Below are positions 1 through 64,000 of a stretch of 64,000 bases of DNA, in pieces. Below the pieces are notes generated by a model that saw only the letters and a list, made by a program, of their open reading frames with translations, was not told the origin of the DNA and searched no databases. The stretch covers positions 25,816 to 89,815 of the forward strand of contig JALHMG010000018.1 in NCBI GenBank assembly GCA_022844135.1, given 5' to 3'. Origin of the DNA: Lysobacterales bacterium (GTDB lineage: Bacteria; Pseudomonadota; Gammaproteobacteria; Xanthomonadales; SZUA-5). The translations under genes and the position numbers were made by a program. Position 1 is the stretch's first letter; every line of letters starts with the position of its first letter.

Positions 1-31
1 TCAACAAACTGCAGCTACCGCCAGGCAGACA

Positions 32-1504
32 CTAAAGCACCACAACATCGTATTGCTCGGGGGAATACTGCTCCTCCGGCTGGAAGCGTATCGGTTTGCC
101 GATGAACGCTTCCAGTTCAGCCAGCGCAGCCGATTCCTCGTCGACCACACGCTGCACCACCGCTGGCGGCGCCAGAACCAGCACGCTGCGCGTTTCGAAC
201 TGGCGAACTGCGCGGGTGATTTCGCGAAAGATTTCGTAGCTGACGGTTTCCGCGCTTTTCACTCTACCGCGTCCGGCGCATGCCGCGCAGGGCTCGCAGA
301 GCTGGCGTTCCAGGCTTTCGGTGGTGCGCTTGCGCGTCATCTCAACGAGGCCGAGCGGGCTCATGTCGTACACCGTACTCTTGGCATGATCGCGCGCCAG
401 CGATTTTTCCAGCATGCGCAGCACTTGGCGCTTGTGCTCATCGTCGCTCATGTCGATGAAATCGAGAATGATGATGCCGCCCAGGTTTCGCAGCCGCAGT
501 TGCCGCGCGATCGCCTGCGCCGCCTCCAGGTTGGTTTTGTATACGGTCTCTTCCAGGTTGCGATGACCGACGAACCCGCCGGTATTGACGTCGATAGTCG
601 TCATCGCCTCGGTCTGGTCGATAATCAAATAGCCGCCGGACTTCAGCGGCGATTCTTTGCGCAAGGCGCGCTGGATCTCATCCTCGACGCCGTACAGATC
701 GAATATCGGTCGCTCGCCGGGGTAATGCTCAAGTCGTTCGGTGAATTCTGGAATGAACTCCTCGGTAAAGCGGATCGCGCGCTCCAGCGTCTCGCGCGAA
801 TCGATGCGTACCTTCTCGACATGCGGCTTCAGGAAGTCGCGAATGGCCTTGAGCGAAAGCGGCAGCTCCTCGTAAATCCGGTCGCCGACCCTCGCACCGC
901 TCATTGCATCGACGATCGACAACCAGAGTCGGTCGAGAAAGGCCATGTCGGCAGCGAGCGGCTCGGCCGGCACGCCTTCGGCATTGGTGCGCACGATGAA
1001 CCCCTGGGTGCGTTCGCCAGCCTGCTGATGCAGCACATCCTTCAGGCGTGCGCGCTCGCTATCATCTTCAATGCGCACCGACACGCCAAGCGTGCGCGCA
1101 TACGGCAAAAGGACCAGATAACGGGAAGGAATCGACAGGTGCGTCGTCAGCCGCGCACCTTTGCTGCCGATGGGATCCTTGACCACCTGTACGATGATCT
1201 CCTGGCCTTCCCGAATCAGATCTCCGATCGGCGGAATCGGCGCGTTGCCGTTTTCGATGGGATCGCCATCATGCGGCAATCGCACCACGTCGTTGGCGTG
1301 CAGGAACGCGGTCCGGTCGAGGCCGATCTCCACAAACGCCGCCTGCATGCCGGGCATCACGCGCGAGACGCGCCCTTTGTAGATGTTGCCCACGTAGCCA
1401 CGCTTTCGCGCACGCTCGACGTAAACCTCTTGCAGCATGCCGTTTTCGACAAGTGCCACACGTGTTTCGCGCGGCGTAACGTTGATCAAGATCTCTTCAG
1501 ACAA
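32..1504 (-). CDS. rng: Ribonuclease G
   Basis: This 490-residue protein is the single-strand-specific endoribonuclease of the RNase E/G family, which matures the 5' end of 16S rRNA and decays some mRNAs in the cytoplasm. An S1-type RNA-binding segment lies near residues 35-125 (GYVGNIYKGRV). The two catalytic aspartates sit in TTIDVNTG (about residue 305) and DFIDMSDDEH (about residue 350). The Zn-link cysteines are in CEPCAACAGRGR near residue 405. Length and the C-terminal EQYDVVVL fit bacterial RNase G rather than the longer RNase E, which carries a degradosome scaffold. The gene is complete, with its stop about 30 bases inside the left edge. The usual partner maf is not seen in the 218 bases upstream. 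Confidence 0.96.
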   Translation of the reverse strand: MSEEILINVTPRETRVALVENGMLQEVYVERARKRGYVGNIYKGRVSRVMPGMQAAFVEIGLDRTAFLHANDVVRLPHDGDPIENGNAPIPPIGDLIREGQEIIVQVVKDPIGSKGARLTTHLSIPSRYLVLLPYARTLGVSVRIEDDSERARLKDVLHQQAGERTQGFIVRTNAEGVPAEPLAADMAFLDRLWLSIVDAMSGARVGDRIYEELPLSLKAIRDFLKPHVEKVRIDSRETLERAIRFTEEFIPEFTERLEHYPGERPIFDLYGVEDEIQRALRKESPLKSGGYLIIDQTEAMTTIDVNTGGFVGHRNLEETVYKTNLEAAQAIARQLRLRNLGGIIILDFIDMSDDEHKRQVLRMLEKSLARDHAKSTVYDMSPLGLVEMTRKRTTESLERQLCEPCAACAGRGRVKSAETVSYEIFREITRAVRQFETRSVLVLAPPAVVQRVVDEESAALAELEAFIGKPIRFQPEEQYSPEQYDVVVL

Positions 1505-1722
1505 GGCAGACGCCCAATGCTTGGAACTCGACCCGGCTTATAGCAGTGCCGCGCCAGCGGGATGAAGAGGTCTTCGTCCTCTGCCGATCGCAGCGGGAAG
1601 CAATCGAGGGACCGCGCATTCTCGCTGGCCGCTTTGCGCCAACCCGGTTCGTGACGGACGCACCTGCGAAAGTCAGCCGTAGTCTTCGGGGAACCTGCGA
1701 ATAGTCGCCGAGGATATCCGCC

Positions 1723-1998
1723 TCAGCCGGAGCGCCCGCCAGACTCGCATGCGCAAGAACCGGGCTTCGCCGAGTGGGCCCCTGAAATCGCCAGCGCAAT
1801 GAAGACAACAGCAAGACAGGCGCTCAGTGCCTTGAGCCAGGGAAGCGGCAGAACGAAGGCCAGAACAAGCAACCAGAACCCGATTTCAAGGCACACCAGC
1901 AGACCACCCAACCTCAGGCGACTCGGAGGCGAATCTGCTCCGCACGCTGGGCAAACTGCCTGGCTGCCAACTTCCCTCTCGCTACTAATCCTCATCAT
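1723..1998 (-). CDS. Small zinc-ribbon-like membrane protein
   Basis: This is a predicted 91-residue protein of unknown function. It starts with a short polar segment containing a CPACGA knuckle near residue 16. Two closely spaced hydrophobic stretches follow (about residues 30-52 and 55-75) that could form a helical hairpin, and the tail is Ser/Cys/Gly-rich with CAC. Only one clear CxxC is present, so metal binding is uncertain. The ATG at 1998 overlaps the last 14 bases of the upstream pspF-like gene, and the GTG six bases earlier is an alternative, which suggests translational coupling. I do not recognise a named family. The coding call rests on the overlap, the membrane segments and the lack of a better frame. 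Confidence 0.5.
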   Translation of the reverse strand: MMRISSEREVGSQAVCPACGADSPPSRLRLGGLLVCLEIGFWLLVLAFVLPLPWLKALSACLAVVFIALAISGAHSAKPGSCACESGGRSG

Positions 1999-3040
1999 CG
2001 CCACCCACCAGCCGATACTTTCGCAGATAACCTCGCAACTGGTGATAGGTCAGCGACAACGACTCTGCAGCCTTGCGCTGATTGAACCTGGCATGTTGCA
2101 TAGCCGCTTGCAGCCATGCCACTTCGGTGTCTTCGATGGCTTGGCGGAAGTCCATGGGCAGCGTGGGAACCTGACCCGCGGCCGTTGCTGTGGCCGATGC
2201 GCCCGAGGGCGCAGTTGCTGCCTTGCTTTGCGGACGCCACGGAGATTCGAAAGGATTGAACTGGATCTCGTCGATGGCTTCGTCCAGATCTTCGTGTCGA
2301 TACACCGCGCGCTCGATGACGTTGCGCAACTCGCGCACGTTGCCGGGCCAGGCGTGCGCCAGCAGTTTCTGGCGCGCGCTGGCGGTGAATCCGGCGAACA
2401 AGTCGCGTTTGAGTTCCTGGCTCATCTTGGTCGCGAAATGCTCGGCGAGCGGCAGGATGTCGTCCCTGCGCGCGCGCAGCGGCGGCAGCGTGATGACGTC
2501 GAACGCAAGGCGATCGAGCAAGTCTTCGCGAAAACGACCTGCGGCGGCTTCGCCTGGCAGGTCGAGATTGGTAGCGGCAATGATGCGCACATTGGTGCGG
2601 ATGGTTTCGCGGCCGCCGACGCGTTCGAACTCGCCGTATTCGATCACGCGCAGGATTTTCTCCTGGATACGGAGCGATGCCGTGGCCAACTCGTCGAGGA
2701 ACAACGTACCTTCGTTGGCGATCTCAAAGCGCCCCAGATGGCGGCGCGTTGCGCCCGTGAAGGAACCCGCTTCGTGCCCGAACAACTCGGTCTCGAGCAG
2801 CGACTCGGCCAGCGCCGCGCAATTGAGCTTGACCAGCGGGCGATCCCAGCGCTTGCTCAAATAATGCAGACGCGCCGCGATCAGCTCCTTTCCGGTCCCG
2901 CGTTCGCCGATCACCAGCACCGGACGATCCAGGGGCGCGGCGCGCGAGACATGATCGAGCACAGCAGCGAAGCTGGGCGCGGCACCCAGTAACGACAAAT
3001 CGTTCGGATCGCTTCCCGGCATCGGTATCGGAGTTCCCAA
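1985..3040 (-). CDS. pspF: PspF-type sigma-54 enhancer-binding activator
   Basis: This 351-residue cytoplasmic AAA+ activator opens promoters held by sigma-54 RNA polymerase. In enterobacteria PspF drives the phage-shock (envelope stress) genes. Like E. coli PspF it lacks a receiver domain and begins directly with the AAA+ module: Walker A GERGTGKE near residue 47, Walker B GTLFLDELA near residue 110, arginine-finger region DLLDRLAFDV and WPGNVREL. A C-terminal Fis-type helix-turn-helix (QRKAAESLSLTYHQLRGYL) ends the protein. The sigma-54-contacting loop reads GSFTGA instead of the usual GAFTGA. No pspA, pspB or pspC gene is adjacent. It is divergent from purC across 113 bases. Confidence 0.9.
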   Translation of the reverse strand: MGTPIPMPGSDPNDLSLLGAAPSFAAVLDHVSRAAPLDRPVLVIGERGTGKELIAARLHYLSKRWDRPLVKLNCAALAESLLETELFGHEAGSFTGATRRHLGRFEIANEGTLFLDELATASLRIQEKILRVIEYGEFERVGGRETIRTNVRIIAATNLDLPGEAAAGRFREDLLDRLAFDVITLPPLRARRDDILPLAEHFATKMSQELKRDLFAGFTASARQKLLAHAWPGNVRELRNVIERAVYRHEDLDEAIDEIQFNPFESPWRPQSKAATAPSGASATATAAGQVPTLPMDFRQAIEDTEVAWLQAAMQHARFNQRKAAESLSLTYHQLRGYLRKYRLVGGDDED

Positions 3041-3153
3041 AGAATTCTGCGCAGTCTAATCCTGCTGTGTGCCTTGCCTGTACACGACCAATGGCACCCG
3101 CCCGCGCCGCGGCTCAGGCAGACTAAGCTCCTGCCATTTGCGCCGAGGTCCAC

Positions 3154-4038
3154 TTGACCACGTCTTTGAGCGAATCTGCCCTACCCGGCCTGCCGCTGGT
3201 TCACCGCGGCAAGGTGCGCGATGTGTACGCATTGCCGGAGCAGCGCTTGCTGCTGGTCGCCACCGATCGCCTGAGTGCATTCGATGTGATCTTGCCCGAC
3301 CCTATTCCCGGCAAGGGCGAACTGCTGACACAGTTGTCGAACTTCTGGTTCGGCAAGACCGCGCACTTGTGCGCCAATCATCTGACCGGCATCGATCCGG
3401 TGTCGGTGCTGCCCTCGCCCGTCGATCCCGTGCCCTTCGCGCAGCGCAGCGTGGTGGCCATGCGCTTGAAACCAGTGCCGATCGAGGCGATCGCTCGCGG
3501 CTTCCTGATCGGATCGGGTTTCAAGGAATATTTGGCCAAAGGAAGCGTCAGCGGCATAACGCTGGACGCCGGATTGCCGCTGGCAGCCGAGTTGCCCGAG
3601 CCCATCTTCACACCCTCGACCAAAGCCGCGGTGGGCGACCACGACGAGAACATCAGTTTCGACCGGGTCGTCGCCACCATCGGCGGCGCATTGGCCGAAC
3701 AAGTGCGCGCGGCGACGCTGACGCTGTACCGCTACGCCCGCACCTACGCGGCGGCAAGGGGCATCTTGATCGCCGATACCAAATTCGAGTTCGGCCTGGA
3801 TGAAAACGGCCAATTGCGCGTGATGGATGAGATGCTGACGCCGGACTCGTCGCGATTCTGGGAAGCCGGCGGCTGGCAGCCCGGGCGCAATCCGCCGTCG
3901 TTCGACAAACAGTTCGTGCGCGATTATCTGGAAACACTGGATTGGGACAAGCGCCCGCCAGCGCCGCACCTGCCTGCAAGCGTGATCGAAGGCACCCGGG
4001 CGCGTTATGCGGAAGCGCTGGCGCGATTGACCGCATGA
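3154..4038 (+). CDS. purC: SAICAR synthase (phosphoribosylaminoimidazole-succinocarboxamide synthase)
   Basis: PurC joins CAIR and aspartate using ATP to make SAICAR in de novo purine synthesis. The 294-residue length and the segments [49 protein letters not shown] and [10 protein letters not shown] are characteristic of the longer, fungal-like PurC subgroup. The start is TTG at 3154, supported by a GAGG five bases upstream and by the alignment of HRGKVRDVY close to the N-terminus; no in-frame ATG is better placed. The stop overlaps the ATG of the following kinase gene in an ATGA junction, so the two are probably co-translated. Confidence 0.96.
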
Positions 4039-5039
4039 GCCTGTCCGCCGAGCGCCTGCGCGCGCTGACCGCCTTCGCAACAACGCACTTCGGCACCCTC
4101 GATGTTGCTCCGGTGGCGGCCTCATCGGATGCCAGTTTTCGCAGCTATTGGCGCGTGACCAGCGGCGGGCGGTCGGCGATCGTGATGAACGCGCCGCCGG
4201 ATAAGGAAGACACGCGACCGTTTGTCGACATCGCCGAGCGCCTGCTGGCTGCTGGCCTGCGGGCGCCGCGCATCGCTGCTGTCGATGCGGCGCAGGGCTT
4301 TCTGCTGCTGGAGGACTTTGGGTCGGCGACGCTCTTGCCGGCACTTACCGACATCAGCGTCGACCAGCACTACGGCACGGCGCTGGCCGACCTGCTGCGC
4401 ATGCAGCGCACCGATACGCATTCGCTACCGAGCTACGATTCCGCGCGGTTGGTAGCGGAAATGGAGCTGTTCGAAACCTGGTTTCTGCGCCGTCATCTTG
4501 GCCTGGAACTTTCGCGCAACGATACCGATCGCATCGAAGCCTGCATGTCGCGGCTGGTGGCGAGTGCGCTCGAGCAACCGCAAGTGTTCGTGCATCGCGA
4601 CTACCACTCGCGCAATCTGATGCTGCTTAACGATAACGCTTTGGGCGTCATCGATTTCCAGGACGCCTTGCTCGGCCCGATCACCTACGATCTAGTGTCG
4701 CTGCTCAAGGACTGCTACATCCAATGGCCGCTGCCGCGCGTGTATGGCTGGGCCGAAAGCTATCGACGCAAGGCAATGAACGCGGGCCTGGTGGCCGTGG
4801 GCCCGACGCGCTGGCGCCGCTGGTTCGATTGGATGGGATTGCAGCGTCATCTGAAGGTGCTCGGAATCTTTGCGCGACTACACTATCGAGACGGCAAATC
4901 TGGATATTTGTCGGACTTGCCGCTGGTGCTCGACTACACGCTCGGCGTATGCGAGCGCTATGGCGAGCTTGCGGATTTCGGCCAGTGGTTGGAGACGCTC
5001 ACAGCCGCTGCGCGATCGAGATTGACCTGTCCTGGATAG
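4035..5039 (+). CDS. amgK: AmgK-like N-acetylmuramate/N-acetylglucosamine kinase
   Basis: This is a 334-residue phosphotransferase of the aminoglycoside-kinase fold. The catalytic loop [11 protein letters not shown] (about residue 192) and metal-binding [23 protein letters not shown] (about residue 207) match AmgK, which phosphorylates MurNAc at C1 in the cell-wall sugar recycling route of pseudomonads and relatives. The true start is the ATG at 4035 overlapping the purC stop; an upstream in-frame extension to 3942 runs through purC and is rejected. The usual next gene, the nucleotidyltransferase murU, is absent here and bpt follows instead. An anmK gene of the same pathway lies about 50 kb to the right. 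Confidence 0.85.
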
Positions 5040-5045
5040 CGGCCG

Positions 5046-5741
5046 ATGCGGCTCTTCAAAACGCCCGAGCACGAATGCAGCTACTACCCCGAACGCCGGG
5101 CCGTGATGAGTGTGCTCGATCCACACGATCCGACACTGCCTGAACGCTACGGCGCGGCGCTCGCGCATGGCTTCCGGCGTACCGGCGGGATGCTGTACAA
5201 ACCGATGTGCAGCGCCTGCCGGGCATGCGTGGCGACGCGCCTGACGGTGGCGGATTTTCGGCCAGGCCGAAGTCAGCGGCGTACGTGGCAGCGCAATCGC
5301 GACATCCAGGCGACCTGGCAGCCCCCGTTACCGGATGCGGAGCACCGCACGCTTTATCGCAACTATGTGCAGGCGCGTCATGGTGGCGAAGAGGCTGAGC
5401 GCGATCCCTTCGAGAGCCTGACTGCGCCCTTCCCCACCACGCTGTTTCTGGAACTGCGGCTTGAGGAACGACTGGTTGGCCTGGCGATTACCGATCGGGT
5501 TGGCGATGGCCTGTCTGCGGTGTACACCGCATACGACACAACGCTCGCCCAACGCGGCCTGGGTACGCTCGCAATACTGCATCAAATGGCCTACGCGCGT
5601 GCGGAAGGATTGCAGTTCTTGTACCTGGGTTTTTGGCTCGATCAGCATCCGCAAATGGATTACAAGCGCCGTTTCGTTCCTCAGGAGCGCTTGATCGGGG
5701 GGCGGTGGTTGTTGATCGAAAACGAGACACCGGGCAAGTGA
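5046..5741 (+). CDS. bpt: Aspartate/glutamate leucyltransferase (N-end rule)
   Basis: Bpt transfers leucine from Leu-tRNA to N-terminal Asp or Glu of proteins, marking them for ClpS/ClpAP degradation. The 231-residue sequence has the family's N-terminal cysteine cluster (ECSYYPER, then KPMCSACRACVATR near residue 53) and the C-terminal GNAT-like core ending in YLGFWLDQHPQMDYKRRFVPQE. The length is normal for bacterial Bpt. The ATG at 5046 follows the amgK stop by six bases, making a compact purC-amgK-bpt transcription unit. It is distinguished from Aat, which transfers Leu/Phe to basic N-termini, by the cysteine motif. Confidence 0.93.
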   Translation: MRLFKTPEHECSYYPERRAVMSVLDPHDPTLPERYGAALAHGFRRTGGMLYKPMCSACRACVATRLTVADFRPGRSQRRTWQRNRDIQATWQPPLPDAEHRTLYRNYVQARHGGEEAERDPFESLTAPFPTTLFLELRLEERLVGLAITDRVGDGLSAVYTAYDTTLAQRGLGTLAILHQMAYARAEGLQFLYLGFWLDQHPQMDYKRRFVPQERLIGGRWLLIENETPGK

Positions 5742-5842
5742 GATGCCTGACGTTGGATGCAGATACGGCCTTGTCCGGAACGCGCGAAAATCGGAGCGAG
5801 TGCAGGCTCGCGATGTCGCCCTGACGTCTTCCAGACCCGTTC

Positions 5843-7726
5843 CTACAACTCCCTTACTACGCGAAATCCGACGCGTCCGCTGCCAGCATTGCCGAGCGCA
5901 CTGGCCCGCCAGGCGCTGCGAACTTGCGCAGGGGCCGATCCCCACGAACCACCGCGAATAACGCGCAGGTCGCAGCCCGGATTGATCCACGCCACTGGCG
6001 AATCCGGCGCGCGTCGATAGTCGTCGTGCCAGCAGTCTTCGACCCATTCCGACACATTGCCGTCCATGTCGTAGAGGCGAAACGCATTGGCGAGAAAGCT
6101 ACGTACCGGCGCCGGGCCCCAGAATCCATCGTCGTAGTTGGCGAAGCCTTGTGTCCAGCGCCGCCCTTGCGCGGACTGATCGGCTGCGCCGGCGAAATTT
6201 CCGACAACGCCAGCCGGATCGCCATCTCCCCAGGCGTAGCGCGTCGCCGTGCCAGCGCGCAACGCGTACTCGAATTCGGCCTCGCTCGGCAGTCGATAGC
6301 GTTTACCGCTGGCTTTGGACAGCCACGCAACGTAAGCGGCCGCGTCGTCGTGGCTCACATGCACCACCGGATCGCCATCGCGTGCGCGTTTGCCCGTGTA
6401 GCTGCGGCGCCACGTGACGCGACGCATCTTGATCATCCGGCCAGTCTTTTCTTCGTACGCTGCCGACGCGCCGCTGCGTTCGGCGTCGGTGACGTGCTGG
6501 GTCGCCTCGATAAAGGCGCGGAATTCCGCCACAGTGATTTCGTTGCGGGCCAGCGCAAAGCCGCGCTCGAAGACGATCTCGCGTTGCGGTCCTTCGTTTG
6601 CGTCGCGCCCGGCTTCGCTTTCAGGCGAACCCATCATGAACCGGCCGACGGGAATCACCACCAATCGGGGACCATCGTTGCCATTGGACAGCTTGTCGGC
6701 GAAGCGCTCGCCTGGCGCAAGACCGCCATACAGGCGCACATTCACGATCTTGCTTTCCATTTCGCGCACTTGCTCCGCATCGACGAATTGCCTGAGCACG
6801 TCGATGGCCTGCTGCGCAGCCTTTGCATCATTCTTGGCCAGCGCATCTTTGAACCGCGTCAATTGATCGGCCTCGGTCTGGGCGCGAAAAGCACGCACCT
6901 GAGCGCGCGCATCGGCCACCGCGGAAGTGTCGGTCTGGATGGCGTCGGCCTGATCCAAAGCCTCAGAGGCACGCTCGAACTTCAGCGCGAAGGACTGATC
7001 GAGCGCGCGCTCGATCAAGCGCCGCTGTACATCCCCCAATCCCTTGAGAGCGCGTGCGTTGGCTGGATCGATCGCGAGCGCTGCGCGGAAGCGCTCGGTG
7101 GCGCTGGCGAATGCGCGTGGACCTGCGCCTTCGCGAGTCAGCTGGCGTTCGCCGCGCACCAGTTGTTCGAGCAGTTCTCGAGTACGCTGGCGCGATTGAT
7201 CGACGGCATCCAGCAGTTTTCTGTCGGCAATCGCCTGACCGAGCGCGGAGGCCTGATCGGCCACCGGCAGCAAGTTTTCAGGCAATACCGGCACGCCGAC
7301 TTGCTTTAGCTCCTCCAGCGCCTTGACCAACACCGACCGCGCCTCCCGGTTCTCCGGATCGGCCGCCAGCACGCGCGCCGCCAGCGCCATGGCGCTTGAG
7401 CCCTTGGGTTCCAGCAAGCGGCCCTCGCGCTGCTGCTCAGTCATAACCTCGATCAGCGCCGCGACATCTTCGTCCTCGACGTCCGGCGTGGCCGCAACAA
7501 CCTCGGTGACCACCGCATCGTCGTCGTCGAGCGCATCTTCTTCCTCGTCGATTTCCGCCTGCGGCGAATCGACCACGGCCATCGGCTCGCCCACGGGTGC
7601 CGAGTCGACCGCCGGCGTCAATTCGGTGTCGCTGCGCTGCGCGCGCTTCCAGCCGATCGCTGCGCTGCCGAGAATGATCAGCATCGCAAGCGCGAAACTG
7701 ACGAATGAGCGATGCTTCTCACTCAC
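5843..7726 (-). CDS. Membrane-anchored SUMF1 (formylglycine-generating-like) protein
   Basis: This 627-residue protein has one N-terminal membrane anchor (about residues 9-27), an acidic linker rich in Asp/Glu (about 45-85), a helical region with TPR-like periodicity (about 90-350), and a C-terminal SUMF1 domain (about 355-627) with VIPVGRFMMGSPESE, YRLPSEAEFEYALRAGT, DMDGNVSEWVEDCW and VIRGGSW. In this family most members are not true sulfatase-modifying enzymes; the module also serves as a ligand-binding lectin-like fold, probably periplasmic here. The GTG start at 7726 lies only 48 bases from the divergent rnd start. It differs clearly from the two SUMF1 modules of the 18-22 kb island and shows no hypervariable NNC pattern. 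Confidence 0.85.
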   Translation of the reverse strand: MSEKHRSFVSFALAMLIILGSAAIGWKRAQRSDTELTPAVDSAPVGEPMAVVDSPQAEIDEEEDALDDDDAVVTEVVAATPDVEDEDVAALIEVMTEQQREGRLLEPKGSSAMALAARVLAADPENREARSVLVKALEELKQVGVPVLPENLLPVADQASALGQAIADRKLLDAVDQSRQRTRELLEQLVRGERQLTREGAGPRAFASATERFRAALAIDPANARALKGLGDVQRRLIERALDQSFALKFERASEALDQADAIQTDTSAVADARAQVRAFRAQTEADQLTRFKDALAKNDAKAAQQAIDVLRQFVDAEQVREMESKIVNVRLYGGLAPGERFADKLSNGNDGPRLVVIPVGRFMMGSPESEAGRDANEGPQREIVFERGFALARNEITVAEFRAFIEATQHVTDAERSGASAAYEEKTGRMIKMRRVTWRRSYTGKRARDGDPVVHVSHDDAAAYVAWLSKASGKRYRLPSEAEFEYALRAGTATRYAWGDGDPAGVVGNFAGAADQSAQGRRWTQGFANYDDGFWGPAPVRSFLANAFRLYDMDGNVSEWVEDCWHDDYRRAPDSPVAWINPGCDLRVIRGGSWGSAPAQVRSAWRASALGNAGSGRVGFRVVREL

Positions 7727-7774
7727 GCGCGAACGGCCTCGACCCGGACAAGGCGCTAATCATGAGGATTTGCT

Positions 7775-8839
7775 TTGACGGCGCCTAGTCCCATCCGCTG
7801 GATCGATCGGCCAGAGATCGCGACTGCGTTCATCGGCAACTTGCCTGACGCACCGATCGCGCTCGACACCGAGTTCATGCGCACGCAAACCTACTATGCC
7901 GAGCTTGCGCTGGTCCAGGTTCGATGCGGCGAGGAATTGGCGCTGATCGACCCTTGCGCCCCCGGCGTTGTCCAGGTTCTGGGGCCTTTGCTGGCGGACG
8001 CGCGCGACAAGATCTTGCACAGCGCCAGCGAAGATCTCGACGTGCTGCTACGGGCACTCGGCGCCGTGCCCGCGCCGCTGTTCGATACGCAAATCGCCGC
8101 CACCCTGTGCGGCGCGGCGTTGCCGCCGAGCTATCAGAAGCTGGTGGCCAGCGAGCTCGGCGTCGAACTGGCCAAGGGCGCTACGCGCAGCGATTGGCTG
8201 CAGCGCCCGCTCAGCGAGGAGCAGATGCAATATGCGGCCGACGATGTGCGCTACCTGCCCGCATTGCACGGACGGCTGTTTGCGCGCCTTACGGAATTGG
8301 GTCGACTGCCATGGCTCTACGAAGAGGGCGAACGTGCGGCGACGAAGGCACGCGAAGCAGACGCCAATCCTCACCTGAAGGTGCGCTCTGCAGAACGCCT
8401 CACGGCGGCGCAGCAGCAAAGACTGTGGCGCTTGCTCACCTGGCGCGAACGCGAGGCGCGCGCGCGCAACCGGCCGCGAACCTGGATTCTCGACAACGCC
8501 ATCGCGCAGCGCGTGGCACTGCTCGACAAACCTTCGCCGCAGGCCTTAGCCAACGCCTGCACCATCGATGGCCGGGCACAGCCGCGTCTGGTGGAGAAGC
8601 TCGAACGCATCGTGATGGCGGCACCAACCGAGGACGAACTGGTTATTCCGTTGGCCAGCGAGCTCAACGACAGCGAGAAAGCCAGAGCCCGCGAAATCAA
8701 GACGCTCGTCGACGCGCGCGCCGGAGCGCTTGGAATGAGTGCCGATTTCCTGCTGCCAAGACGCGGCATTGAACATTGGGCACGGGAAGGCGAGCTACCG
8801 TCGGATCTACGCGGCTGGCGGAGCGAGGTGCTGGCGTAA
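7775..8839 (+). CDS. rnd: Ribonuclease D
   Basis: This 354-residue 3'-5' exoribonuclease trims the 3' ends of tRNA and other stable RNA precursors. The DEDDy exonuclease signature is complete: ALDTEF near residue 31, HSASEDLDVL near 88, and QYAADDVRYLPAL near 152. An HRDC-type helical region follows (LTWREREARARNRPRTWILDN). The start is TTG at 7775 with a GAGG seven bases upstream; the ATG at 7762 is in another frame that stops after eight codons. The gene is divergent from the SUMF1 gene and convergent with the DUF5916 gene. Confidence 0.94.
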   Translation: MTAPSPIRWIDRPEIATAFIGNLPDAPIALDTEFMRTQTYYAELALVQVRCGEELALIDPCAPGVVQVLGPLLADARDKILHSASEDLDVLLRALGAVPAPLFDTQIAATLCGAALPPSYQKLVASELGVELAKGATRSDWLQRPLSEEQMQYAADDVRYLPALHGRLFARLTELGRLPWLYEEGERAATKAREADANPHLKVRSAERLTAAQQQRLWRLLTWREREARARNRPRTWILDNAIAQRVALLDKPSPQALANACTIDGRAQPRLVEKLERIVMAAPTEDELVIPLASELNDSEKARAREIKTLVDARAGALGMSADFLLPRRGIEHWAREGELPSDLRGWRSEVLA

Positions 8840-8985
8840 CAACGCTCCAGCAGGCCGACACTCTGCCGAAGACGCGCCGACTTGCGCGGCGCTATCTCTG
8901 CGCGGGCCGGACCTGTTTTGAATCAGAGCCGAAATCCGGGCACGAGCGACGCGATGAACCGAGCCCTTAAAACCTCAGCGCGAGA

Positions 8986-11214
8986 TCAGAACCGCTTGCG
9001 CACCTTGACCAGGAACTGATCGCTATCGCGTAACGACAGTGCATCGGTCAGGAGATCGTCGAAGTCCTCCCGGCGCCCGGTCTCGGCAAATCCGCCGCGA
9101 CCATAGACCACGTAGATGTCCGACTGCGGCGCGAACTCGTAGCGATAGCGCAACTGCAGTCCGAAGTTGTTGACGCTGAAATCCTCGATCGCATCGCCAC
9201 TGGAACGCGGCACGCCGAAACGATCGACGCGCACGGCGCGCGCGTTTTCAGCGGCAATCGCCAACCACTGCAATTTGACGCGCAACTCGTGCCTGGGCTT
9301 GGGAAACCAATTGGCGTTGAGTCCACTGGTGACCAGTTCCCGCTCGAAGCGACCCAGCAGGTTCTCGCGTTGCCATATCAGCCAATCGTTGCTGCCCCTG
9401 AAGTAAAGGTAGCCATCCAAGGACAATTGCTGGCTCGCCGTAAAGGTACCGCCCGCGCCGATCTCGAATGCTCGCCCGCCCAGGCCCTCTTCGGGCGCAC
9501 TGGCGCTCAGCTCGTACTGCCAGCGTTCGAAGCGCGGCGAGTCGTATTCGACGTAATACGATTGGCGAAAAGGTATGTTGGTATTACCGTTGCCGCGGGT
9601 TATCAAATCGTTGACGCCGCTGGTCTCCAGGAAGGCATTTACCAGTAGTGTGGCGCCGCTCTTGTACTGCCATTCTCGATCCAGGATGAACGCGCCCGGC
9701 AAACGCTCTCCGCTATCGTTGGTGCGCCACTGCCACTCGCCGCGCCAACTTGCGCCGCGCAATGTCTCGTGTTTCAGCGTTTGCTGATACTCCATGGTCC
9801 ACTCGATTTCATTGAGGCTGGCGCGACGCTGAAAACCCATATCGTTGAAATTCAGTTCACGATCGAAGTGCGTCAACTCCCATTCCTGACGGAACGCCGG
9901 ACTCGGGGTGTAGTCGATGCGCGCCCAAACGCCCGATCCATTGCTGTCATCCTGCATGTCGATGTCGGAGATCAACCATTGCCCGGTCACCTGCCATCGA
10001 TCGTTCGCGCGCCAGGTGCCGTCGACCGCATGCACGGTAGCCTGGCGTTCGAGAAAGGGCCGGTCGACCCAAGTGCCCAGATAGCCCAGGCTCAGTTGCT
10101 CGCCGGTCCGAACCAGACGGTGGGCGTAAAACAGGCTGCCGAGGTCATCCGCGTAATCGGCCTCTTGCGCAATCAGCGCACCGTAGTCCAAGCCCAAGGC
10201 GGTGCCGTTGGCTTTGATCGCTGCGTCGATATCGTTCGCCAGCCCAGTACCATCGTCGCGCGGCCCGCCGATGCGCCGCGTGTAAATCAGCAGACCATTG
10301 TCTGGCGTGCGCAAATCGAATGCGGCTTGATTCTCGGTGAAGAACGGCCGACGGTCGGAGAAAAACGCTTCGATGGCGTCGAAGTTGACGACCAGCTCGT
10401 CGGCCTCCACCTGGCCAAAATCTGGCGCCAGTGCAGCGGTGAGTTGGAAGTCCCCGCTCGGCTTCCAGTAGAGGTCCGCACCCGCATTGAACGCCTGTCG
10501 GTCGTTTTTCAGATCCGCCGAGACCGTTGCGTAAGGAAAGACCCGAAACAGCGATTGCTGATACTGATCGATCTCGACGCGCGCGAACTCGGACACATAG
10601 CGCGGACGCATGAAGCTCGCCGCCGGAAAGCCGCTGCGTTCAGTTTTCGCGCCGAGCACGCGATCGAACATCAGCGCAATGGTGCGCCGCGGCGCGTCGC
10701 TGTTTTTCATGGCGGCGACGGTCCACGGCAGCAACATCTCCGCGCTCCAATAGTCTTCGCCTTCGAAGGCCGCGTGCTTCCAATCGCCATCCCAATCGGT
10801 ACTGAACCGGTTCTCGTTGGTGATCGTCGCGTCTTGAACAGAGCCGGCTATCGATATCGTAAAGTTGAACGCAACCTCGCCATCGGCATTGAAGTCGATG
10901 AAAGCATTCACGCGATCGCCAGGCATATCCGCGTCCCGCGCGGTGAGTTCTCGCTGTCGCGGCACGTCCGCCGGCTGTTCATTCCAAAAACCGATGGCGA
11001 TGCCTTCCGGCAGGGCGAGCAATCGAACCTTGGTGGAATACGAAGGCGCCGCTCGGGTGAAAGGCTCCACAACCACGAAATCGTCGAAAATCTGCGCGTT
11101 TTGCCACGCGGGTTCGTCCAGCTTGCCGTCGACAACCAGAACGCTCGCAGTTCGATCTTGCGCCATTGCCAGCACAGGCAGTGCCAGCCAAATCGCCATC
11201 CATAAAAATTTCAA
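8986..11214 (-). CDS. DUF5916 protein with carbohydrate-binding-like N-domain
   Basis: This is a 742-residue exported protein. A signal peptide (MKFLWMAIWLALPVLAMA, cut before Q) is followed by a family-9 carbohydrate-binding-like domain (VDGKLDEPAWQNAQ, about residues 25-210) and then a DUF5916 region with alternating aromatic strands, including ALAPDFGQVEAD and FFSDRRPFFTENQAAF, ending in FLVKVRKRF. The terminal Phe and strand pattern suggest an outer-membrane beta-barrel. Substrate is unknown; relatives are often near sugar or peptide uptake genes, which is not the case here. I chose the TTG at 11214 because a GGAG lies eight bases upstream and it puts Lys at position 2 of a good signal peptide. 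An ATG at 11289 would add 25 unrelated residues. Confidence 0.83.
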   Translation of the reverse strand: MKFLWMAIWLALPVLAMAQDRTASVLVVDGKLDEPAWQNAQIFDDFVVVEPFTRAAPSYSTKVRLLALPEGIAIGFWNEQPADVPRQRELTARDADMPGDRVNAFIDFNADGEVAFNFTISIAGSVQDATITNENRFSTDWDGDWKHAAFEGEDYWSAEMLLPWTVAAMKNSDAPRRTIALMFDRVLGAKTERSGFPAASFMRPRYVSEFARVEIDQYQQSLFRVFPYATVSADLKNDRQAFNAGADLYWKPSGDFQLTAALAPDFGQVEADELVVNFDAIEAFFSDRRPFFTENQAAFDLRTPDNGLLIYTRRIGGPRDDGTGLANDIDAAIKANGTALGLDYGALIAQEADYADDLGSLFYAHRLVRTGEQLSLGYLGTWVDRPFLERQATVHAVDGTWRANDRWQVTGQWLISDIDMQDDSNGSGVWARIDYTPSPAFRQEWELTHFDRELNFNDMGFQRRASLNEIEWTMEYQQTLKHETLRGASWRGEWQWRTNDSGERLPGAFILDREWQYKSGATLLVNAFLETSGVNDLITRGNGNTNIPFRQSYYVEYDSPRFERWQYELSASAPEEGLGGRAFEIGAGGTFTASQQLSLDGYLYFRGSNDWLIWQRENLLGRFERELVTSGLNANWFPKPRHELRVKLQWLAIAAENARAVRVDRFGVPRSSGDAIEDFSVNNFGLQLRYRYEFAPQSDIYVVYGRGGFAETGRREDFDDLLTDALSLRDSDQFLVKVRKRF

Positions 11215-11593
11215 GTTCCGCTCTCCGCAGCAACGCGCTCCCTGGCGCTCAACAGCATCTGACGCGGCTGCGAGCGTTTTGGTTTGCATTGAGCGCGCTG
11301 CGATATCGAACTGCGCGCGTAAGGTGCGGCGAGAGCTGGGAGAGCAAAAGTTTGCATGCGACGACTGGGCATAGCAGGGCCGCCGAGTCTAAATGCGCAC
11401 TGCCATCGATCGGGGTGCCAGAAGTCTTGGCTCACGCCAAACGGTTGCCAGGGGCGGACCAGACGTTGCGGGTTGCACGCGGATGGATTTGCTCATTCCC
11501 GCGAGCGCGGGAATGAACTGCGCAACCAGCAGGTAAAACTTCGCGTGCGTCGGTCTGCGACGGCCGCGCTGACAACCGCTTCTATCGAGGCAA
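11215..11593. other. Intergenic region with a REP-like palindrome
   Basis: This 379-base stretch lies between msrA, which reads leftward into it, and the start of the DUF5916 gene. It contains one clear palindrome (11494-11515), listed separately. No convincing reading frame, RNA gene or promoter could be identified; short frames here lack ribosome-binding sites and family resemblance. It should hold the promoter of the DUF5916 gene. Confidence 0.5.
11494..11515. repeat. REP-like palindrome downstream of msrA
   Basis: A perfect 9-base inverted repeat (CATTCCCGC and GCGGGAATG) is separated by GAGC. It lies about 80 bases after the msrA stop. The motif resembles the dispersed CATTCCCGC palindromes of many proteobacterial genomes, so it may be a REP element, a transcript-end stabiliser, or both. 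There is no T-run to make it a standard intrinsic terminator. Confidence 0.65.
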
Positions 11594-12181
11594 TTACTTC
11601 AAGTCCGCTGCGAAGCGCTTCTTGAACTTGGCCACTTTCGGAGCGATGACGAGGCTGCAGTAGGGCTGCTCGCCGTTCAATTCGAAGTACTGCTGGTGAT
11701 AATCCTCGGCCGGATAAAACACCGTCAGCGGCTGCACTTCGGTCACCAGCGGTCCGCGCCATTCGCCGCTGGCGGCGGTAGCGGCGATAGCCTTCTCGAT
11801 TGCTGCTTTCTGCTCTTCGTTGCTGAAAAAAGCGATGGACCGATACTGCGGCCCGACATCGTTGCCCTGACGATTCAACGTCGTCGGATCGTGGATGGTG
11901 AAGAACACTTCGAGCAGTTTGTCGCGCGAGATGATGGCCGGATCGAAAGTCACTTCCACCACCTCCGCGTGGCCCGTTTTGCCACCGGTCACTTGCTTGT
12001 AGGTTGGGTTTGCGACCGCACCGCCAGCATAACCAGAGACGGCCGATTCGACGCCCTTCAGTTCTTCATACACAGCCTCAAGGCACCAGAAGCAGCCGCC
12101 GCCGAGGACCAGTTTTTCTTTGTTTTGCGCCATGAGAGATTCCGAGGTGAGGGCAAAGAGGAGAAGCAGCAGCACACGCAT
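11594..12181 (-). CDS. msrA: Exported peptide methionine-S-sulfoxide reductase
   Basis: MsrA reduces the S epimer of methionine sulfoxide in proteins. The 195-residue sequence carries the active-site GCFWC (Cys near residue 30), GYAGG, TGHAEVVEV and the C-terminal PYCS resolving cysteine region. Unlike the common cytosolic enzyme, it starts with a short hydrophobic segment (MRVLLLLLFALTSESLMA) followed by Q, which looks like a signal peptide, so it probably repairs envelope proteins. An internal start at the Met before AQNKEKL would give a cytosolic form. No msrB gene is adjacent. It is divergent from purD. Confidence 0.93.
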   Translation of the reverse strand: MRVLLLLLFALTSESLMAQNKEKLVLGGGCFWCLEAVYEELKGVESAVSGYAGGAVANPTYKQVTGGKTGHAEVVEVTFDPAIISRDKLLEVFFTIHDPTTLNRQGNDVGPQYRSIAFFSNEEQKAAIEKAIAATAASGEWRGPLVTEVQPLTVFYPAEDYHQQYFELNGEQPYCSLVIAPKVAKFKKRFAADLK

Positions 12182-12383
12182 GATGGGTTTCCAAGGAAGT
12201 GGAGTTTGGGGACGAACCTAACGGATCAAGAGTCAACCGCGTGAGAATCTGGGTCATTGCGCGGGGGCGTTCGCGCTGCAGCAGCCATCGATCAACCGAC
12301 CTGTCGCAACGGACCGTCTTTCCGGCCAAAGCATTTCACACCCCCGCTATGCTGTGTCGCATCGACAGCGGGTGGATGGTTCT

Positions 12384-13667
12384 ATGAAAGTCCTGGTGAT
12401 TGGCAATGGCGGTCGCGAGCACGCACTGGCCTGGCGGATACGCCAGTCGCCCCAGGTGCGTGAAGTACTGGTTGCACCGGGAAACGCAGGAACGGCATTC
12501 GAACCCGGCATGCGCAATGCGCCCGTGGCGCCAACGGATATCGATGGCCTGCTGGCACTGGCGCGGCAAGAGCGCGTCGATCTGACCGTCGTCGGACCAG
12601 AGGCACCGCTGTCGCTGGGCATCGTCGATCGATTTCAGGCGTCAGGATTGCGCTGCTTCGGCCCGACGCAAGCTGCCGCCCAACTGGAGGCCTCGAAGGC
12701 CTTCACCAAGGCCTTTCTGGAACGCCATCGGATTCCCACCGCGCAGTACCGCGTATTCACCGACCTCGATTCCGCCAAAGCCTACGTGCGCGACCGCGGC
12801 GCGCCGATTGTGGTCAAAGCCGATGGACTGGCGGCCGGCAAGGGCGTGGTCGTGGCACAGTCGGTGGCTGAAGCCGAATCGGCTTTGGATGCGATGCTGG
12901 GCGGCGATTCGGTGGGCGCGGCCGGGCATCGCGTGGTGATCGAAGACTTTCTCGCAGGCGAAGAAGCCAGCTACATCGTCATCGCCGATGGCACCAACTA
13001 CATCGCGCTGGCGACCTCCCAAGACCACAAGCGCCGCGACGATGGCGATCTCGGACCGAACACCGGCGGCATGGGCGCGTACTCGCCGGCGCCCGTGGTC
13101 ACCGCTGCCGTCGACGCCCAGGTGCGCCGCGAAATCATCGAACCTACGCTCGCTGCGATGCGCGCCGAGGGCCATCCCTTCGTTGGTTTTCTGTATGCAG
13201 GACTGATGATTCATCACGGCCGCGCTTCAGTGCTCGAATACAACGTGCGCTGCGGCGATCCGGAAACGCAGCCCATCATGCTGCGACTGAAAAGCGATGT
13301 GATCGAACTGTACCAGGCAGCCATCGACGGACGCCTTAGTCAAGTCGCGTGCGCCTGGGATCCACGCAGCGCGGTGGGCGTGGTGCTCGCGGCGGAAGGT
13401 TATCCGGGCCCGGTGCGCAAAGGCGATCCCATCGGCGGTTTGTCGGTGACGCAGTTGCCGGAGGTCAAAGTTTTCCACGCCGGAACCCGGCTCCGCGATG
13501 GCGTGGCCACGACCGACGGCGGTCGCGTACTCACCGTTTGCGCGCTCGGCGACACACTGTTGGCGGCCCGCAGGCTAGCCTACCAACGCGTCGAGTCGAT
13601 CCAATGGCCGGGGATGTTCTGTCGGCGGGATATTGGAGTGCGGGGGTTGGTGAATTCTTCGGCCTGA
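12384..13667 (+). CDS. purD: Phosphoribosylamine-glycine ligase (GAR synthetase)
   Basis: PurD joins phosphoribosylamine and glycine with ATP, the second step of purine synthesis. The 427 residues show the full ATP-grasp series: MKVLVIGNGGREHALAWRI at the N-terminus, GPEAPLSLGIVD, KADGLAAGKGVVVA, SQDHKRRDDGDLGPNTGGMGAYSP, and EYNVRCGDPETQPIM. The start is the ATG at 12384, which begins exactly at the conserved nucleotide-binding strand; the ten extra upstream codons from 12354 are not conserved. purH, its frequent partner, is not adjacent, and purC lies about 9 kb away. Confidence 0.97.
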   Translation: MKVLVIGNGGREHALAWRIRQSPQVREVLVAPGNAGTAFEPGMRNAPVAPTDIDGLLALARQERVDLTVVGPEAPLSLGIVDRFQASGLRCFGPTQAAAQLEASKAFTKAFLERHRIPTAQYRVFTDLDSAKAYVRDRGAPIVVKADGLAAGKGVVVAQSVAEAESALDAMLGGDSVGAAGHRVVIEDFLAGEEASYIVIADGTNYIALATSQDHKRRDDGDLGPNTGGMGAYSPAPVVTAAVDAQVRREIIEPTLAAMRAEGHPFVGFLYAGLMIHHGRASVLEYNVRCGDPETQPIMLRLKSDVIELYQAAIDGRLSQVACAWDPRSAVGVVLAAEGYPGPVRKGDPIGGLSVTQLPEVKVFHAGTRLRDGVATTDGGRVLTVCALGDTLLAARRLAYQRVESIQWPGMFCRRDIGVRGLVNSSA

Positions 13668-13839
13668 AAAGTTGGATCGTGATGCCGACGAATCAGACAG
13701 CTATCCACGGGCCGTAACCCATCGATCCGCCGCTGCAGTCGCTGCCGCATAGATGCGGATATGAAACGCAACAATGCTTGCAAATCGAAAACTGCTAAGC
13801 CATTGTCGATTTAGGACCGACGATCTGGCGGGGGCGTCG

Positions 13840-15273
13840 ATGCATCACGCGGTGATGATTTCAAGCACGTACAGCGATCTCAAGCGGATGCGGCAAGTTT
13901 TGATCGACGCCGCAATCAAGGCTGGGTTCTATCCCAAAGTCATGGAGTACAACGACGGCGCGGTCAACGCCAGCGCGCTGACCAATTCCTTAGCCATGGT
14001 GAACGACTCGCATGCTTATGTGCTGCTGATCGGTCGTCGCTACGGTCAGCGCCCGGCATCGCCCAGCAATCCCCAGAACTTGTCCATCACCGAACTGGAG
14101 TTCAACGAAGCCATTCGGCTGAAAAAGCCCGTGAAGTTGATCCTGCTCAGCGACACGTACCCGACTGGTGTCGGCGATCAACTCCAGACGGACATCGAAA
14201 GCCTGAAAGCCTTCCGTCAGCGCGCAAAAACCCTGGATGGCAATGCTGGCGAGCATCGAATCTACAAAGTGGTCAACACCAAGCAAGAGCTGTCGGACGC
14301 GGCCCGCGATGCGATGCGCGATTTGGCTGATTACCTTCGAATGCAGCCCAAGCGGCCGGTCGCAATGCCGACGCCAGCGTCGGCTGAAACACCCAGCGAT
14401 CCAAGCGCAATCGCCCAATTCGAATCCGCAGTCCGCATCTTGTTCGGAGCGGAGGGTCCTCTACACAGTTGGAAGAGAATCGAGCGCGCAAAAGCCCCAT
14501 CTGTTTTGCCGGCCTCGGTGCAGATGGCGTTGACCAACCCCGATCGAGGTTTGGGCGATCGGCTCAGCAGAATCGTCAGGCACGAATTGACCGGCGCTTT
14601 GGCCGACGACCTAAGGACCTACCGATTCACACTGTCGCCCAAGGGCCGTGTGGAAGTGCACATGTGCCTGGTGGATTGCATGGATGCCGCCATCAAGTTG
14701 TGTATGGACCCGGTCAAGCGCGGTGCGTTGCAGCAGATGCGCCAGGGCCTGTTGCACGTGCCTGCCCAAATGATTCCTGGCAGTGCTCTTGCGTTGAGAC
14801 TCAGGCCCTTGGACGGCCTTGAACTGAAGCCGAATAGCCCGAATCGTGCTTTAAGCGCAAAACACGTCGCAGAGTTTGGGTTGGAGGTAGGGCTTGGCGA
14901 TGACGCCAATTTCAGCCTCGCCAGTCTGGTTTGCTCGATACCGTCCAGTCGCAATCCGGAAGGCCGCGTGATATCGATCAACTCTGAGCGCGACGTCGAA
15001 GAATGGCGCGGCTTTCTGCTCGACGAACGAGGGCAGGGACGGGAGCGTCTGCTGGTTCTAGCACTGGAATTTGGCAATGCCTTGGGCGATACCGCCATTG
15101 CCTGGTTAGATAAGTTTGGCGTCAAGACAGTGCTGCTGGCCGGAGACACGGGCGGCACTTTCTGGTGGTTAGAAGAAAGCGTGCTCGTGGGACGGGTTAG
15201 TGGCTTTATCGAAGATGCCAACGCAATCCTTGGTGACGCTATTCAAGGGGCGAAATTGCAGGGGGCGTTGTAG
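13840..15273 (+). CDS. DUF4062 protein with shared C-terminal module
   Basis: This 477-residue protein opens the accessory island. Residues about 3-110 match DUF4062 (VMISSTYSDLKRMRQVL, DSHAYVLLIGRRYGQRP, LSITELEFNEA), a domain often placed at the N-terminus of STAND NTPases and other conflict-type signalling proteins. After a Pro/Ser/Thr linker, residues about 190-470 form a module homologous by eye to the C-terminal half of the next gene: LFGAEGPLHSW, IVRHELTGALADDL, CLVDCMDAAIKLCMDP, and a later part ending in FWWLEESVLVGRVSGFIEDA. I cannot name this module. The ATG at 13840 is preceded by a G-run; ATG at 13855 or an upstream TTG-like extension are alternatives. Its TAG stop overlaps the GTG of the kinase gene. 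Confidence 0.8.
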   Translation: MHHAVMISSTYSDLKRMRQVLIDAAIKAGFYPKVMEYNDGAVNASALTNSLAMVNDSHAYVLLIGRRYGQRPASPSNPQNLSITELEFNEAIRLKKPVKLILLSDTYPTGVGDQLQTDIESLKAFRQRAKTLDGNAGEHRIYKVVNTKQELSDAARDAMRDLADYLRMQPKRPVAMPTPASAETPSDPSAIAQFESAVRILFGAEGPLHSWKRIERAKAPSVLPASVQMALTNPDRGLGDRLSRIVRHELTGALADDLRTYRFTLSPKGRVEVHMCLVDCMDAAIKLCMDPVKRGALQQMRQGLLHVPAQMIPGSALALRLRPLDGLELKPNSPNRALSAKHVAEFGLEVGLGDDANFSLASLVCSIPSSRNPEGRVISINSERDVEEWRGFLLDERGQGRERLLVLALEFGNALGDTAIAWLDKFGVKTVLLAGDTGGTFWWLEESVLVGRVSGFIEDANAILGDAIQGAKLQGAL

Positions 15274-16907
15274 TGAACGCAAGTGACGCCGAAGGGAACG
15301 AGATGAACCGAACGCCCGTTCGTTCTGAATCGGTAGCGGCTTGGACGAGGTTTGAATCATGGTGGCTAAAGCCAGACGATTCACCTGTCGATCACAGCGG
15401 ACAGGCTCATATCGATTTTCTCTATGATCAACCGCGCGCAGAGGCGAAAGTTGTGGCTGTGCGCAAGCAAATGAAGGTGTTTACAGATCGCGCTCGTTTT
15501 TTACGCGAGATGCAGCTCAATCGACAGTTCTTTGCAGGTGACTTGTTTCTCGCCGGATCTGATACGCACGTTGAAAAATGCTGGATGGTTTTGCGCTATC
15601 TGTCGGGCGGTTCTCTACGGCAACGCTTTAGTTCGCGCCGTAGAATTCCAGACTGCCAAGCGCTACTGCGAAAGATCGCTCAATGTGTGGACAAAAACCT
15701 GTCGTTGAACGTTCTGCATCGCGATATCAAGCCCGAGAATCTGATGTTTGAAGGCCCAGGCGACGACGACAGGCTTTACTTGATCGATTATGGCATGGCG
15801 GTCGAGGCCGGAAAAGTGGGCGCCGAAACCGCCGCCCCCGAAAATGGTCGCGTTGGCACGCCGGCATACATGGCACAAGAGCGTCGCAATGGCGAACCGG
15901 CAAGCGTTGCGACAGAGATACGTGAGTTCGTAATCACCGCGATCGAAGTTGCACGATATTGTGGAAATTTTGCGCTAGCAGCCCAGTTCGAGCAGACTTC
16001 ACCGGATGCGCGGCATGGATTCGACAGCGCCGAAGCTCTGTTGGATGCGGTCTTCATCAGGTCGGGCGGTGGTCCCGATGCCGAGTTGCTGGCGAAGTTC
16101 TGGTGTATCGCGGAGCGCCTGTTTGGTCCGAAAGGACCACTCGGAGCTTGGCAAGGGCAAGGACTGCTGCCCAGAATTCGTTCGCTTCTCAGCTCCAGTC
16201 ATCCAAGAAAGGCGCCGAGTCTTGTACGATTTGTTAGACACGAAGTCACCAGCAAGCTGATTGGCGATATCAAGGACAGTCGAGTTTCTCTCTCTAAATC
16301 GCAACTTGGTAACATCGCTGGCGAGCTGGTTTCCTGTATGGACGTTGCCATTCAACTGTGCATAGATCCACAGCGTCGTAATGAGTTGATAGCTTTCAAG
16401 AATGCGCTGATAGAAGATCCGGACCAGACCGCACCCCTCCAACTCCCGGTGGAAACCAGGATAAGCGCCATTGTAGCGGTGCGTGGAGTCACGCCTGTAC
16501 ATGGGCAGCACCTAAGCGAGACGGCAGATCAAGAACTAGAGAACGGCGCCGGCGAAGATGCTCGCTTTGGATTTGCCGAGTGGGTTATTCAAAGACTGAT
16601 CGCTACAACGCCGCTCGGTAAGCCAATTTCCGTGCGCAGCCCGGAAGAATACAAAACCTGGAAAGGGAAATTTGCAGACGATCAGGCTGGTGGGAAAAGC
16701 CGAATATTGGTTCTGAGAAGTGACGAGTATGACAAACTCGGTTCTCAGAAAATCGGATGGCTATGTGACTTGCATATCCTGGTTATCAAGCTGGACGGGG
16801 CCGGAAGCTCATCGTTCTGGCAAATGAACGAACATCGGATGAATGCCACGGTAACTAATTTTGTGGATGATGTTAAGGAATTGCTGAAAAAGGCCGAAAC
16901 CCAATGA
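15273..16907 (+). CDS. Hanks-type Ser/Thr protein kinase with shared C-terminal module
   Basis: This is a 544-residue protein. The kinase domain (about residues 35-235) has a likely catalytic Lys in VVAVRKQ, Glu in LREMQL, a complete catalytic loop VLHRDIKPENLMF near residue 148, DYG in place of DFG near 171, and GTPAYMAQE in place of APE near 200. A glycine-rich loop is not evident. There is no membrane segment, so the kinase is cytoplasmic. Residues about 271-540 repeat the C-terminal module of the DUF4062 protein (RLFGPKGPLGAW, FVRHEVTSKLIGDI, ELVSCMDVAIQLCIDP, FWQMNEHRM). The GTG at 15273 overlaps the previous stop; ATG at 15303 with AAGGGA upstream is a good alternative. Its stop overlaps the MoxR start. 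Confidence 0.85.
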   Translation: MNASDAEGNEMNRTPVRSESVAAWTRFESWWLKPDDSPVDHSGQAHIDFLYDQPRAEAKVVAVRKQMKVFTDRARFLREMQLNRQFFAGDLFLAGSDTHVEKCWMVLRYLSGGSLRQRFSSRRRIPDCQALLRKIAQCVDKNLSLNVLHRDIKPENLMFEGPGDDDRLYLIDYGMAVEAGKVGAETAAPENGRVGTPAYMAQERRNGEPASVATEIREFVITAIEVARYCGNFALAAQFEQTSPDARHGFDSAEALLDAVFIRSGGGPDAELLAKFWCIAERLFGPKGPLGAWQGQGLLPRIRSLLSSSHPRKAPSLVRFVRHEVTSKLIGDIKDSRVSLSKSQLGNIAGELVSCMDVAIQLCIDPQRRNELIAFKNALIEDPDQTAPLQLPVETRISAIVAVRGVTPVHGQHLSETADQELENGAGEDARFGFAEWVIQRLIATTPLGKPISVRSPEEYKTWKGKFADDQAGGKSRILVLRSDEYDKLGSQKIGWLCDLHILVIKLDGAGSSSFWQMNEHRMNATVTNFVDDVKELLKKAETQ

Positions 16908-17854
16908 AAATCCCCGATTACTCAGCAACTCAGCTCGTTTTGCCCGCTATGTCTTCCTGGCCAGCGTCTGTGCACCTTTTCGACTCGCAGCAGCGGCTGG
17001 CCTTGCGGGCCGCGGAGGCTGCGGGAAGGCCGCTGTTGGTACGCGGCGATCCAGGCACTGGCAAGAGCCAGCTTGCGCATGCGGCGGCCGTGGCTGCGGG
17101 GCGTTTGTTTTTGCCTGTCGTGGTCGATGCGAACACGGAGTCTGGCGATTTGCTGTGGCGCTATGACGCGGTCGCGCGCTTGGCAGATGCGCATTTGAGT
17201 GGCGTTCCCGGCGGCGAGGGCAAGCGCAGTTTGTCGGCGAAGAATTACGTGCAGCCTGGGCCATTGTGGTGGGCTTTCGACTGGGCGAGCGCCCTAGAAC
17301 AGAACGGCTCGCTTGAAGCTGCGCCAGCTGCGCCAGTCGCGCCAGATAACTGGTCGCCTCAGCGAGGTAGTGTGGTGTTGATCGATGAGATCGACAAAGC
17401 TGAAGCCGAGCTACCGAACGGGCTGTTGGAAGCGCTGGGAAATGGCGGCTTCCACGTGCCTTTGGTGCCAACGACAGTGCGGCGGCCGACGGCACTGCCA
17501 GCGCCGTTGGTCATCATCACCACTAACGAAGAACGAGAGTTGCCGGCGCCATTTCTGCGCCGCTGCCTGGTGTTGAATCTGAAGCTGCCGCAGGGTGAGG
17601 CTCTGAAGCAGTTCTTGGTGGCGCGTGGCCGTTTGCATTTCCCAGAACTCGCAGCAAGTAGTCCCGAATGCCTGCAGCAAGCGGCCCAAATGCTGCTGGA
17701 TGATCGGCATGCTGCGCAGGAAGCGGGCGCCTACCTGCCCGGTTTAGCCGAGTATTTGGATCTCTTGCGCGCGGTGCAGCAAATTGATCCGGAGAATCCG
17801 CTCGCACTATTGCAAGAGGTTCGGCGCTTTGTGTACGTCAAACACAGTGCTTAA
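16904..17854 (+). CDS. MoxR-type AAA+ ATPase
   Basis: This is a 316-residue AAA+ ATPase of the MoxR class, usually a chaperone that remodels a partner carrying a vWA-like domain. Walker A is GDPGTGKS (about residue 48), Walker B VVLIDEIDKAEAELP (about 157), and sensor 1 with the arginine region is IITTNEERELPAPFLRRCL (about 205). The N-terminus has no signal. It overlaps the kinase stop in an ATGA junction and is followed after 42 bases by a large protein that should be its partner. In known MoxR-based conflict systems the ATPase pairs with vWA-like and effector or sensor proteins; that role is inferred here from order and coupling. Confidence 0.9.
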   Translation: MKIPDYSATQLVLPAMSSWPASVHLFDSQQRLALRAAEAAGRPLLVRGDPGTGKSQLAHAAAVAAGRLFLPVVVDANTESGDLLWRYDAVARLADAHLSGVPGGEGKRSLSAKNYVQPGPLWWAFDWASALEQNGSLEAAPAAPVAPDNWSPQRGSVVLIDEIDKAEAELPNGLLEALGNGGFHVPLVPTTVRRPTALPAPLVIITTNEERELPAPFLRRCLVLNLKLPQGEALKQFLVARGRLHFPELAASSPECLQQAAQMLLDDRHAAQEAGAYLPGLAEYLDLLRAVQQIDPENPLALLQEVRRFVYVKHSA

Positions 17855-17896
17855 GCGTTGCATTGCAGCGATCGCTGCGCCGGATGAGCCTCGGAG

Positions 17897-20776
17897 ATGA
17901 GTCGTCGGGAACCGCATGCCGTTGAGCCGCCGCGTCTGCATCGCGCCGGCATATGGCGTGGCCATCTCCTGCGAGCGCTTGACAATGAGCGCCATTTCTC
18001 AAGCGGCGCAGCGGCCGTGATCGCGCTCGAGGCGACGGAGCTGGCGTTGCTGTTCGGCTATGGGGTCAGAGCCGACATTCCAGAGGTCAGACCACAGGAA
18101 TACAAGTTGGAGCCGGCTGCCGAGACACCAGCGGAGACAGCCGCCGCGCAGACCGTCGAGAAGCCCAAGCTGCGCGCAACGATGTATCAAGTGACCCAGG
18201 TGCCAACCAACAAGGAGTCCGCTGATTCCGCTCAGCCAGCACCGATTCCCCTGGTGAAGCTGCCGCTTGCCGATAGGAAGCTGAAACCACCTATCCAGCG
18301 CTTGTTGGTGCCCGACGCACGGCTTGCGGCTTTTGTCCGGCGCAACCTGAGGCAAGGCAAGCCGGGCAATCAGATCGATCTTCTACGCTGGATCGCTTTG
18401 GTGGCGCGTGCCGAAGTGCCAAAGCGCCTGCCAAAGCGGATGCGGAATAAGTGGGGTGCTCATTGCGCTGTGATCGTCAACAACTACGGCGATTGCGAGC
18501 CCATCCGCGAAGATCTGAATCAGCTCGTCCAGGTGGTGCAGTTGCGCTCGGGCGGCGCGACGCCGATTTATCTGCTGGATCCCGAAGGGCAACTCTGGCG
18601 TCGCAAATCAGCAAAGGCAACAGCCGGGAGCGCTTGGCGTGAATGCGCGCCAGACACGCCGCTGCAGCATCGCCATTGGCTTTGGGCAGGCGCCGATCCA
18701 TGGCATGAGCCGCTTTCGAACTGGCGCGATGCACTTGCAGCCAAAGCGCGCGGCGCTGGCGTGACCTGGCTAACGCTGGCTGCCGCAGACAGCGCAGCGC
18801 TGCCTGGCGCGAAGCGCGTCACGTGGGAGTTCGCCGCAGCGTTGCGCGTGCAGCGCGGACCAGCGGCCGCTGTCAAAGTGGAGCAGGTTGAGCGCCTGCT
18901 GACGGCCATGGCTTTCGCTATCCGGATCGAACCGGCGTTGTTGCGAGAGCTGCGGCTGCTATTGCGTTTGTCTGTGGCGACCGAGCTGGCAGCTTGGCAG
19001 CACCCCGACTCACAGTCTTGCCCGATCGCTTGCTGGCTAAGGCAGGACGCGATAGCGGCCAGGCGTGCCGCCGCGCTGCAACTTCCGGAGTCTCTGCGCA
19101 CGGAAATCGCTCGCACGGTAGCCGGGCAGCACCACGCGCTATCGCCGCTGATACAGGCTGAAGAATCGGCTTTGGCCTCCGTATTGGCGCCCGGCGCGTG
19201 CATCGATCGCGACGGACAATTGTGGGCGAATATCGTGGCAACCTTGCGTGCCAACAACGCCCAAGCAGAAGACTGCGCCCGTTATGTGCGGCGCATCCGC
19301 GCGCGCGCGCACCCAGAGTTCTGGCGGCAAAACGAAGCGATTGCCGAGGCGTGGCTGTTGAGCGAGCGAGATAGTCTGCAAGAGGGCGGCGAGCTGCCGG
19401 AGGGCATTTCGGGCGAGTTGGCGGCGCGTGTGTTGGCTGAAGACAGCGCCCACGCGCTGCGAAGCGACTGGAGCCTGGTTCAAAACCGGGAGAGGCTGCA
19501 GTTAGTGCCTGGCGTGATCCGCCACAGGTTGGCGCGGCTGACGGTGGCTGGCAGTGGGATACAAATCGGACAAAACGGTTCTCTGCGGCGTGTTGCGCTG
19601 TCGCAAGGTGCCGGTCTGGGCGAGGCACAACTTGCGCCGATCATGCTCTGGCACGCAGACGAACGTATTGAGATTCTGCATGTCGACCGCCCCGCCTGGG
19701 CTCAGGAATTCGGCCGCGACCGCGCGGGTGTTTACGCACTCACGCCAGCGTTCGCCGGTACGCAGGCGAAGTTCCACCTATTGCCACCCGAGCAAGCCTG
19801 CACCGAAAGTCCGTTTCTGCGTGCAGATGAGGATCAACGCTGCATTGAATTTGTCCGTGGAAAGGTGCTGTGCCGGTTGGGTTTCGACCTGGCTTTCGGC
19901 GCCTTTGCTGAGCTGCAAATTGGCAAGGCCGTTCAGCGCTTTCGCTGGGTCTCGCCCGGCAAGTTTTGGATGGGCTCGCCGGACAACGAGCCTGAGCGCG
20001 ACAGCGATGAGGGCCCGCGTCACGTTGTGCGAATCAGCCAAGGCTTTTGGCTGGCCGATACCGCATGCACCCAAGCGTTGTGGCGGGCGGTGATGGACCA
20101 GAACCCCAGCCATTTCGAGGGCGATGAGCTGCGGCCCGTGGATAGTGTCAGTTGGCTGGACGCTCAAAAGATGTTCAAGCAGATGGCGGAACTGGGTTTA
20201 CCGGGTGCGGATTTGCCCACGGAGGCGCAGTGGGAATACGCGTGCCGTTCGGGCACGCAGACGCCGTTTCATTTTGGCGCGCAGATTGATCCCGGCAAGG
20301 CGAATTACGACGGCAATTTTCCCTATGCCGGCGGTGAAAAGGGCGAATATCGCGAGTGCACCGTGGCGGTGAAAGCGCTGCCAGCAAACGACTGGGGGCT
20401 GTTTCAGATGCATGGCAATGTGTGGGAGTGGTGCAAAGACGGCTTGCGCGATTACGTGGCGCATGGCGAAGCCGTGTCGGACCCGGAGGGGCCGCAAGGC
20501 AAGGATGCGCAGCGTGCGCTGCGCGGCGGCTCTTGGCTCAGCGACGCCGGGGACTTGCGCGCCGCCTATCGCAGCGCGTACTTGCCCGAGGGCCGGAGCG
20601 GCTACTGGGGCTTGCGTCTTGTCCTGAGGTCCACGAGCCCAGACCAGACCAGCGTGGCGGCGGAGCCGCCATTGAAGGCGCCTGCGGAGCAGGCGGCTGG
20701 GCTTGGCGCCGCTGGAGGCGGCGTCGGCCCGGCGGGACGCCGGGCCGGCAACAAGTCTGAAGGTGAGCATTCATGA
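17897..20776 (+). CDS. MoxR-associated protein with C-terminal hypervariable SUMF1 (DGR target-like)
   Basis: This is a 959-residue protein. Residues 1-90 are an uncharacterised start, about 90-145 an Ala/Pro/Lys linker. Residues about 150-330 contain an alpha/beta segment (CAVIVNNYGDCEPIRED, PIYLLDPEGQLWR) that may be a degenerate vWA-like domain lacking DxSxS, as in MoxR-linked SAV2336-type proteins; about 330-670 is mostly helical. A SUMF1/C-type-lectin module fills about 675-915 (FWMGSPDNEPERDSDEGPR, LPTEAQWEYACRSGT, MHGNVWEWCKDG, ALRGGSW). Residues 881-903 form the variable core that differs from the neighbouring paralogue in the manner of a DGR variable repeat. The Ala/Gly tail is encoded by a hairpin array. 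Its stop overlaps the ATG of a truncated accessory gene. The long N-terminus is functionally unassigned. Confidence 0.82.
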   Translation: MSRREPHAVEPPRLHRAGIWRGHLLRALDNERHFSSGAAAVIALEATELALLFGYGVRADIPEVRPQEYKLEPAAETPAETAAAQTVEKPKLRATMYQVTQVPTNKESADSAQPAPIPLVKLPLADRKLKPPIQRLLVPDARLAAFVRRNLRQGKPGNQIDLLRWIALVARAEVPKRLPKRMRNKWGAHCAVIVNNYGDCEPIREDLNQLVQVVQLRSGGATPIYLLDPEGQLWRRKSAKATAGSAWRECAPDTPLQHRHWLWAGADPWHEPLSNWRDALAAKARGAGVTWLTLAAADSAALPGAKRVTWEFAAALRVQRGPAAAVKVEQVERLLTAMAFAIRIEPALLRELRLLLRLSVATELAAWQHPDSQSCPIACWLRQDAIAARRAAALQLPESLRTEIARTVAGQHHALSPLIQAEESALASVLAPGACIDRDGQLWANIVATLRANNAQAEDCARYVRRIRARAHPEFWRQNEAIAEAWLLSERDSLQEGGELPEGISGELAARVLAEDSAHALRSDWSLVQNRERLQLVPGVIRHRLARLTVAGSGIQIGQNGSLRRVALSQGAGLGEAQLAPIMLWHADERIEILHVDRPAWAQEFGRDRAGVYALTPAFAGTQAKFHLLPPEQACTESPFLRADEDQRCIEFVRGKVLCRLGFDLAFGAFAELQIGKAVQRFRWVSPGKFWMGSPDNEPERDSDEGPRHVVRISQGFWLADTACTQALWRAVMDQNPSHFEGDELRPVDSVSWLDAQKMFKQMAELGLPGADLPTEAQWEYACRSGTQTPFHFGAQIDPGKANYDGNFPYAGGEKGEYRECTVAVKALPANDWGLFQMHGNVWEWCKDGLRDYVAHGEAVSDPEGPQGKDAQRALRGGSWLSDAGDLRAAYRSAYLPEGRSGYWGLRLVLRSTSPDQTSVAAEPPLKAPAEQAAGLGAAGGGVGPAGRRAGNKSEGEHS
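20040..20700 (+). repeat. Direct repeat copy 1 (SUMF1 3' half)
   Basis: About 660 bases covering the SUMF1 module and beginning of the tail recur at about 21300-21965. By eye the copies are over 90 percent identical outside the variable core, with scattered, partly synonymous differences upstream and a 71-base block without any difference immediately after the core. This points to a gene or cassette duplication, probably with later gene conversion. Boundaries are approximate. Confidence 0.85.
20537..20605 (+). repeat. Candidate DGR variable repeat core, copy 1
   Basis: This 23-codon core of the first SUMF1 module aligns without gaps to 21800-21868. Twelve codons differ by 17 substitutions, all in codon positions 1 or 2 and none in position 3. 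Ten of the twelve differing codons end in C in both copies (for example CTC/GGC, GAC/TAC, GAC/TTC, AGC/GTC, GGC/AAC), as expected if each came from AAC in a template repeat. The 3' flank is identical for 71 bases, as expected for an initiation-of-mutagenic-homology zone. Confidence 0.8.
20656..20743 (+). repeat. Array of four GGA-loop hairpins, copy 1
   Basis: Four short inverted repeats follow each other: 20656-20670 (6-base stem, GGA loop), 20679-20695 (7-base stem, GGA loop), 20708-20722 (5-base stem around TGGAG), and 20729-20743 (6-base stem, GGA loop). They lie in the coding region just after the conserved block behind the variable core and encode the Ala/Gly/Pro tail. DGRs are known to use hairpins just downstream of the variable repeat for retrohoming, so a recombination role is possible; a stem-loop repeat family is the alternative. 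Confidence 0.7.
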
Positions 20777-20961
20777 GCCTGCATTTTTTTGCCGTTCCTG
20801 CTTTGGATGGCGGCAGCGCAGAAGAGGCGCTGAATCGCTGGTTGTTCGCGCAACGCGTCGTCCAGATCGAGCGCCAGTTTGTCGCCGATGAGACACGCTC
20901 GTTTTGGGCGATGTGTGCCACCGTGATTTCAGGCGCTGGCCGGAAAGCGCGGGCGCCATGA
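20773..20961 (+). pseudogene. Truncated DGR-type accessory gene (HRDC-like N-terminus), copy 1
   Basis: This 62-codon frame starts with ATG overlapping the SUMF1 gene's TGA. Its first 50 residues (SLHFFAVPALDGGSAEEAL, then VVQIERQFVADETRSFWAMC) resemble the N-terminus of the HRDC-domain accessory proteins that sit next to DGR targets, normally over 100 residues long. The frame stops where a twin-hairpin repeat (20951-21012) begins, so the gene looks broken by that insertion and has lost its HRDC part. A shorter remnant of the same gene follows the second SUMF1 gene. Assignment to the HRDC family is from memory of the N-terminal motif and needs a profile search. Confidence 0.55.
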
Positions 20962-21012
20962 ATGGCGCCCCTACGGTTGCAAGGTCTCGTAGGGGCGCGA
21001 TTCATCGCGCCC
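20951..21012. repeat. Twin-hairpin (BIME-like) element
   Basis: Two 20-base hairpins flank a 22-base spacer. The first (20951-20970) has a 9-base stem GGGCGCCAT with loop GA; the second (20993-21012) has a 9-base stem GGGCGCGAT with loop TC. The spacer begins CTAC and ends GTAG. The element interrupts the accessory gene remnant. A near copy of the second hairpin occurs at 59869-59887, so this is a dispersed repeat of the genome. Confidence 0.75.
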
Positions 21013-21085
21013 GGTGCGAGACCACGTCTTATGCCCAGTTGCCGAATGTTTCGTGCCGATTCGGTGGCACAACGTTGGGTCGACA

Positions 21086-22033
21086 ATGCCCGAGCCGCTA
21101 ATGGATCGTTACCCCGAACCCTTTCCACCGCCGTGGGCCGACGCCTGGGGCGATGATCAATATGGGCTTTGGGCCGAATTCGAGATCAATGAGGTGCGGC
21201 AGCGCATGCGCTGGATTGAGCCGGGTGAGTTTTGGATGGGCTCGCCAGACGATGAGGCCGAGCGCATCTCCGCGCGCGAGGGTCCGCGTCATTGGGTGCA
21301 GATCAGCCAAGGCTTTTGGCTGGCCGACACTGCGTGCACCCAAGCTTTGTGGCGGGCGGTGATGGACCAGAACCCCAGCCATTTCGAGGGCGATGAGCTA
21401 CGGCCCGTGGATAGTGTCAGTTGGCTGGACGCTCAAAAGATGTTCAAGCAGATGGCGGAACTGGGTTTACCGGGTGCGGATTTGCCCACGGAGGCACAGT
21501 GGGAATACGCGTGCCGTGCGGGCACGCAGACGCCGTTTCATTTTGGCGCGCAGATTGATCCCGGCAAGGTGAATTACGACGGCAATTTTCCCTATGCCGG
21601 CGGTGAAAAGGGCGAGTTTCGCGGCCGCACGGTGCCGGTGAAATCGCTGCCCGCGAACGACTGGGGCCTGTATCAAATGCATGGCAATGTTTGGGAGTGG
21701 TGCAAGGATGGTTTGCGCGATTACGCCCAGCGTGCGGTGACGGACCCGGAGGGGCCGCAAGGCAAGGATACGCAGCGTGCGCTGCGCGGCGGCTCTTGGG
21801 GCGGCTACGCCAGGTTCTTGCGCGCCGCCTATCGCGGCGCGGGCTCGCCCGAGCGCCGGGTCAACTTCTGGGGCTTGCGTCTTGTCCTGAGGTCCACGAG
21901 CCCAGACCAGACCAGCGTGGCGGCGGAGCCGCCATTGAAGACGCCTGCGGAGCAGGCGCTTGAGGCTGGCGCCGCCGGAGGCGGCGTTGTACCGGCGGGA
22001 CGCCCGGCCGGCAAGAAGCCGGGCGGGCGTTGA
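21086..22033 (+). CDS. Free-standing hypervariable SUMF1 protein (DGR target-like)
   Basis: This is a 315-residue protein made almost entirely of a SUMF1/C-type-lectin module. It begins MPEPLMDRYPEPFPPPWADAWG, then RWIEPGEFWMGSPDDEAE, LPTEAQWEYACRAGT, MHGNVWEWCKDG and ALRGGSW. Residues 239-261 are the variable core. It lacks the long N-terminal part of its upstream paralogue and has no signal peptide. No catalytic role is inferred; the fold in DGR targets is a ligand-binding scaffold that displays variable residues. The start is uncertain: ATG 21086 or 21101, both with weak ribosome-binding sites; a longer frame from 21014 runs into repeat DNA. A 37-codon remnant of the accessory gene overlaps its stop. 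Confidence 0.82.
   Translation: MPEPLMDRYPEPFPPPWADAWGDDQYGLWAEFEINEVRQRMRWIEPGEFWMGSPDDEAERISAREGPRHWVQISQGFWLADTACTQALWRAVMDQNPSHFEGDELRPVDSVSWLDAQKMFKQMAELGLPGADLPTEAQWEYACRAGTQTPFHFGAQIDPGKVNYDGNFPYAGGEKGEFRGRTVPVKSLPANDWGLYQMHGNVWEWCKDGLRDYAQRAVTDPEGPQGKDTQRALRGGSWGGYARFLRAAYRGAGSPERRVNFWGLRLVLRSTSPDQTSVAAEPPLKTPAEQALEAGAAGGGVVPAGRPAGKKPGGR
21300..21965 (+). repeat. Direct repeat copy 2 (SUMF1 3' half)
   Basis: This is the second copy of the repeat at about 20040-20700, carrying the second variable core. The order variable core, identical block, hairpin array and accessory-gene remnant is the same in both copies, so the duplicated unit included more than the SUMF1 module. Boundaries are approximate. 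Confidence 0.85.
21800..21868 (+). repeat. Candidate DGR variable repeat core, copy 2
   Basis: This is the partner of 20537-20605. Variable codons here are GGC, GGC, TAC, AGG, TTC, GGC, GGC, TCG, CGC, GTC, AAC and TTC, separated by invariant codons for Ala, Leu, Arg, Tyr, Pro and Glu. The unmutated AAC codon at 21863-21865 fits a template codon. The predicted template would carry A at every position that differs between the copies. TR itself is not in the window. Confidence 0.8.
21919..22004 (+). repeat. Array of four GGA-loop hairpins, copy 2
   Basis: The arrangement mirrors 20656-20743. Hairpins lie at 21919-21933, 21942-21958, 21971-21985 and about 21994-22004. In this copy the third hairpin is a perfect 6-base stem with a GGA loop while the fourth has decayed to four pairs; in copy 1 the third is the imperfect one. 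Keeping the GGA loops while stem bases change suggests the structure rather than the peptide is conserved. Confidence 0.65.
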
Positions 22034-22143
22034 TCAGCTTGCATTTGCGTGCCATCCCGGCACTCGATGGCAGCGCTGCATCGGATGTGCTGAATCGTCG
22101 CCAAGTCACGGCTTGTTGGCGAATCGAGGCGCGGGCAAACTAA
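22030..22143 (+). pseudogene. Remnant of DGR-type accessory gene, copy 2
   Basis: A 37-codon frame from a TTG overlapping the preceding TGA reads ISLHLRAIPALDGSAASDV and then LNRR, matching the first 24 residues of the copy 1 remnant (SLHFFAVPALDGGSAEEAL). Similarity ends after LNRR and the frame stops at 22143. It is too short to function and marks the point where a longer accessory gene was deleted. Confidence 0.55.
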
Positions 22144-22176
22144 CTTTTCTAAACTAAGTCCGTAGAGATGATCGCC

Positions 22177-22389
22177 ATGGACGTGATCAATATCCACGAC
22201 GCCAAAACGCAGCTTTCGAAGTTGGTGGAGCTGGCCGCCACTGTGCGGGAGTTCATCATCGCCAAAGCGGGTAAACCGATGGTGCGAGTGGTGCCGTACC
22301 ACATTGAGGCGTTGCATCATTTGGGCGGCTTAAAGGGGCAGGCCGTCTTGGATTTGGACCTCAAGGCGGACTTTAGCGACGAGATTTAA
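22177..22389 (+). CDS. Orphan Phd/YefM-type antitoxin
   Basis: This 70-residue protein has the Phd/YefM pattern MDVINIHDAKTQLSKLVE followed by IIAKAGKPMVRVVPY and a short acidic tail ending LKADFSDEI. Antitoxins of this class bind their own promoter and neutralise a partner toxin, often a VapC-type PIN RNase, encoded immediately downstream. Here no toxin frame follows: 61 bases later the convergent glycosyltransferase ends. It may be a solitary remnant or could work on a toxin elsewhere. ATG 22168, three codons earlier, is an alternative start. Confidence 0.75.
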   Translation: MDVINIHDAKTQLSKLVELAATVREFIIAKAGKPMVRVVPYHIEALHHLGGLKGQAVLDLDLKADFSDEI

Positions 22390-22450
22390 GCGATGTTTTC
22401 AGGATCAGGCCGCGAAGCGACCTAGGACTAATTCCCGCGAATGTCTTGCC

Positions 22451-23614
22451 TCAGCGCAAATGCTCCTGAAGCCGCTCGGCGACGGTTGACCAATCGAACT
22501 GCGGGTCTCGCACGTGCGCCAATGCAGCGGCGCTGGCGGTGGTCCAATGCGGCTCGTGGTGCAGTTGCGTGAGCGCGGTAGCGATGTCGTTGGGCTGCAC
22601 CTCCACCATCCGCAGCGGCGAGATTGGTGTGCGTATGGGTCTTGCTGGCAGGCAATGCGCGTTCGTGCCCCACAGCTCGATCAGCGCGGCCTGTCCCGGC
22701 ACGATTTGCGGCGCGCCGGTGGCGGCGTGTTCGAAGCTCACCAGGCCAAAACCTTCACCGTGCGCGGTGTTAATGCCAACACTGCACGCGTTGTAGAGCG
22801 CGTTGAGATCGATGTCGCTGAGTGGCCCTGGGGTTTTCGGCCAGAACAGTACGCGATTTTGAATGCCGAGCGCGGCGGCCTGCTGGCGCAATGCATCGAT
22901 GGCCGGTGTGTGTTCGATCGCGTGATGCAGGCACAGGTACGCGTCTGCGTGTGCCCTGGCAAAAGGCGCGAAACCGGCCAAGGTGAGATCGATGCGTTTG
23001 CGCGGATCGGGACGGGCGGCGTTGAGGATTACGAAGGCCGGTGCGTCGAGGCCAAATAGCGTTTGTGCCTGGCGTTTCTTCTCCTCAAGCGTGAGCGCGG
23101 TTGGTCGAAATCTCGAGCGATCGACGCCGTGCCCCGCAACGGCCACGGGCAGATCAAGATGCGCCTCGCGCGCAACCGCGCGCACGTTGTCGGCGGCCGA
23201 TTCGGTGTACGTGACCAGCGTGCTGAACGCGACCAGCGCTTCGATCCAGCGCGGGTCGTCGAGGATGCCGTCGATGGGCGCATAACCCACCATCGGCACC
23301 GCGCCGCGCAGCGGGCCGAGCGTGTGCGTGTAGTGTTTGAGATACCAAAGATCGTTGAGCGCGAGCACCGCATCAGGCGCGAGTTCCTCCCAGGCAGCGG
23401 CGGCAGCATAAGCGCCAACCAGATCGCCACCGCGAAGGTTCGTAGGCAGAACTTTGACGCCCGGCATGGGTTCGAAGACATCGCCCTTGAAGCCGACGCC
23501 GTACCACGTGATGCGGAATTCTTGCGCCAGATATGGCAGCAGCGATTCCAGCACGCGCGTAAAGCCCGTGCCGGGTTTGTACCAGCCAAGCAGCAGCAGG
23601 TGGCGTTTCGTCAC
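22451..23614 (-). CDS. GT4-type glycosyltransferase
   Basis: This is a 387-residue GT-B fold glycosyltransferase. The N-terminal strand RHLLLLGWYKPGTGF with a Gly-rich turn fits the acceptor domain; the donor domain contains ILNAARPDPRKRIDL, then a D/E-rich stretch and the EX7E motif EGFGLVSFEHAATG near residue 310. It should act in the cytoplasm on a cell-surface sugar, sugar unknown. I chose the GTG at 23614 because the family core begins there; the 30 upstream codons to 23704 look random. It stands alone, convergent with the antitoxin and separated from the next leftward gene by a dispersed inverted repeat. Confidence 0.82.
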   Translation of the reverse strand: MTKRHLLLLGWYKPGTGFTRVLESLLPYLAQEFRITWYGVGFKGDVFEPMPGVKVLPTNLRGGDLVGAYAAAAAWEELAPDAVLALNDLWYLKHYTHTLGPLRGAVPMVGYAPIDGILDDPRWIEALVAFSTLVTYTESAADNVRAVAREAHLDLPVAVAGHGVDRSRFRPTALTLEEKKRQAQTLFGLDAPAFVILNAARPDPRKRIDLTLAGFAPFARAHADAYLCLHHAIEHTPAIDALRQQAAALGIQNRVLFWPKTPGPLSDIDLNALYNACSVGINTAHGEGFGLVSFEHAATGAPQIVPGQAALIELWGTNAHCLPARPIRTPISPLRMVEVQPNDIATALTQLHHEPHWTTASAAALAHVRDPQFDWSTVAERLQEHLR

Positions 23615-23699
23615 GCTATCGAGTCTTCGGGTATGGGTTGTTGCCCTGAAAGGGAGGCAGCTCGGTTTGATGCAACGATCCCGGTCCGCCACTTTCGCG

Positions 23700-23786
23700 T
23701 TCACACGAAGACCGAAACCACGAAGAGGTCAGGATTCCCTTATGCGAGGAGACTTCGTGTCTTGATGTCTTCGCGGCTTCGTGTGG
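23700..23786. repeat. Dispersed ACACGAAG inverted repeat, copy 1
   Basis: The left arm (TTCACACGAAGACCGAAACC) and right arm (reverse complement containing CTTCGTGTCTTG and GGCTTCGTGTG) form an imperfect inverted repeat built from CACGAAG motifs. A tighter version is at 51881-51941. Both are intergenic. This looks like a non-autonomous dispersed repeat of the genome. Confidence 0.55.
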
Positions 23787-23803
23787 GCTGGCTTCGGGCA
23801 CAG

Positions 23804-23825
23804 CCAGCGCCGCAAGCGGCGCTGG
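23804..23825 (-). terminator. Possible hairpin terminator after 23840-24376 gene
   Basis: A perfect 10-base stem (CCAGCGCCGC and GCGGCGCTGG) with loop AA begins 15 bases after the stop of the leftward gene at 23840. There is no T-run on the transcript side, so it could be a rho-dependent transcript end or a repeat. Confidence 0.4.
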
Positions 23826-23839
23826 CGGCGCGCTGCGCA

Positions 23840-24376
23840 TCAGCTCCCCAACTGCACCGGCGTGTAAATCACGCCACCGTTGGGCTGTTTTACCGGATCG
23901 AGCAGCAGGGTTTGGATGCACTGGATGCCGGTGTCGCTGCTGGCGTCCATCGCTTCGAAACCAGGATTGCTGTCGCCATAGGTGGTGACGAAGGAATACG
24001 CGAAACCGCCCAGGGTGCCGCAACCGAACTGATTACCCAACTGCTCGATGGCGAGCAAGCCAACACCTGCCCCGTTTTCCTGCAGGAAGCTCGTCAGCGA
24101 GCCCTGTGGTTGATTGTCGAAGGTGACGCCAAGCGTGGTCACAATCAAGATGTCGCCGGGGCTTGCCGCCAGGGCTGGCGCCTGGTTGCCAGAAGCCTGA
24201 AACACATTAGCGACTACTTTGAGCGTTGCCGAGTCGAGCACCAGAAACCAATAGCCTTGCAGGCCTGGGTTCGTCGTCTGTTGGTTATAAGTGTTGGTTC
24301 CCACCGCGATGTTCGAAAACGGATAGCTGGACGTGGGCATGTATGAAAACAGCGAAAGCGGTACAGGTGAGGCCAT
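23840..24376 (-). CDS. Unknown protein, paralogue of the 24482-25012 gene
   Basis: This is a 178-residue protein without signal peptide or membrane segment. It shares with its right-hand neighbour the core GYWFLVLDSATLKVV, PGDILIVTTLGVTFDNQPQG, LLAIEQLGNQFGCGTLGGFAY and KQPNGGVIYTPVQL. The alternation of beta strands with a LVLD start and an IVTT-type strand is reminiscent of the ILEI/FAM3-type lectin-like domain, but that is a guess. The ATG at 24376 has GGAG eight bases upstream. The product may be part of the surface cluster that follows on the same strand. Function unknown. Confidence 0.7.
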   Translation of the reverse strand: MASPVPLSLFSYMPTSSYPFSNIAVGTNTYNQQTTNPGLQGYWFLVLDSATLKVVANVFQASGNQAPALAASPGDILIVTTLGVTFDNQPQGSLTSFLQENGAGVGLLAIEQLGNQFGCGTLGGFAYSFVTTYGDSNPGFEAMDASSDTGIQCIQTLLLDPVKQPNGGVIYTPVQLGS

Positions 24377-24481
24377 TGCAGTTCTCCAAGGTTGGTCAAA
24401 GCTGTGGCGCTGCAATCAACGGTATGGACGCGCTCTGCGCGCCCGGCACCGCAACGGATGCGGGATCTGCTGATCCGGTCG

Positions 24482-25012
24482 TCAGGCCAGCGCGATCGGT
24501 GTGTACATCACGCCGCCATTGGGCTGATTGACAGCCAGCAATGACAATGTCTGGATGGCAGTGTAGCCGGGTTGTACTTCGGTGTTGCATGCCTCGAAGC
24601 CCGGATTGGGGTCGTTGAGCGTGGTGACGAAGGTGTACGTGAACCCGCCCAGCGAGCCGCAGCCGATCTGCGTGGCCAACTGCTCGATAGCCAGCAGGCT
24701 CGTGCTTGCGCCATTGGCCATCAGGAAATTAAAGAGCGCGCCTTGCGGCTGGTTGTCGAAGGTGACACCGAGCGTTACGACCGCAAGCAGATACCCCGGG
24801 CCGCTGACACCAAAGTTCGGCACTGTGCTGCCGCTCTGCTCAACCGCGTTGAACACAACGTTGAGATTCGAGGCGTCCAGCACAACGTACCAATAGCCTT
24901 GTTGATAGTTCGATAACTGTTGCGTCAATCGGTTGGTGCCGACTGCAATGATTCCAGCCGCATATTGTGCGGGTCTTGTACCCATGACACTGATCGGAAC
25001 GGTGTTCGCCAC
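24482..25012 (-). CDS. Unknown protein, tandem paralogue
   Basis: This 176-residue protein resembles the preceding entry along its length (GYWYVVLDASNLNVV, LAVVTLGVTFDNQPQG, LLAIEQLATQIGCGSLGGF, NQPNGGVMYTPIAL), with divergent N-terminal 25 residues. Paired Cys in GCGSLGG are kept in both. The start is GTG at 25012 behind a near-perfect GGAGG. The two genes lie 105 bases apart and arose by tandem duplication. No family is recognised with certainty; no transmembrane segment is visible. Confidence 0.72.
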   Translation of the reverse strand: MANTVPISVMGTRPAQYAAGIIAVGTNRLTQQLSNYQQGYWYVVLDASNLNVVFNAVEQSGSTVPNFGVSGPGYLLAVVTLGVTFDNQPQGALFNFLMANGASTSLLAIEQLATQIGCGSLGGFTYTFVTTLNDPNPGFEACNTEVQPGYTAIQTLSLLAVNQPNGGVMYTPIALA

Positions 25013-25093
25013 GGCAACCTCCTTCGCGTTGTGTTATCGAAGTCTACAACTGCGAAATTGCGCTAACATGATTTTTTTCAGGAGGGACAGGGC

Positions 25094-25387
25094 ATGGGTG
25101 AGTTGCTGACGACGCTGCGGTTAGAGGACTTCAGCGCGCTGGTTGGGCGCACCATCGATGTGCAAATCGATGATCGTTTTGTCGCTTCGCAAGTTTTGGC
25201 CGCGCGCAAGGTGGGCGGTAGTTCGTTGCGTGAGGGCGGTGGATTCGCTGTCGATTTGCGGCTGCCGCTGCACACGCCTCGCCAAGGCGTTCTGCTGACG
25301 CGATTGCCGCAGGGTGAGGTGGGCATTTTCATGTCGCCGCGTAAAGTTGTCGGCGGGGAAGTCGAATACGAGGCAGTTTTCAACTGA
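25094..25387 (+). CDS. DUF6916 family protein
   Basis: This 97-residue protein begins MGELLTTLRLEDFSALVGRT and ends EVEYEAVFN, the hallmarks of the small DUF6916 family (about 90-100 residues), which commonly occurs beside tail-collar (MdpB-like) genes as it does here. Function is unknown. AGGAGG lies eight to thirteen bases before the ATG, giving strong translation. It is read opposite to the tail-collar operon, and a broken methyltransferase gene reading toward it ends 24 bases past its stop. Confidence 0.75.
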   Translation: MGELLTTLRLEDFSALVGRTIDVQIDDRFVASQVLAARKVGGSSLREGGGFAVDLRLPLHTPRQGVLLTRLPQGEVGIFMSPRKVVGGEVEYEAVFN

Positions 25388-25411
25388 TCCAGCACTCGCT
25401 GCGGTTGAACC

Positions 25412-25621
25412 TCAAGCGCTCGCTTCGCCGCGATGCGTTTTGCGGAAGATCGAAATAGAGCGTCTGCCGCGACCGGTGCCAACGCCGAGTTCCAGCACGC
25501 GACAGCTGCCCGCAGGCCGTGCGACTTCGCTGAGGCAGCCTGGGTCTAATAGTGGATAGAGCTGGTCGTAGATCGACGCGTTGCTGTCGCCATAACAGCA
25601 ATCAGGCAGGCGCTCGGACAT
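25412..25621 (-). pseudogene. Truncated SAM-dependent methyltransferase
   Basis: A 69-codon frame (MSERLPDCCYGDSNASIYDQ, then LYPLLD and VLELGVGTGRG) contains the N-terminal region and glycine-rich SAM-binding motif I of a class I methyltransferase. After motif I the sequence becomes RRSISIFRKTHRG and stops, where VALPLA and about 180 further residues would be expected. The start overlaps the end of the GNAT gene by 20 bases, the normal operon arrangement. It is therefore a 3'-deleted gene whose break lies next to the DUF6916 gene. Confidence 0.6.
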
Positions 25622-26132
25622 TCGCCGCTCGCACCAGGAACTGATAAACGCCGCGGTCTTCCGAATGCTCAAAACCTAACCGCAGATACCACGCCATCGC
25701 TGGATTGTTCGACTCGACGTGTAGCGAGATGCCGGCGCCAGAGCTTTCGGATTCGTCGATCAGTTCGGCCAACATCGCCCGACCGAATCCGCGTCCGCGA
25801 CAGGACCGCAGCAGCGCGATATCCATCAGGCGAATGTCGCTGGCCGAACGAAATATGTAGACACGTCCAATGGCTTGCCCATCGAAAGCCACGAGCAAGC
25901 GGTCGGCGCCAACGTAGTTCGTCGAATAGTAGCTGTGCTGCTGATTGAACTGCTGCTGCAAGAAGGCCAGCTTGGCTTCCTCCGGCCATTGAACCGGCGC
26001 CAGTTCTTCATGCCGCATGTCTGCATAGAGGGCGGCCAAAAAAGGCAGGTCGCCATCGTCGATTGGCCGAAACGATAGCCCGTGAGGGCGCGCGGGATGG
26101 GCTGGAGTGAGGAAAGCGCGCGATTGCGTCAT
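25602..26132 (-). CDS. GNAT family N-acetyltransferase
   Basis: This is a 176-residue acetyl-CoA-dependent transferase. The GNAT fold is shown by LSFRPIDDGDLPFLAALYADM at the start, LMDIALLRSCRGRGFGRAML (acetyl-CoA-binding R/QxxGxG/A as RGRGFG, near residue 113) and LHVESNNPAMAWYLRLGFEHSE at the end. The ATG overlaps the TGA of the upstream exported protein (ATGA). The substrate is unknown; genes of this subtype often travel with tail-collar proteins, suggesting modification of a surface structure or small molecule. Confidence 0.85.
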   Translation of the reverse strand: MTQSRAFLTPAHPARPHGLSFRPIDDGDLPFLAALYADMRHEELAPVQWPEEAKLAFLQQQFNQQHSYYSTNYVGADRLLVAFDGQAIGRVYIFRSASDIRLMDIALLRSCRGRGFGRAMLAELIDESESSGAGISLHVESNNPAMAWYLRLGFEHSEDRGVYQFLVRAANVRAPA

Positions 26133-26725
26133 GTGGTCTCGATCAGCAGTGCGTCGAAGTCGCGTGGTGAGCCATCGGCCAAACGCAAGTCCCGCTCGCC
26201 TGGGAAGTAACGCAAGTCCATCAACTGCGGCGGACGACCAGAGCTGGAACGGGCGCTGGCGAGTACGACCAAACTGCCGCCGGGCACCTGTTCAGACCAC
26301 GCGCTTCGGTTCGATGCTGATTTTTCTCCAAGACCGCGGACAGAACTGACGGCAACATGCGCACGTGCGCCCAATGGGAATTGCATTTTGACGGGATTGC
26401 CCGTCATGCATTGATGCGCCGATCTGGAGAGATGCCACGCCATAATCACGCGTGTGATGCCGCCACTATCTGGCAGCGACAAATCGACGCTCCAGGTTTT
26501 CAGGCGGTTGTCTGACGGTGTCTCGTCCGGCCAGAACTTGCGGATGTGAATCGCGGAAATCGGAGCGTTGGCCTGCGTCCGGACCTCAATCGGAATGAAT
26601 GCGGAAGACTCTTGAAACGTCGGCGCAGCGCTGATCGTTCTCGTAGAGAAGGTTGCGCCTGCCGGTCGGCTCAAGCCGGCAAAGGCAATGGCCCCACCAG
26701 CCCCGATCACGCTGCGACGGTTCAT
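26129..26725 (-). CDS. Exported protein with twin-arginine-type signal
   Basis: This 198-residue protein starts MNRRSVIGAGGAIAFAGLSR, a short twin-arginine signal followed by a cleavable AGA site, so the mature part is probably periplasmic or secreted. The rest is beta-rich with no recognised domain; polar segments such as FIPIEVRTQANAPISAIHIR suggest a sandwich fold. The ATG at 26725 is chosen for the signal peptide and for GAGG six bases upstream; a longer frame from 26836 adds 37 unlikely residues. It lies between the methyltransferase and GNAT genes of the tail-collar operon. Confidence 0.68.
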   Translation of the reverse strand: MNRRSVIGAGGAIAFAGLSRPAGATFSTRTISAAPTFQESSAFIPIEVRTQANAPISAIHIRKFWPDETPSDNRLKTWSVDLSLPDSGGITRVIMAWHLSRSAHQCMTGNPVKMQFPLGARAHVAVSSVRGLGEKSASNRSAWSEQVPGGSLVVLASARSSSGRPPQLMDLRYFPGERDLRLADGSPRDFDALLIETT

Positions 26726-26890
26726 ATCAGACCTCAGACGGGCGGCAGGATTGCGCGCTCGGAGACTGGCGGTAGTTCGCATGCGGGTCAATATCTGCGA
26801 AGTACCTAATTGAAACCTCACGTTGGTGCGAATCATCGGCGGCGTGTCGAAACTTTATCGCTCGGGTTCCGATGGCTCTGAACGATTGCC

Positions 26891-27517
26891 TCAGAGCCTG
26901 CCGGCGAGCGCCTCGCGGTAGTCGATGGGCCAGAAACCCTGCCAGCTCGACCATGGTCGATGGTGTTCCAGGAGCCGTGCCACGTCGTCATCGACACTGT
27001 CCCCGTCCGGGTCTGGCCAGATGTCGTGCCATACGGTGTCGAACAGCAGGTTGGCCGTGGGTCGCCAGTGATACGCGTCACCATGAACGATCGCGACCCG
27101 GTCGCCGAACTGTTGTTGCAGGTGCGGCGCCACGAGTTGGATCACGTCTGCCGATTGCTCGATCACGGTGATGGTGCCGACCGGGGCCAGGGAAGGCTGA
27201 GCCAAGATCGCCTCAACCACCATTCCTAAGCCCAGGCCGGTGATAAGCACATTGCCGCCGACCTGGCGCGCCCGCTCGATGGCCCGTCGCTGCGTCCACC
27301 ATTCGTCGTACAAATCGGTCATGAAAGTGACGCCACCATGGCGCAGCTCGGTGTATTCGCCGGGGCGGAAACGAAACGCGTCCGGGCGGGAGTCGACCAC
27401 GCTCGTGGCTGCCCGTTCCGGCAGCCTGAGCTTGGTCAACGTCCAGTTTCCGCTGCGCCCGGCCGGAAGCGAACTCGGCCGATAGGGCGGAAGGGCAAAA
27501 GCCGAGTTCGGGTCCAT
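26891..27517 (-). CDS. Class I SAM-dependent methyltransferase (spermidine synthase-like)
   Basis: This is a 208-residue protein with Rossmann-fold methyltransferase features: VLITGLGLGMVVEAIL (motif I, about residue 90), TITVIEQSADVIQLV with the acidic ribose-binding Glu (about 116), IVHGDAYHW (about 142), and DTVWHDIWPD (about 160), which resembles spermidine-synthase-like proteins. The N-terminal 60 residues form a small beta region (FRPGEYTELRHGGVTFMTD). It lies 18 bases after the third tail-collar gene. The acceptor is unknown. Confidence 0.78.
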   Translation of the reverse strand: MDPNSAFALPPYRPSSLPAGRSGNWTLTKLRLPERAATSVVDSRPDAFRFRPGEYTELRHGGVTFMTDLYDEWWTQRRAIERARQVGGNVLITGLGLGMVVEAILAQPSLAPVGTITVIEQSADVIQLVAPHLQQQFGDRVAIVHGDAYHWRPTANLLFDTVWHDIWPDPDGDSVDDDVARLLEHHRPWSSWQGFWPIDYREALAGRL

Positions 27518-27535
27518 CTGATCAGAGGCTTCCTG

Positions 27536-28063
27536 TCACGTACGAGGCGGAAATACGCCCTGGAGAGCGATGCAGAAGTAAAAGGTGAGATAGGGTTGCA
27601 TGTTGTTGTGCGGCTGATCGCCCCCGGACGGCGCCAATGCGTTCTGGTCCATCATCTGCAATGGCGTAGTTGCGGTCGTGTAGAGGTTGTTGCCGCGACC
27701 AAATGGACGCGCCGCCAATTGTCCCGCAGGCGCATTGGTTGTCGCGCTATCGTTATTCGGACGCAATGCGTGCGAATGCGACGGAATTTCGCTCTCGAGC
27801 AAGGTAACTGTCTCGCTGCCGCCCATTTCGCCCAGAAAGTGCAACGAAAGTCCGGGCCCTTGACCGGGGTGCATTGGCGCATTTCCCTGCAGATTGGGCA
27901 GGGCGAAATTGCTCTTGCCGTTACCACCGTAAGTGGTGCCCAGCAACGAGAACAAAGCGGTGTTCTGCGACAGCGGCAAGAGCTGCCCGTCGCACCACGC
28001 CCAGCCTTTGGGCGGGAAATTGAATGGAAATATGCGGATTTCGGCAACAAAAGGATCAGCCAT
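27536..28063 (-). CDS. Tail-collar (MdpB-like) protein 3
   Basis: This 175-residue protein is one of three tandem phage tail-collar-domain proteins. The N-terminal collar domain reads EIRIFPFNFPPKGWAWCDGQ, LFSLLGTTYGGNGKSNFALP and NLQGNAPMHPG; the C-terminus ends with PHNNMQPYLTFYFCIALQG. The family includes microcystin-dependent protein MdpB, of unknown function. In a bacterial genome without other phage genes it is likely a surface or extracellular fibre component. Start ATG 28063 has GAGG nine bases upstream. Confidence 0.85.
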   Translation of the reverse strand: MADPFVAEIRIFPFNFPPKGWAWCDGQLLPLSQNTALFSLLGTTYGGNGKSNFALPNLQGNAPMHPGQGPGLSLHFLGEMGGSETVTLLESEIPSHSHALRPNNDSATTNAPAGQLAARPFGRGNNLYTTATTPLQMMDQNALAPSGGDQPHNNMQPYLTFYFCIALQGVFPPRT

Positions 28064-28130
28064 GGTCAGAACCTCGAATATGGGGTGGTTCAACGAAGCG
28101 CATCGACGAAAACGTTGGGTGAAGCGCGCA

Positions 28131-28634
28131 TCAGCTCGGCGACGGGAAAATGCCGAACAACGAGATGATGAAGTTCACGCACAAATAGGGCTGAAAGTTG
28201 TTGTGCGGCTGGTTGCCGCCTATCGCGGAAACGGCTTGCGGGCTCATGTTGACCTGCATGCCAGTCACCCCGCTGTAAATGTTGCCAACGGTCGTGGCCA
28301 GCAAATTGCTCGCTGGCGAACTGGCGCTGCCAAGGTTCGAGGTGGCCAGCATGGGATGGCTGTGCGATGGAATCTGGTTGACTGTCAGCGTGATCTCTTC
28401 TGCCCCGCCTGTCTCTGCCAGGATAAAGCCGTTTCCTTGGTGCAGCGGCAGCCGGCCACGCAGGTCGGGCAGGGCAAAGGTGCTCTGCCCATCGCCACCG
28501 TAGGTGGTACCAATGAGCTGGAACAGCACCTCATTTTCTGAGATTGATACCAACTGGCCCTCGCAGAACATCCATCCGGCTGGCGCAAAGTTGCCGGCAA
28601 ACATGCGAATTTCACCCACATAAGGTTGTGCCAT
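28131..28634 (-). CDS. Tail-collar (MdpB-like) protein 2
   Basis: This is a 167-residue paralogue of its neighbours (EIRMFAGNFAPAGWMFCEGQ, LIGTTYGGDGQSTFALPDLRG, PHNNFQPYLCVNFIISLFG). The central variable section (about residues 85-135) differs from the others, as in phage collar proteins where this part is exposed. The start at 28634 is 16 bases after the stop of tail-collar 1, with GAGG upstream, which supports co-expression. No signal peptide is visible, so export would need a dedicated route. Confidence 0.85.
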   Translation of the reverse strand: MAQPYVGEIRMFAGNFAPAGWMFCEGQLVSISENEVLFQLIGTTYGGDGQSTFALPDLRGRLPLHQGNGFILAETGGAEEITLTVNQIPSHSHPMLATSNLGSASSPASNLLATTVGNIYSGVTGMQVNMSPQAVSAIGGNQPHNNFQPYLCVNFIISLFGIFPSPS

Positions 28635-28650
28635 GGCGTGGTCCTCTAGG

Positions 28651-29160
28651 TCAGTTCTGAGACGGGAAGATGCCCTGGAGGGCAATGCAGAAAGACAAGG
28701 TCAGAAACGGCTGCATGTTCAAATGCGCCTGCGATCCGCCCGTGTTGCCGGTCATGCCTGGATTCAACGCCACAACATTAAGGGGCGGCCCGTAGACTGC
28801 CCCCAATGCGGACGACGGCGCTGCAAAAAAACCGCCGGTTGGATCAGCTGTGGCCGCGTTACCCACATTGGCCATGGCGACATGGGTGTGGGTTGGCATT
28901 TCGCCAATCGTCAATGTATGCGCTTGTTCGCCACCGCGCTCGCCCAACGTGTGGCCGTTGCCCACGTGGATCGGCACTCGGCCTCGTAAGTCTGGCAAGC
29001 CAAAATTCACTCGGCCATCGCCACCAAACGTGGTTCCAAGTAACGAAAACAATCCCTGATTCTGATTGATGGGCAGCAGTTGCCCGTTGCACAACGCCCA
29101 GCCTCTGGGCGGAAACGCAAAGGACATTAAACGGATTTCGCTGAGAAAGGGTTCTGCCAT
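28651..29160 (-). CDS. Tail-collar (MdpB-like) protein 1
   Basis: This 169-residue protein is the first of the three, with EIRLMSFAFPPRGWALCNGQ, LLGTTFGGDGRVNFGLPDLRG, MPTHTHVAM and LNMQPFLTLSFCIALQG. GGAG lies six bases before its ATG. It follows the giant exoprotein gene by 117 bases that include a stable hairpin with a GAAA tetraloop on the transcript, so transcription may attenuate between them. The Cys in WALCNGQ is kept in all three paralogues. Confidence 0.86.
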   Translation of the reverse strand: MAEPFLSEIRLMSFAFPPRGWALCNGQLLPINQNQGLFSLLGTTFGGDGRVNFGLPDLRGRVPIHVGNGHTLGERGGEQAHTLTIGEMPTHTHVAMANVGNAATADPTGGFFAAPSSALGAVYGPPLNVVALNPGMTGNTGGSQAHLNMQPFLTLSFCIALQGIFPSQN

Positions 29161-29224
29161 GGCTGTCTCCGATGATCGAGATGGCGGTGCGGCGGTTGGG
29201 GTTGGTGCAGCGGTGGGGCATTTT

Positions 29225-29250
29225 GCTGGCTGGCCTTTCGGCCAACCAGC
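29225..29250 (-). terminator. GAAA-tetraloop hairpin between exoprotein and tail-collar genes
   Basis: An 11-base stem (GCTGGTTGGCC and GGCCAGCCAGC on the leftward transcript, one wobble pair) encloses a GAAA loop 28 bases after the exoprotein stop. No U-run follows, so it may stabilise the giant mRNA's 3' end or cause partial termination. Confidence 0.45.
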
Positions 29251-29277
29251 GGTGCAACATAAGTCCCGGAAAAACGA

Positions 29278-32200
29278 TTAGAACGGGGCGCCCGTGGGAA
29301 TCGGGCACGCGGTGTTGTTTACCGTGACCGTTCCGAACACATTGACGAATGGCGGATTGGTCGTGTCCACACCCGCGCCACCGAGATTCCCGTTGCCCTG
29401 GAAGACGGTCTGACAAGTGGGCGATGGACTACCAACAGCGCACGACCCGGCAGCAGCGACGGTACGGACAGTGCCGGCGAGCTGTTCCAGCGAGTAGCCA
29501 TCCGGCGATCGGTTGTTCAAGAACCGGCTGCATACCGTCGGGCCGGCGCCGGTGTTCAGCGCCCGCACCTCTACGGTCTGGCCCGGGTCGAAGCCGGTGT
29601 CATGACGTGCCATCAGATTGTTTTCCATGGTGAAGTTCAGCGTCGCACCATTCTCAGCATCGGCCAATGCGCGCAGGCCGGGGGCGAAATAACCGCCGCC
29701 ACAGGCAAGGTCAGTCGTGCATGGGAACGCGCCACGAATGACCGTGTTCCCCACAAAGCGGGCAGTCATCACCGACGCCGCCGATCCGCGAGACTGCACC
29801 AACCACGGCGCATTCCCAGGCCGGTCGAAGGTGTTGTTCTGGACCAGCGCTTGTACCGGTCCACCTTGGGCGATCAGCGACAGCTGACCCACGCCGCCGC
29901 TGGCGTTTGTGACCAGCTCGAACAAATTGTTCTCTACGATGGTATCCATCGTGCCGGAACCCAGATTAAAGACCAGCGTGCCGCCCATCGGGAAATCGAA
30001 ATTGCCGCCGATGCCGCTGGAGTGGTCATTCACACGGAAATTGTTGCGCGCGATGATGGCGTCGGTGTTGGCTCCCGCCCCTGTTTGATTGACCACCCGG
30101 ATGGAGCCCAGTCGACAGTTCAGGAAGTTATTGCCGAGCGCATTCGTTGTTCGGTCTCCAATGACGATGTTCGCAGACGCGCCCGCCAACACTCGCACAT
30201 CGATGCAGTGGTTACCGATGGAGGCGCGCACGCCGCTGGTGAACTCTTTGTAGGAGCGGTCGAAGTTGTTGGCCGTGACTGTCAGGTTCAAGGCACCAGA
30301 GGTGACTTCCAGATCCAGCGGTTGGGCGCCCAGGCTGAAGGTGCTGTTGGTGACGTTAACGGTTCCACGTATGCCAAGTATGCGAACGGTGCCCTCATTG
30401 TTGGCGTCCCCGGAGTTAGCCACGTTGTAGCGGTTGGTGTTTTCGGTCGTCACGTTCGACAGGGTAAGTCCGTTCCATACCGTGGGGGTGTCACTCATGC
30501 TGCCCTGCGTGCCGCCGTGAATGGCCTGATCGCTGATGCGGCGAATCGTGGTGCCGGTCAGGCTCAGGCCAGCATTGACGTTCAGTCCCTGGATACCATC
30601 GTGACCACTGCGGGTGTCGATGTCGCCGGCAGTGCTGCCGATGTCCTCGATGATCATGCGATTGAGCGTGATCAGACCGCCAGTGGTGTCCAACTGCACT
30701 GCGTCGACCGACTTGTTGGAGATGGTGCCGCCAGTGCCGGCCGCGCCAGTCCCGGTCACGCTGAAGGCACCGGCACCCGTGTTATTGAGGATGATGGCCG
30801 TGTTGGCAGAGGTTCCAGTCGAGTTGATCGACTCGAAGGTCATGCCGCCTCCGCCGATGGCCGTGGCATTGACGTTCACCGCCGTACCGGTGGTGGTGGT
30901 CACGGTATTGCCCGCTCCTTGCACGCTCACTGTACCGCCACCGGTGGCGCTGAAACCGGTTCCACTGGTGGTCGTGACGGCAAGGCCGCCGCCGGTGAAA
31001 TTGATGGTGCCACCGGTGTTGGTGGAAAGGGCGATCGCCGGGTTGGCGGCCGAGCTTGAAAAGGCCTTGGTGGCGCCCGAGAACGCGACCGTGCCGCCGG
31101 TGCGATTCGCAATGCGCAAGCCATCATTGCCGCCGCCAGTGCCGCAACTGGTAAGGCAACTGATGTTGCCGCCGAAGGTGATGTTGCCGGTGCCACCGGA
31201 GATATCGATCACGCGCCCCGCGGTGGCCTTCGCCACTGAACCGCCGTAGCTAAAGGTACCCGCACTATTGCTCAAGACCACAGCCGTGGAACCAGCCAAC
31301 GAATTGCTGATAGCGCCACCTGCAATGTTGATCGAACCGGTGAAGTTCGTCGCACTGAGGTTCGGTCCAACCGCGCCGCCGGTGGAGGTCAGTGTGCCAA
31401 GCGTGATACTGACTGCCGAGTTAGTGACCGACAGCGTGTTGACTGGCGTGGTGAGCGAACCGCCGGTCACCGTGGTTAAACCTGAGCTGCCGGAGACGGT
31501 CATCGAGGTCGTGGTGTTCAGCACCACGTTGCCGAGATTGATCGGACTGGCGTTGCCGGTCAGGCTGATCGAACCATTGCCAAGGGTGCTGCTCAAGCCG
31601 CCAGTCAGCGTCACACCGCCGCCTGCCGGCATATTGGCGATGGAGAATGCGCCAATCGTAACGCCGGTAAGGTCGACCTGATTCTGTACCGACCACGTGC
31701 CGCCCACAGCATTCAAGGTCAACGACCCGCTTCCTGCATTGGCATTGAGGTCCAGGAAGCTGCCATTCAGCGTCCCGGTCGTCAGGTTCATCGTCGTGCC
31801 ACTGCCAGTGAGCGTGAGCTCTGCAACGGTCAGCGTGCCGAAAGTGGTGCCTCCGATGTCGGTACCGGTGGCGCCCGAATCGCCGATGGTGAAACCGCGC
31901 AGACTGTGCACGTTGAGTGCGCCCGTGTTATTGAGTGTCAGGCAGGTGATATTGCTGCACGTGATGACAGGCGGCGTTGTGCTGACCGCGGGGAACGAGC
32001 TGCCAGCAACCACCGCGACGCCACTGAATGTCTCGATGGTCGCCGAGCTGCCGCCGCCGATAATCTGCTGTCCGGCGCGCAAGGTCAGGCCACCGGTGTG
32101 GTTGCCTTCGATGTAAATCGTGTCGCCATTGCCATCAGCCGCAAAATCATCGAAGCTGCCCGCGCCAGTGAGCGCATTGAAGGGTCGGGCTTGAGTGCCG

Positions 32201-35200
32201 TCACCGCTGGCAGCGGCTGCGGCATTGACGAACCAGACTCGCGACTGATTCTGGATGCTGAACTCGATGTTGGCAGTATCGCCGCCGGTGACGGTGTAGC
32301 AGAACGTGCGCGTTACCGTGGTCAATGCCGCTGGCGGCTCGTACGAGAAGCTGCCGTTGGCATTCAATGTCAGGCGACCATTGGCGGCACCTGCATTCAA
32401 TTGCGCGCCCGGCGCTGTGCCGGTACAAGAGGGCGAAAAGCCAAAACCGGTGATCGTCCCGGCGCCCAGAATGTCGTTTGCCGCCACTCCGCCGCCTTGT
32501 GTGCCGGTGGTCGGGATGTTCAGCGTCAAGTGCGGCGTAACGTTATAGGTGTCGTTCTCGGCGATGGCGCCGAAGCCGATGGTCGCTGTGAAGTCGGCCA
32601 ACGGGTTGTTCGGCGGATCGATTGCGTCGTTGTCGGCGATGCCAGCTGCACGCACGGTGAGCAGGCAGGTTTGGCCAGCGATCGCGTTGTCTTCAGGGTT
32701 GATGACGACGGTTGCGGCCGGGCTCGCGGTAACGACCGTGAAGTTCGTCGGGGTGCCGCCTGGGCATTCGAGATCGAAGCTGGTGTTGGCGGCGTTGGCG
32801 ACGGTGTCGAAGACCACCGACTCGTTGAAATTCACGGTGATCGTGCCAGTTGGATTCTGGTTCGTCGCACCGCCCGCAGGCGCGGTGGTGGTGACGATCG
32901 GTGCCTGATCGACGCTGAAGCTGCGCGTCACATCATCGGCATCGCCATCGACGATGTCGCCGGAGTTATCGCCATCCAGTTCGTTCGGTGGATCGACGCC
33001 ATCGACATCCGTGATCAAAGTCGATTCCAGCGTGACGGTGCAGCCGGCGCCGTTCGGCAGCGCTGCCGTGGGCGTCAACGTCAATGTGGTGACGTTGTTC
33101 TGCGGCAGGGCGGGGGTGAACGCAACCGCCGATCCACAGGCAAACGTGATACCGCCAGCGGCGACATTCACCGCTTCGCTGAAATTCAGCGTGACCGTCT
33201 GCGTGTTCGGCACTACCGCTGAGGCGGACGGTGTCGGGATCGTGACCGTGGGAGCAACATCGCGCACGGTAAAGGTGAACACCGCATTGGCCGCCATCAG
33301 GTCCGGCGGATCGATGGCATCGTCGTCACTGACTTGCGCGGCGACGACGGTGAAGGTGCAGGTTTCACCTGGGGTCAGGTTGGTGGTCGGGTTTAGTGTG
33401 AATACTGGATCTGCTGCGGTGACGACCAGACCCGAACCCACACTCTGTGTGCCGGAGATTGCGCATGCGAGCGTCGCCCAGGTACCGGTCGGGTTCACGG
33501 CTTCGCTGAAGGTCACGCGCACATCCGTGTCCGCATCGGCAAAGCCTGCGCCGAGCGGCAGGTTGGTGAACACGTTCGACACTTCCACTGCCGCGTTACT
33601 CACGGTGGGTGCGGTGTCGACCGTCGTGAAGCTCCAGGTAAAATTGGCCAACATGTTATTCGGCGGATCGCCGGCATCATTGTCCGTGACCTGTGCGGCG
33701 ACAACAGTGCCATTGCAGGTCGATGTGGCTGGCAGCGCTGCGCTGGGCGTGAACGTCCAGGTATCGGCATCGACACTGGCAACGGTGCCGGCAATCGGGC
33801 TGCCGCAATTGAGCGTGATGCCAGTGCCACTGACGGTAACCGCTTCGCTGAAGTCGACACTGACGATTGCGTTAGTTGCTACGTTCGTTGCGGCGTTGGC
33901 CGGGCTGACGGTGGTCACCGTGGGTGCGGCATCGATACTGAAGCTGGCGACAAAGTTAGCTGCCATGTTGTCGGGCGGGTCGATGGCATCATCGTCCGTA
34001 ACCTGGGCGGCAAACACCGTTAGCGTGCAACTCTCGCCCGGCGTGAAGTTGATCGACGACGTCAGCACAAAGACCGGATCGAGAACCGTCACGGCCAGGC
34101 CGGACAGGACCGTACGGCTGCCGGAGACGGTGCAAAGCAATTGCGCCCAGGCGCCTGTGGGGTTGACGGTTTCGCTGAAAGTCACCCGCACTTGTGTGTT
34201 GGAGTCCGATCCCAGGCCCGGCCCGAGCGGCAACGCTGTAAAGGTGTTGCCGATCTCGACCTCAACGGTGGCCACCGATGGCGCACTGTCGTTGACGGTG
34301 GTGAAGCTGACAGTGGTGATGCCAGTGCCCACATTCGGCGGATCGGCAACGTCGACGTCTTGCAGTTGCGCTGCATCGATGGTCAGCACGCACAGCGTGT
34401 TGATCGGCAGCGTGGCGGGCGTCGGGTCGATGGTCGCCTGGTTAGTGCCCGAACCGGTGACGGTGAACGGAATCGCTGTGGCAGCTGGGCATTCGAGTGT
34501 GAATGCGCCAGCCGGGAAGGTGACCGGCTCGCTGAAGTTAACGGTCAGGTTGTTGGCAATGCCGACGTTCGTCGCACCATTAGCGGGTACGGTCGTGGTG
34601 ACTGCAGGCGCAGCATCGACGGTGAACGTGCGCACGATATCCGCTGCCGGATTCTGCGGCGGATCGATGAGGTCGTTATCGCCGATCTGTGCCGCGACGG
34701 CGGTTGCGGTACAGCTCGCGCCCGGGGTCAATGCGGCGCTTGGCGTAAACGTCAACGTGGACGTGCCGCCGCCGGTGATCGTGCCGGTCACAGCACCGCC
34801 GCAATTCAGTGTGATCGCGGTGCCGAGGTTGGCGACATTCTCATTGAAGGTGAAGCTGACGACCTGGCCGGTGCCGACGACGGCGCCATTGGCGGCCGGT
34901 ACCGAGCTGACGAAGGCCGGTGCGGCGTCGGTGGTAAAGGTGGTGACCACGTTCGCCCCAATGGTATCTGGCGGGTCGGTGACGTCGCTGTCGGCGATCG
35001 TGCCATTGACGATGAACGTGCACGATGCCCCGGCCGGCAGGGGGCTGGACGGCACGATTGTTACGCTGGTGGTCGACGCCGGCAGGACCGGCGGCGAAGT
35101 CACCGAGTAGGCGATCGGCGTACCGGTTGGGCACTGAACCTGGAAGTCGGCAGCGCTGGTGATGTCGACCGGTTCGCTGAATGTCGCCGTGAGGGACGTG

Positions 35201-38200
35201 TTGGTCGCCACAGTTGCGCCATTGGTCGGCGTGGTGGCGGTTACGCTGGGCGCGGCGTCGACGGTGAAGTTGGCGACGTAGTTGGCGACCATCTGATCCG
35301 GCGGATCGATGGCGTCGAAGTCGGTGATGTTGGCCGCGAGCACGGTCAGCGTGCACGCGCCAGAGGGCAGCGGCGCTGCATACGTTGGCGTCAGGCTGGT
35401 GACGTTGCTGCCGGTGGTACCGCCCGTGATCAGATTCGGGCCGCCGCAGGTCAACGTGACGCTGCCGGCGGTGGCGACGATGGCCTCGGAGAACGTTACG
35501 CTCAAGGCTTGATTGTTGGCTACGGTCGCGCCCGGCGCCGGCACGCTGGCGGTTACCGTCGGCGGATTGTCGTTGACCGTGGTGAAGTTGACCGTCGTGA
35601 TGCCGGTGCCGACATTCGGCGGATCGGCGGTGTCGACGTCTTGCAACTGCGCGGCATCGATGGTCAACACGCAGAGCGTATTGATCGGCAGCGTGGCGGG
35701 CGTCGGGTCGATGGTCGCCTGATTGGTGCCGGAACCGGAGACCGTGAACGGGATCGGCGAACCGCTCGGGCAGTTCAGCGTAAACGCGGCGCCGGTGAAG
35801 GTGACCGCTTCGCTGAAGTTGACGACGAGATTGGTGGCAAGGCCGACATCGATCGCGCCATTGGCGGGCACGGTGGTGCCAACCGCGGGCGCGGCGTCTA
35901 CCGTGAACGCGCGTACCACATCGGCCACTGGATTTTGCGGCGGATCGATGGTGTCGCTATCGCCGATTTGCGCGGCCACGGCGGTTGCGGTGCAGCTTGC
36001 ACCCGCAGTGAGCGGATTGGTCGGCGTAAACGTAAGCGTCGACGTGCCGCTTCCGGAGATCGCGCCGGCCACCGCGCCACCGCAGTTGAGCGTGATTGCG
36101 GTGCCGAGATTGGCGACATTCTCATCAAAGGTGAAGCTCACGGTCTGACCCGTACCAACCACGGCGGCAGCAGCGGGTGTGGCGCTGACGAAGGCTGGTG
36201 CGGCATCGACGCTGAATGCGATGGTGCTGTTCGCCAGCGGGTTCTGCGGCGGATCGAATGCATCAGCGTCGTTGATCTGCGCCGCGACGGCGGTCGCGGT
36301 GCAACTTGCGCCAGCTGGCAAGGGATTGGTCGGCGTGAACGTCAATGTCGCCGTGCCCGAACCGCTGACCGCGCCGGCAATCGCGCCGCCGCAATTGAGC
36401 GTGATGGCGCCACCGGCATCGGTGACCGCTTCGTTGTAGGTGAAGCTCACGGTCTGCGCGGTGTTGACCACGGCCGCAGCGGCCGGTGCGCTGCTGACCA
36501 GCGCCGGTGCTGCGTCGACAGTGAACGTTGCAACGTACGGGCCGACCGGGTTGTTCGGCGGATCGATAGTGTCGACGTCCTGCACGGCTGCAGCGGGTAC
36601 GGTGAGCGTGCAGGTGCCCGAAGGCAGTGGTGCGGTGTACGGCAGCGTCAAGAACGTGACATTGGTGCCAGTGGCGCCGATCAACAAATTCGGGCCGCCG
36701 CAGGTGAGCGTGCTGAGGGAGGCAATGTTCACCGGTTCGCTGAAGTTCAACGTGATGGTCGCGTTGTTGGCGATCGTCGCGCCATTCGCGGGCGTGCTCG
36801 TGACCACCGGTGCGGAATCGACGTTAACGGTAATGGTATCGGTATCGATCTGCGCGCCACCCGAACCGGTATTGCCCTGATCGTTGGTGATCATGGTGAT
36901 CGTTCGTGCGGCCGTCGTGCCGGTGACCGGCGTGTAGGTCAGGCTGCCGCTGGGGCCATTCAGCGCCGCATTCAGCGCGGTCAGCGTGCCCGTGGCGATG
37001 ACTTGTTCGGTGCCGTTGCCAGTCAGCGTGGTGAGCGCACCGCCCGGATTGGCGAGCGTCAGCGTACCGTTGGCGGGAGCGCCGGTGCCGAACGAGACCT
37101 GCAGAATGCCGGCCGCGGCATCCAGATCGGCGATGCTGATGGCGTTGGTATTAGCGGTACTGAACACCAGCGGCGTGACGTCGCCAGTAGTCTGCGCGCC
37201 CGGCACGGTGTTCACCGGTGCATCGTTCACCGCATTGACGGTGATCGTAAACGTCTGCGGCGCGCTGGTGTTGGCATTTGGCGGCGGCGCACCTGGGCCA
37301 TTGTCGCTCAAGGTCAAGGTAATTGTTGCCACGCCATTGGCATTGGCCGCTGGCGTGTAGGTCAGCACGCCGGTGCTGCTGACTGCTGGTGCGGTACTGA
37401 ACAGCGCGGCGTTGGTATTGCCGGTGATGTTGAACGTCAGCATCTGGCCGGCCTCATCCGCAGGCCCAGGGCTGATTGCCGTTGCCCAAGGATTAACTGT
37501 TTGCGCACCGGCGTCCTCGTTCACCGTCTGGTTGGCGCCAGCGGTAAAGCTCGGCGCATCGTTGATCGCATTCACGGTAATCGTGAAGCTCTGCGGCGCG
37601 CTGGTGTTGACGTTCGGCGCAACGTTCGAGCCGTTGTCGCTCAGCGTGAGCGTGATGGTTGCCGTTCCGTTGGCATTGGGGGCTGGCGTATACGTCAGCA
37701 CGCCCGCAGCGCTGACCGCCGGACCGGCGCTGAACAATGCTGCATTGGTATTGCCGGTGACATTGAACGTCAGCGCCTGCGTGACTTCGGGATCGCCGTC
37801 GTCGATGGCCGTCGCCCAGGGATTCACCGTCTGCGGACCAGCGTCTTCATTCACCGTCTGGTTCGGGCCGGCGGTGAATGTTGGCGCATCGTTGATGCCG
37901 GCAACCGTAATGGTGAACGTCTGCGGCGCGCTGATGTTGACGTTCGGCGCGACGTTGCTGCCGTTATCTTGCAGGCGCACTTCAACGGTAGCCACGCCAT
38001 TGGTGTTGGGCGCCACGGCGTAGGTCAGCGTTCCAGTCGTTGCATCGATTGCAGGCGGCGTGGTGAAAGCGAGGTTGCTGGTCGTTCCAGTGACCGTCGG
38101 CAGGAATGTCAGCGTCTGGGTGAGTTCTGGATCGCCATCGTTGATGGCCGTGGCCCAGCCGACGACGGTCTGCGCGGCGGCATCTTCATTGATCGACTGA

Positions 38201-39648
38201 TTGGGACCGGCGGTGAACGTCGGAGCATCGTTGACCGCGGTGACCGTGATCGTGAAGCTCTGCGTGGCGGATTGATTGACGCCACCATTCGCGGTGCCGC
38301 CATCGTCGTCCAGCCGCAGCGTGATGGTGGCGACGCCGTTTGCATTGGCTGCAGGCGTGTAGGTCAAAACGCCAGTCGGGCTGATCGCGGGTGCTGCGCT
38401 GAACAGCGCGGCATTGGTGTTGTTGGTGACAACGAAGGTCAGCGTCTGCGTGACTTCCGGATCGCCATCGTTGATCGAGGTGGCCCACGGGTTCACCGTC
38501 TGCGCGCCCGCGTCTTCGTTGACCGTCTGGTTCGGGCCCACCGTGAAGCTTGGGACATCGTTGACTGGCGTGATGGTGATCGTCACTGTGGCTGGCGAGG
38601 TGGATGCCACCTGACCGTCGAAAGCGTTGTAGGTGAAGGTGTCCGTGCCATTGGCGTTGGCATTCGGCGTGTACGTGAAACCGCCATTCGGGTTCAACGT
38701 CAGTGTGCCGCGCGTGGGGCCAGCCACCAGCTGTGCGGTCAACGGATTGTTTTCGGGATCGGTGTCGTTGCCGAGCACGCCGGGCGCGGCAATGGTCAGC
38801 ACCGTGTCTTCGAGCAAGCTGTAGCTATCTGGATTGGCCACCGGCGGGCGGTTTTCGGCATCCACCACATCCACACGGAAGAAGTAGTTGCCGCTTTCCA
38901 GGGCGCCAAAACCGGCGGCAATGTCGGTCGCTGCCAACGGCGGAGCGGAATCATTCAACGGATCGGTGCCGAGCGGCGATACGCCAGCCCAATCGGAGAC
39001 CTGTCCATCAGTTGCGAAGTTCGCGGCCCACGCAGCGGCGCCGAATGTCACCAGCGCGCCGACAAACAGGAAGCTGGCCAGGCGCTTGTTCTTGCGCAGC
39101 ATGCGCAAGCCCATCACGCCCATCAGCAGCGCCATCAAGGTCAAACCGAGCACGCCCATCACCGGGATGGCGACCTGCTCGCCGAGCAGCATCGGCCCGC
39201 CACCAGGGGTGCCGTTCGTGGTGAACAGCACATCCAGAGAACCCGAGGCGCTCTCGGCAGCGTAGCCGACGCGAATCAGCGTATTGCCGCCGAACAATTG
39301 AGCACGAGGGACCGCCAGTTCGATGACATCGGCCAAAGCGCCACCGCCCAACGGCACGCCGTTATTGCGGCCGACCGGATAGGCACCACCGGGCAGCGTA
39401 ATCGGCGTCTGGAACACGCCGCCGACGCATTGCGTCAGCGTCCGTGACGTCACTTGCGGCGGCGAGCCGGACACGCGCGCGGTCAAGCGCCAGTCGACAC
39501 CTTGAAAAGTCTGACTGCCGCCTGTGATCGTGCAACCGGTACTCGTGCGCAAATCCGCATCGATGTACACGTGGTAGTCGTATGGTTGCGCCTGCGCAAA
39601 CCCGGTAACAAAGACCAGGACCAAGAATGTCGACAAAGCACGGAACAT
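29278..39648 (-). CDS. Giant cadherin/Ig-like/beta-helix exoprotein
   Basis: This is a ~3456-residue secreted or surface protein. It has a signal peptide (residues 1-20, cut AQA|Q), a beta domain (20-145), then an internal hydrophobic stretch (about 155-215) resembling an IPTL/PEP-CTERM sorting tail (IPVMGVLGLTLMALLMGVMG then LRMLRKNKR). Six cadherin-like repeats follow (about 265-830; motif VNDAPTFTAGPNQTVNEDAG), then 13 SbsA-type Ig-like repeats (about 940-2340; motif APxVxxxxPANGATxxxxxx with FSEPV), and a Gly/Ser/Thr-rich parallel beta-helix (about 2470-3456). It is probably an adhesin or matrix protein. ATG 39648 is preferred over 39747 for the signal peptide. Its repeat structure produces very long antisense frames that are artefacts. 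Confidence 0.88.
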   Translation of the reverse strand: MFRALSTFLVLVFVTGFAQAQPYDYHVYIDADLRTSTGCTITGGSQTFQGVDWRLTARVSGSPPQVTSRTLTQCVGGVFQTPITLPGGAYPVGRNNGVPLGGGALADVIELAVPRAQLFGGNTLIRVGYAAESASGSLDVLFTTNGTPGGGPMLLGEQVAIPVMGVLGLTLMALLMGVMGLRMLRKNKRLASFLFVGALVTFGAAAWAANFATDGQVSDWAGVSPLGTDPLNDSAPPLAATDIAAGFGALESGNYFFRVDVVDAENRPPVANPDSYSLLEDTVLTIAAPGVLGNDTDPENNPLTAQLVAGPTRGTLTLNPNGGFTYTPNANANGTDTFTYNAFDGQVASTSPATVTITITPVNDVPSFTVGPNQTVNEDAGAQTVNPWATSINDGDPEVTQTLTFVVTNNTNAALFSAAPAISPTGVLTYTPAANANGVATITLRLDDDGGTANGGVNQSATQSFTITVTAVNDAPTFTAGPNQSINEDAAAQTVVGWATAINDGDPELTQTLTFLPTVTGTTSNLAFTTPPAIDATTGTLTYAVAPNTNGVATVEVRLQDNGSNVAPNVNISAPQTFTITVAGINDAPTFTAGPNQTVNEDAGPQTVNPWATAIDDGDPEVTQALTFNVTGNTNAALFSAGPAVSAAGVLTYTPAPNANGTATITLTLSDNGSNVAPNVNTSAPQSFTITVNAINDAPSFTAGANQTVNEDAGAQTVNPWATAISPGPADEAGQMLTFNITGNTNAALFSTAPAVSSTGVLTYTPAANANGVATITLTLSDNGPGAPPPNANTSAPQTFTITVNAVNDAPVNTVPGAQTTGDVTPLVFSTANTNAISIADLDAAAGILQVSFGTGAPANGTLTLANPGGALTTLTGNGTEQVIATGTLTALNAALNGPSGSLTYTPVTGTTAARTITMITNDQGNTGSGGAQIDTDTITVNVDSAPVVTSTPANGATIANNATITLNFSEPVNIASLSTLTCGGPNLLIGATGTNVTFLTLPYTAPLPSGTCTLTVPAAAVQDVDTIDPPNNPVGPYVATFTVDAAPALVSSAPAAAAVVNTAQTVSFTYNEAVTDAGGAITLNCGGAIAGAVSGSGTATLTFTPTNPLPAGASCTATAVAAQINDADAFDPPQNPLANSTIAFSVDAAPAFVSATPAAAAVVGTGQTVSFTFDENVANLGTAITLNCGGAVAGAISGSGTSTLTFTPTNPLTAGASCTATAVAAQIGDSDTIDPPQNPVADVVRAFTVDAAPAVGTTVPANGAIDVGLATNLVVNFSEAVTFTGAAFTLNCPSGSPIPFTVSGSGTNQATIDPTPATLPINTLCVLTIDAAQLQDVDTADPPNVGTGITTVNFTTVNDNPPTVTASVPAPGATVANNQALSVTFSEAIVATAGSVTLTCGGPNLITGGTTGSNVTSLTPTYAAPLPSGACTLTVLAANITDFDAIDPPDQMVANYVANFTVDAAPSVTATTPTNGATVATNTSLTATFSEPVDITSAADFQVQCPTGTPIAYSVTSPPVLPASTTSVTIVPSSPLPAGASCTFIVNGTIADSDVTDPPDTIGANVVTTFTTDAAPAFVSSVPAANGAVVGTGQVVSFTFNENVANLGTAITLNCGGAVTGTITGGGTSTLTFTPSAALTPGASCTATAVAAQIGDNDLIDPPQNPAADIVRTFTVDAAPAVTTTVPANGATNVGIANNLTVNFSEPVTFPAGAFTLECPAATAIPFTVTGSGTNQATIDPTPATLPINTLCVLTIDAAQLQDVDVADPPNVGTGITTVSFTTVNDSAPSVATVEVEIGNTFTALPLGPGLGSDSNTQVRVTFSETVNPTGAWAQLLCTVSGSRTVLSGLAVTVLDPVFVLTSSINFTPGESCTLTVFAAQVTDDDAIDPPDNMAANFVASFSIDAAPTVTTVSPANAATNVATNAIVSVDFSEAVTVSGTGITLNCGSPIAGTVASVDADTWTFTPSAALPATSTCNGTVVAAQVTDNDAGDPPNNMLANFTWSFTTVDTAPTVSNAAVEVSNVFTNLPLGAGFADADTDVRVTFSEAVNPTGTWATLACAISGTQSVGSGLVVTAADPVFTLNPTTNLTPGETCTFTVVAAQVSDDDAIDPPDLMAANAVFTFTVRDVAPTVTIPTPSASAVVPNTQTVTLNFSEAVNVAAGGITFACGSAVAFTPALPQNNVTTLTLTPTAALPNGAGCTVTLESTLITDVDGVDPPNELDGDNSGDIVDGDADDVTRSFSVDQAPIVTTTAPAGGATNQNPTGTITVNFNESVVFDTVANAANTSFDLECPGGTPTNFTVVTASPAATVVINPEDNAIAGQTCLLTVRAAGIADNDAIDPPNNPLADFTATIGFGAIAENDTYNVTPHLTLNIPTTGTQGGGVAANDILGAGTITGFGFSPSCTGTAPGAQLNAGAANGRLTLNANGSFSYEPPAALTTVTRTFCYTVTGGDTANIEFSIQNQSRVWFVNAAAAASGDGTQARPFNALTGAGSFDDFAADGNGDTIYIEGNHTGGLTLRAGQQIIGGGSSATIETFSGVAVVAGSSFPAVSTTPPVITCSNITCLTLNNTGALNVHSLRGFTIGDSGATGTDIGGTTFGTLTVAELTLTGSGTTMNLTTGTLNGSFLDLNANAGSGSLTLNAVGGTWSVQNQVDLTGVTIGAFSIANMPAGGGVTLTGGLSSTLGNGSISLTGNASPINLGNVVLNTTTSMTVSGSSGLTTVTGGSLTTPVNTLSVTNSAVSITLGTLTSTGGAVGPNLSATNFTGSINIAGGAISNSLAGSTAVVLSNSAGTFSYGGSVAKATAGRVIDISGGTGNITFGGNISCLTSCGTGGGNDGLRIANRTGGTVAFSGATKAFSSSAANPAIALSTNTGGTINFTGGGLAVTTTSGTGFSATGGGTVSVQGAGNTVTTTTGTAVNVNATAIGGGGMTFESINSTGTSANTAIILNNTGAGAFSVTGTGAAGTGGTISNKSVDAVQLDTTGGLITLNRMIIEDIGSTAGDIDTRSGHDGIQGLNVNAGLSLTGTTIRRISDQAIHGGTQGSMSDTPTVWNGLTLSNVTTENTNRYNVANSGDANNEGTVRILGIRGTVNVTNSTFSLGAQPLDLEVTSGALNLTVTANNFDRSYKEFTSGVRASIGNHCIDVRVLAGASANIVIGDRTTNALGNNFLNCRLGSIRVVNQTGAGANTDAIIARNNFRVNDHSSGIGGNFDFPMGGTLVFNLGSGTMDTIVENNLFELVTNASGGVGQLSLIAQGGPVQALVQNNTFDRPGNAPWLVQSRGSAASVMTARFVGNTVIRGAFPCTTDLACGGGYFAPGLRALADAENGATLNFTMENNLMARHDTGFDPGQTVEVRALNTGAGPTVCSRFLNNRSPDGYSLEQLAGTVRTVAAAGSCAVGSPSPTCQTVFQGNGNLGGAGVDTTNPPFVNVFGTVTVNNTACPIPTGAPF

Positions 39649-39971
39649 GCGTACGTCCCCAAACGAGAGCATCAGATCGGCGAAGCATGCGCTGAACAGA
39701 AAGTCATGACAATGACAAACTGTGTCCGTCGCGCTTCCAACGCTCAATCATGCCGGGCGCAGCGCTGCTTGAGGCGGTCGTGTGAGAAATTGCGAGAATT
39801 GGGCTGCAATGAGGCGAGCGCGGGCGGCGCATGGCACGTCGAAGTGGCGGGAGTTGCGATCTGGCGGTTGGCCGAGGGCGGCGCGATCCTTCCTCGACGA
39901 GAGCCATAAGGCTAATCTGGTCGCGTTGCTGAATCCGTCTCGCTTTGCTCTTCAGGTGCTGTCACAGCTTA
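39649..39971. other. Divergent intergenic region
   Basis: This 323-base region separates the exoprotein gene (leftward) from the Crp/Fnr gene (rightward). It should contain both promoters, but I see no clear TTGACA/TATAAT pair, Crp or FNR palindrome, repeat or RNA gene in it. Short frames crossing it have no ribosome-binding site. Confidence 0.5.
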
Positions 39972-40691
39972 ATGGTGGACTTCGATAGTCACCCGGCGCG
40001 GCGTCCAGATCCGTTCAAGACCAAACTCATGATCCTGACTGGCCTGCACCCATTGTTGGTACCCTTTTCGCCGCCGCTGCAAGCGGCTTTATTGGCGACG
40101 TTGAAGCCGAGACGACTGGCGTCGGGCGAGTGCCTGTTCCGGCATGGCGACAAAGCGGACGGTTGGTGGGGCGTCGTCAGCGGCGCGATGAAGGTGGGCA
40201 ATGTGCATGCCGACGGTCGGGAAATGGTGCTGTCGTACCTGGAGCCGGGTTCGTGGTTCGGAGAGCTGTCGCTGTTCGATGGACTGCCGCGCAGCCATGA
40301 CAATGTGGCGCACGGCGACACAGAGCTCGTGTTACTGCCCGCGCCGGAGTTCCATCGGCTGCGTGCGCAGTTCCCGGAACTGCTGGACTTCATCACCCGG
40401 CAACACTGCGCGCGGCTGCGCCTGTTGTTCGCGGCGGTCGAAGACGCCACGTTGTTGCCGCTGTCGTCGCGACTGGCCAAGCAGCTCGAATACCTGGCGC
40501 GGAGTTACGGTTCCGCGACTGCGGGCGGTGGACGCCGTATTGGGATTCGCATCCCGCAAGAAGGCCTGGCGCAGATGATTGGCGCATCGCGGCAACGCTT
40601 GAATCAGGAGCTCAAGCGTTTGGAATCCAAAGGCTATATCGGCTACGACGAAGGTCATCTGTTGATACAGCGCCCATTGCTCGACGCATGA
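39972..40691 (+). CDS. Crp/Fnr family transcriptional regulator
   Basis: This 239-residue regulator has an N-terminal cyclic-nucleotide-binding-type barrel ([40 protein letters not shown], about residues 30-130), a dimer helix, and a C-terminal winged helix ([20 protein letters not shown] then [14 protein letters not shown], about 175-230). The phosphate-binding cassette keeps [12 protein letters not shown], with the position of the cAMP-binding Arg followed by Ser, so a nucleotide ligand is possible. FNR-type cysteines are absent. It stops 58 bases before the Mrp operon on the same strand and may regulate it. The start is uncertain (TTG 39945, ATG 39972 or ATG 40029). Confidence 0.85.
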
Positions 40692-40749
40692 CAATTCTTT
40701 TGATCTAGCCTGCTATGGTCGGCATGCATCGTTTTCTGATCGCTTGCGC

Positions 40750-43532
<2,783 letters not shown>

Positions 43533-43545
<13 letters not shown>

Positions 43546-43868
43546 CCGCCCTGACCATCGCCACGCTCACCGCTGCCGGCATCTTCTTGTGCCTGAAGCG
43601 GCGCACCTTCGACGTGATCCTCGGGCTGACGCTGTTGTCCTACGCAGTGAACGTATTGATCTTCGCGATGGGTCGGTTGCTGGTCAATAGCGCGCCAATC
43701 ATAGACGCGCGGCCGCTGGACCTGGCGCACTACACTGATCCGCTACCGCAGGCATTGGTGCTCACAGCGATCGTCATCAGTTTTGCGATGACGGCGCTGC
43801 TGGTCGCGATGGCGCTCAAGTCCCACGCGCTTGAAGGCGACGACCGCATCGACCGAGGTGATGCTTGA
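43533..43868 (+). CDS. mrpC: Mrp antiporter subunit C
   Basis: This is a 111-residue protein with three membrane helices, homologous to Nuo[30 protein letters not shown] and [21 protein letters not shown] are typical, the latter containing the [11 protein letters not shown] signature of MrpC. It is needed for assembly of the antiporter. Its ATG lies inside the end of mrpA and its stop overlaps the TTG start of mrpD, so all subunits are tightly coupled. Confidence 0.94.
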
Positions 43869-45355
43869 TCGCCTGGGCCTTGGTATTGCCGCTCGCGGCT
43901 GGCGCTACGCTGCTGTTGCTGGAGCGTTTCGGCCTGGCAATTCAGCGTGTCGCCAGCGCACTGGCTTGTGCCGCAGGGCTGCTGCTGGCGGTCGAGTTGC
44001 TCGCGCAGGCGAACACCGGTGAGGTGCAGATATCGCTGATCGGAAACTGGCCGTCGGACGTCGGCATCGTACTGGCGATGGATCGTTTCTCAGCATTGCT
44101 GCTGGTGCTGACAGCAATCCTCGGTGTCGTCGCCAGCGTTTACGCTGCGCGCGGCGCAGACCGCGAGGCGCCGCATTTCCATGCGCTGCTGCAATTCCAG
44201 TTGCTCGGCTTGAACGGCGCATTCCTGACTGGCGACCTGTTCAATCTCTTCGTCTGGTTCGAGGTGCTGCTGATCGCTTCATACGGATTGTTGTTGCATG
44301 GTGCGAACAAAGAGCGATTGCGAGCCGGCCTGAAGTACGTCGTTTTCAACCTGCTCGCATCGGCCTTGTTCCTGATTGGGCTTGGTTTGCTGTTTGGCGT
44401 CGCAGGTTCACTGAACATGGCGGACGTGGCGGTAAAAGTCGCTGCGATGCCGCCCGGGCAGCAGGCTTTGGCGAACGCCGCCGCGCTATTGCTGTTGATC
44501 GTGTTTGCGATCAAGGCCGCACTGTTGCCCCTGTATTTCTGGTTGCCCGGCACGTACGGTGCCGCACCCGCCGCCGCCGCAGTGTTGTTCGCGATCATGA
44601 CCAAGGTAGGTGTGTACGCCACCGTTCGCGTCTTTACGCTGGTGTTTCCAGACACTGCCTGGGTTTGGGTGTTGCCGCTGGGCTTGCTCACGTTGCTTGC
44701 CGCAGCCATCGGCGCTCTGGTGGCGCCTACGTTCGCGCGAATTTGCGCGCAGTGGACCATCGCCTCAGCGGGCACCTTGCTGGTCGGCTTTGCGCTCGGT
44801 ACGGAGGCTGCGACGGCCGCCGCGATCAATTACCTCGTTCAATCCACGTTGCTCGGCGCCTTGCTGTTTTTGCTGGTCGATGCGTTTCGCCGCGCGCGCG
44901 AGGGCGGCGATGCCCTTGCGGGCGGTGGCGCGATGGCGCATGCGCGCTTTGTCGCCCCGCTGGCCTTCATCGCCATGATCGCCGCCGCCGCACTGCCGCC
45001 ATCGCCCGGTTTTCTTGCCAAGGCTCTATTGCTGGGAGCGGCCATCGACGCACCACGGACGGTGATCGTCTGGCTGGTGGTTCTGGCAGCGGGTTTCCTG
45101 ATGTTGCTGGCGCTGGCGCACGCCTTCAGCCAGTTGCTGTGGCACCGCGCGGAAGGCAATCCGCGACGAGAATTCGCGCCGATCGATCTGGCCATGCCGC
45201 TGGTGCTTGTGGCGGCCATCGCCGCGCTGGCGATCAATGCCGATCCTCTGCAGCGCTTTGCGCAGAGCACCGCTGCGCAATTGCACGCTCGCGACGCGCT
45301 GATCAATGCGACGCGCGCAGCCGAGGTCAAGCCGCGACCGGAGATCGCGCCATGA
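43865..45355 (+). CDS. mrpD: Mrp antiporter subunit D
   Basis: This 496-residue polytopic protein is homologous to NuoM/NuoN and provides a second proton-translocation unit. Key segments are LTGDLFNLFVWFEVLLIASYGLL with the conserved Glu, and KAALLPLYFWLPGTYGAAPAAAAVLFAIMTKVGVYA with Lys and the AAP motif. The start is TTG at 43865 in a TTGA overlap with the mrpC stop, fitting the operon's pattern. It ends in an ATGA overlap with mrpE. Confidence 0.94.
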   Translation: MIAWALVLPLAAGATLLLLERFGLAIQRVASALACAAGLLLAVELLAQANTGEVQISLIGNWPSDVGIVLAMDRFSALLLVLTAILGVVASVYAARGADREAPHFHALLQFQLLGLNGAFLTGDLFNLFVWFEVLLIASYGLLLHGANKERLRAGLKYVVFNLLASALFLIGLGLLFGVAGSLNMADVAVKVAAMPPGQQALANAAALLLLIVFAIKAALLPLYFWLPGTYGAAPAAAAVLFAIMTKVGVYATVRVFTLVFPDTAWVWVLPLGLLTLLAAAIGALVAPTFARICAQWTIASAGTLLVGFALGTEAATAAAINYLVQSTLLGALLFLLVDAFRRAREGGDALAGGGAMAHARFVAPLAFIAMIAAAALPPSPGFLAKALLLGAAIDAPRTVIVWLVVLAAGFLMLLALAHAFSQLLWHRAEGNPRREFAPIDLAMPLVLVAAIAALAINADPLQRFAQSTAAQLHARDALINATRAAEVKPRPEIAP

Positions 45356-45846
45356 GATGGGGAATGCCGCATCCGTTGTTGAGCCTGGCGCTGCTGCTGA
45401 GCTGGCTGGCCCTCAATCACAGCGCACATCCGGCCCACTGGTTGCTGGGTGCGTTGTTCGCATGGGCATTGCCTGCGCTGGTGCATCCGTTGCTCCCCGC
45501 CCTGCCGCGCGTGCGCCGATGGCCGGCGGCGATGCGGCTGTTGCTCGTTTTTCTGCTCGACATCGTGCTCGCCAACATCAGCGTCGCGCGCTTGATCCTG
45601 GGTCCGATTTCGCGATTGCGTACGGCGTTTTTTCACGTGCCGATCGACGCCGAGACGGAACTCGTGCGTGTTTTGCTGGCGGGCATGATCACAATGACGC
45701 CCGGCACCCTGTCTGTGGCGTTCAACCCCGAGCGGACGCGGTTGCTGGTGCATACGCTCGACCTGCCCGACGAAGCTGCAACGATCGCTGAGATCAAACA
45801 ACGCTACGAGCGCGCACTGATCGCGATCTTCGAGGAGCCGCGATGA
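45352..45846 (+). CDS. mrpE: Mrp antiporter subunit E
   Basis: This 164-residue subunit has two or three N-terminal membrane helices and a cytoplasmic C-terminal domain. The motif LVRVLLAGMITMTPGTLSVAF and the following LLVHTLDLP are characteristic of MrpE. The true start is the ATG at 45352 overlapping mrpD's stop; a longer frame reaching back to 44665 is a shadow over mrpD. It overlaps mrpF by four bases. Confidence 0.93.
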   Translation: MRWGMPHPLLSLALLLSWLALNHSAHPAHWLLGALFAWALPALVHPLLPALPRVRRWPAAMRLLLVFLLDIVLANISVARLILGPISRLRTAFFHVPIDAETELVRVLLAGMITMTPGTLSVAFNPERTRLLVHTLDLPDEAATIAEIKQRYERALIAIFEEPR

Positions 45847-46115
45847 TCACGACAATGGTTCTGCCGGTGGTCGTCAGCCTGCTGTTGCTGGCTGTCCTGT
45901 TAACCGCGTTGCGCCTGTTTCGCGGCCCCCATGCGCTCGATCGCGTGCTCGCACTGGACACACTTTACGTGCTGACCGTCGCCGGCCTGTTCTTGCTGGA
46001 AATCGTGTTCGCGACCCGCGTTTACTTCGAAGCGGCGCTGATCATCGCGCTGCTGGGTTTTGTCGGCACAGTGGCATTTGCGCGCAGCATCGAACGCGGG
46101 GGACCGATCGAATGA
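45843..46115 (+). CDS. mrpF: Mrp antiporter subunit F
   Basis: This is a 90-residue, three-helix membrane subunit. LRLFRGPHALDRVLALDTL is the MrpF signature, where RGP and the Asp residues are conserved in the family. It is coupled to mrpE and mrpG by ATGA overlaps on both sides. Confidence 0.93.
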   Translation: MITTMVLPVVVSLLLLAVLLTALRLFRGPHALDRVLALDTLYVLTVAGLFLLEIVFATRVYFEAALIIALLGFVGTVAFARSIERGGPIE

Positions 46116-46432
46116 ACGCATGGCCTCTTTGGCTCGACATCATCGTCGCGACGCTGCTGCTCACCGGTGCCGGTTTTGCGTTCGTCGGCAGCCTCGGACT
46201 CTACAAGTTGCCGGACTTCCTGCGCCGACTGCACGGACCGACCAAAGCCACCACGCTCGGTGTCGGCTGCATCCTGATCGCTTCGATGCTCGTGGGGTTC
46301 TGGCGCGATGGGTTATGGCCGATTCGCGAGTTGCTGATCACCGTGTTCCTGATCATCACTGCACCCGTCAGCGGCATGTTGCTGGCACGGGCATTTCGAG
46401 CGAGCGAGGGCGATCGAGGCGGAGAGTCGTAG
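46112..46432 (+). CDS. mrpG: Mrp antiporter subunit G
   Basis: This 106-residue, three-helix subunit closes the operon. GSLGLYKLPDFLRRLHGPTKATTLGVG matches the MrpG signature (LPDxxxRxHxxTKATTLG). The operon order A/B-C-D-E-F-G is the complete set for the fused-A/B class, so the antiporter should function in Na+ and pH homeostasis. A short 58-base gap separates it from the convergent hydrolase gene; no obvious terminator is present. Confidence 0.94.
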   Translation: MNAWPLWLDIIVATLLLTGAGFAFVGSLGLYKLPDFLRRLHGPTKATTLGVGCILIASMLVGFWRDGLWPIRELLITVFLIITAPVSGMLLARAFRASEGDRGGES

Positions 46433-46490
46433 GCCTCAGGATTGAACGTAGACGCGCTTTGCCGAAGCACTTCACCAGGCATGCGAATCG

Positions 46491-47465
46491 TTACAGCTCG
46501 TCGATGGATACCTGTTTCGCCGGCAATGTGGCCAGAAACGCGATGGCGCGGGCGACAGTGTTTGCCGGGTCTTCCTCGTGTGGGATGTGGCCCAAGCCTG
46601 GGAAAATCGTCAGCTCGCTGCCTTTGATATCGGCATGAAAACGCTCGGCGTTTTGTGGCGGGATCAAGCGATCTTTGCTGCCCCACAGGATCAGCGTGGG
46701 GACGCGAATATCGGGGATGCGCTCGCTCATCGCGCCATGCGCGGCGACGCCTTGCGCGAAGCGATCGATCAGCGCCTGGCGATTGCCCTCGCGCAGCGCC
46801 ATTGCATAGTACAAATCGATGATCCCGTCCATCACCTTGTCAGGATCGCCGTAGGTGTCGCGCACGCTGTTAGCAACGATGAAACGCGGCAGCAGATTGC
46901 GCACGATCGGCGCCATGTTGGGATCGAGCGCCAGGCGAAAGCCGAGCGGAATCGACTCGGGCACGAACGGATAACCCGCCGCGTCGATCAAGATCAATGC
47001 GCCGACGCGTTCGGGCGCCAGAACCGCCGCCAGCCATGCCACCTCGCCGCCGAATGAGTTCCCCACCCACACGGCGCGAGCGACACCCAAGCGGTCCAGC
47101 ACGCGATTGATATGCGGCACATAACTGGTCGCTGCGTAATCGCCGCTTGGATTAGGGCCGGTCAGTCCAAAGCCCGGCAAATCCACCCGAATCACTCGCC
47201 GAGTCGGTGCCAACGCCGCCACCCATCCATCCCAGGTGTGCAAACTCGCGCTGGTACCGTGCAGCAGCAAGATGGGCATCGGGTCATCGCGCACGCCCTC
47301 ATCGCGAAGGTGCACCTGCATACCGTCAACATCGATGAACTGCGACGGCGGCGGCGCGAACTCAGCCTTGAGCGACGCGACGCTGCGATCTGGCGCATAA
47401 CCCAGGCCAACGCCGACAGCAGCGCTGGTCAGCAGAACGGCAATGGCGACAAGCAATCGGCGCAT
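46491..47465 (-). CDS. Alpha/beta hydrolase, envelope-anchored
   Basis: This is a 324-residue alpha/beta-fold hydrolase. The N-terminal hydrophobic segment (MRRLLVAIAVLLTSAAVGVG) is a signal or anchor, so the enzyme likely faces the periplasm. The oxyanion HGTSAS (about residue 68), nucleophile elbow GNSFGGE (Ser near residue 137), acid in WGSKDRLIP (about 262) and catalytic His in GLGHIPHEE (about 290) form a complete triad. The substrate is unknown; related proteins cleave esters or C-C bonds. It converges on the Mrp operon. Confidence 0.88.
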   Translation of the reverse strand: MRRLLVAIAVLLTSAAVGVGLGYAPDRSVASLKAEFAPPPSQFIDVDGMQVHLRDEGVRDDPMPILLLHGTSASLHTWDGWVAALAPTRRVIRVDLPGFGLTGPNPSGDYAATSYVPHINRVLDRLGVARAVWVGNSFGGEVAWLAAVLAPERVGALILIDAAGYPFVPESIPLGFRLALDPNMAPIVRNLLPRFIVANSVRDTYGDPDKVMDGIIDLYYAMALREGNRQALIDRFAQGVAAHGAMSERIPDIRVPTLILWGSKDRLIPPQNAERFHADIKGSELTIFPGLGHIPHEEDPANTVARAIAFLATLPAKQVSIDEL

Positions 47466-47688
47466 ACATCCTCGTCAGTCGCGGCGCGACTTTGGTGGCA
47501 GTTGCGTGGATTGTGGCAGGAAGATGCAAGAGCCGGCGCTCTGGCGGAGTTTTGCCGTCTTGGAAACGTCTGCGCGAGTCGCGTGTTCCGCGTGGATCCG
47601 GGAAAAAGGGGATTTTCCGGCGGAAATGCTCATGCGGGTTGATGTGCGACGCAGCAGATTGGCGACCCCGACATTTCCCCACAAACCG

Positions 47689-48354
47689 ATGACGCAAAAG
47701 GACAGAACACAGCTGTACGTTTGGACCGGTGCGCTGGGTATCGCCGCGACCGCCGTCTTCTTGACCAAGACTTTTGCGCCGCTACCATTTAAGGCCCATG
47801 TTTTTCTGTGCATGGCATTCGGCCCAATGGTCGCCGCAGGTGCGCCTGGCATGGCGCGGTATCTGAAGCGTGGCGCAGAAAGTTTGCTGATCGACACTGC
47901 CGGGCGCTTTGCTGTTATCGCCGGTTCCTTCCATTTGGCCATGACGTGTGTGCAGACAACGACACTGATCCTGATGCGCGAACGCATCGCGGCAGCGGAC
48001 GAAATCGCACGGCCGGCATTGCGACAGATCCTCGATGGTGTCTTCACTGTGCAGCTTGGGCTGTGTTTCTGCTGGGACCTGTTCATCGCGCTGGCGACAC
48101 TGATGTTCAGCATCGCCATGATTCGGCGTGGTGGACGTCTGGCGGCGTTGGGTGGGATGGGCGTGTTGCTCGGCACGCTGTTTCTCGGCATGAAGCTCTG
48201 GACCTATCCAATCCCGCCGGCGGAAGCCGGACTTTTCGACCTTGGACCAGGGCTGGGCGCGTGGTATCTGCTGTTTGCGTCGGCCATTTTGGCGACGGCG
48301 CGAGAAGTGGCGGCTATCGAAACTGCGCAACTGGGCGACAACGCGCGGCTCTGA
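47689..48354 (+). CDS. Multi-pass membrane protein of unknown function
   Basis: This 221-residue protein has about six hydrophobic segments (for example YVWTGALGIAATAVFLTK, AVIAGSFHLAMTCVQTTTL, LDGVFTVQLGLCFCWDLFIA, GLFDLGPGLGAWYLLFASAI). Its architecture resembles DUF4386-like small integral membrane proteins, but I am not certain. The ATG at 47689 was chosen because hydrophobic, family-like sequence begins soon after; the frame is open to 47443 but that part is polar and overlaps the divergent hydrolase's start. No ribosome-binding site is evident. Confidence 0.65.
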   Translation: MTQKDRTQLYVWTGALGIAATAVFLTKTFAPLPFKAHVFLCMAFGPMVAAGAPGMARYLKRGAESLLIDTAGRFAVIAGSFHLAMTCVQTTTLILMRERIAAADEIARPALRQILDGVFTVQLGLCFCWDLFIALATLMFSIAMIRRGGRLAALGGMGVLLGTLFLGMKLWTYPIPPAEAGLFDLGPGLGAWYLLFASAILATAREVAAIETAQLGDNARL

Positions 48355-48427
48355 TCCACGGCCCGTTCCGACCACCATCGCCTCATTCCGCGCGCTACAC
48401 TGCGCGCGACACACCGAGGAGATGAAA

Positions 48428-48691
48428 ATGCACTCACGTTTTTGGATCGGTTTGTTGGCCAGTTCGCCCGCGTGGGCGCAAGCCGATTCCGCACAAGCAT
48501 GGCGCGCTGTCTTCGGCGGGCTGTGGTTCTTTGGCGTACTGATTGCGGCCGCGGTCTACCTGTTGGTCCTGCGCCTGCGGGATCAGAAGGCAGGGCTGAG
48601 CAAAGAGGAAGTGCAGGCACGCGCGCAAAAGCGCTTACCGATTGCCATCGGGGCCCTCGTTGCTGCACTAGTGCCTTTGCTGTTGCAGTAA
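48428..48691 (+). CDS. Small exported membrane protein
   Basis: This is an 87-residue protein with a signal-like start (MHSRFWIGLLASSPAWAQ), a transmembrane helix (LWFFGVLIAAAVYLLVLRL), a basic/Gln segment and a second hydrophobic helix at the end (IAIGALVAALVPLLL). GAGGAG six bases before the ATG at 48428 decides the start over the ATG at 48422. It follows the multi-pass protein gene by 73 bases on the same strand and may be co-transcribed. Function unknown. Confidence 0.65.
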   Translation: MHSRFWIGLLASSPAWAQADSAQAWRAVFGGLWFFGVLIAAAVYLLVLRLRDQKAGLSKEEVQARAQKRLPIAIGALVAALVPLLLQ

Positions 48692-48716
48692 TCGGGTGAC
48701 ACGAGAGCGATGCCTC

Positions 48717-49202
48717 TCAGCGCACATACGACCACGACACCATCCGGCCATCGCGATAGGGCATAACACCGTGGAAGGCGCGTGGGTCGTTGTCGAACAC
48801 CAATGGCAGGAATTGGCGATCGCCCTCCCACATGGGCAAGTCCATCATGCGGTCGAGTTCGATCCATTCGAGCGGACCTTCTTCGTTGCGCGCAGGCGGA
48901 GTTCCTTCGAAGGCATCGATCAGGAAAATAAAACCCAGCCAATCTTCGCCGTTCTTTCCAAAGCCCGGCCACGAAATCGTGCCGCGCAATTGCAGCGACG
49001 TGCACTCGATTTGCGCTTCCTCGAGGATTTCGCGGCGCATGCCCGAAAGCACATCTTCATCGGCCTCGAGTTTGCCGCCCAGGCCATTGTATTTGCCCAG
49101 GTGCTCATCGTCCGCGCGCGCGTTGCGATGCACGAGCAGAACACGCTGCCGGTCTGGCGATAGCACATAACCGAGGGTGCCGATGATGGGTTGGTAGGGC
49201 AT
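48717..49202 (-). CDS. Nudix hydrolase (MutT-like)
   Basis: This 161-residue Nudix hydrolase has the box GGKLEADEDVLSGMRREILEEAQIE (written here in short: G-x5-E at about residue 45 with REILEE), placed after the strand VLLVHRNAR. Family members hydrolyse nucleoside diphosphate-linked compounds; the YxLSP and KYNGLGGK segments resemble 8-oxo-dGTP diphosphatases of the MutT/MTH1 type. The ATG at 49202 is preferred to upstream codons to 49301 because the beta-strand GTLGYVL begins near it. Conversion to a specific substrate is not supported. Confidence 0.85.
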   Translation of the reverse strand: MPYQPIIGTLGYVLSPDRQRVLLVHRNARADDEHLGKYNGLGGKLEADEDVLSGMRREILEEAQIECTSLQLRGTISWPGFGKNGEDWLGFIFLIDAFEGTPPARNEEGPLEWIELDRMMDLPMWEGDRQFLPLVFDNDPRAFHGVMPYRDGRMVSWSYVR

Positions 49203-49337
49203 GGCGGGTAAGCGGATGGTGAGGCGAGCGATGCTAACCCGATGACCGGTGAGGATCGTTGGTGGTCGTGACCCAGGGCGTTGCGCTGGGCTGGTATGCA
49301 ATGCCCGGTTGTGGCATTTGGCCAGTCGGCGGCGCGG

Positions 49338-50210
49338 TCACGCCCCGCCCGGCAATACCCGCCCGGTGCGAGCCAGGTACCAATCGGCGATCAGGGCATT
49401 AGACAACGATACGCGCGGCGGCAGTTTGAGCTCGCCGTGCGCGATAGCACTCTGCATTTCCTCGGGGGATAGCCACATCGCGTGCTGCAATTCCTCGCCG
49501 ATGTTTAACGCCGGCGACGACGTGGTCGCCATGAAGCCCAGCATCAGGCTCGATGGAAATGGCCAGGGCTGCGAGGAGTGGTAATCGCATTGATCGACAC
49601 GCACGCCGGCTTCTTCGAACACTTCGCGGCGCACCGCGTCTTCCAGGCTTTCGCCCGGTTCGACAAAGCCCGCGAGCACCGAATAGCGTTTGTCGGGCCA
49701 GTTGGCCTGGCGTCCCAGCAGACAGCGGCCATCGTGTTCCACGAGTGTGATGATGGCCGGATCGACGCGCGGGAACTGCAGCGTGCCGCACGCCTCGCAG
49801 CGGCGCCGATGGCCGCCATGAAGTATGGTGGTTGGCTGCCCGCAGACGCCGCAGAAACGGTGCTTCTCATGCCAATGCATCAGCGCGCGCGCATACGCGG
49901 CGATGCCGGCATCGCGCTCATCGAGATTGCGCGCAGCGAGGCGCAAATCGACCCACTCCGAATCGCCGAGCGCCGCATCGCGTATGCGATCGATGACGTC
50001 CACAACAACGGGTTGCGCATCGATGCTGCCAAGCCACAAGCGCAACGATGGCTCCACATCGGTCACCGAACCGGAGACCATTACCTCGCCCGAATTGCTC
50101 AGAAAGAAGCGTCGCGCCGATTCGAGCGGGAATTCCCCAGCGCCGGCGCGCTCGCGCCAGACTTCGTCGCGATCGATGGGCAGCGATGCGAACAGATGAC
50201 GACGGGTCAT
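49338..50210 (-). CDS. nudC: NAD+/NADH pyrophosphatase, decapping-type
   Basis: NudC hydrolyses NADH/NAD+ to NMN and AMP and removes NAD caps from RNA. The 290 residues hold a zinc ribbon (CGVCGQP ... CEACG, about residues 120-140), then the Nudix box (GFVEPGESLEDAVRREVFEE, about 182-204) and the NudC-specific SQPWPFPSSLM motif (about 215). These three together make the call firm. The start ATG overlaps the stop of the MOSC gene by four bases, so it sits in a PPK2-MOSC-nudC chain, which mixes nucleotide turnover genes. Confidence 0.94.
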   Translation of the reverse strand: MTRRHLFASLPIDRDEVWRERAGAGEFPLESARRFFLSNSGEVMVSGSVTDVEPSLRLWLGSIDAQPVVVDVIDRIRDAALGDSEWVDLRLAARNLDERDAGIAAYARALMHWHEKHRFCGVCGQPTTILHGGHRRRCEACGTLQFPRVDPAIITLVEHDGRCLLGRQANWPDKRYSVLAGFVEPGESLEDAVRREVFEEAGVRVDQCDYHSSQPWPFPSSLMLGFMATTSSPALNIGEELQHAMWLSPEEMQSAIAHGELKLPPRVSLSNALIADWYLARTGRVLPGGA

Positions 50211-51007
50211 GCGAGCACTTCGATATTGTCGTGCACGCGAATCGTACCGTGCGTGATGGGGATCGCGTTCATGCCGAAGATCACGCCCTTGTCGACGGCG
50301 CGATAGCGCTTGAGCGTCACCAGTGGCTCGCCGTCGGGCTCACGCTCGGCGCGATCCGGATCGACGGTCGTGAACACGCAGCGCATGCAAGGCTTGACCA
50401 CCGCCAGTTCCACCTCGCCAATGCGTATGCGCCGCCAGTGGTCCTCGGCGTGCGCGCTGCTGTTCGCGATCAGCACGTTGGCGCGAAAGCGCCGCGCATC
50501 CATCGTGCGGCCGACGCGCTCGGACAGTTGCGCCACGGCCGACTCGGACAGCAGCAGAATCGGGTAGCCATCGGGAAACGCTACCTCGTCATGTTCGCTC
50601 ACTGCGTGGTTCGCGCTCACCGGCCGACGCATGGCGGCATCGGCGTATACCAGGCGCAGCGATTTGCCGCACAAATCACTGAACCAGGCCGCAGCCTTGT
50701 CGCCCGCATCGAGCGCCGATACCGTATCGGACCACACGGTAACCGTCACGCGCTCGGTCGATTCGGGAATCGGCACCGGCAATGGCGTCGCGCCTGGCGC
50801 GCTGACCAGAAGCTGGCGCCCATCCATTGCCGGTTCGATGCTCACCAACTTCGGCAACAAGCGACCCGTCACGAAGCGCATTTTCTCATCGACCAGCATC
50901 CATTGCCGATCGCCCATCAAGCCACGCGGTCCAACCTGGGCGGTGTCCAGCGGCACGCCCGCGCATGATTTGATCGGGTACATTGTCAGCGCCGCAACCT
51001 GCAACAT
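50207..51007 (-). CDS. MOSC domain protein (YcbX-like)
   Basis: This 266-residue protein has an N-terminal MOSC beta-barrel domain (LTMYPIKSCAGVPL, RGLMGDRQWMLVD) and a C-terminal MOSC domain with the probable molybdenum cofactor ligand Cys in KPCMRCVFTTVDP (about residue 205). YcbX-type proteins reduce N-hydroxylated base analogues; that activity is known for relatives and not shown here. The ATG at 51007 overlaps the PPK2 stop by one base (TGATG), and its own stop overlaps nudC's start. Longer frames to 51187 are shadow over the PPK2 gene. Confidence 0.9.
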   Translation of the reverse strand: MLQVAALTMYPIKSCAGVPLDTAQVGPRGLMGDRQWMLVDEKMRFVTGRLLPKLVSIEPAMDGRQLLVSAPGATPLPVPIPESTERVTVTVWSDTVSALDAGDKAAAWFSDLCGKSLRLVYADAAMRRPVSANHAVSEHDEVAFPDGYPILLLSESAVAQLSERVGRTMDARRFRANVLIANSSAHAEDHWRRIRIGEVELAVVKPCMRCVFTTVDPDRAEREPDGEPLVTLKRYRAVDKGVIFGMNAIPITHGTIRVHDNIEVLA

Positions 51008-51783
51008 CAGTAGTGCGCCTTCGCGACCGGGATACCCTTGGGAAAGCTCTCCTTTTTCGGCGCCCCTTTGAGCGCCGGCAATTGCAGCGGCTCCATCGCC
51101 ACTTCGTGGTCCGGCAGCGTATCGAGCAGGTGTCGCACCATGTTCAAACGCCCGCGCTTCTGGTCGTTCATATCGACCATCGTCCACGGCGCTTCCGGGA
51201 TATGCGTATGCGCCAGCATTTCATCGCGCGCCTTGGTGTATTCGCGGTATTTGTCGCGCGCGGCCAGATCGATGGGCGAAATCTTCCAGCGTTTGACCGG
51301 ATCGTCGGCACGCTCAACGAGCCGCTCCTCCTGCATCTTCTGATCGCAGCCGAACCAGTATTTGTAGAGCAGGATGCCGCTCTTGACCAGCATGCGCTCG
51401 AAGGCAGGGCAATCGACGAGAAACTGCTGGTACTCCTCCTCACTGCAAAAGCCCATCACGCGCTCTACGCCTGCGCGGTTGTACCAGCTGCGGTCGAATA
51501 GCGCGATCTCGCCAGCGGCGGGCAAGTGGGCCGCGTAGCGCTGGAAATACCATTGTGTGCGTTCACGCTCGGTGGGCTTGCTCAGCGCTACGACGTGGCA
51601 GGAACGCGGATTCAGGCAATCGGTAAACGCGTCGATTGCCCCGCCCTTCCCTGCGGTATCCCGCCCCTCGAACACCACAACGAGGCGCCTGCCGGTGTGC
51701 TGCAGCCAGCGGTGCATCGCATTCAATTCTTCCGCAAGTGGCTCCAGCAACTTGCGGTAGTCCTTACCCGACAGTTCGCCCAT
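51007..51783 (-). CDS. ppk2: Polyphosphate kinase 2
   Basis: This 258-residue kinase uses polyphosphate to phosphorylate nucleoside diphosphates or monophosphates. Its P-loop is EGRDTAGKGGAIDAF (about residue 38), followed by the lid and Walker B segments FDRSWYNRAGVERVMGF (about 95), and YKYWFGCDQKMQEERLVER. The single-domain length fits PPK2 class I, but the class cannot be decided by eye. GGGAG lies eight bases before the ATG at 51783, which rejects the longer frame to 51966. It leads the PPK2-MOSC-nudC transcription unit. Confidence 0.93.
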   Translation of the reverse strand: MGELSGKDYRKLLEPLAEELNAMHRWLQHTGRRLVVVFEGRDTAGKGGAIDAFTDCLNPRSCHVVALSKPTERERTQWYFQRYAAHLPAAGEIALFDRSWYNRAGVERVMGFCSEEEYQQFLVDCPAFERMLVKSGILLYKYWFGCDQKMQEERLVERADDPVKRWKISPIDLAARDKYREYTKARDEMLAHTHIPEAPWTMVDMNDQKRGRLNMVRHLLDTLPDHEVAMEPLQLPALKGAPKKESFPKGIPVAKAHY

Positions 51784-51880
51784 GATGCGCTCCCGTTTGC
51801 GATGAATAGATGCTCGCATGGGCGCGGGCAGAGGGCTACCTTGAGGCGGGGGTCGTCTTCGGGCAAGAACTCCGATGAGC

Positions 51881-51941
51881 GTTCGCACGAAGACACGAAG
51901 AGTTGAGTCTGATCTTTGTATCTTCGTGACTTCGTGTGAAC
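51881..51941. repeat. Dispersed CACGAAG inverted repeat, copy 2
   Basis: The arms 51881-51900 and 51922-51941 are inverted repeats matching at 18 of 20 positions (GTTCGCACGAAGACACGAAG against GTTCACACGAAGTCACGAAG), around a 21-base loop. It lies between PPK2 and the desaturase gene and is related to 23700-23786. It could form a long hairpin; no coding function is seen. Confidence 0.65.
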
Positions 51942-51962
51942 CAAAAACACCTGCAAGTGCAG

Positions 51963-53156
51963 TCATGCGCCTACGAGCTGATACCCCCGTATCCGCCGCG
52001 AGAACGCTTCCAACGCAGCGATACCGGATTTCTCGGCCTCATCGCACCACGCGCGCAGCGATTCGGCGAGCGCCTCGCCGTTGCGCCCGGAACGCTCCAG
52101 CGTGGCGGCGAGGCTGCGCTGGTATTCCATCACGCGCGCGAGTGCTGGTCGCTCGCGTACCCACGTCCGCATGCGTTCGCGCGAAGCCTCATCGAGCCAG
52201 CGGCCATCGTTCGCCAGCGCGCGCCGGAACTTGCCGCGCAGGCGTTCCATCTGTCCTTCAGCACGTTCGGCTTCGGCTTTCAGCGTCGGCATGATTACGC
52301 CGTGGAAATAGTCGCCCATCACCTTGAAGCGATGCGTGAGCAACGCGCGCACCGTGTCCATATCTGGAATCGAAACATTCGGTCGCTCCGATAACGCCGG
52401 CGCGACACGCAAGACTGTCGCCAGCTTGAAGAACGACAGCACGCGAATCGCCACCCAACCGATGTCGAATTCGTAACGACGCAGCGCGAACTTCGACGAG
52501 CTGGGATACGCGTGATGATTGTTGTGCAGCTCTTCCCCGCCGATGAAAAAAGCCCACGGCGTCAGGTTCGTTGAAGTGTCGCTGGTTTCAAAGTTGCGAT
52601 ATCCCCACCAATGGCCCAGGCCATTGACCACGCCAGCGGCGAGCACCGGAATCCACAGCATCTGGACCGCCCAGATTGCCAGACCGATCGCTCCAAACAG
52701 TGCAATGTTGATGAGGGCCATCAAGGTTGGACCAAGTGCCGGCAGCGGCGCATAAACGTTGCGCTCGATCCAGTCGTTCGGCGTGCCGGTGCCGTATTGC
52801 TCGATCAGCGCGCGGTCTTTGCAGGCCTGCTGGTAAAGCACCACACCGTGAAACAACACCTTCCCGATGCCATGAATTTGCGGGCTGTGGGGGTCCTCCT
52901 CGGTCTCGCACTTGGCGTGATGCTTGCGGTGGATTGCCACCCACTCCTTGGTCACCATGGCCGTCGTCAGCCAGGCCCAGAAGCGAAATACGTGCGCGAT
53001 CAGCGGGTGAAAATCTACGCCCCGATGCGACTGGCTACGATGCAGATACAGCGTGACCGCAAAAATCGTCAACTGCGTTACCAGCGCGAAGTACAACACC
53101 ACCAACCACAGCGGCGAACCCGTCAAGCCTTTTGCTGCGAACGACAGCCAATCCAT
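51963..53156 (-). CDS. Membrane fatty acid desaturase
   Basis: This 397-residue di-iron desaturase has about four membrane helices and the three histidine boxes of acyl-CoA/acyl-lipid delta-9 desaturases: LHRSQSH (about residue 39), HRKHH (about 76) and EELHNNHH (about 215). It should introduce a cis double bond into fatty acids and help adjust membrane fluidity. The final ~130 residues form a helical, charged extension (AEAERAEGQMERLRGKFRR and onward) not seen in the minimal enzyme. It is the last gene of a leftward block and lies beside a microsatellite at its start. Confidence 0.91.
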   Translation of the reverse strand: MDWLSFAAKGLTGSPLWLVVLYFALVTQLTIFAVTLYLHRSQSHRGVDFHPLIAHVFRFWAWLTTAMVTKEWVAIHRKHHAKCETEEDPHSPQIHGIGKVLFHGVVLYQQACKDRALIEQYGTGTPNDWIERNVYAPLPALGPTLMALINIALFGAIGLAIWAVQMLWIPVLAAGVVNGLGHWWGYRNFETSDTSTNLTPWAFFIGGEELHNNHHAYPSSSKFALRRYEFDIGWVAIRVLSFFKLATVLRVAPALSERPNVSIPDMDTVRALLTHRFKVMGDYFHGVIMPTLKAEAERAEGQMERLRGKFRRALANDGRWLDEASRERMRTWVRERPALARVMEYQRSLAATLERSGRNGEALAESLRAWCDEAEKSGIAALEAFSRRIRGYQLVGA

Positions 53157-53230
53157 AGCGAGCGATCCAATGAGCGAAAGCGCGGAGTATCTTCGGCGCG
53201 TGTTACGGGGTCTACGGTACGCATGGGTAT

Positions 53231-53300
53231 GGTTGTTGGTTGTTGGTTGTTGGTTGTTGGTTGTTGGTTGTTGGTTGTTGGTTGTTGGTTCTTGGTTCTT
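53231..53300 (+). repeat. Heptamer microsatellite
   Basis: Eight tandem GGTTGTT units followed by two GGTTCTT units occupy the 295-base gap between the divergent desaturase and M23 peptidase genes. Seven-base units change reading frame by one per unit, and the copy number could vary by slippage. The complementary heptamer also appears within the end of mrpA (near 43508-43525). Similar tracts are common in Xanthomonadaceae as I recall. The rest of the gap shows nothing recognisable. Confidence 0.9.
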
Positions 53301-53451
53301 GGTCGTCGATGGCTGCTGTTTCCCGCATCCGAGAACCTATAGCCACTGTTGCATGCGCACAACACTGTTGCTTTAACACCAATTTAAGTTTTGACGTCAT
53401 CCCTACAACTCGATATGGTTCGCGCCGTCTGAGAGCAGCCGGAAGCGACGC

Positions 53452-54927
53452 GTGATCTATCAATCCGACTGGCGCCATCGCCGATCTTCCTCTTCGCGCC
53501 AAGCGGTTCGTCGTCACTATCATCAACGCCCGGTTCACGCCAAATCGCTGTCGCGTTTCCGCAACGCTTTACTGGATGTCATCACCCGCGCCTTGCATTT
53601 CGGCGTGCGCAATCGCCGCACCACCATGCTGGGCGGATCGGCTCTGGCGGTAGTGCTGGTGGGCCTGGTTGTGCTGCCGGTTTTCGCCGGAGTGATGCGC
53701 CCGGATCCGATTGCCAAGCAGCTGAATATTCCTCTGCAGCTGCCGCCGGCAAGCGAGACGCTATCGACCATTCCGGCGCCAGTGTCGGCGTTGGAATCGG
53801 ATCTGTATTTGGGCAGCAACAGCGAAGACGGCTGGCAGGTCGTCACCGTCCGCCGCAACGAGACGCTGGGCAACATCTTTTCGCGCCTGGGTTTGTCCGC
53901 TACCACGATGCACCGTCTGCTCGAAGCGAGCGACAGCGTGCGCGCACTGACGCAAATCCACCCAGGCGATCAAATCGCTTTTCGCATCCCCAAAGATGGA
54001 GTACTGACCGCGCTGCAGTTCGATCGCAGCGAGTCTGAGCGGGTGCTGGTGGAAATCGACGGGCAAGACGTCAAAGAACGAACGATTGAGCGCGCACTGG
54101 AGCGCCGAACGCAATATGGCAGCGCGGTGATTTCGTCCTCGCTCTTCGCCGCAGGCGAAGCCGCTGGCATGTCGGACATTCAGGTGATGCGTCTGGCTGA
54201 GGTGTTCAACTACGATGTCGATTTTGCGCAAGACTTGCGCGAGGGCGACCGTTTCGCCGTGGTCTATGAGTCGATCTACCGCGATGGTGTCCGACTGCGC
54301 GATGGCGATGTACTTGCCGCCGTGTTCGTCAATCAGGGCAAGCGCTACGAAGCGTTCCGCTACACCGACAGCAGCGGCCGCAGCGACTTTTATCGCGCAG
54401 ATGGTCGCAGTCTGCGCAAAGCCTTCATCCGCACGCCGGTGGAGTTCACGAGAATTTCCTCGCGCTTCTCCTCCGCCCGCAAGCACCCCATTCTGGGTCG
54501 AATGCGCGCTCACCGCGGCGTCGACTATGCCGCACCCACGGGAACACCCGTGCGCGCAGCAGGCAACGGCACCGTGCGTTTCGTCGGCAACCAGAGCGGT
54601 TATGGCCGCACCATCGAGTTGCAGCATGGCAACCAGGTGACCACGCTGTATGGACATCTGTCGCGCTTCGCCAAAGGCCTGAACAAAGGCGATAAAGTGC
54701 AGCAGGGCGAGGTGATCGGCTATGTCGGCATGAGTGGTCTGGCCACCGGTCCGCACCTGCATTACGAGTTCCGAGTCGGCGGCGTGCATCGCGATCCGCT
54801 CAGCGTCGATCTGCCGGTATCCGAGCCGTTGACCGGCACCGAGCTGGCCGGGTTCCAAAAAGCGCGCGAGCAGTTCGCGACGGCGCTGGCGGTGGTCGAA
54901 GACCAATCGCTTGCAGTCGTGCGCTGA
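53452..54927 (+). CDS. M23 family peptidoglycan peptidase (MepM-like)
   Basis: This is a 491-residue inner-membrane-anchored endopeptidase. A basic N-terminal region (residues 1-57) precedes one membrane helix (about 60-80). An OapA/LysM-like region (VVTVRRNETLGNIFSRLGLS) recognises peptidoglycan, and the lysostaphin-type M23 domain holds HRGVDYAAPTGTPV, with zinc ligands H and D (about residue 362), and GPHLHYEFRV (about 440). It cuts stem-peptide crosslinks during cell-wall growth. The GTG at 53452 is supported by GGAAG upstream. anmK follows after 42 bases, pairing peptidoglycan remodelling with recycling. Confidence 0.92.
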   Translation: MIYQSDWRHRRSSSSRQAVRRHYHQRPVHAKSLSRFRNALLDVITRALHFGVRNRRTTMLGGSALAVVLVGLVVLPVFAGVMRPDPIAKQLNIPLQLPPASETLSTIPAPVSALESDLYLGSNSEDGWQVVTVRRNETLGNIFSRLGLSATTMHRLLEASDSVRALTQIHPGDQIAFRIPKDGVLTALQFDRSESERVLVEIDGQDVKERTIERALERRTQYGSAVISSSLFAAGEAAGMSDIQVMRLAEVFNYDVDFAQDLREGDRFAVVYESIYRDGVRLRDGDVLAAVFVNQGKRYEAFRYTDSSGRSDFYRADGRSLRKAFIRTPVEFTRISSRFSSARKHPILGRMRAHRGVDYAAPTGTPVRAAGNGTVRFVGNQSGYGRTIELQHGNQVTTLYGHLSRFAKGLNKGDKVQQGEVIGYVGMSGLATGPHLHYEFRVGGVHRDPLSVDLPVSEPLTGTELAGFQKAREQFATALAVVEDQSLAVVR

Positions 54928-54969
54928 CCTGAATCCCCGTCGTCCCTCAAAACGTTCGGGCCCGGCCTG

Positions 54970-56073
54970 GTGACGTCCGATCTTTACCTGGGTCTGATCT
55001 CGGGAACCAGCGCCGATGGCATCGATGCGGCACTGGTGCGTTTCGGGCATTGCCCACACGTGATCGCTGCCCACACGTTTCCGTACGATCCGAATCTACG
55101 CCAGCGGCTGCTCATGCTGATGGTAGCGGACGCGGTGTCGCTGGACGAGCTGGGCTCGATCGATGTTGAGGTAGGTCGCGCCTTTGGCGAGGCCGCAAAT
55201 GCGCTGTTAGCGATTGCGCGCGTGGCACCCGACGAGGTCGTCGCGATCGGCTCTCACGGCCAGACGATTCGCCATCGTCCGCAGCGGCCCTTCCCGTTCA
55301 CGATGCAAATCGGCGATCCGAATCAGATTGCCGAAATCGCCGGCATCCGCACCGTCGCCGATTTTCGGCGCCGCGATATGGCCGCGGGCGGCCAAGGCGC
55401 GCCGCTGGTGTGTGCGCTGCACGCCGACGTTTTCGCCGGCAATGCGCCCCGCGCCGTCCTCAATCTCGGCGGCATCGCCAACTTTACGTTGCTGGCGCCG
55501 GACCGCCCCGTGCGTGGCTTCGATACTGGCCCGGCCAACTGTTTGCTCGATGCATGGGCGCAGGAACACACTGGCCAATCGCGGGACGAGGGCGGCGCAT
55601 TTGCCGCTTCGGGTCAGGTGATCGAGCCGTTGCTGACCCGGTTGCTGGCCGAGCCCTATTTTGGCCAACCCGCACCCAAGAGTACCGGGCGCGAGCAGTT
55701 CAACTTGCGCTGGTTGCTACCCAAACTTCGCGGCACCGATCAACCGAACGACGTGCAAGCCACGCTGCTGGCGCTGTCGGCGCAAAGCATTGCCAAGGCA
55801 TTGGCGCGCGAGCAGCCCGATACCGTCGACGTCATCGCCTGCGGCGGCGGCGTGCATAACGCGCACCTGCTCGATGCGGTCCGCATCGCGCTGGAGCGAG
55901 ACTTGGGCAGGTCCGTTCCGGTATCGACCACCGCAGATCACGGCATCGACCCGGATTTCGTCGAAGCGGTTGCCTTCGCCTGGCTGGCGCGTCGCACGTT
56001 GCGCGGCGAACCCGGCAATTGCCCCGAGGTCACTGGCGCAATGGGTCCGCGCATCCTGGGAGCCGTGTTCTGA
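54970..56073 (+). CDS. anmK: Anhydro-N-acetylmuramic acid kinase
   Basis: AnmK cleaves and phosphorylates 1,6-anhydro-MurNAc to MurNAc-6-phosphate during cell-wall recycling. The 367 residues carry the phosphate-binding LGLISGTSADGIDAALV (residues 7-23), GSHGQTIRHRP (about 95), the LNLGGIANFT strand and CGGGVHNAHLL (about 295), all typical of the family. The GTG at 54970 is in frame with the conserved start. Together with amgK at 4035 it indicates the MurNAc salvage route. The stop overlaps a CTG that appears to start the DUF4256 gene. Confidence 0.95.
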   Translation: MTSDLYLGLISGTSADGIDAALVRFGHCPHVIAAHTFPYDPNLRQRLLMLMVADAVSLDELGSIDVEVGRAFGEAANALLAIARVAPDEVVAIGSHGQTIRHRPQRPFPFTMQIGDPNQIAEIAGIRTVADFRRRDMAAGGQGAPLVCALHADVFAGNAPRAVLNLGGIANFTLLAPDRPVRGFDTGPANCLLDAWAQEHTGQSRDEGGAFAASGQVIEPLLTRLLAEPYFGQPAPKSTGREQFNLRWLLPKLRGTDQPNDVQATLLALSAQSIAKALAREQPDTVDVIACGGGVHNAHLLDAVRIALERDLGRSVPVSTTADHGIDPDFVEAVAFAWLARRTLRGEPGNCPEVTGAMGPRILGAVF

Positions 56074-56612
56074 AAAGCCGCGAACGCGATGTGTTGTTGG
56101 CGACGCTGAAATCGCGCTTCGAGCGCTATCCGAATCGCCACACCGGCATTCACTGGCCGACGGTGGAAGCGCGAATCGCGGCCAATAACAAAGCGCTTAC
56201 GAGCCTTGCCGCGATGGACGCCAGCGGCGGCGAGCCCGATGTCATCGGACTCAATGAGCGTGACGAGATCCTCTATTGCGACTGCAGCGCTGAGAGCCCA
56301 GCCGGCCGTCGGAGTCTATGTTTCGACGATTCCGCGCTCGATGCGCGCAAAGAAAACAAACCAGCTGGCAGCGCCGTCGGCATGGCGGCGTCCATGGGCA
56401 TTGAGCTGTTGACTGAAGCCGACTATCGCCACCTGCAGACGCTTGGTGAGTTCGACCTAAAGACCTCCAGCTGGATCGCAACTCCAATAGCCGTCAGAGC
56501 GCTCGGCGGCGCGTTGTTCTGCGACCGCCGTTATGGTCAGGTTTTCGTCTATCACAACGGTGCACAGTCGTACTATGCAGCGCGCGGCTTTCGCGGCAGC
56601 CTGCGGATCTAA
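56070..56612 (+). CDS. DUF4256 family protein with apparent CTG start
   Basis: This 180-residue protein matches DUF4256: LLATLKSRFERYPNRHTGIHW, GGEPDVIGLNERDEILYCDC, SAESPAGRRSLCFD, ARKENKPAGSAVGMAASMGI and LLTEADYRHLQTLGEFD. Function is unknown. The homology begins just after the anmK stop. No ATG, GTG or TTG is well placed: an ATG at 56019 lies deep inside anmK. The CTG at 56070 overlaps the anmK TGA (CTGA) and has GGGAG seven bases upstream, which favours a rare CTG initiation. GTG 56091 is the alternative but would lose conserved residues. Confidence 0.8.
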   Translation: MKSRERDVLLATLKSRFERYPNRHTGIHWPTVEARIAANNKALTSLAAMDASGGEPDVIGLNERDEILYCDCSAESPAGRRSLCFDDSALDARKENKPAGSAVGMAASMGIELLTEADYRHLQTLGEFDLKTSSWIATPIAVRALGGALFCDRRYGQVFVYHNGAQSYYAARGFRGSLRI

Positions 56613-56827
56613 CTCGGACAGTCATGCGGGAGCGCGGAAAATCGCGAAGAGTGAGAGGGAAGCCGGAAGTGGAGCCGCTCAAGCTATGGAAATGACAGCG
56701 AGCAGGTTGTCAGTTCGATCTTCTCGACGATCCGACGCGTTACCAGAAAATCAGGCCTCTTCTTCGCGGCCTCATGGAATGTCCAGGCTGGTGTCCGGCC
56801 TTCTTCGCGACTAAACCAGGGAACGTC

Positions 56828-57190
56828 ATGGGTGCCAAGACTCAGTTGCTGATCGCATTTGCAGTGTTTTCGTTTCTATCGGGGGCCGCAGATCAGTACT
56901 TCTACCCTGGCCAGGAGTATCCGCCAAGCGCACTGCCATCGATGCTCATCAGCATTTTTCTGATCTTTTATTGGTATCGCCTGGACAGCGACGAAATTGG
57001 GTATCGGCGATCCGTTTGGCTTAATGTCGGTGTCATCGCCATAGCTGTCCTGGCACTGCCCTATTACTTCTTCAGAACGCGAGGTACCCGCGGGTTCGCT
57101 GCGACAGCCTTGTTCCTCCTGGCACTTGTCGCATCTGGACTGCTGACGGCTCTTGGCTCAATCGCGACTGCCCTTGTCGTCGCAATCTAA
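56828..57190 (+). CDS. Small integral membrane protein
   Basis: This is a 120-residue protein with four predicted membrane helices (LLIAFAVFSFLSGAADQYFY, ALPSMLISIFLIFYWYRL, WLNVGVIAIAVLALPYYFF, FAATALFLLALVASGLLTAL). The loop RLDSDEIGYRRS and the RTRGTRGF segment are the only charged regions. AGGGAA is six bases before the ATG at 56828. Relatives of this size with the YWYRLDSDEIGYRRS pattern occur as lone genes in proteobacteria, role unknown. Confidence 0.7.
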   Translation: MGAKTQLLIAFAVFSFLSGAADQYFYPGQEYPPSALPSMLISIFLIFYWYRLDSDEIGYRRSVWLNVGVIAIAVLALPYYFFRTRGTRGFAATALFLLALVASGLLTALGSIATALVVAI

Positions 57191-57344
57191 TGTGGTGTTC
57201 CGCGCTATTAGCGGCGACCGATCTGGGACGGGGCGACCGATCAGGGACAACCTGATCACAAGCATCGAAACTGCAACCTGCCCGTCATTGGTCGGTCACC
57301 CATGCCCCGCAGCCTAGTGGGCTGTCGCGTTCTGGAAGCACCCC

Positions 57345-59123
57345 ATGTCTGAGCAATTCACTTCCCGCCGCCGCGTGCTGCGCGGCGCCCTCGCCGTGGG
57401 CCTGGCGCCGATTGCCACCGCCGGAATCACGTCCAAAGCGCTGGCGCGCGAGCCGCTGCTCAATGTGGCCTTTACCCACGGCGTCGCCAGCGGCGATCCG
57501 CTTGCCAATCGCGTGATCCTCTGGACGCGTGCATTCGCCGAAGGTAGCGGCGAGAGTTTTTTCGTGTACTGGTCAATCTCCGATCGCGCCGACATGCGCC
57601 GGCCAGTCGGCGGCGGACTGGTGCTCGCCAGCCCCGACAACGACTGGTGCTGCAAAGTCGATGCGGCTGGCCTTGAGCCAGGCAAAACGTACTACTACCA
57701 GTTCGTCTATCGCGATAAGCGCTCGCCCGTGGGCATCACACGCACCTTGCCGGTGGGCGATGTGGCCAACATCAAGCTCGCGTTCTTCTCGTGCTCGAAT
57801 CACCCCAAAGGATTCTTCAACGTTTATCGCGAGGCGGCGCTGCGGGACGATTTGAATGCCGTACTGCACCTCGGGGACTACATTTACGAATACGGCCCCA
57901 CGGGCTATCAGACGCCTGGGCTTGCCGCGGGCCGTAACAGCATCGGTCAGGCGGTGACGCAACCGCGCATCGGGCAATTGAATCCGCGTAACGAGATCGT
58001 CACGCTGGCCGACTATCGCCAGCGATACGCGCTGTACCGCAGCGATGCGGACCTGCAGGAATTGCATCGCAAAAATCCCTGGATCACCGTGTGGGACGAT
58101 CACGAATCGACCAACGACAGCTGGCGCGGCGGCGCGGAAAACCACCAGACGAACGAAGGCTCGTGGGAAACGCGGTTGCTCGATTCCGCCCGGGCCTATC
58201 ACGAGTGGATGCCCATTCGCACCTCGCTCGATGGCAATCGATTACGCATCTGGCGTGCATTCGACTTTGGCAATCTGGCGCGCCTGGTCATGCTCGATAC
58301 GCGCATCGAAGGTCGCGATCAGTACGCGATTTCGCAGGATCAGTTTTTGTCGTTTTATCTGACCGCACGCCCCGACGGCACTTTCCCCGCCGACGTTGTG
58401 CCCGGCAGTACGCGCTCACGCCGCATGATGAGCGCCGAGCAGGAAAGCTTCATCCAGGCGCAGCTCACCGGCAGCACGCAGCCCTGGCAAATCATCGGCA
58501 ACCAGACCCTTCTGCACTTCCAGTCGGCGCCGAATTTTTCGGACACACGTGTTTTGCCTGCGCCCGTACGCGATGCGCTGGTCGCTGGCATCCAGCAACT
58601 TCTCGGCGGGCCGGCGGGCCTGGCGCAGTACAACCAACTTGCGCGCGGTGGGCTGCCGCTCTACGACTTCGTGGCCGATAGTTGGGCCGCCTACCCAACC
58701 GCTCGTACTCGATTCCTCGGCACACTGCTGCAAGCGGCACGCAATCCGCTCGTGCTCACGGGCGATAGCCACAACTCCTGGGCCGCGAATCTGCGCTTGC
58801 CCTCGGCCAACGGCATCGTCAACGTCGGTGTGGAACTGGCAACGCCATCGGTGACTTCTCCCGGCTTCGAGGAAGCCTTGCCCGATATTCCCGCCGCCGC
58901 GTTATCGGCAGTCATCGTCGAGAGCAACACCGCACCGGCGCAGGCGCGCGTCGACCAATTGGTGTACTCGGAAACAGCGCGACGCGGCTTCGTGCTGCTC
59001 GACATCACCCGCGAGCGCGCCCAAGCGCAGTGGATTCTGGTCAGCACCGCGTTCAGCACCAACTACACCGCAAGCGTCGATCGCACGCTGACGGTGCAGG
59101 CGGGCGCGCGGCGCTTTGCTTGA
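57345..59123 (+). CDS. phoD: PhoD-type alkaline phosphatase / phosphodiesterase
   Basis: This is a 592-residue exported metallo-phosphoesterase. The twin-arginine signal SRRRVLRGALAVGLAP directs folded export by Tat. The PhoD core reads FTHGVASGDPLANRVILWTR (N-terminal beta domain), AFFSCSNHPKGFFNVY, LHLGDYIYEYG, WDDHESTNDSWRGG and LTGDSHNSWAAN, supplying the Fe/Ca ligands. The enzyme releases phosphate from phosphodiesters and monoesters in the periplasm or outside. No Pho box was recognised in the 154 bases upstream. A beta-barrel protein gene follows. Confidence 0.93.
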   Translation: MSEQFTSRRRVLRGALAVGLAPIATAGITSKALAREPLLNVAFTHGVASGDPLANRVILWTRAFAEGSGESFFVYWSISDRADMRRPVGGGLVLASPDNDWCCKVDAAGLEPGKTYYYQFVYRDKRSPVGITRTLPVGDVANIKLAFFSCSNHPKGFFNVYREAALRDDLNAVLHLGDYIYEYGPTGYQTPGLAAGRNSIGQAVTQPRIGQLNPRNEIVTLADYRQRYALYRSDADLQELHRKNPWITVWDDHESTNDSWRGGAENHQTNEGSWETRLLDSARAYHEWMPIRTSLDGNRLRIWRAFDFGNLARLVMLDTRIEGRDQYAISQDQFLSFYLTARPDGTFPADVVPGSTRSRRMMSAEQESFIQAQLTGSTQPWQIIGNQTLLHFQSAPNFSDTRVLPAPVRDALVAGIQQLLGGPAGLAQYNQLARGGLPLYDFVADSWAAYPTARTRFLGTLLQAARNPLVLTGDSHNSWAANLRLPSANGIVNVGVELATPSVTSPGFEEALPDIPAAALSAVIVESNTAPAQARVDQLVYSETARRGFVLLDITRERAQAQWILVSTAFSTNYTASVDRTLTVQAGARRFA

Positions 59124-59211
59124 GCCTCCAACGCACGAACGAGCAGTTCGTGCAATCGCGCTGCCACCCTGACGCCTGCGTTCCCTTTTTGCGTTCCATC
59201 AAGGATTCGAT

Positions 59212-59850
59212 ATGTTTTTGCCTAACCGTCTCGCCGTCGCGATTGCCTGCTCGTTGGCCACCCTGCCCGCGTCCGCTGCCGACTACTACCTCGGCGCACG
59301 CGCCAGCTTCGACGATGTGTCCGATGTGGAAATCGACGCCGGCCCGATCCTCGGCGACTTGACGCTTGATCGCGGCTGGGGATTGGCTGGCGTCGCTGGA
59401 CGCAAAATGGGCGACAACTGGCGGCTGGAAATAGACGCCGCCCTGCGACGCGCCGATGCCGAGGATTTGCCGACACTGGGCCTTGAGGGCTTGAGCGGCC
59501 GGGTCGATGTGCGCACCGTGATGTTGAACGCTGTCGCCGACTTGCCGATCGACGGCTCGTCAGTTGTCCCGTATGTCGGCGCTGGCGCCGGTTGGGCCGC
59601 TGTGAAAGTCGACAACATCGACAGCGGCTTTTTGCGCATCTCCGGCGAAGACAACAGCGCCTGGGGCGCGCAAGTATTCGCCGGTATCGCCATGCCGTTG
59701 TCGAAAACCCTCACGATGACCGTTGACGCGCGCTACAACTACGTGCGTGCCGGCGGCGTGTCGTATGACATCGCTCCAGACGCGTCCTTCGAGAGCGACG
59801 CGCGCGTCAAGACGCTGAGCCTGGTGGCTGGTCTGCGTTTCGATCTTTGA
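59212..59850 (+). CDS. Outer-membrane beta-barrel protein (OmpA-like barrel)
   Basis: This 212-residue protein has a signal peptide (MFLPNRLAVAIACSLATLPA, cut after SA) and alternating amphipathic strands (YYLGARASFDDV, WRLEIDAALRRADA, VVPYVGAGAGWAAVKVD, AWGAQVFAGIAMPLS) ending in a C-terminal Phe-Asp-Leu strand (LVAGLRFDL). This is the pattern of eight-stranded barrel proteins such as the PF13505-type family. Its partner and ligand are unknown. It lies 88 bases after phoD on the same strand. Confidence 0.85.
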   Translation: MFLPNRLAVAIACSLATLPASAADYYLGARASFDDVSDVEIDAGPILGDLTLDRGWGLAGVAGRKMGDNWRLEIDAALRRADAEDLPTLGLEGLSGRVDVRTVMLNAVADLPIDGSSVVPYVGAGAGWAAVKVDNIDSGFLRISGEDNSAWGAQVFAGIAMPLSKTLTMTVDARYNYVRAGGVSYDIAPDASFESDARVKTLSLVAGLRFDL

Positions 59851-59868
59851 GCGATATCGGGCGTCATC

Positions 59869-59887
59869 GGGCGCGATGATCGCGCCC
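59869..59887. repeat. GGGCGCGAT hairpin repeat
   Basis: A perfect 9-base stem (GGGCGCGAT and ATCGCGCCC) with a single G loop lies 19 bases after the barrel-protein stop. It matches the second hairpin of the 20951-21012 element apart from the loop. It may stabilise the transcript end as a REP-type element. Confidence 0.65.
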
Positions 59888-59983
59888 AGCCGACAATTGG
59901 GGCACCCTTCATGGCGCCCAAGCGGTCAGGGCCAGTCTGTCCCTGAGTCACCAACGCTCGCGCGTTCGGACTTAACGCAGTTC

Positions 59984-60748
59984 CTAAGCTTTGCGACCCG
60001 GCGCGTCCTCGGTGTACTCCTGATGCAGCACCACCGGCTTGCCCGCCGCTCGGCGAGCGCCGATGTTGAGCAGCTCCACCAACACCGCAAACGCCATCGC
60101 GAAGTACACATAGCCTTTGGGTACCGGCTGGCCGAATCCGTCGGCGATGAGGATCACGCCGATGAGCAGCAAGAAGGCCAGCGCCAGCACTTTCACCGTC
60201 GGGTGACGCATCACGAATTCGTGGATCGCCTTGGCGAGGAACACCATCGCTGCGGTGGCAACCAGAATCGCAATCACCATGATGCTGATATGCGAGGTCA
60301 TGCCCACCGCCGTGATGATCGAGTCGAGCGCAAAGACCATGTCGAGAATCATGATCTGCAAAATCACCGCAGCGAAGGTCGCCTGCACTGCAGCGCCCTT
60401 GGCGTTGTCCGGACCTTCAAGCTTGTTATGCAGCTCGTTGACCGCCTTGTAAATCAAAAATAGTCCGCCGGCGATCAGGATAATGTCGCGCCAGGACAGC
60501 TCGTTGCCCCAGACCGTGAACACCGGCGCCGTCAGCCCCACGATCCAGGCGATCGTGAACAGCAACGCGAGGCGACTGACAGCCGCCACCCCGATGCCCA
60601 ACTGGCGCGCCAGCGCCCGCTGATGCTCCGGCAGTTTGGTAGACAGAATCGAGATGAAGATGATGTTGTCGACGCCGAGCACCACCTCCAGCGCAATCAG
60701 AGTTGCAAGGGCAATCCAGGCTTCAGGGCTGGCGATCCATTCGAACAT
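59984..60748 (-). CDS. TerC family integral membrane protein
   Basis: This is a 254-residue protein with about seven membrane helices. Family features are ALEVVLGVDNIIFISILS with the Asp pair near residue 30, and MVFALDSIITAVGMT near 122, which carry the acidic residues of metal transport in TerC/Alx-type exporters. It is related to the YgdQ/YkoY branch, thought to export manganese or calcium; specificity is not determined here. The ATG at 60748 is chosen since the first conserved helix starts 11 residues later. It is divergent from pyrC over 179 bases. Confidence 0.88.
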   Translation of the reverse strand: MFEWIASPEAWIALATLIALEVVLGVDNIIFISILSTKLPEHQRALARQLGIGVAAVSRLALLFTIAWIVGLTAPVFTVWGNELSWRDIILIAGGLFLIYKAVNELHNKLEGPDNAKGAAVQATFAAVILQIMILDMVFALDSIITAVGMTSHISIMVIAILVATAAMVFLAKAIHEFVMRHPTVKVLALAFLLLIGVILIADGFGQPVPKGYVYFAMAFAVLVELLNIGARRAAGKPVVLHQEYTEDAPGRKA

Positions 60749-60927
60749 GGGCGGGCTCGGGCGCAAAAGTGAGAAGAGCGTCAATGATCTAATGGCCATT
60801 GTGCACATTCCGTGCACCTTTCACGACCGCCTTCATCAGCCGTATGAAACCATCGCTGTCTGAGCGGTCGCCGCCCATCCCGAGCTTGCGGTAGATTGGT
60901 GGGCATTCGCTGCTGCGGAAACCTCCC

Positions 60928-62001
60928 TTGCCTGCCGACAATTCGAAAAAAAACGACTCCCAACACCTGACGATCCGCCGTCCAGACGATTGGCATGTAC
61001 ACCTGCGCGACGGTGCGATGCTCGCCTCGGTGGTGAACTACACCGCCAGGCAATTTGCGCGGGCCATCGTCATGCCGAATTTGAATCCGCCGGTGACAAC
61101 CACGGCGGCCGCGGACGCCTATCGATCGCGCATCACCGCTGCGCTGGATCCGGGGATCAAGTTCACGCCGTTGATGACCTGCTATCTCACCGACAGCATC
61201 GACGCGTCCGAGATCGAACGCGGCTTCACCACCGGCGTGTTCACCGCCTGCAAGCTTTACCCCGCCCACGCCACCACGAACTCGAGTTTCGGTGTCACCA
61301 ACGTCGAGAACATTTACCCCGTACTCGAAACGCTGCAGCGCATCGGCATGCCGCTGCTCGTGCATGGGGAGGTGACCGATAAGCACGTCGATGTGTTCGA
61401 TCGCGAAGCGGTGTTTATCGACAAGATCCTGTCGCAACTGATCGTCCGATTTCCGGCACTCAAAGTGGTGTTCGAACACATCACCACGTCCGAAGCCGCC
61501 GCCTTTGTCGAATCCGGCCCGGCAACGCTCGCCGCAACGATCACGCCGCATCATCTGGACATCAATCGCAACGCCATGTTCGAAGGTGGCATCCGCCCAC
61601 ATTTTTACTGCCTGCCCGTCGCCAAGCGCGAACATCACCGCCTCGCTTTGCGCCGCGCGGCCGTCTCCGGTTCCCCGAAGTTTTTCCTCGGTACCGATTC
61701 GGCCCCGCACGCCATCGGCGCCAAAGAATCCGCCTGCGGCTGCGCCGGCATCTTCAACGCCCCGCACGCTATCGAGAGCTACGCAAAAACCTTCGAAGAA
61801 GAAGGCGCACTCGATCGCCTGGAAGCCTTCGCGTCAGAACACGGCCCGCGCTTTTATGGCTTGGCGCTCAACAGCGAACGCATCGTCCTCGAACGCGCCG
61901 CACAGTCCGTTCCGCAACGCCTGAGCGCCGCCGATACCGAGATCGTGCCGTTCCATGCCGGCAGCACGCTGGCATGGCGATTTGCAGGGCTGGCGCCGTG
62001 A
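60928..62001 (+). CDS. pyrC: Dihydroorotase (class II)
   Basis: PyrC closes carbamoyl aspartate to dihydroorotate in pyrimidine synthesis. The 357 residues show all zinc ligands and the carboxylated lysine: WHVHLRDG (about residue 22), MPNLNPPV (about 49), [13 protein letters not shown] with the active Lys (about 110), LLVHGEV, FEHITT, TPHHL and LGTDSAPH (about 258). The TTG at 60928 is the only suitable start near the conserved [10 protein letters not shown]; a GGAA lies eleven bases before it. Other pyr genes are absent here. Confidence 0.96.
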
Positions 62002-62601
62002 TGGCGCGCTAACCCGGATATTTCACGAGGTCGCGAGGAAATGGCTTGATTTCGTTGTTACAGCGTGGGAATCATCGAGTTGGTCGTACTGACAGAGTGT
62101 TCGCTGCCATTTCCTCGCTAACACGGCTGCGCTTCCTGCTTCGCTCCTCCGGCCAGCGCATCCATGCGCTGGCGTTCGGCGGCGCACCGCATGCGGCGCA
62201 AAATCCCGCCTCACCCTCGCTCGTTCTTTGCGCCGGACTCTTCGTTGCTCGTCGTCGCAATGGGAGAGGGGCATCGTTTGCGCGCGCAGCGCGCGATGCT
62301 CCGAGCGCCCGGCAGCTACGCTGACGGGCCGGGTCAACCATTCCGCCCGGTGCGGCGGCGCAGCCGCCGCCCGTTCGAGCGGGCGCGCCGCATGCGGCGC
62401 AAGCTTGCCCGCTCTCACCCTCCTCCCGCCTCGATTCCGGCGCAAAGGTCCGGCCTGACGGCGCAGCCGCCAGTCGTTCGAGAGGGCGCATCGCATGCGA
62501 TGCAAGCTTGCCCTCTCTCACCCTTCGCGATCTTCCGCGTTCCTCATGAAACATCCGGGCTAAGCGCATCAGCGCAAGGGCGCAATCGGTTTGGAGTTTC
62601 T
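62002..62601. other. Palindrome-rich intergenic region
   Basis: This 600-base region holds no convincing gene. It is filled with related blocks, each with a short palindrome at its centre: GCGCATCCATGCGC near 62157, GCACCGCATGCGGCGC near 62187, GCGCGCCGCATGCGGCGC near 62384 and GGGCGCATCGCATGCGATGC near 62485. The last two are followed by AAGCTTGCCC and CTCTCACCC. The same arrangement recurs with drift, so it looks like an intergenic repeat family. Frames crossing it are open only because of base bias. Confidence 0.55.
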
Positions 62602-62982
62602 ATGGCAGACGATGTCGATGACGAGAAGTACGAATTTCTGATGGATGCGATCGAAGAGCGTGTTTCAGAGCGCTTCCCGAACGGACCGGTCAGGTTCTCC
62701 GCATTTGACCACGATGATGACGGCTTGCCTGTCGACAACCCCGATGCCATCGCCATCGAAGGACCGTGTGTGCTCGTGGCAAGGCACGATCCGTTCTTCG
62801 GCGCAGGAACGGACTACCAAAGCCCGCCACTTCACTCACCGACATGGCGGGTCGTCCTGGAACACGCCAACCAGATGGTCGAAGTGACTGGCGATGAACA
62901 TCACGTATTCCTTGAAGGCGTAGCCCACCAGGAGCGCGCAATCGGAGGCGTGCCGTGCTATGAATTCGAAATGGGATCGTGA
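62602..62982 (+). CDS. Hypothetical acidic protein
   Basis: This is a 126-residue protein (MADDVDDEKYEFLMDAIEER at the start) with a strongly acidic helix, then a beta-rich remainder (VRFSAFDHDDDGLPVDNP, WRVVLEHANQMVEVTGDEHH). GGAG lies six bases before the ATG at 62602, which rejects the longer frame from 62164 through the palindromic region. No signal, membrane segment or known family is recognised. It has no coding neighbour on the same strand after it. Confidence 0.6.
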   Translation: MADDVDDEKYEFLMDAIEERVSERFPNGPVRFSAFDHDDDGLPVDNPDAIAIEGPCVLVARHDPFFGAGTDYQSPPLHSPTWRVVLEHANQMVEVTGDEHHVFLEGVAHQERAIGGVPCYEFEMGS

Positions 62983-63060
62983 TGCGTCCCTTGGCGCTAC
63001 CGCGACGACGTAGTCCTCTTCCGTCTAATTGAGGTGAGCTGGGCGAGACGAAGTCAACGG

Positions 63061-63099
63061 ATTAAAAAACGGCCGGGAAGCACATGACTTCCCGACCGT
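63061..63099 (-). terminator. Intrinsic terminator for a leftward transcript
   Basis: On the minus strand a 12-base stem with one mismatch (63069-63099; arms ACGGTCGGGAAG and CTTCCCGGCCGT, loop TCATGTG) runs directly into TTTTTT at its 3' side. This is a standard rho-independent terminator. No convincing leftward gene ends here in the window: the adjacent sequence is the repeat array, so a transcript from the array or from a gene beyond the right edge is implied. Confidence 0.75.
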
Positions 63100-63126
63100 C
63101 CGAACTTCATTCTCCGAAGGAAAAGT

Positions 63127-64000
63127 AATCATTCGCATCACGTTGGCACGAAACATCCGCGCGGCCGACCGGCGGACGGGGATACAACGACCGCACAATG
63201 CCGCCGTCCGCCCCGTTGGGGCGGATTTTGTTCTCTGGCCCGATACCAGGGTTGCGCTCGTTCCTCGCTCCACCCTTCGCTATCACCGTCCATGCCGTTG
63301 GCATGGGAAATCGGATTCGTATCGAGGCGCACGGAATTCTCCCAATCAACGTCCATGTTGGCATGGGAAAATTCGGGTGCGACGGGGCGCCTACATCCCG
63401 AGCGGGCGCGGCCCCAAAGGGGCCGACGGTGATAGCGAAGGGTGGAACCCTGGAACAGGGTGGAACCCTGGTACCAACGCCCCGCATCACCCTGCGCCCC
63501 AACGGGGCGCACGAATCATTCGCATCACGTTGGCACGAAACATCCGCGCGGCCGGCCGGGCGGTGACCCAACGAATGCACAACGCCGCCGTCCGCCCCGT
63601 TGGGGCGGTTTTTGTTCTCTGGCCCGATACCAGGGTTACGCTCGTTCCTCGCTCCACCCTTCGCTATCACCGTCCATGCCTTTGGCATGGGAAATCGGGG
63701 GCGTGTCGAGATGCGCGGAATTCCCCCAATCAACGTCGATGCCGTTGGCATGGGAAATCGTGGGCGCGATGGGGCGCCTACATTCTGGGCGGACGCGGCC
63801 CCAACGGGGCCAACGGTGATAGCGAAGGGTGGAACCCTGGAACAGGGTGGAACCCTGGAACAGGGTGGAACCCTGGTATCGACGCCCCGCATCACCCTGC
63901 GCCCCAACGGGGCGCACGAATCATTCGCATCACGTTGGCACGAAACATCCGCGCGGCCGGCCGGGCGGTGACCCAACGAATGCACAACGCCGCCGTCCGC
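63127..64000. repeat. Tandem array of ~390-405-base units, incomplete
   Basis: Unit 1 is 63127-63513 (387 bases), unit 2 is 63514-63918 (405), and unit 3 starts at 63919 and runs off the window. All begin with AATCATTCGCATCACGTTGG and carry GCCCCGTTGGGGCGG, GCTATCACCGTCCATGCC and GGTGGAACCCTGGAACAG. The 18-base difference equals one extra copy of an 18-base minisatellite (63441-63471 in unit 1, 63828-63876 in unit 2). Units are clearly related but diverged in places. Confidence 0.85.

Follow-up and report, generated by a model that had tools for sequence, protein, structure and literature searches.

Two neighbouring genes in the genome of a Lysobacterales bacterium carry, near the end of the protein that each encodes, a repeat whose two copies differ in codon positions 1 and 2 only, and the question raised by this locus is what wrote these differences and whether the writer is still there. 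The window (i.e. the whole stretch of DNA that was analysed, 64,000 nucleotides in length) contains both genes and their surroundings. Diversity-generating retroelements (DGRs) act by mutagenic reverse transcription of a template, during which random bases are placed opposite adenines, and by replacement of the target repeat up to the IMH. In our judgement, the two repeats were very probably written by a DGR, whose reverse transcriptase (RT) and template repeat (TR) were likely deleted from the gap between the two targets, a loss that would leave both receptors frozen.

Targets and variable repeats of the window

The features of the window used in this analysis are the following (coordinates, strand, description).

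15273..16907, + strand: protein-kinase-like gene, directly upstream of the MoxR-like gene (Pfam Pkinase, E 6.7e-14)
16904..17854, + strand: MoxR-like AAA ATPase gene (Pfam AAA_5, E 1.6e-10)
17897..20776, + strand: target 1, 959 residues (Pfam FGE-sulfatase on residues 684-909, E 1.9e-37)
20508..20631, + strand: variable repeat (VR) 1 with flanks (79% identity to the sister TR over 124 bases)
20773..20961, + strand: 5' end of a truncated DGR accessory gene of HRDC type (some 50-60 codons)
20950..21013, no strand: hairpin element of a MITE-like dispersed family (26-nt arms, 92% complementary)
21014..21091, + strand: possible RT-end and TR crumbs (weak), from an order-preserving alignment to the sister locus
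21014..22033, + strand: target 2, short FGE-domain protein, as the listed ORF (Pfam FGE-sulfatase, E 7e-43)
21770..21894, + strand: variable repeat 2 with flanks (78% identity to the sister TR over 125 bases)
22033..22098, + strand: smaller second remnant of an accessory gene, following target 2 (22 aa aligned to the first remnant at 59% identity)

The name MoxR was taken from the literature, the family label of the domain search being AAA_5; the gene ends 42 bases before target 1, and the window thus has the adjoining MoxR that is one mark of a MoxR/vWA ternary conflict system. Target 1 consists of a long N-terminal part without Pfam match and of the C-terminal FGE-sulfatase domain, which is its sole Pfam domain; no vWA match was obtained at E 1e-3 in target 1 or in the two upstream genes, a search that a diverged form could escape. 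An ATG near 21086-21101 is more likely to be the start of target 2 than the start of the listed ORF, and homology of target 2 to the sister locus begins at 21092. Among proteins of solved structure, the one closest in sequence to target 2 is the Treponema DGR variable protein TvpA (2y3c, E 1e-19), which is distant and aligned over parts of the protein only. After target 2 sits a small ORF (22168-22389) which, from a motif recognised by eye, we take to resemble a Phd-type antitoxin, and an apparent tandem pair of similar ORFs lies on the minus strand (23840-24415 and 24482-25012), this pair being also present in the sister locus. The named relatives of a neighbouring gene are taxonomically mixed (Xanthomonadales, Wenzhouxiangellaceae, Planctomycetes and Methylovulum).

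Variable cores were delimited at 20537-20605 in repeat 1 and at 21800-21868 in repeat 2, with an IMH-like CTGAGG at 20624-20629 and 21887-21892, respectively. The two cores align in frame with no gap; of their 69 sites 17 differ, spread over 12 of the 23 codons, with 10 changes in position 1, 7 in position 2 and none in position 3; the counts given in the preliminary description were recovered unchanged. The identical block on the 3' side, also reported there, is present and measures 72 bases instead of the 71 first noted, and the one mismatch announced in the 57 bases 5' of the cores was located at 20507. Upstream of the cores, 141 aligned codons show 6, 7 and 19 changes in positions 1, 2 and 3 (16 synonymous vs 11 non-synonymous codons), and the share of position 3 differs between the core and this stretch with a Fisher P of 2.6e-5; when the core (0/17) is compared with 188 upstream codons (29/55), P is 3.6e-5. 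Outside the repeat region, target 1 and target 2 are ordinary diverged copies, and the core diverged differently. The proposal that both genes are DGR targets gains support from this footprint, which fits, and from the FGE-sulfatase (SUMF1-type) domain that both carry.

The sister locus and the gap between the targets

The only congener among the 60 relatives searched (genome G001, hereafter the sister species) has a locus that shares both flanks with the window (22436-28147 at 82-88% and 13755-14340 at 77%) and contains, in this order, a C-terminal RT fragment, an AAC-rich TR immediately behind it and target 2. The RT fragment (120 aa) matches positions 221-326 of the 337 positions of a DGR-RT profile (E 4.5e-24) and is 36-50% identical to five DGR RTs. 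Target 2 of the sister has an internal gap and its sequence ends before the variable repeat; a 611-base query detected no further copy of a target in G001 (E 1e-6). Window positions 46531-47490 match, in reverse orientation and at 84%, the sister contig beside the DGR relic, which is a sign of rearrangement between the two species.

The template of AAC codons predicted from the repeats of the window exists in the sister species, whose TR reads AAC at all but two of the 12 differing codons, the other two being AGG and TCG. On this template of another species, on which the adenine test relies, 16 of the 17 variable sites fall on adenines (22 A among 69 core sites; hypergeometric P 5.9e-10), the exception being site 20583 (TTG/TCG), which is a C in the sister TR. 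The window repeats show 9 and 8 further non-A differences from this TR out of 102, which we read as species divergence. The site at the 3' end is CTGAGG in the window VRs vs CTGAGC in the sister TR, and it is from this G/C difference between VR and TR that it was labelled as a putative IMH.

In the gap between the targets, the first accessory remnant matches positions 1-60 of the 165 positions of a profile built from five accessory proteins (E 3.5e-13), is 50% identical over 56 aa to the accessory gene of locus L025, and lies directly after target 1, the place matching that of the accessory gene in loci L026, L028 and L032 (see below). The HRDC domain present in full-length relatives is missing from it, and the second remnant, for its part, showed no match to the accessory genes of other species. 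The 64-base hairpin occupies the space between the first remnant and target 2, where relatives carry RT and TR; its arm motif occurs at 15 places in the genome (both arms counted) and at 3 in the sister, with 0 for a reversed-pattern control. Crumbs of RT and TR at 21014-21091 are weakly suggested by an alignment to the sister locus whose score no shuffle out of 500 attained, although 6 of 646 other pieces of the window did, the alignment to the RT end alone being reached by 10 of 300 shuffles. The whole target-to-target stretch was assembled within one contig.

What the window preserves is a MoxR-linked DGR locus in a degenerate state, and loci of this kind are already known. Among the features by which they are recognised, 16 of the 17 VR differences lie on adenines of the sister template, the targets have an FGE fold with the repeat near the C-terminus, and the accessory gene is present, only as a truncated start. 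While at work, the RT would have reverse-transcribed an AAC-rich template repeat and inserted random bases at its adenines; the resulting cDNA would then have taken the place of the 3' end of each FGE-domain gene, as far as the IMH-like CTGAGG. RT and TR would afterwards have been lost from the gap by a presumed deletion, of presumed order and cause, and nothing unassembled would still be driving mutation. The targets may have served as sensors in a MoxR-linked conflict system.

Other FGE pairs and search for the mutator

The genome holds 13 FGE domains, and FGE pairs near a MoxR homologue are also found on contigs C5 (80000-93000), C7 (78000-93000) and C21 (54000-67000). The four C5/C7 repeats share fixed codons and have 22 of their 24 variable sites in positions 1 or 2; in each of their six pairings the repeat has 1 or 2 third-position changes, compared with 85 to 101 in the upstream sequence (Fisher P between 6e-5 and 0.007). 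They form a second family with the same adenine-type footprint, and a single template is likely to have written to two loci or more. The C21 pair, whose repeats vary at all three codon positions, was not retained as a DGR product (position 3 takes 17 of 41 changes, P 0.24); either it has decayed or it was never written from one template, and its lack of a footprint counts against the DGR reading.

Searches for the mutator were performed on the draft assembly, which totals 5.34 Mb in 75 contigs and has a completeness of 99.83%. The RVT_1 search gave two reverse transcriptases, both rejected as DGR RTs: the first (C1, ORF 1315-2295 of the fetched stretch L002, minus strand) is nearest to retron St85 and scores 184 bits, under the model's cut-off of 235, and the second (C2:121034-121747), with one TAA in its frame and a Cas1-looking ORF behind it, is perhaps a CRISPR-linked RT, its class and the neighbouring Cas1 having been read by eye. 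RVT_1 alone misses a C-terminal RT fragment such as that of the sister, which the DGR-RT profile detects; a profile of six DGR RTs, used at E up to 10, matched only the second, CRISPR-type RT and yielded no DGR-RT candidate. Template patterns left open at the variable sites (up to 3 mismatches) found only the repeats themselves, in both families, and a blastn search of the repeat region (E up to 10) gave 41 matches, the two repeats at 100% and 89% and the next at 69%, with no TR in the assembly. No complete accessory gene was found in the assembly, in which the accessory profile matched the window remnant and, with its HRDC part, a 660-residue frame located elsewhere that is presumably RecQ-like.

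Outside the assembly, two VR/TR patterns searched as exact matches in viral contigs gave 0 and 0. A phage-borne and a plasmid-borne template were set aside, the protein search having returned 22 phage records, each below 60% identity, and the DNA search one plasmid, at 67%. Close strains in which variation at A sites could be seen were also sought; among the best 120 of 2688 proteins, none but the query exceeded 70% identity.

The two components that define a complete DGR, a DGR-type RT and a template repeat, were both sought in this genome, and neither was found in this draft. Because both are lacking, the core of a DGR is not seen in this genome, and mutagenesis is either past or dependent on something unassembled. 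The preliminary description had named as counter-evidence the absence of both components from the complete genome together with strain comparisons showing changes at third positions or at non-A template sites: the absence holds, for a draft and not a complete genome, whereas the variable sites do lie, with the single exception given above, on adenines of the sister template.

Differences of this kind could also arise without any retroelement, if positive selection acted on a naturally variable face or if FGE paralogues exchanged segments there. This end of the FGE fold is a variable binding face, and 13 FGE domains would be available in the genome. Such an origin is nevertheless highly improbable: blastn gave no third close copy as a segment donor, the next match after the two repeats being 69% identical, and it leaves unexplained both the third-position changes (0/17 vs 29/55) and the A found at 16 of 17 sites in a sister repeat that is linked to an RT. 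Less improbable, although still unlikely, is a DGR that remains active, its complete RT and TR residing in an assembly gap, a mobile element or other cells and rewriting the repeats in trans. The assembly is in 75 contigs, the six repeats of contigs C18, C5 and C7 look fresh, and incomplete loci of Thiohalocapsa are diversified in trans according to excerpts of PMC10907252. Against this stand an assembly 99.83% complete in which neither RVT_1 nor the DGR-RT profile gave a candidate, the lack of a TR by two template patterns and by blastn, the empty pattern scans of viral contigs, and an inter-target stretch that is contained in one contig and has neither RT nor TR.

Writing by a DGR followed by its loss is therefore the reading that we retain. 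The repeats are presumed frozen because RT and TR are absent from the draft assembly, and both genes probably encode receptors that became fixed at the loss of the system, since the system was not found here and the sister keeps the template and a piece of the RT. A wider reading is put forward tentatively, at slightly less than even chances, in which at least six receptor domains were hypermutated by two DGR families, both mutators were lost genome-wide and the last-written versions were kept as fixed receptors, the sister having lost the reciprocal half and kept a template without variable repeat. If this is true, the fixed receptors would resemble an acquired repertoire turned germline-encoded.

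Related loci and known systems

The nearest relatives were surveyed in 80 named loci, of which 11 (10 by motif) have a DGR-like RT, including 6 of the best 8; many fetched stretches end at contig ends, and RT absence in the remaining loci therefore means little. MoxR-like ATPase relatives are located near all six proteobacterial DGR-RT loci (L025-L028, L030, L032). In four of these six (Accumulibacter L026, Methylomonas koyamae L028, Magnetococcales L030 and Zoogloea L032), the RT and a further repeat are bracketed by two variable repeats, and the order in L026, L028 and L032 is target, HRDC accessory gene, RT, TR, target. Across the five complete loci (nine VR/TR pairs; L025, for which the motif gave no VR, was left out of this comparison), 130 of 133 VR/TR differences lie on template A, and the VR/TR 3' sites are GGT/GCT in four loci, a G/C difference like that between the window VRs and the sister TR, and GTT/GCT in L030.

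Loci L026, L028, L030 and L032 resemble the window in having homologous FGE targets and a MoxR homologue, and their template is AAC-rich; an accessory gene with the N-terminus of the window remnant is present in L026, L028 and L032, while L030 gave no match to that remnant at E 1e-5. Between their targets these four loci carry RT and TR; at the corresponding place the window has a hairpin together with the truncated accessory gene. In Accumulibacter meliphilus (L042), accessory-gene starts were observed at 9154-9339 and 12522-12686, one after each of two targets, the first turning into repeat-like sequence after about 55 codons; no RT match was found in the 20 kb fetched around this locus, which is possibly a parallel case of RT loss.

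According to excerpts of Dore et al. 2024 (PMC10907252), variable sites of MoxR-linked clade 5A DGRs are nearly confined to the first two codon positions, some loci have degenerated and carry MITE-like repeats in place of the RT, and intact variants of the broken Thiohalocapsa loci 3 and 7 occurred in the population. It is these authors who proposed that MoxR-linked targets act as sensors, and their abstract calls the proposal untested. Their article thus already covers twin MoxR-linked targets as well as degenerate DGR loci and the replacement of an RT by MITEs. The gene order agrees with the clade 5A description given in the same excerpts. In their system each class retains one complete locus in the genome, unlike here, where none was found. 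Likewise, in excerpts of Schillinger et al. 2012 (PMC3521204), the distal targets of Pseudogulbenkiania adjoin a decayed RT, which is a point of likeness, but that genome retains a second RT, unlike the present one. Among the titles and abstract openings on degenerate, orphan or lost DGR parts, no genome was described that keeps targets after loss of all its DGR RTs.

The points of interest of this locus are the complementary decay in two congeners and footprints that outlive a mutator not found in the genome. Complementary remains of a single locus are preserved in the two congeners, so that one shows the template and the other what was written from it. Described degenerate DGR loci stand beside a working copy, by which the fate of targets after mutation stops is masked; if the loss is confirmed here, the frozen repeats offer a clock and a means to test whether the last random receptor sequence is maintained by selection, with a bearing on what is recognised by these putative antigen sensors.
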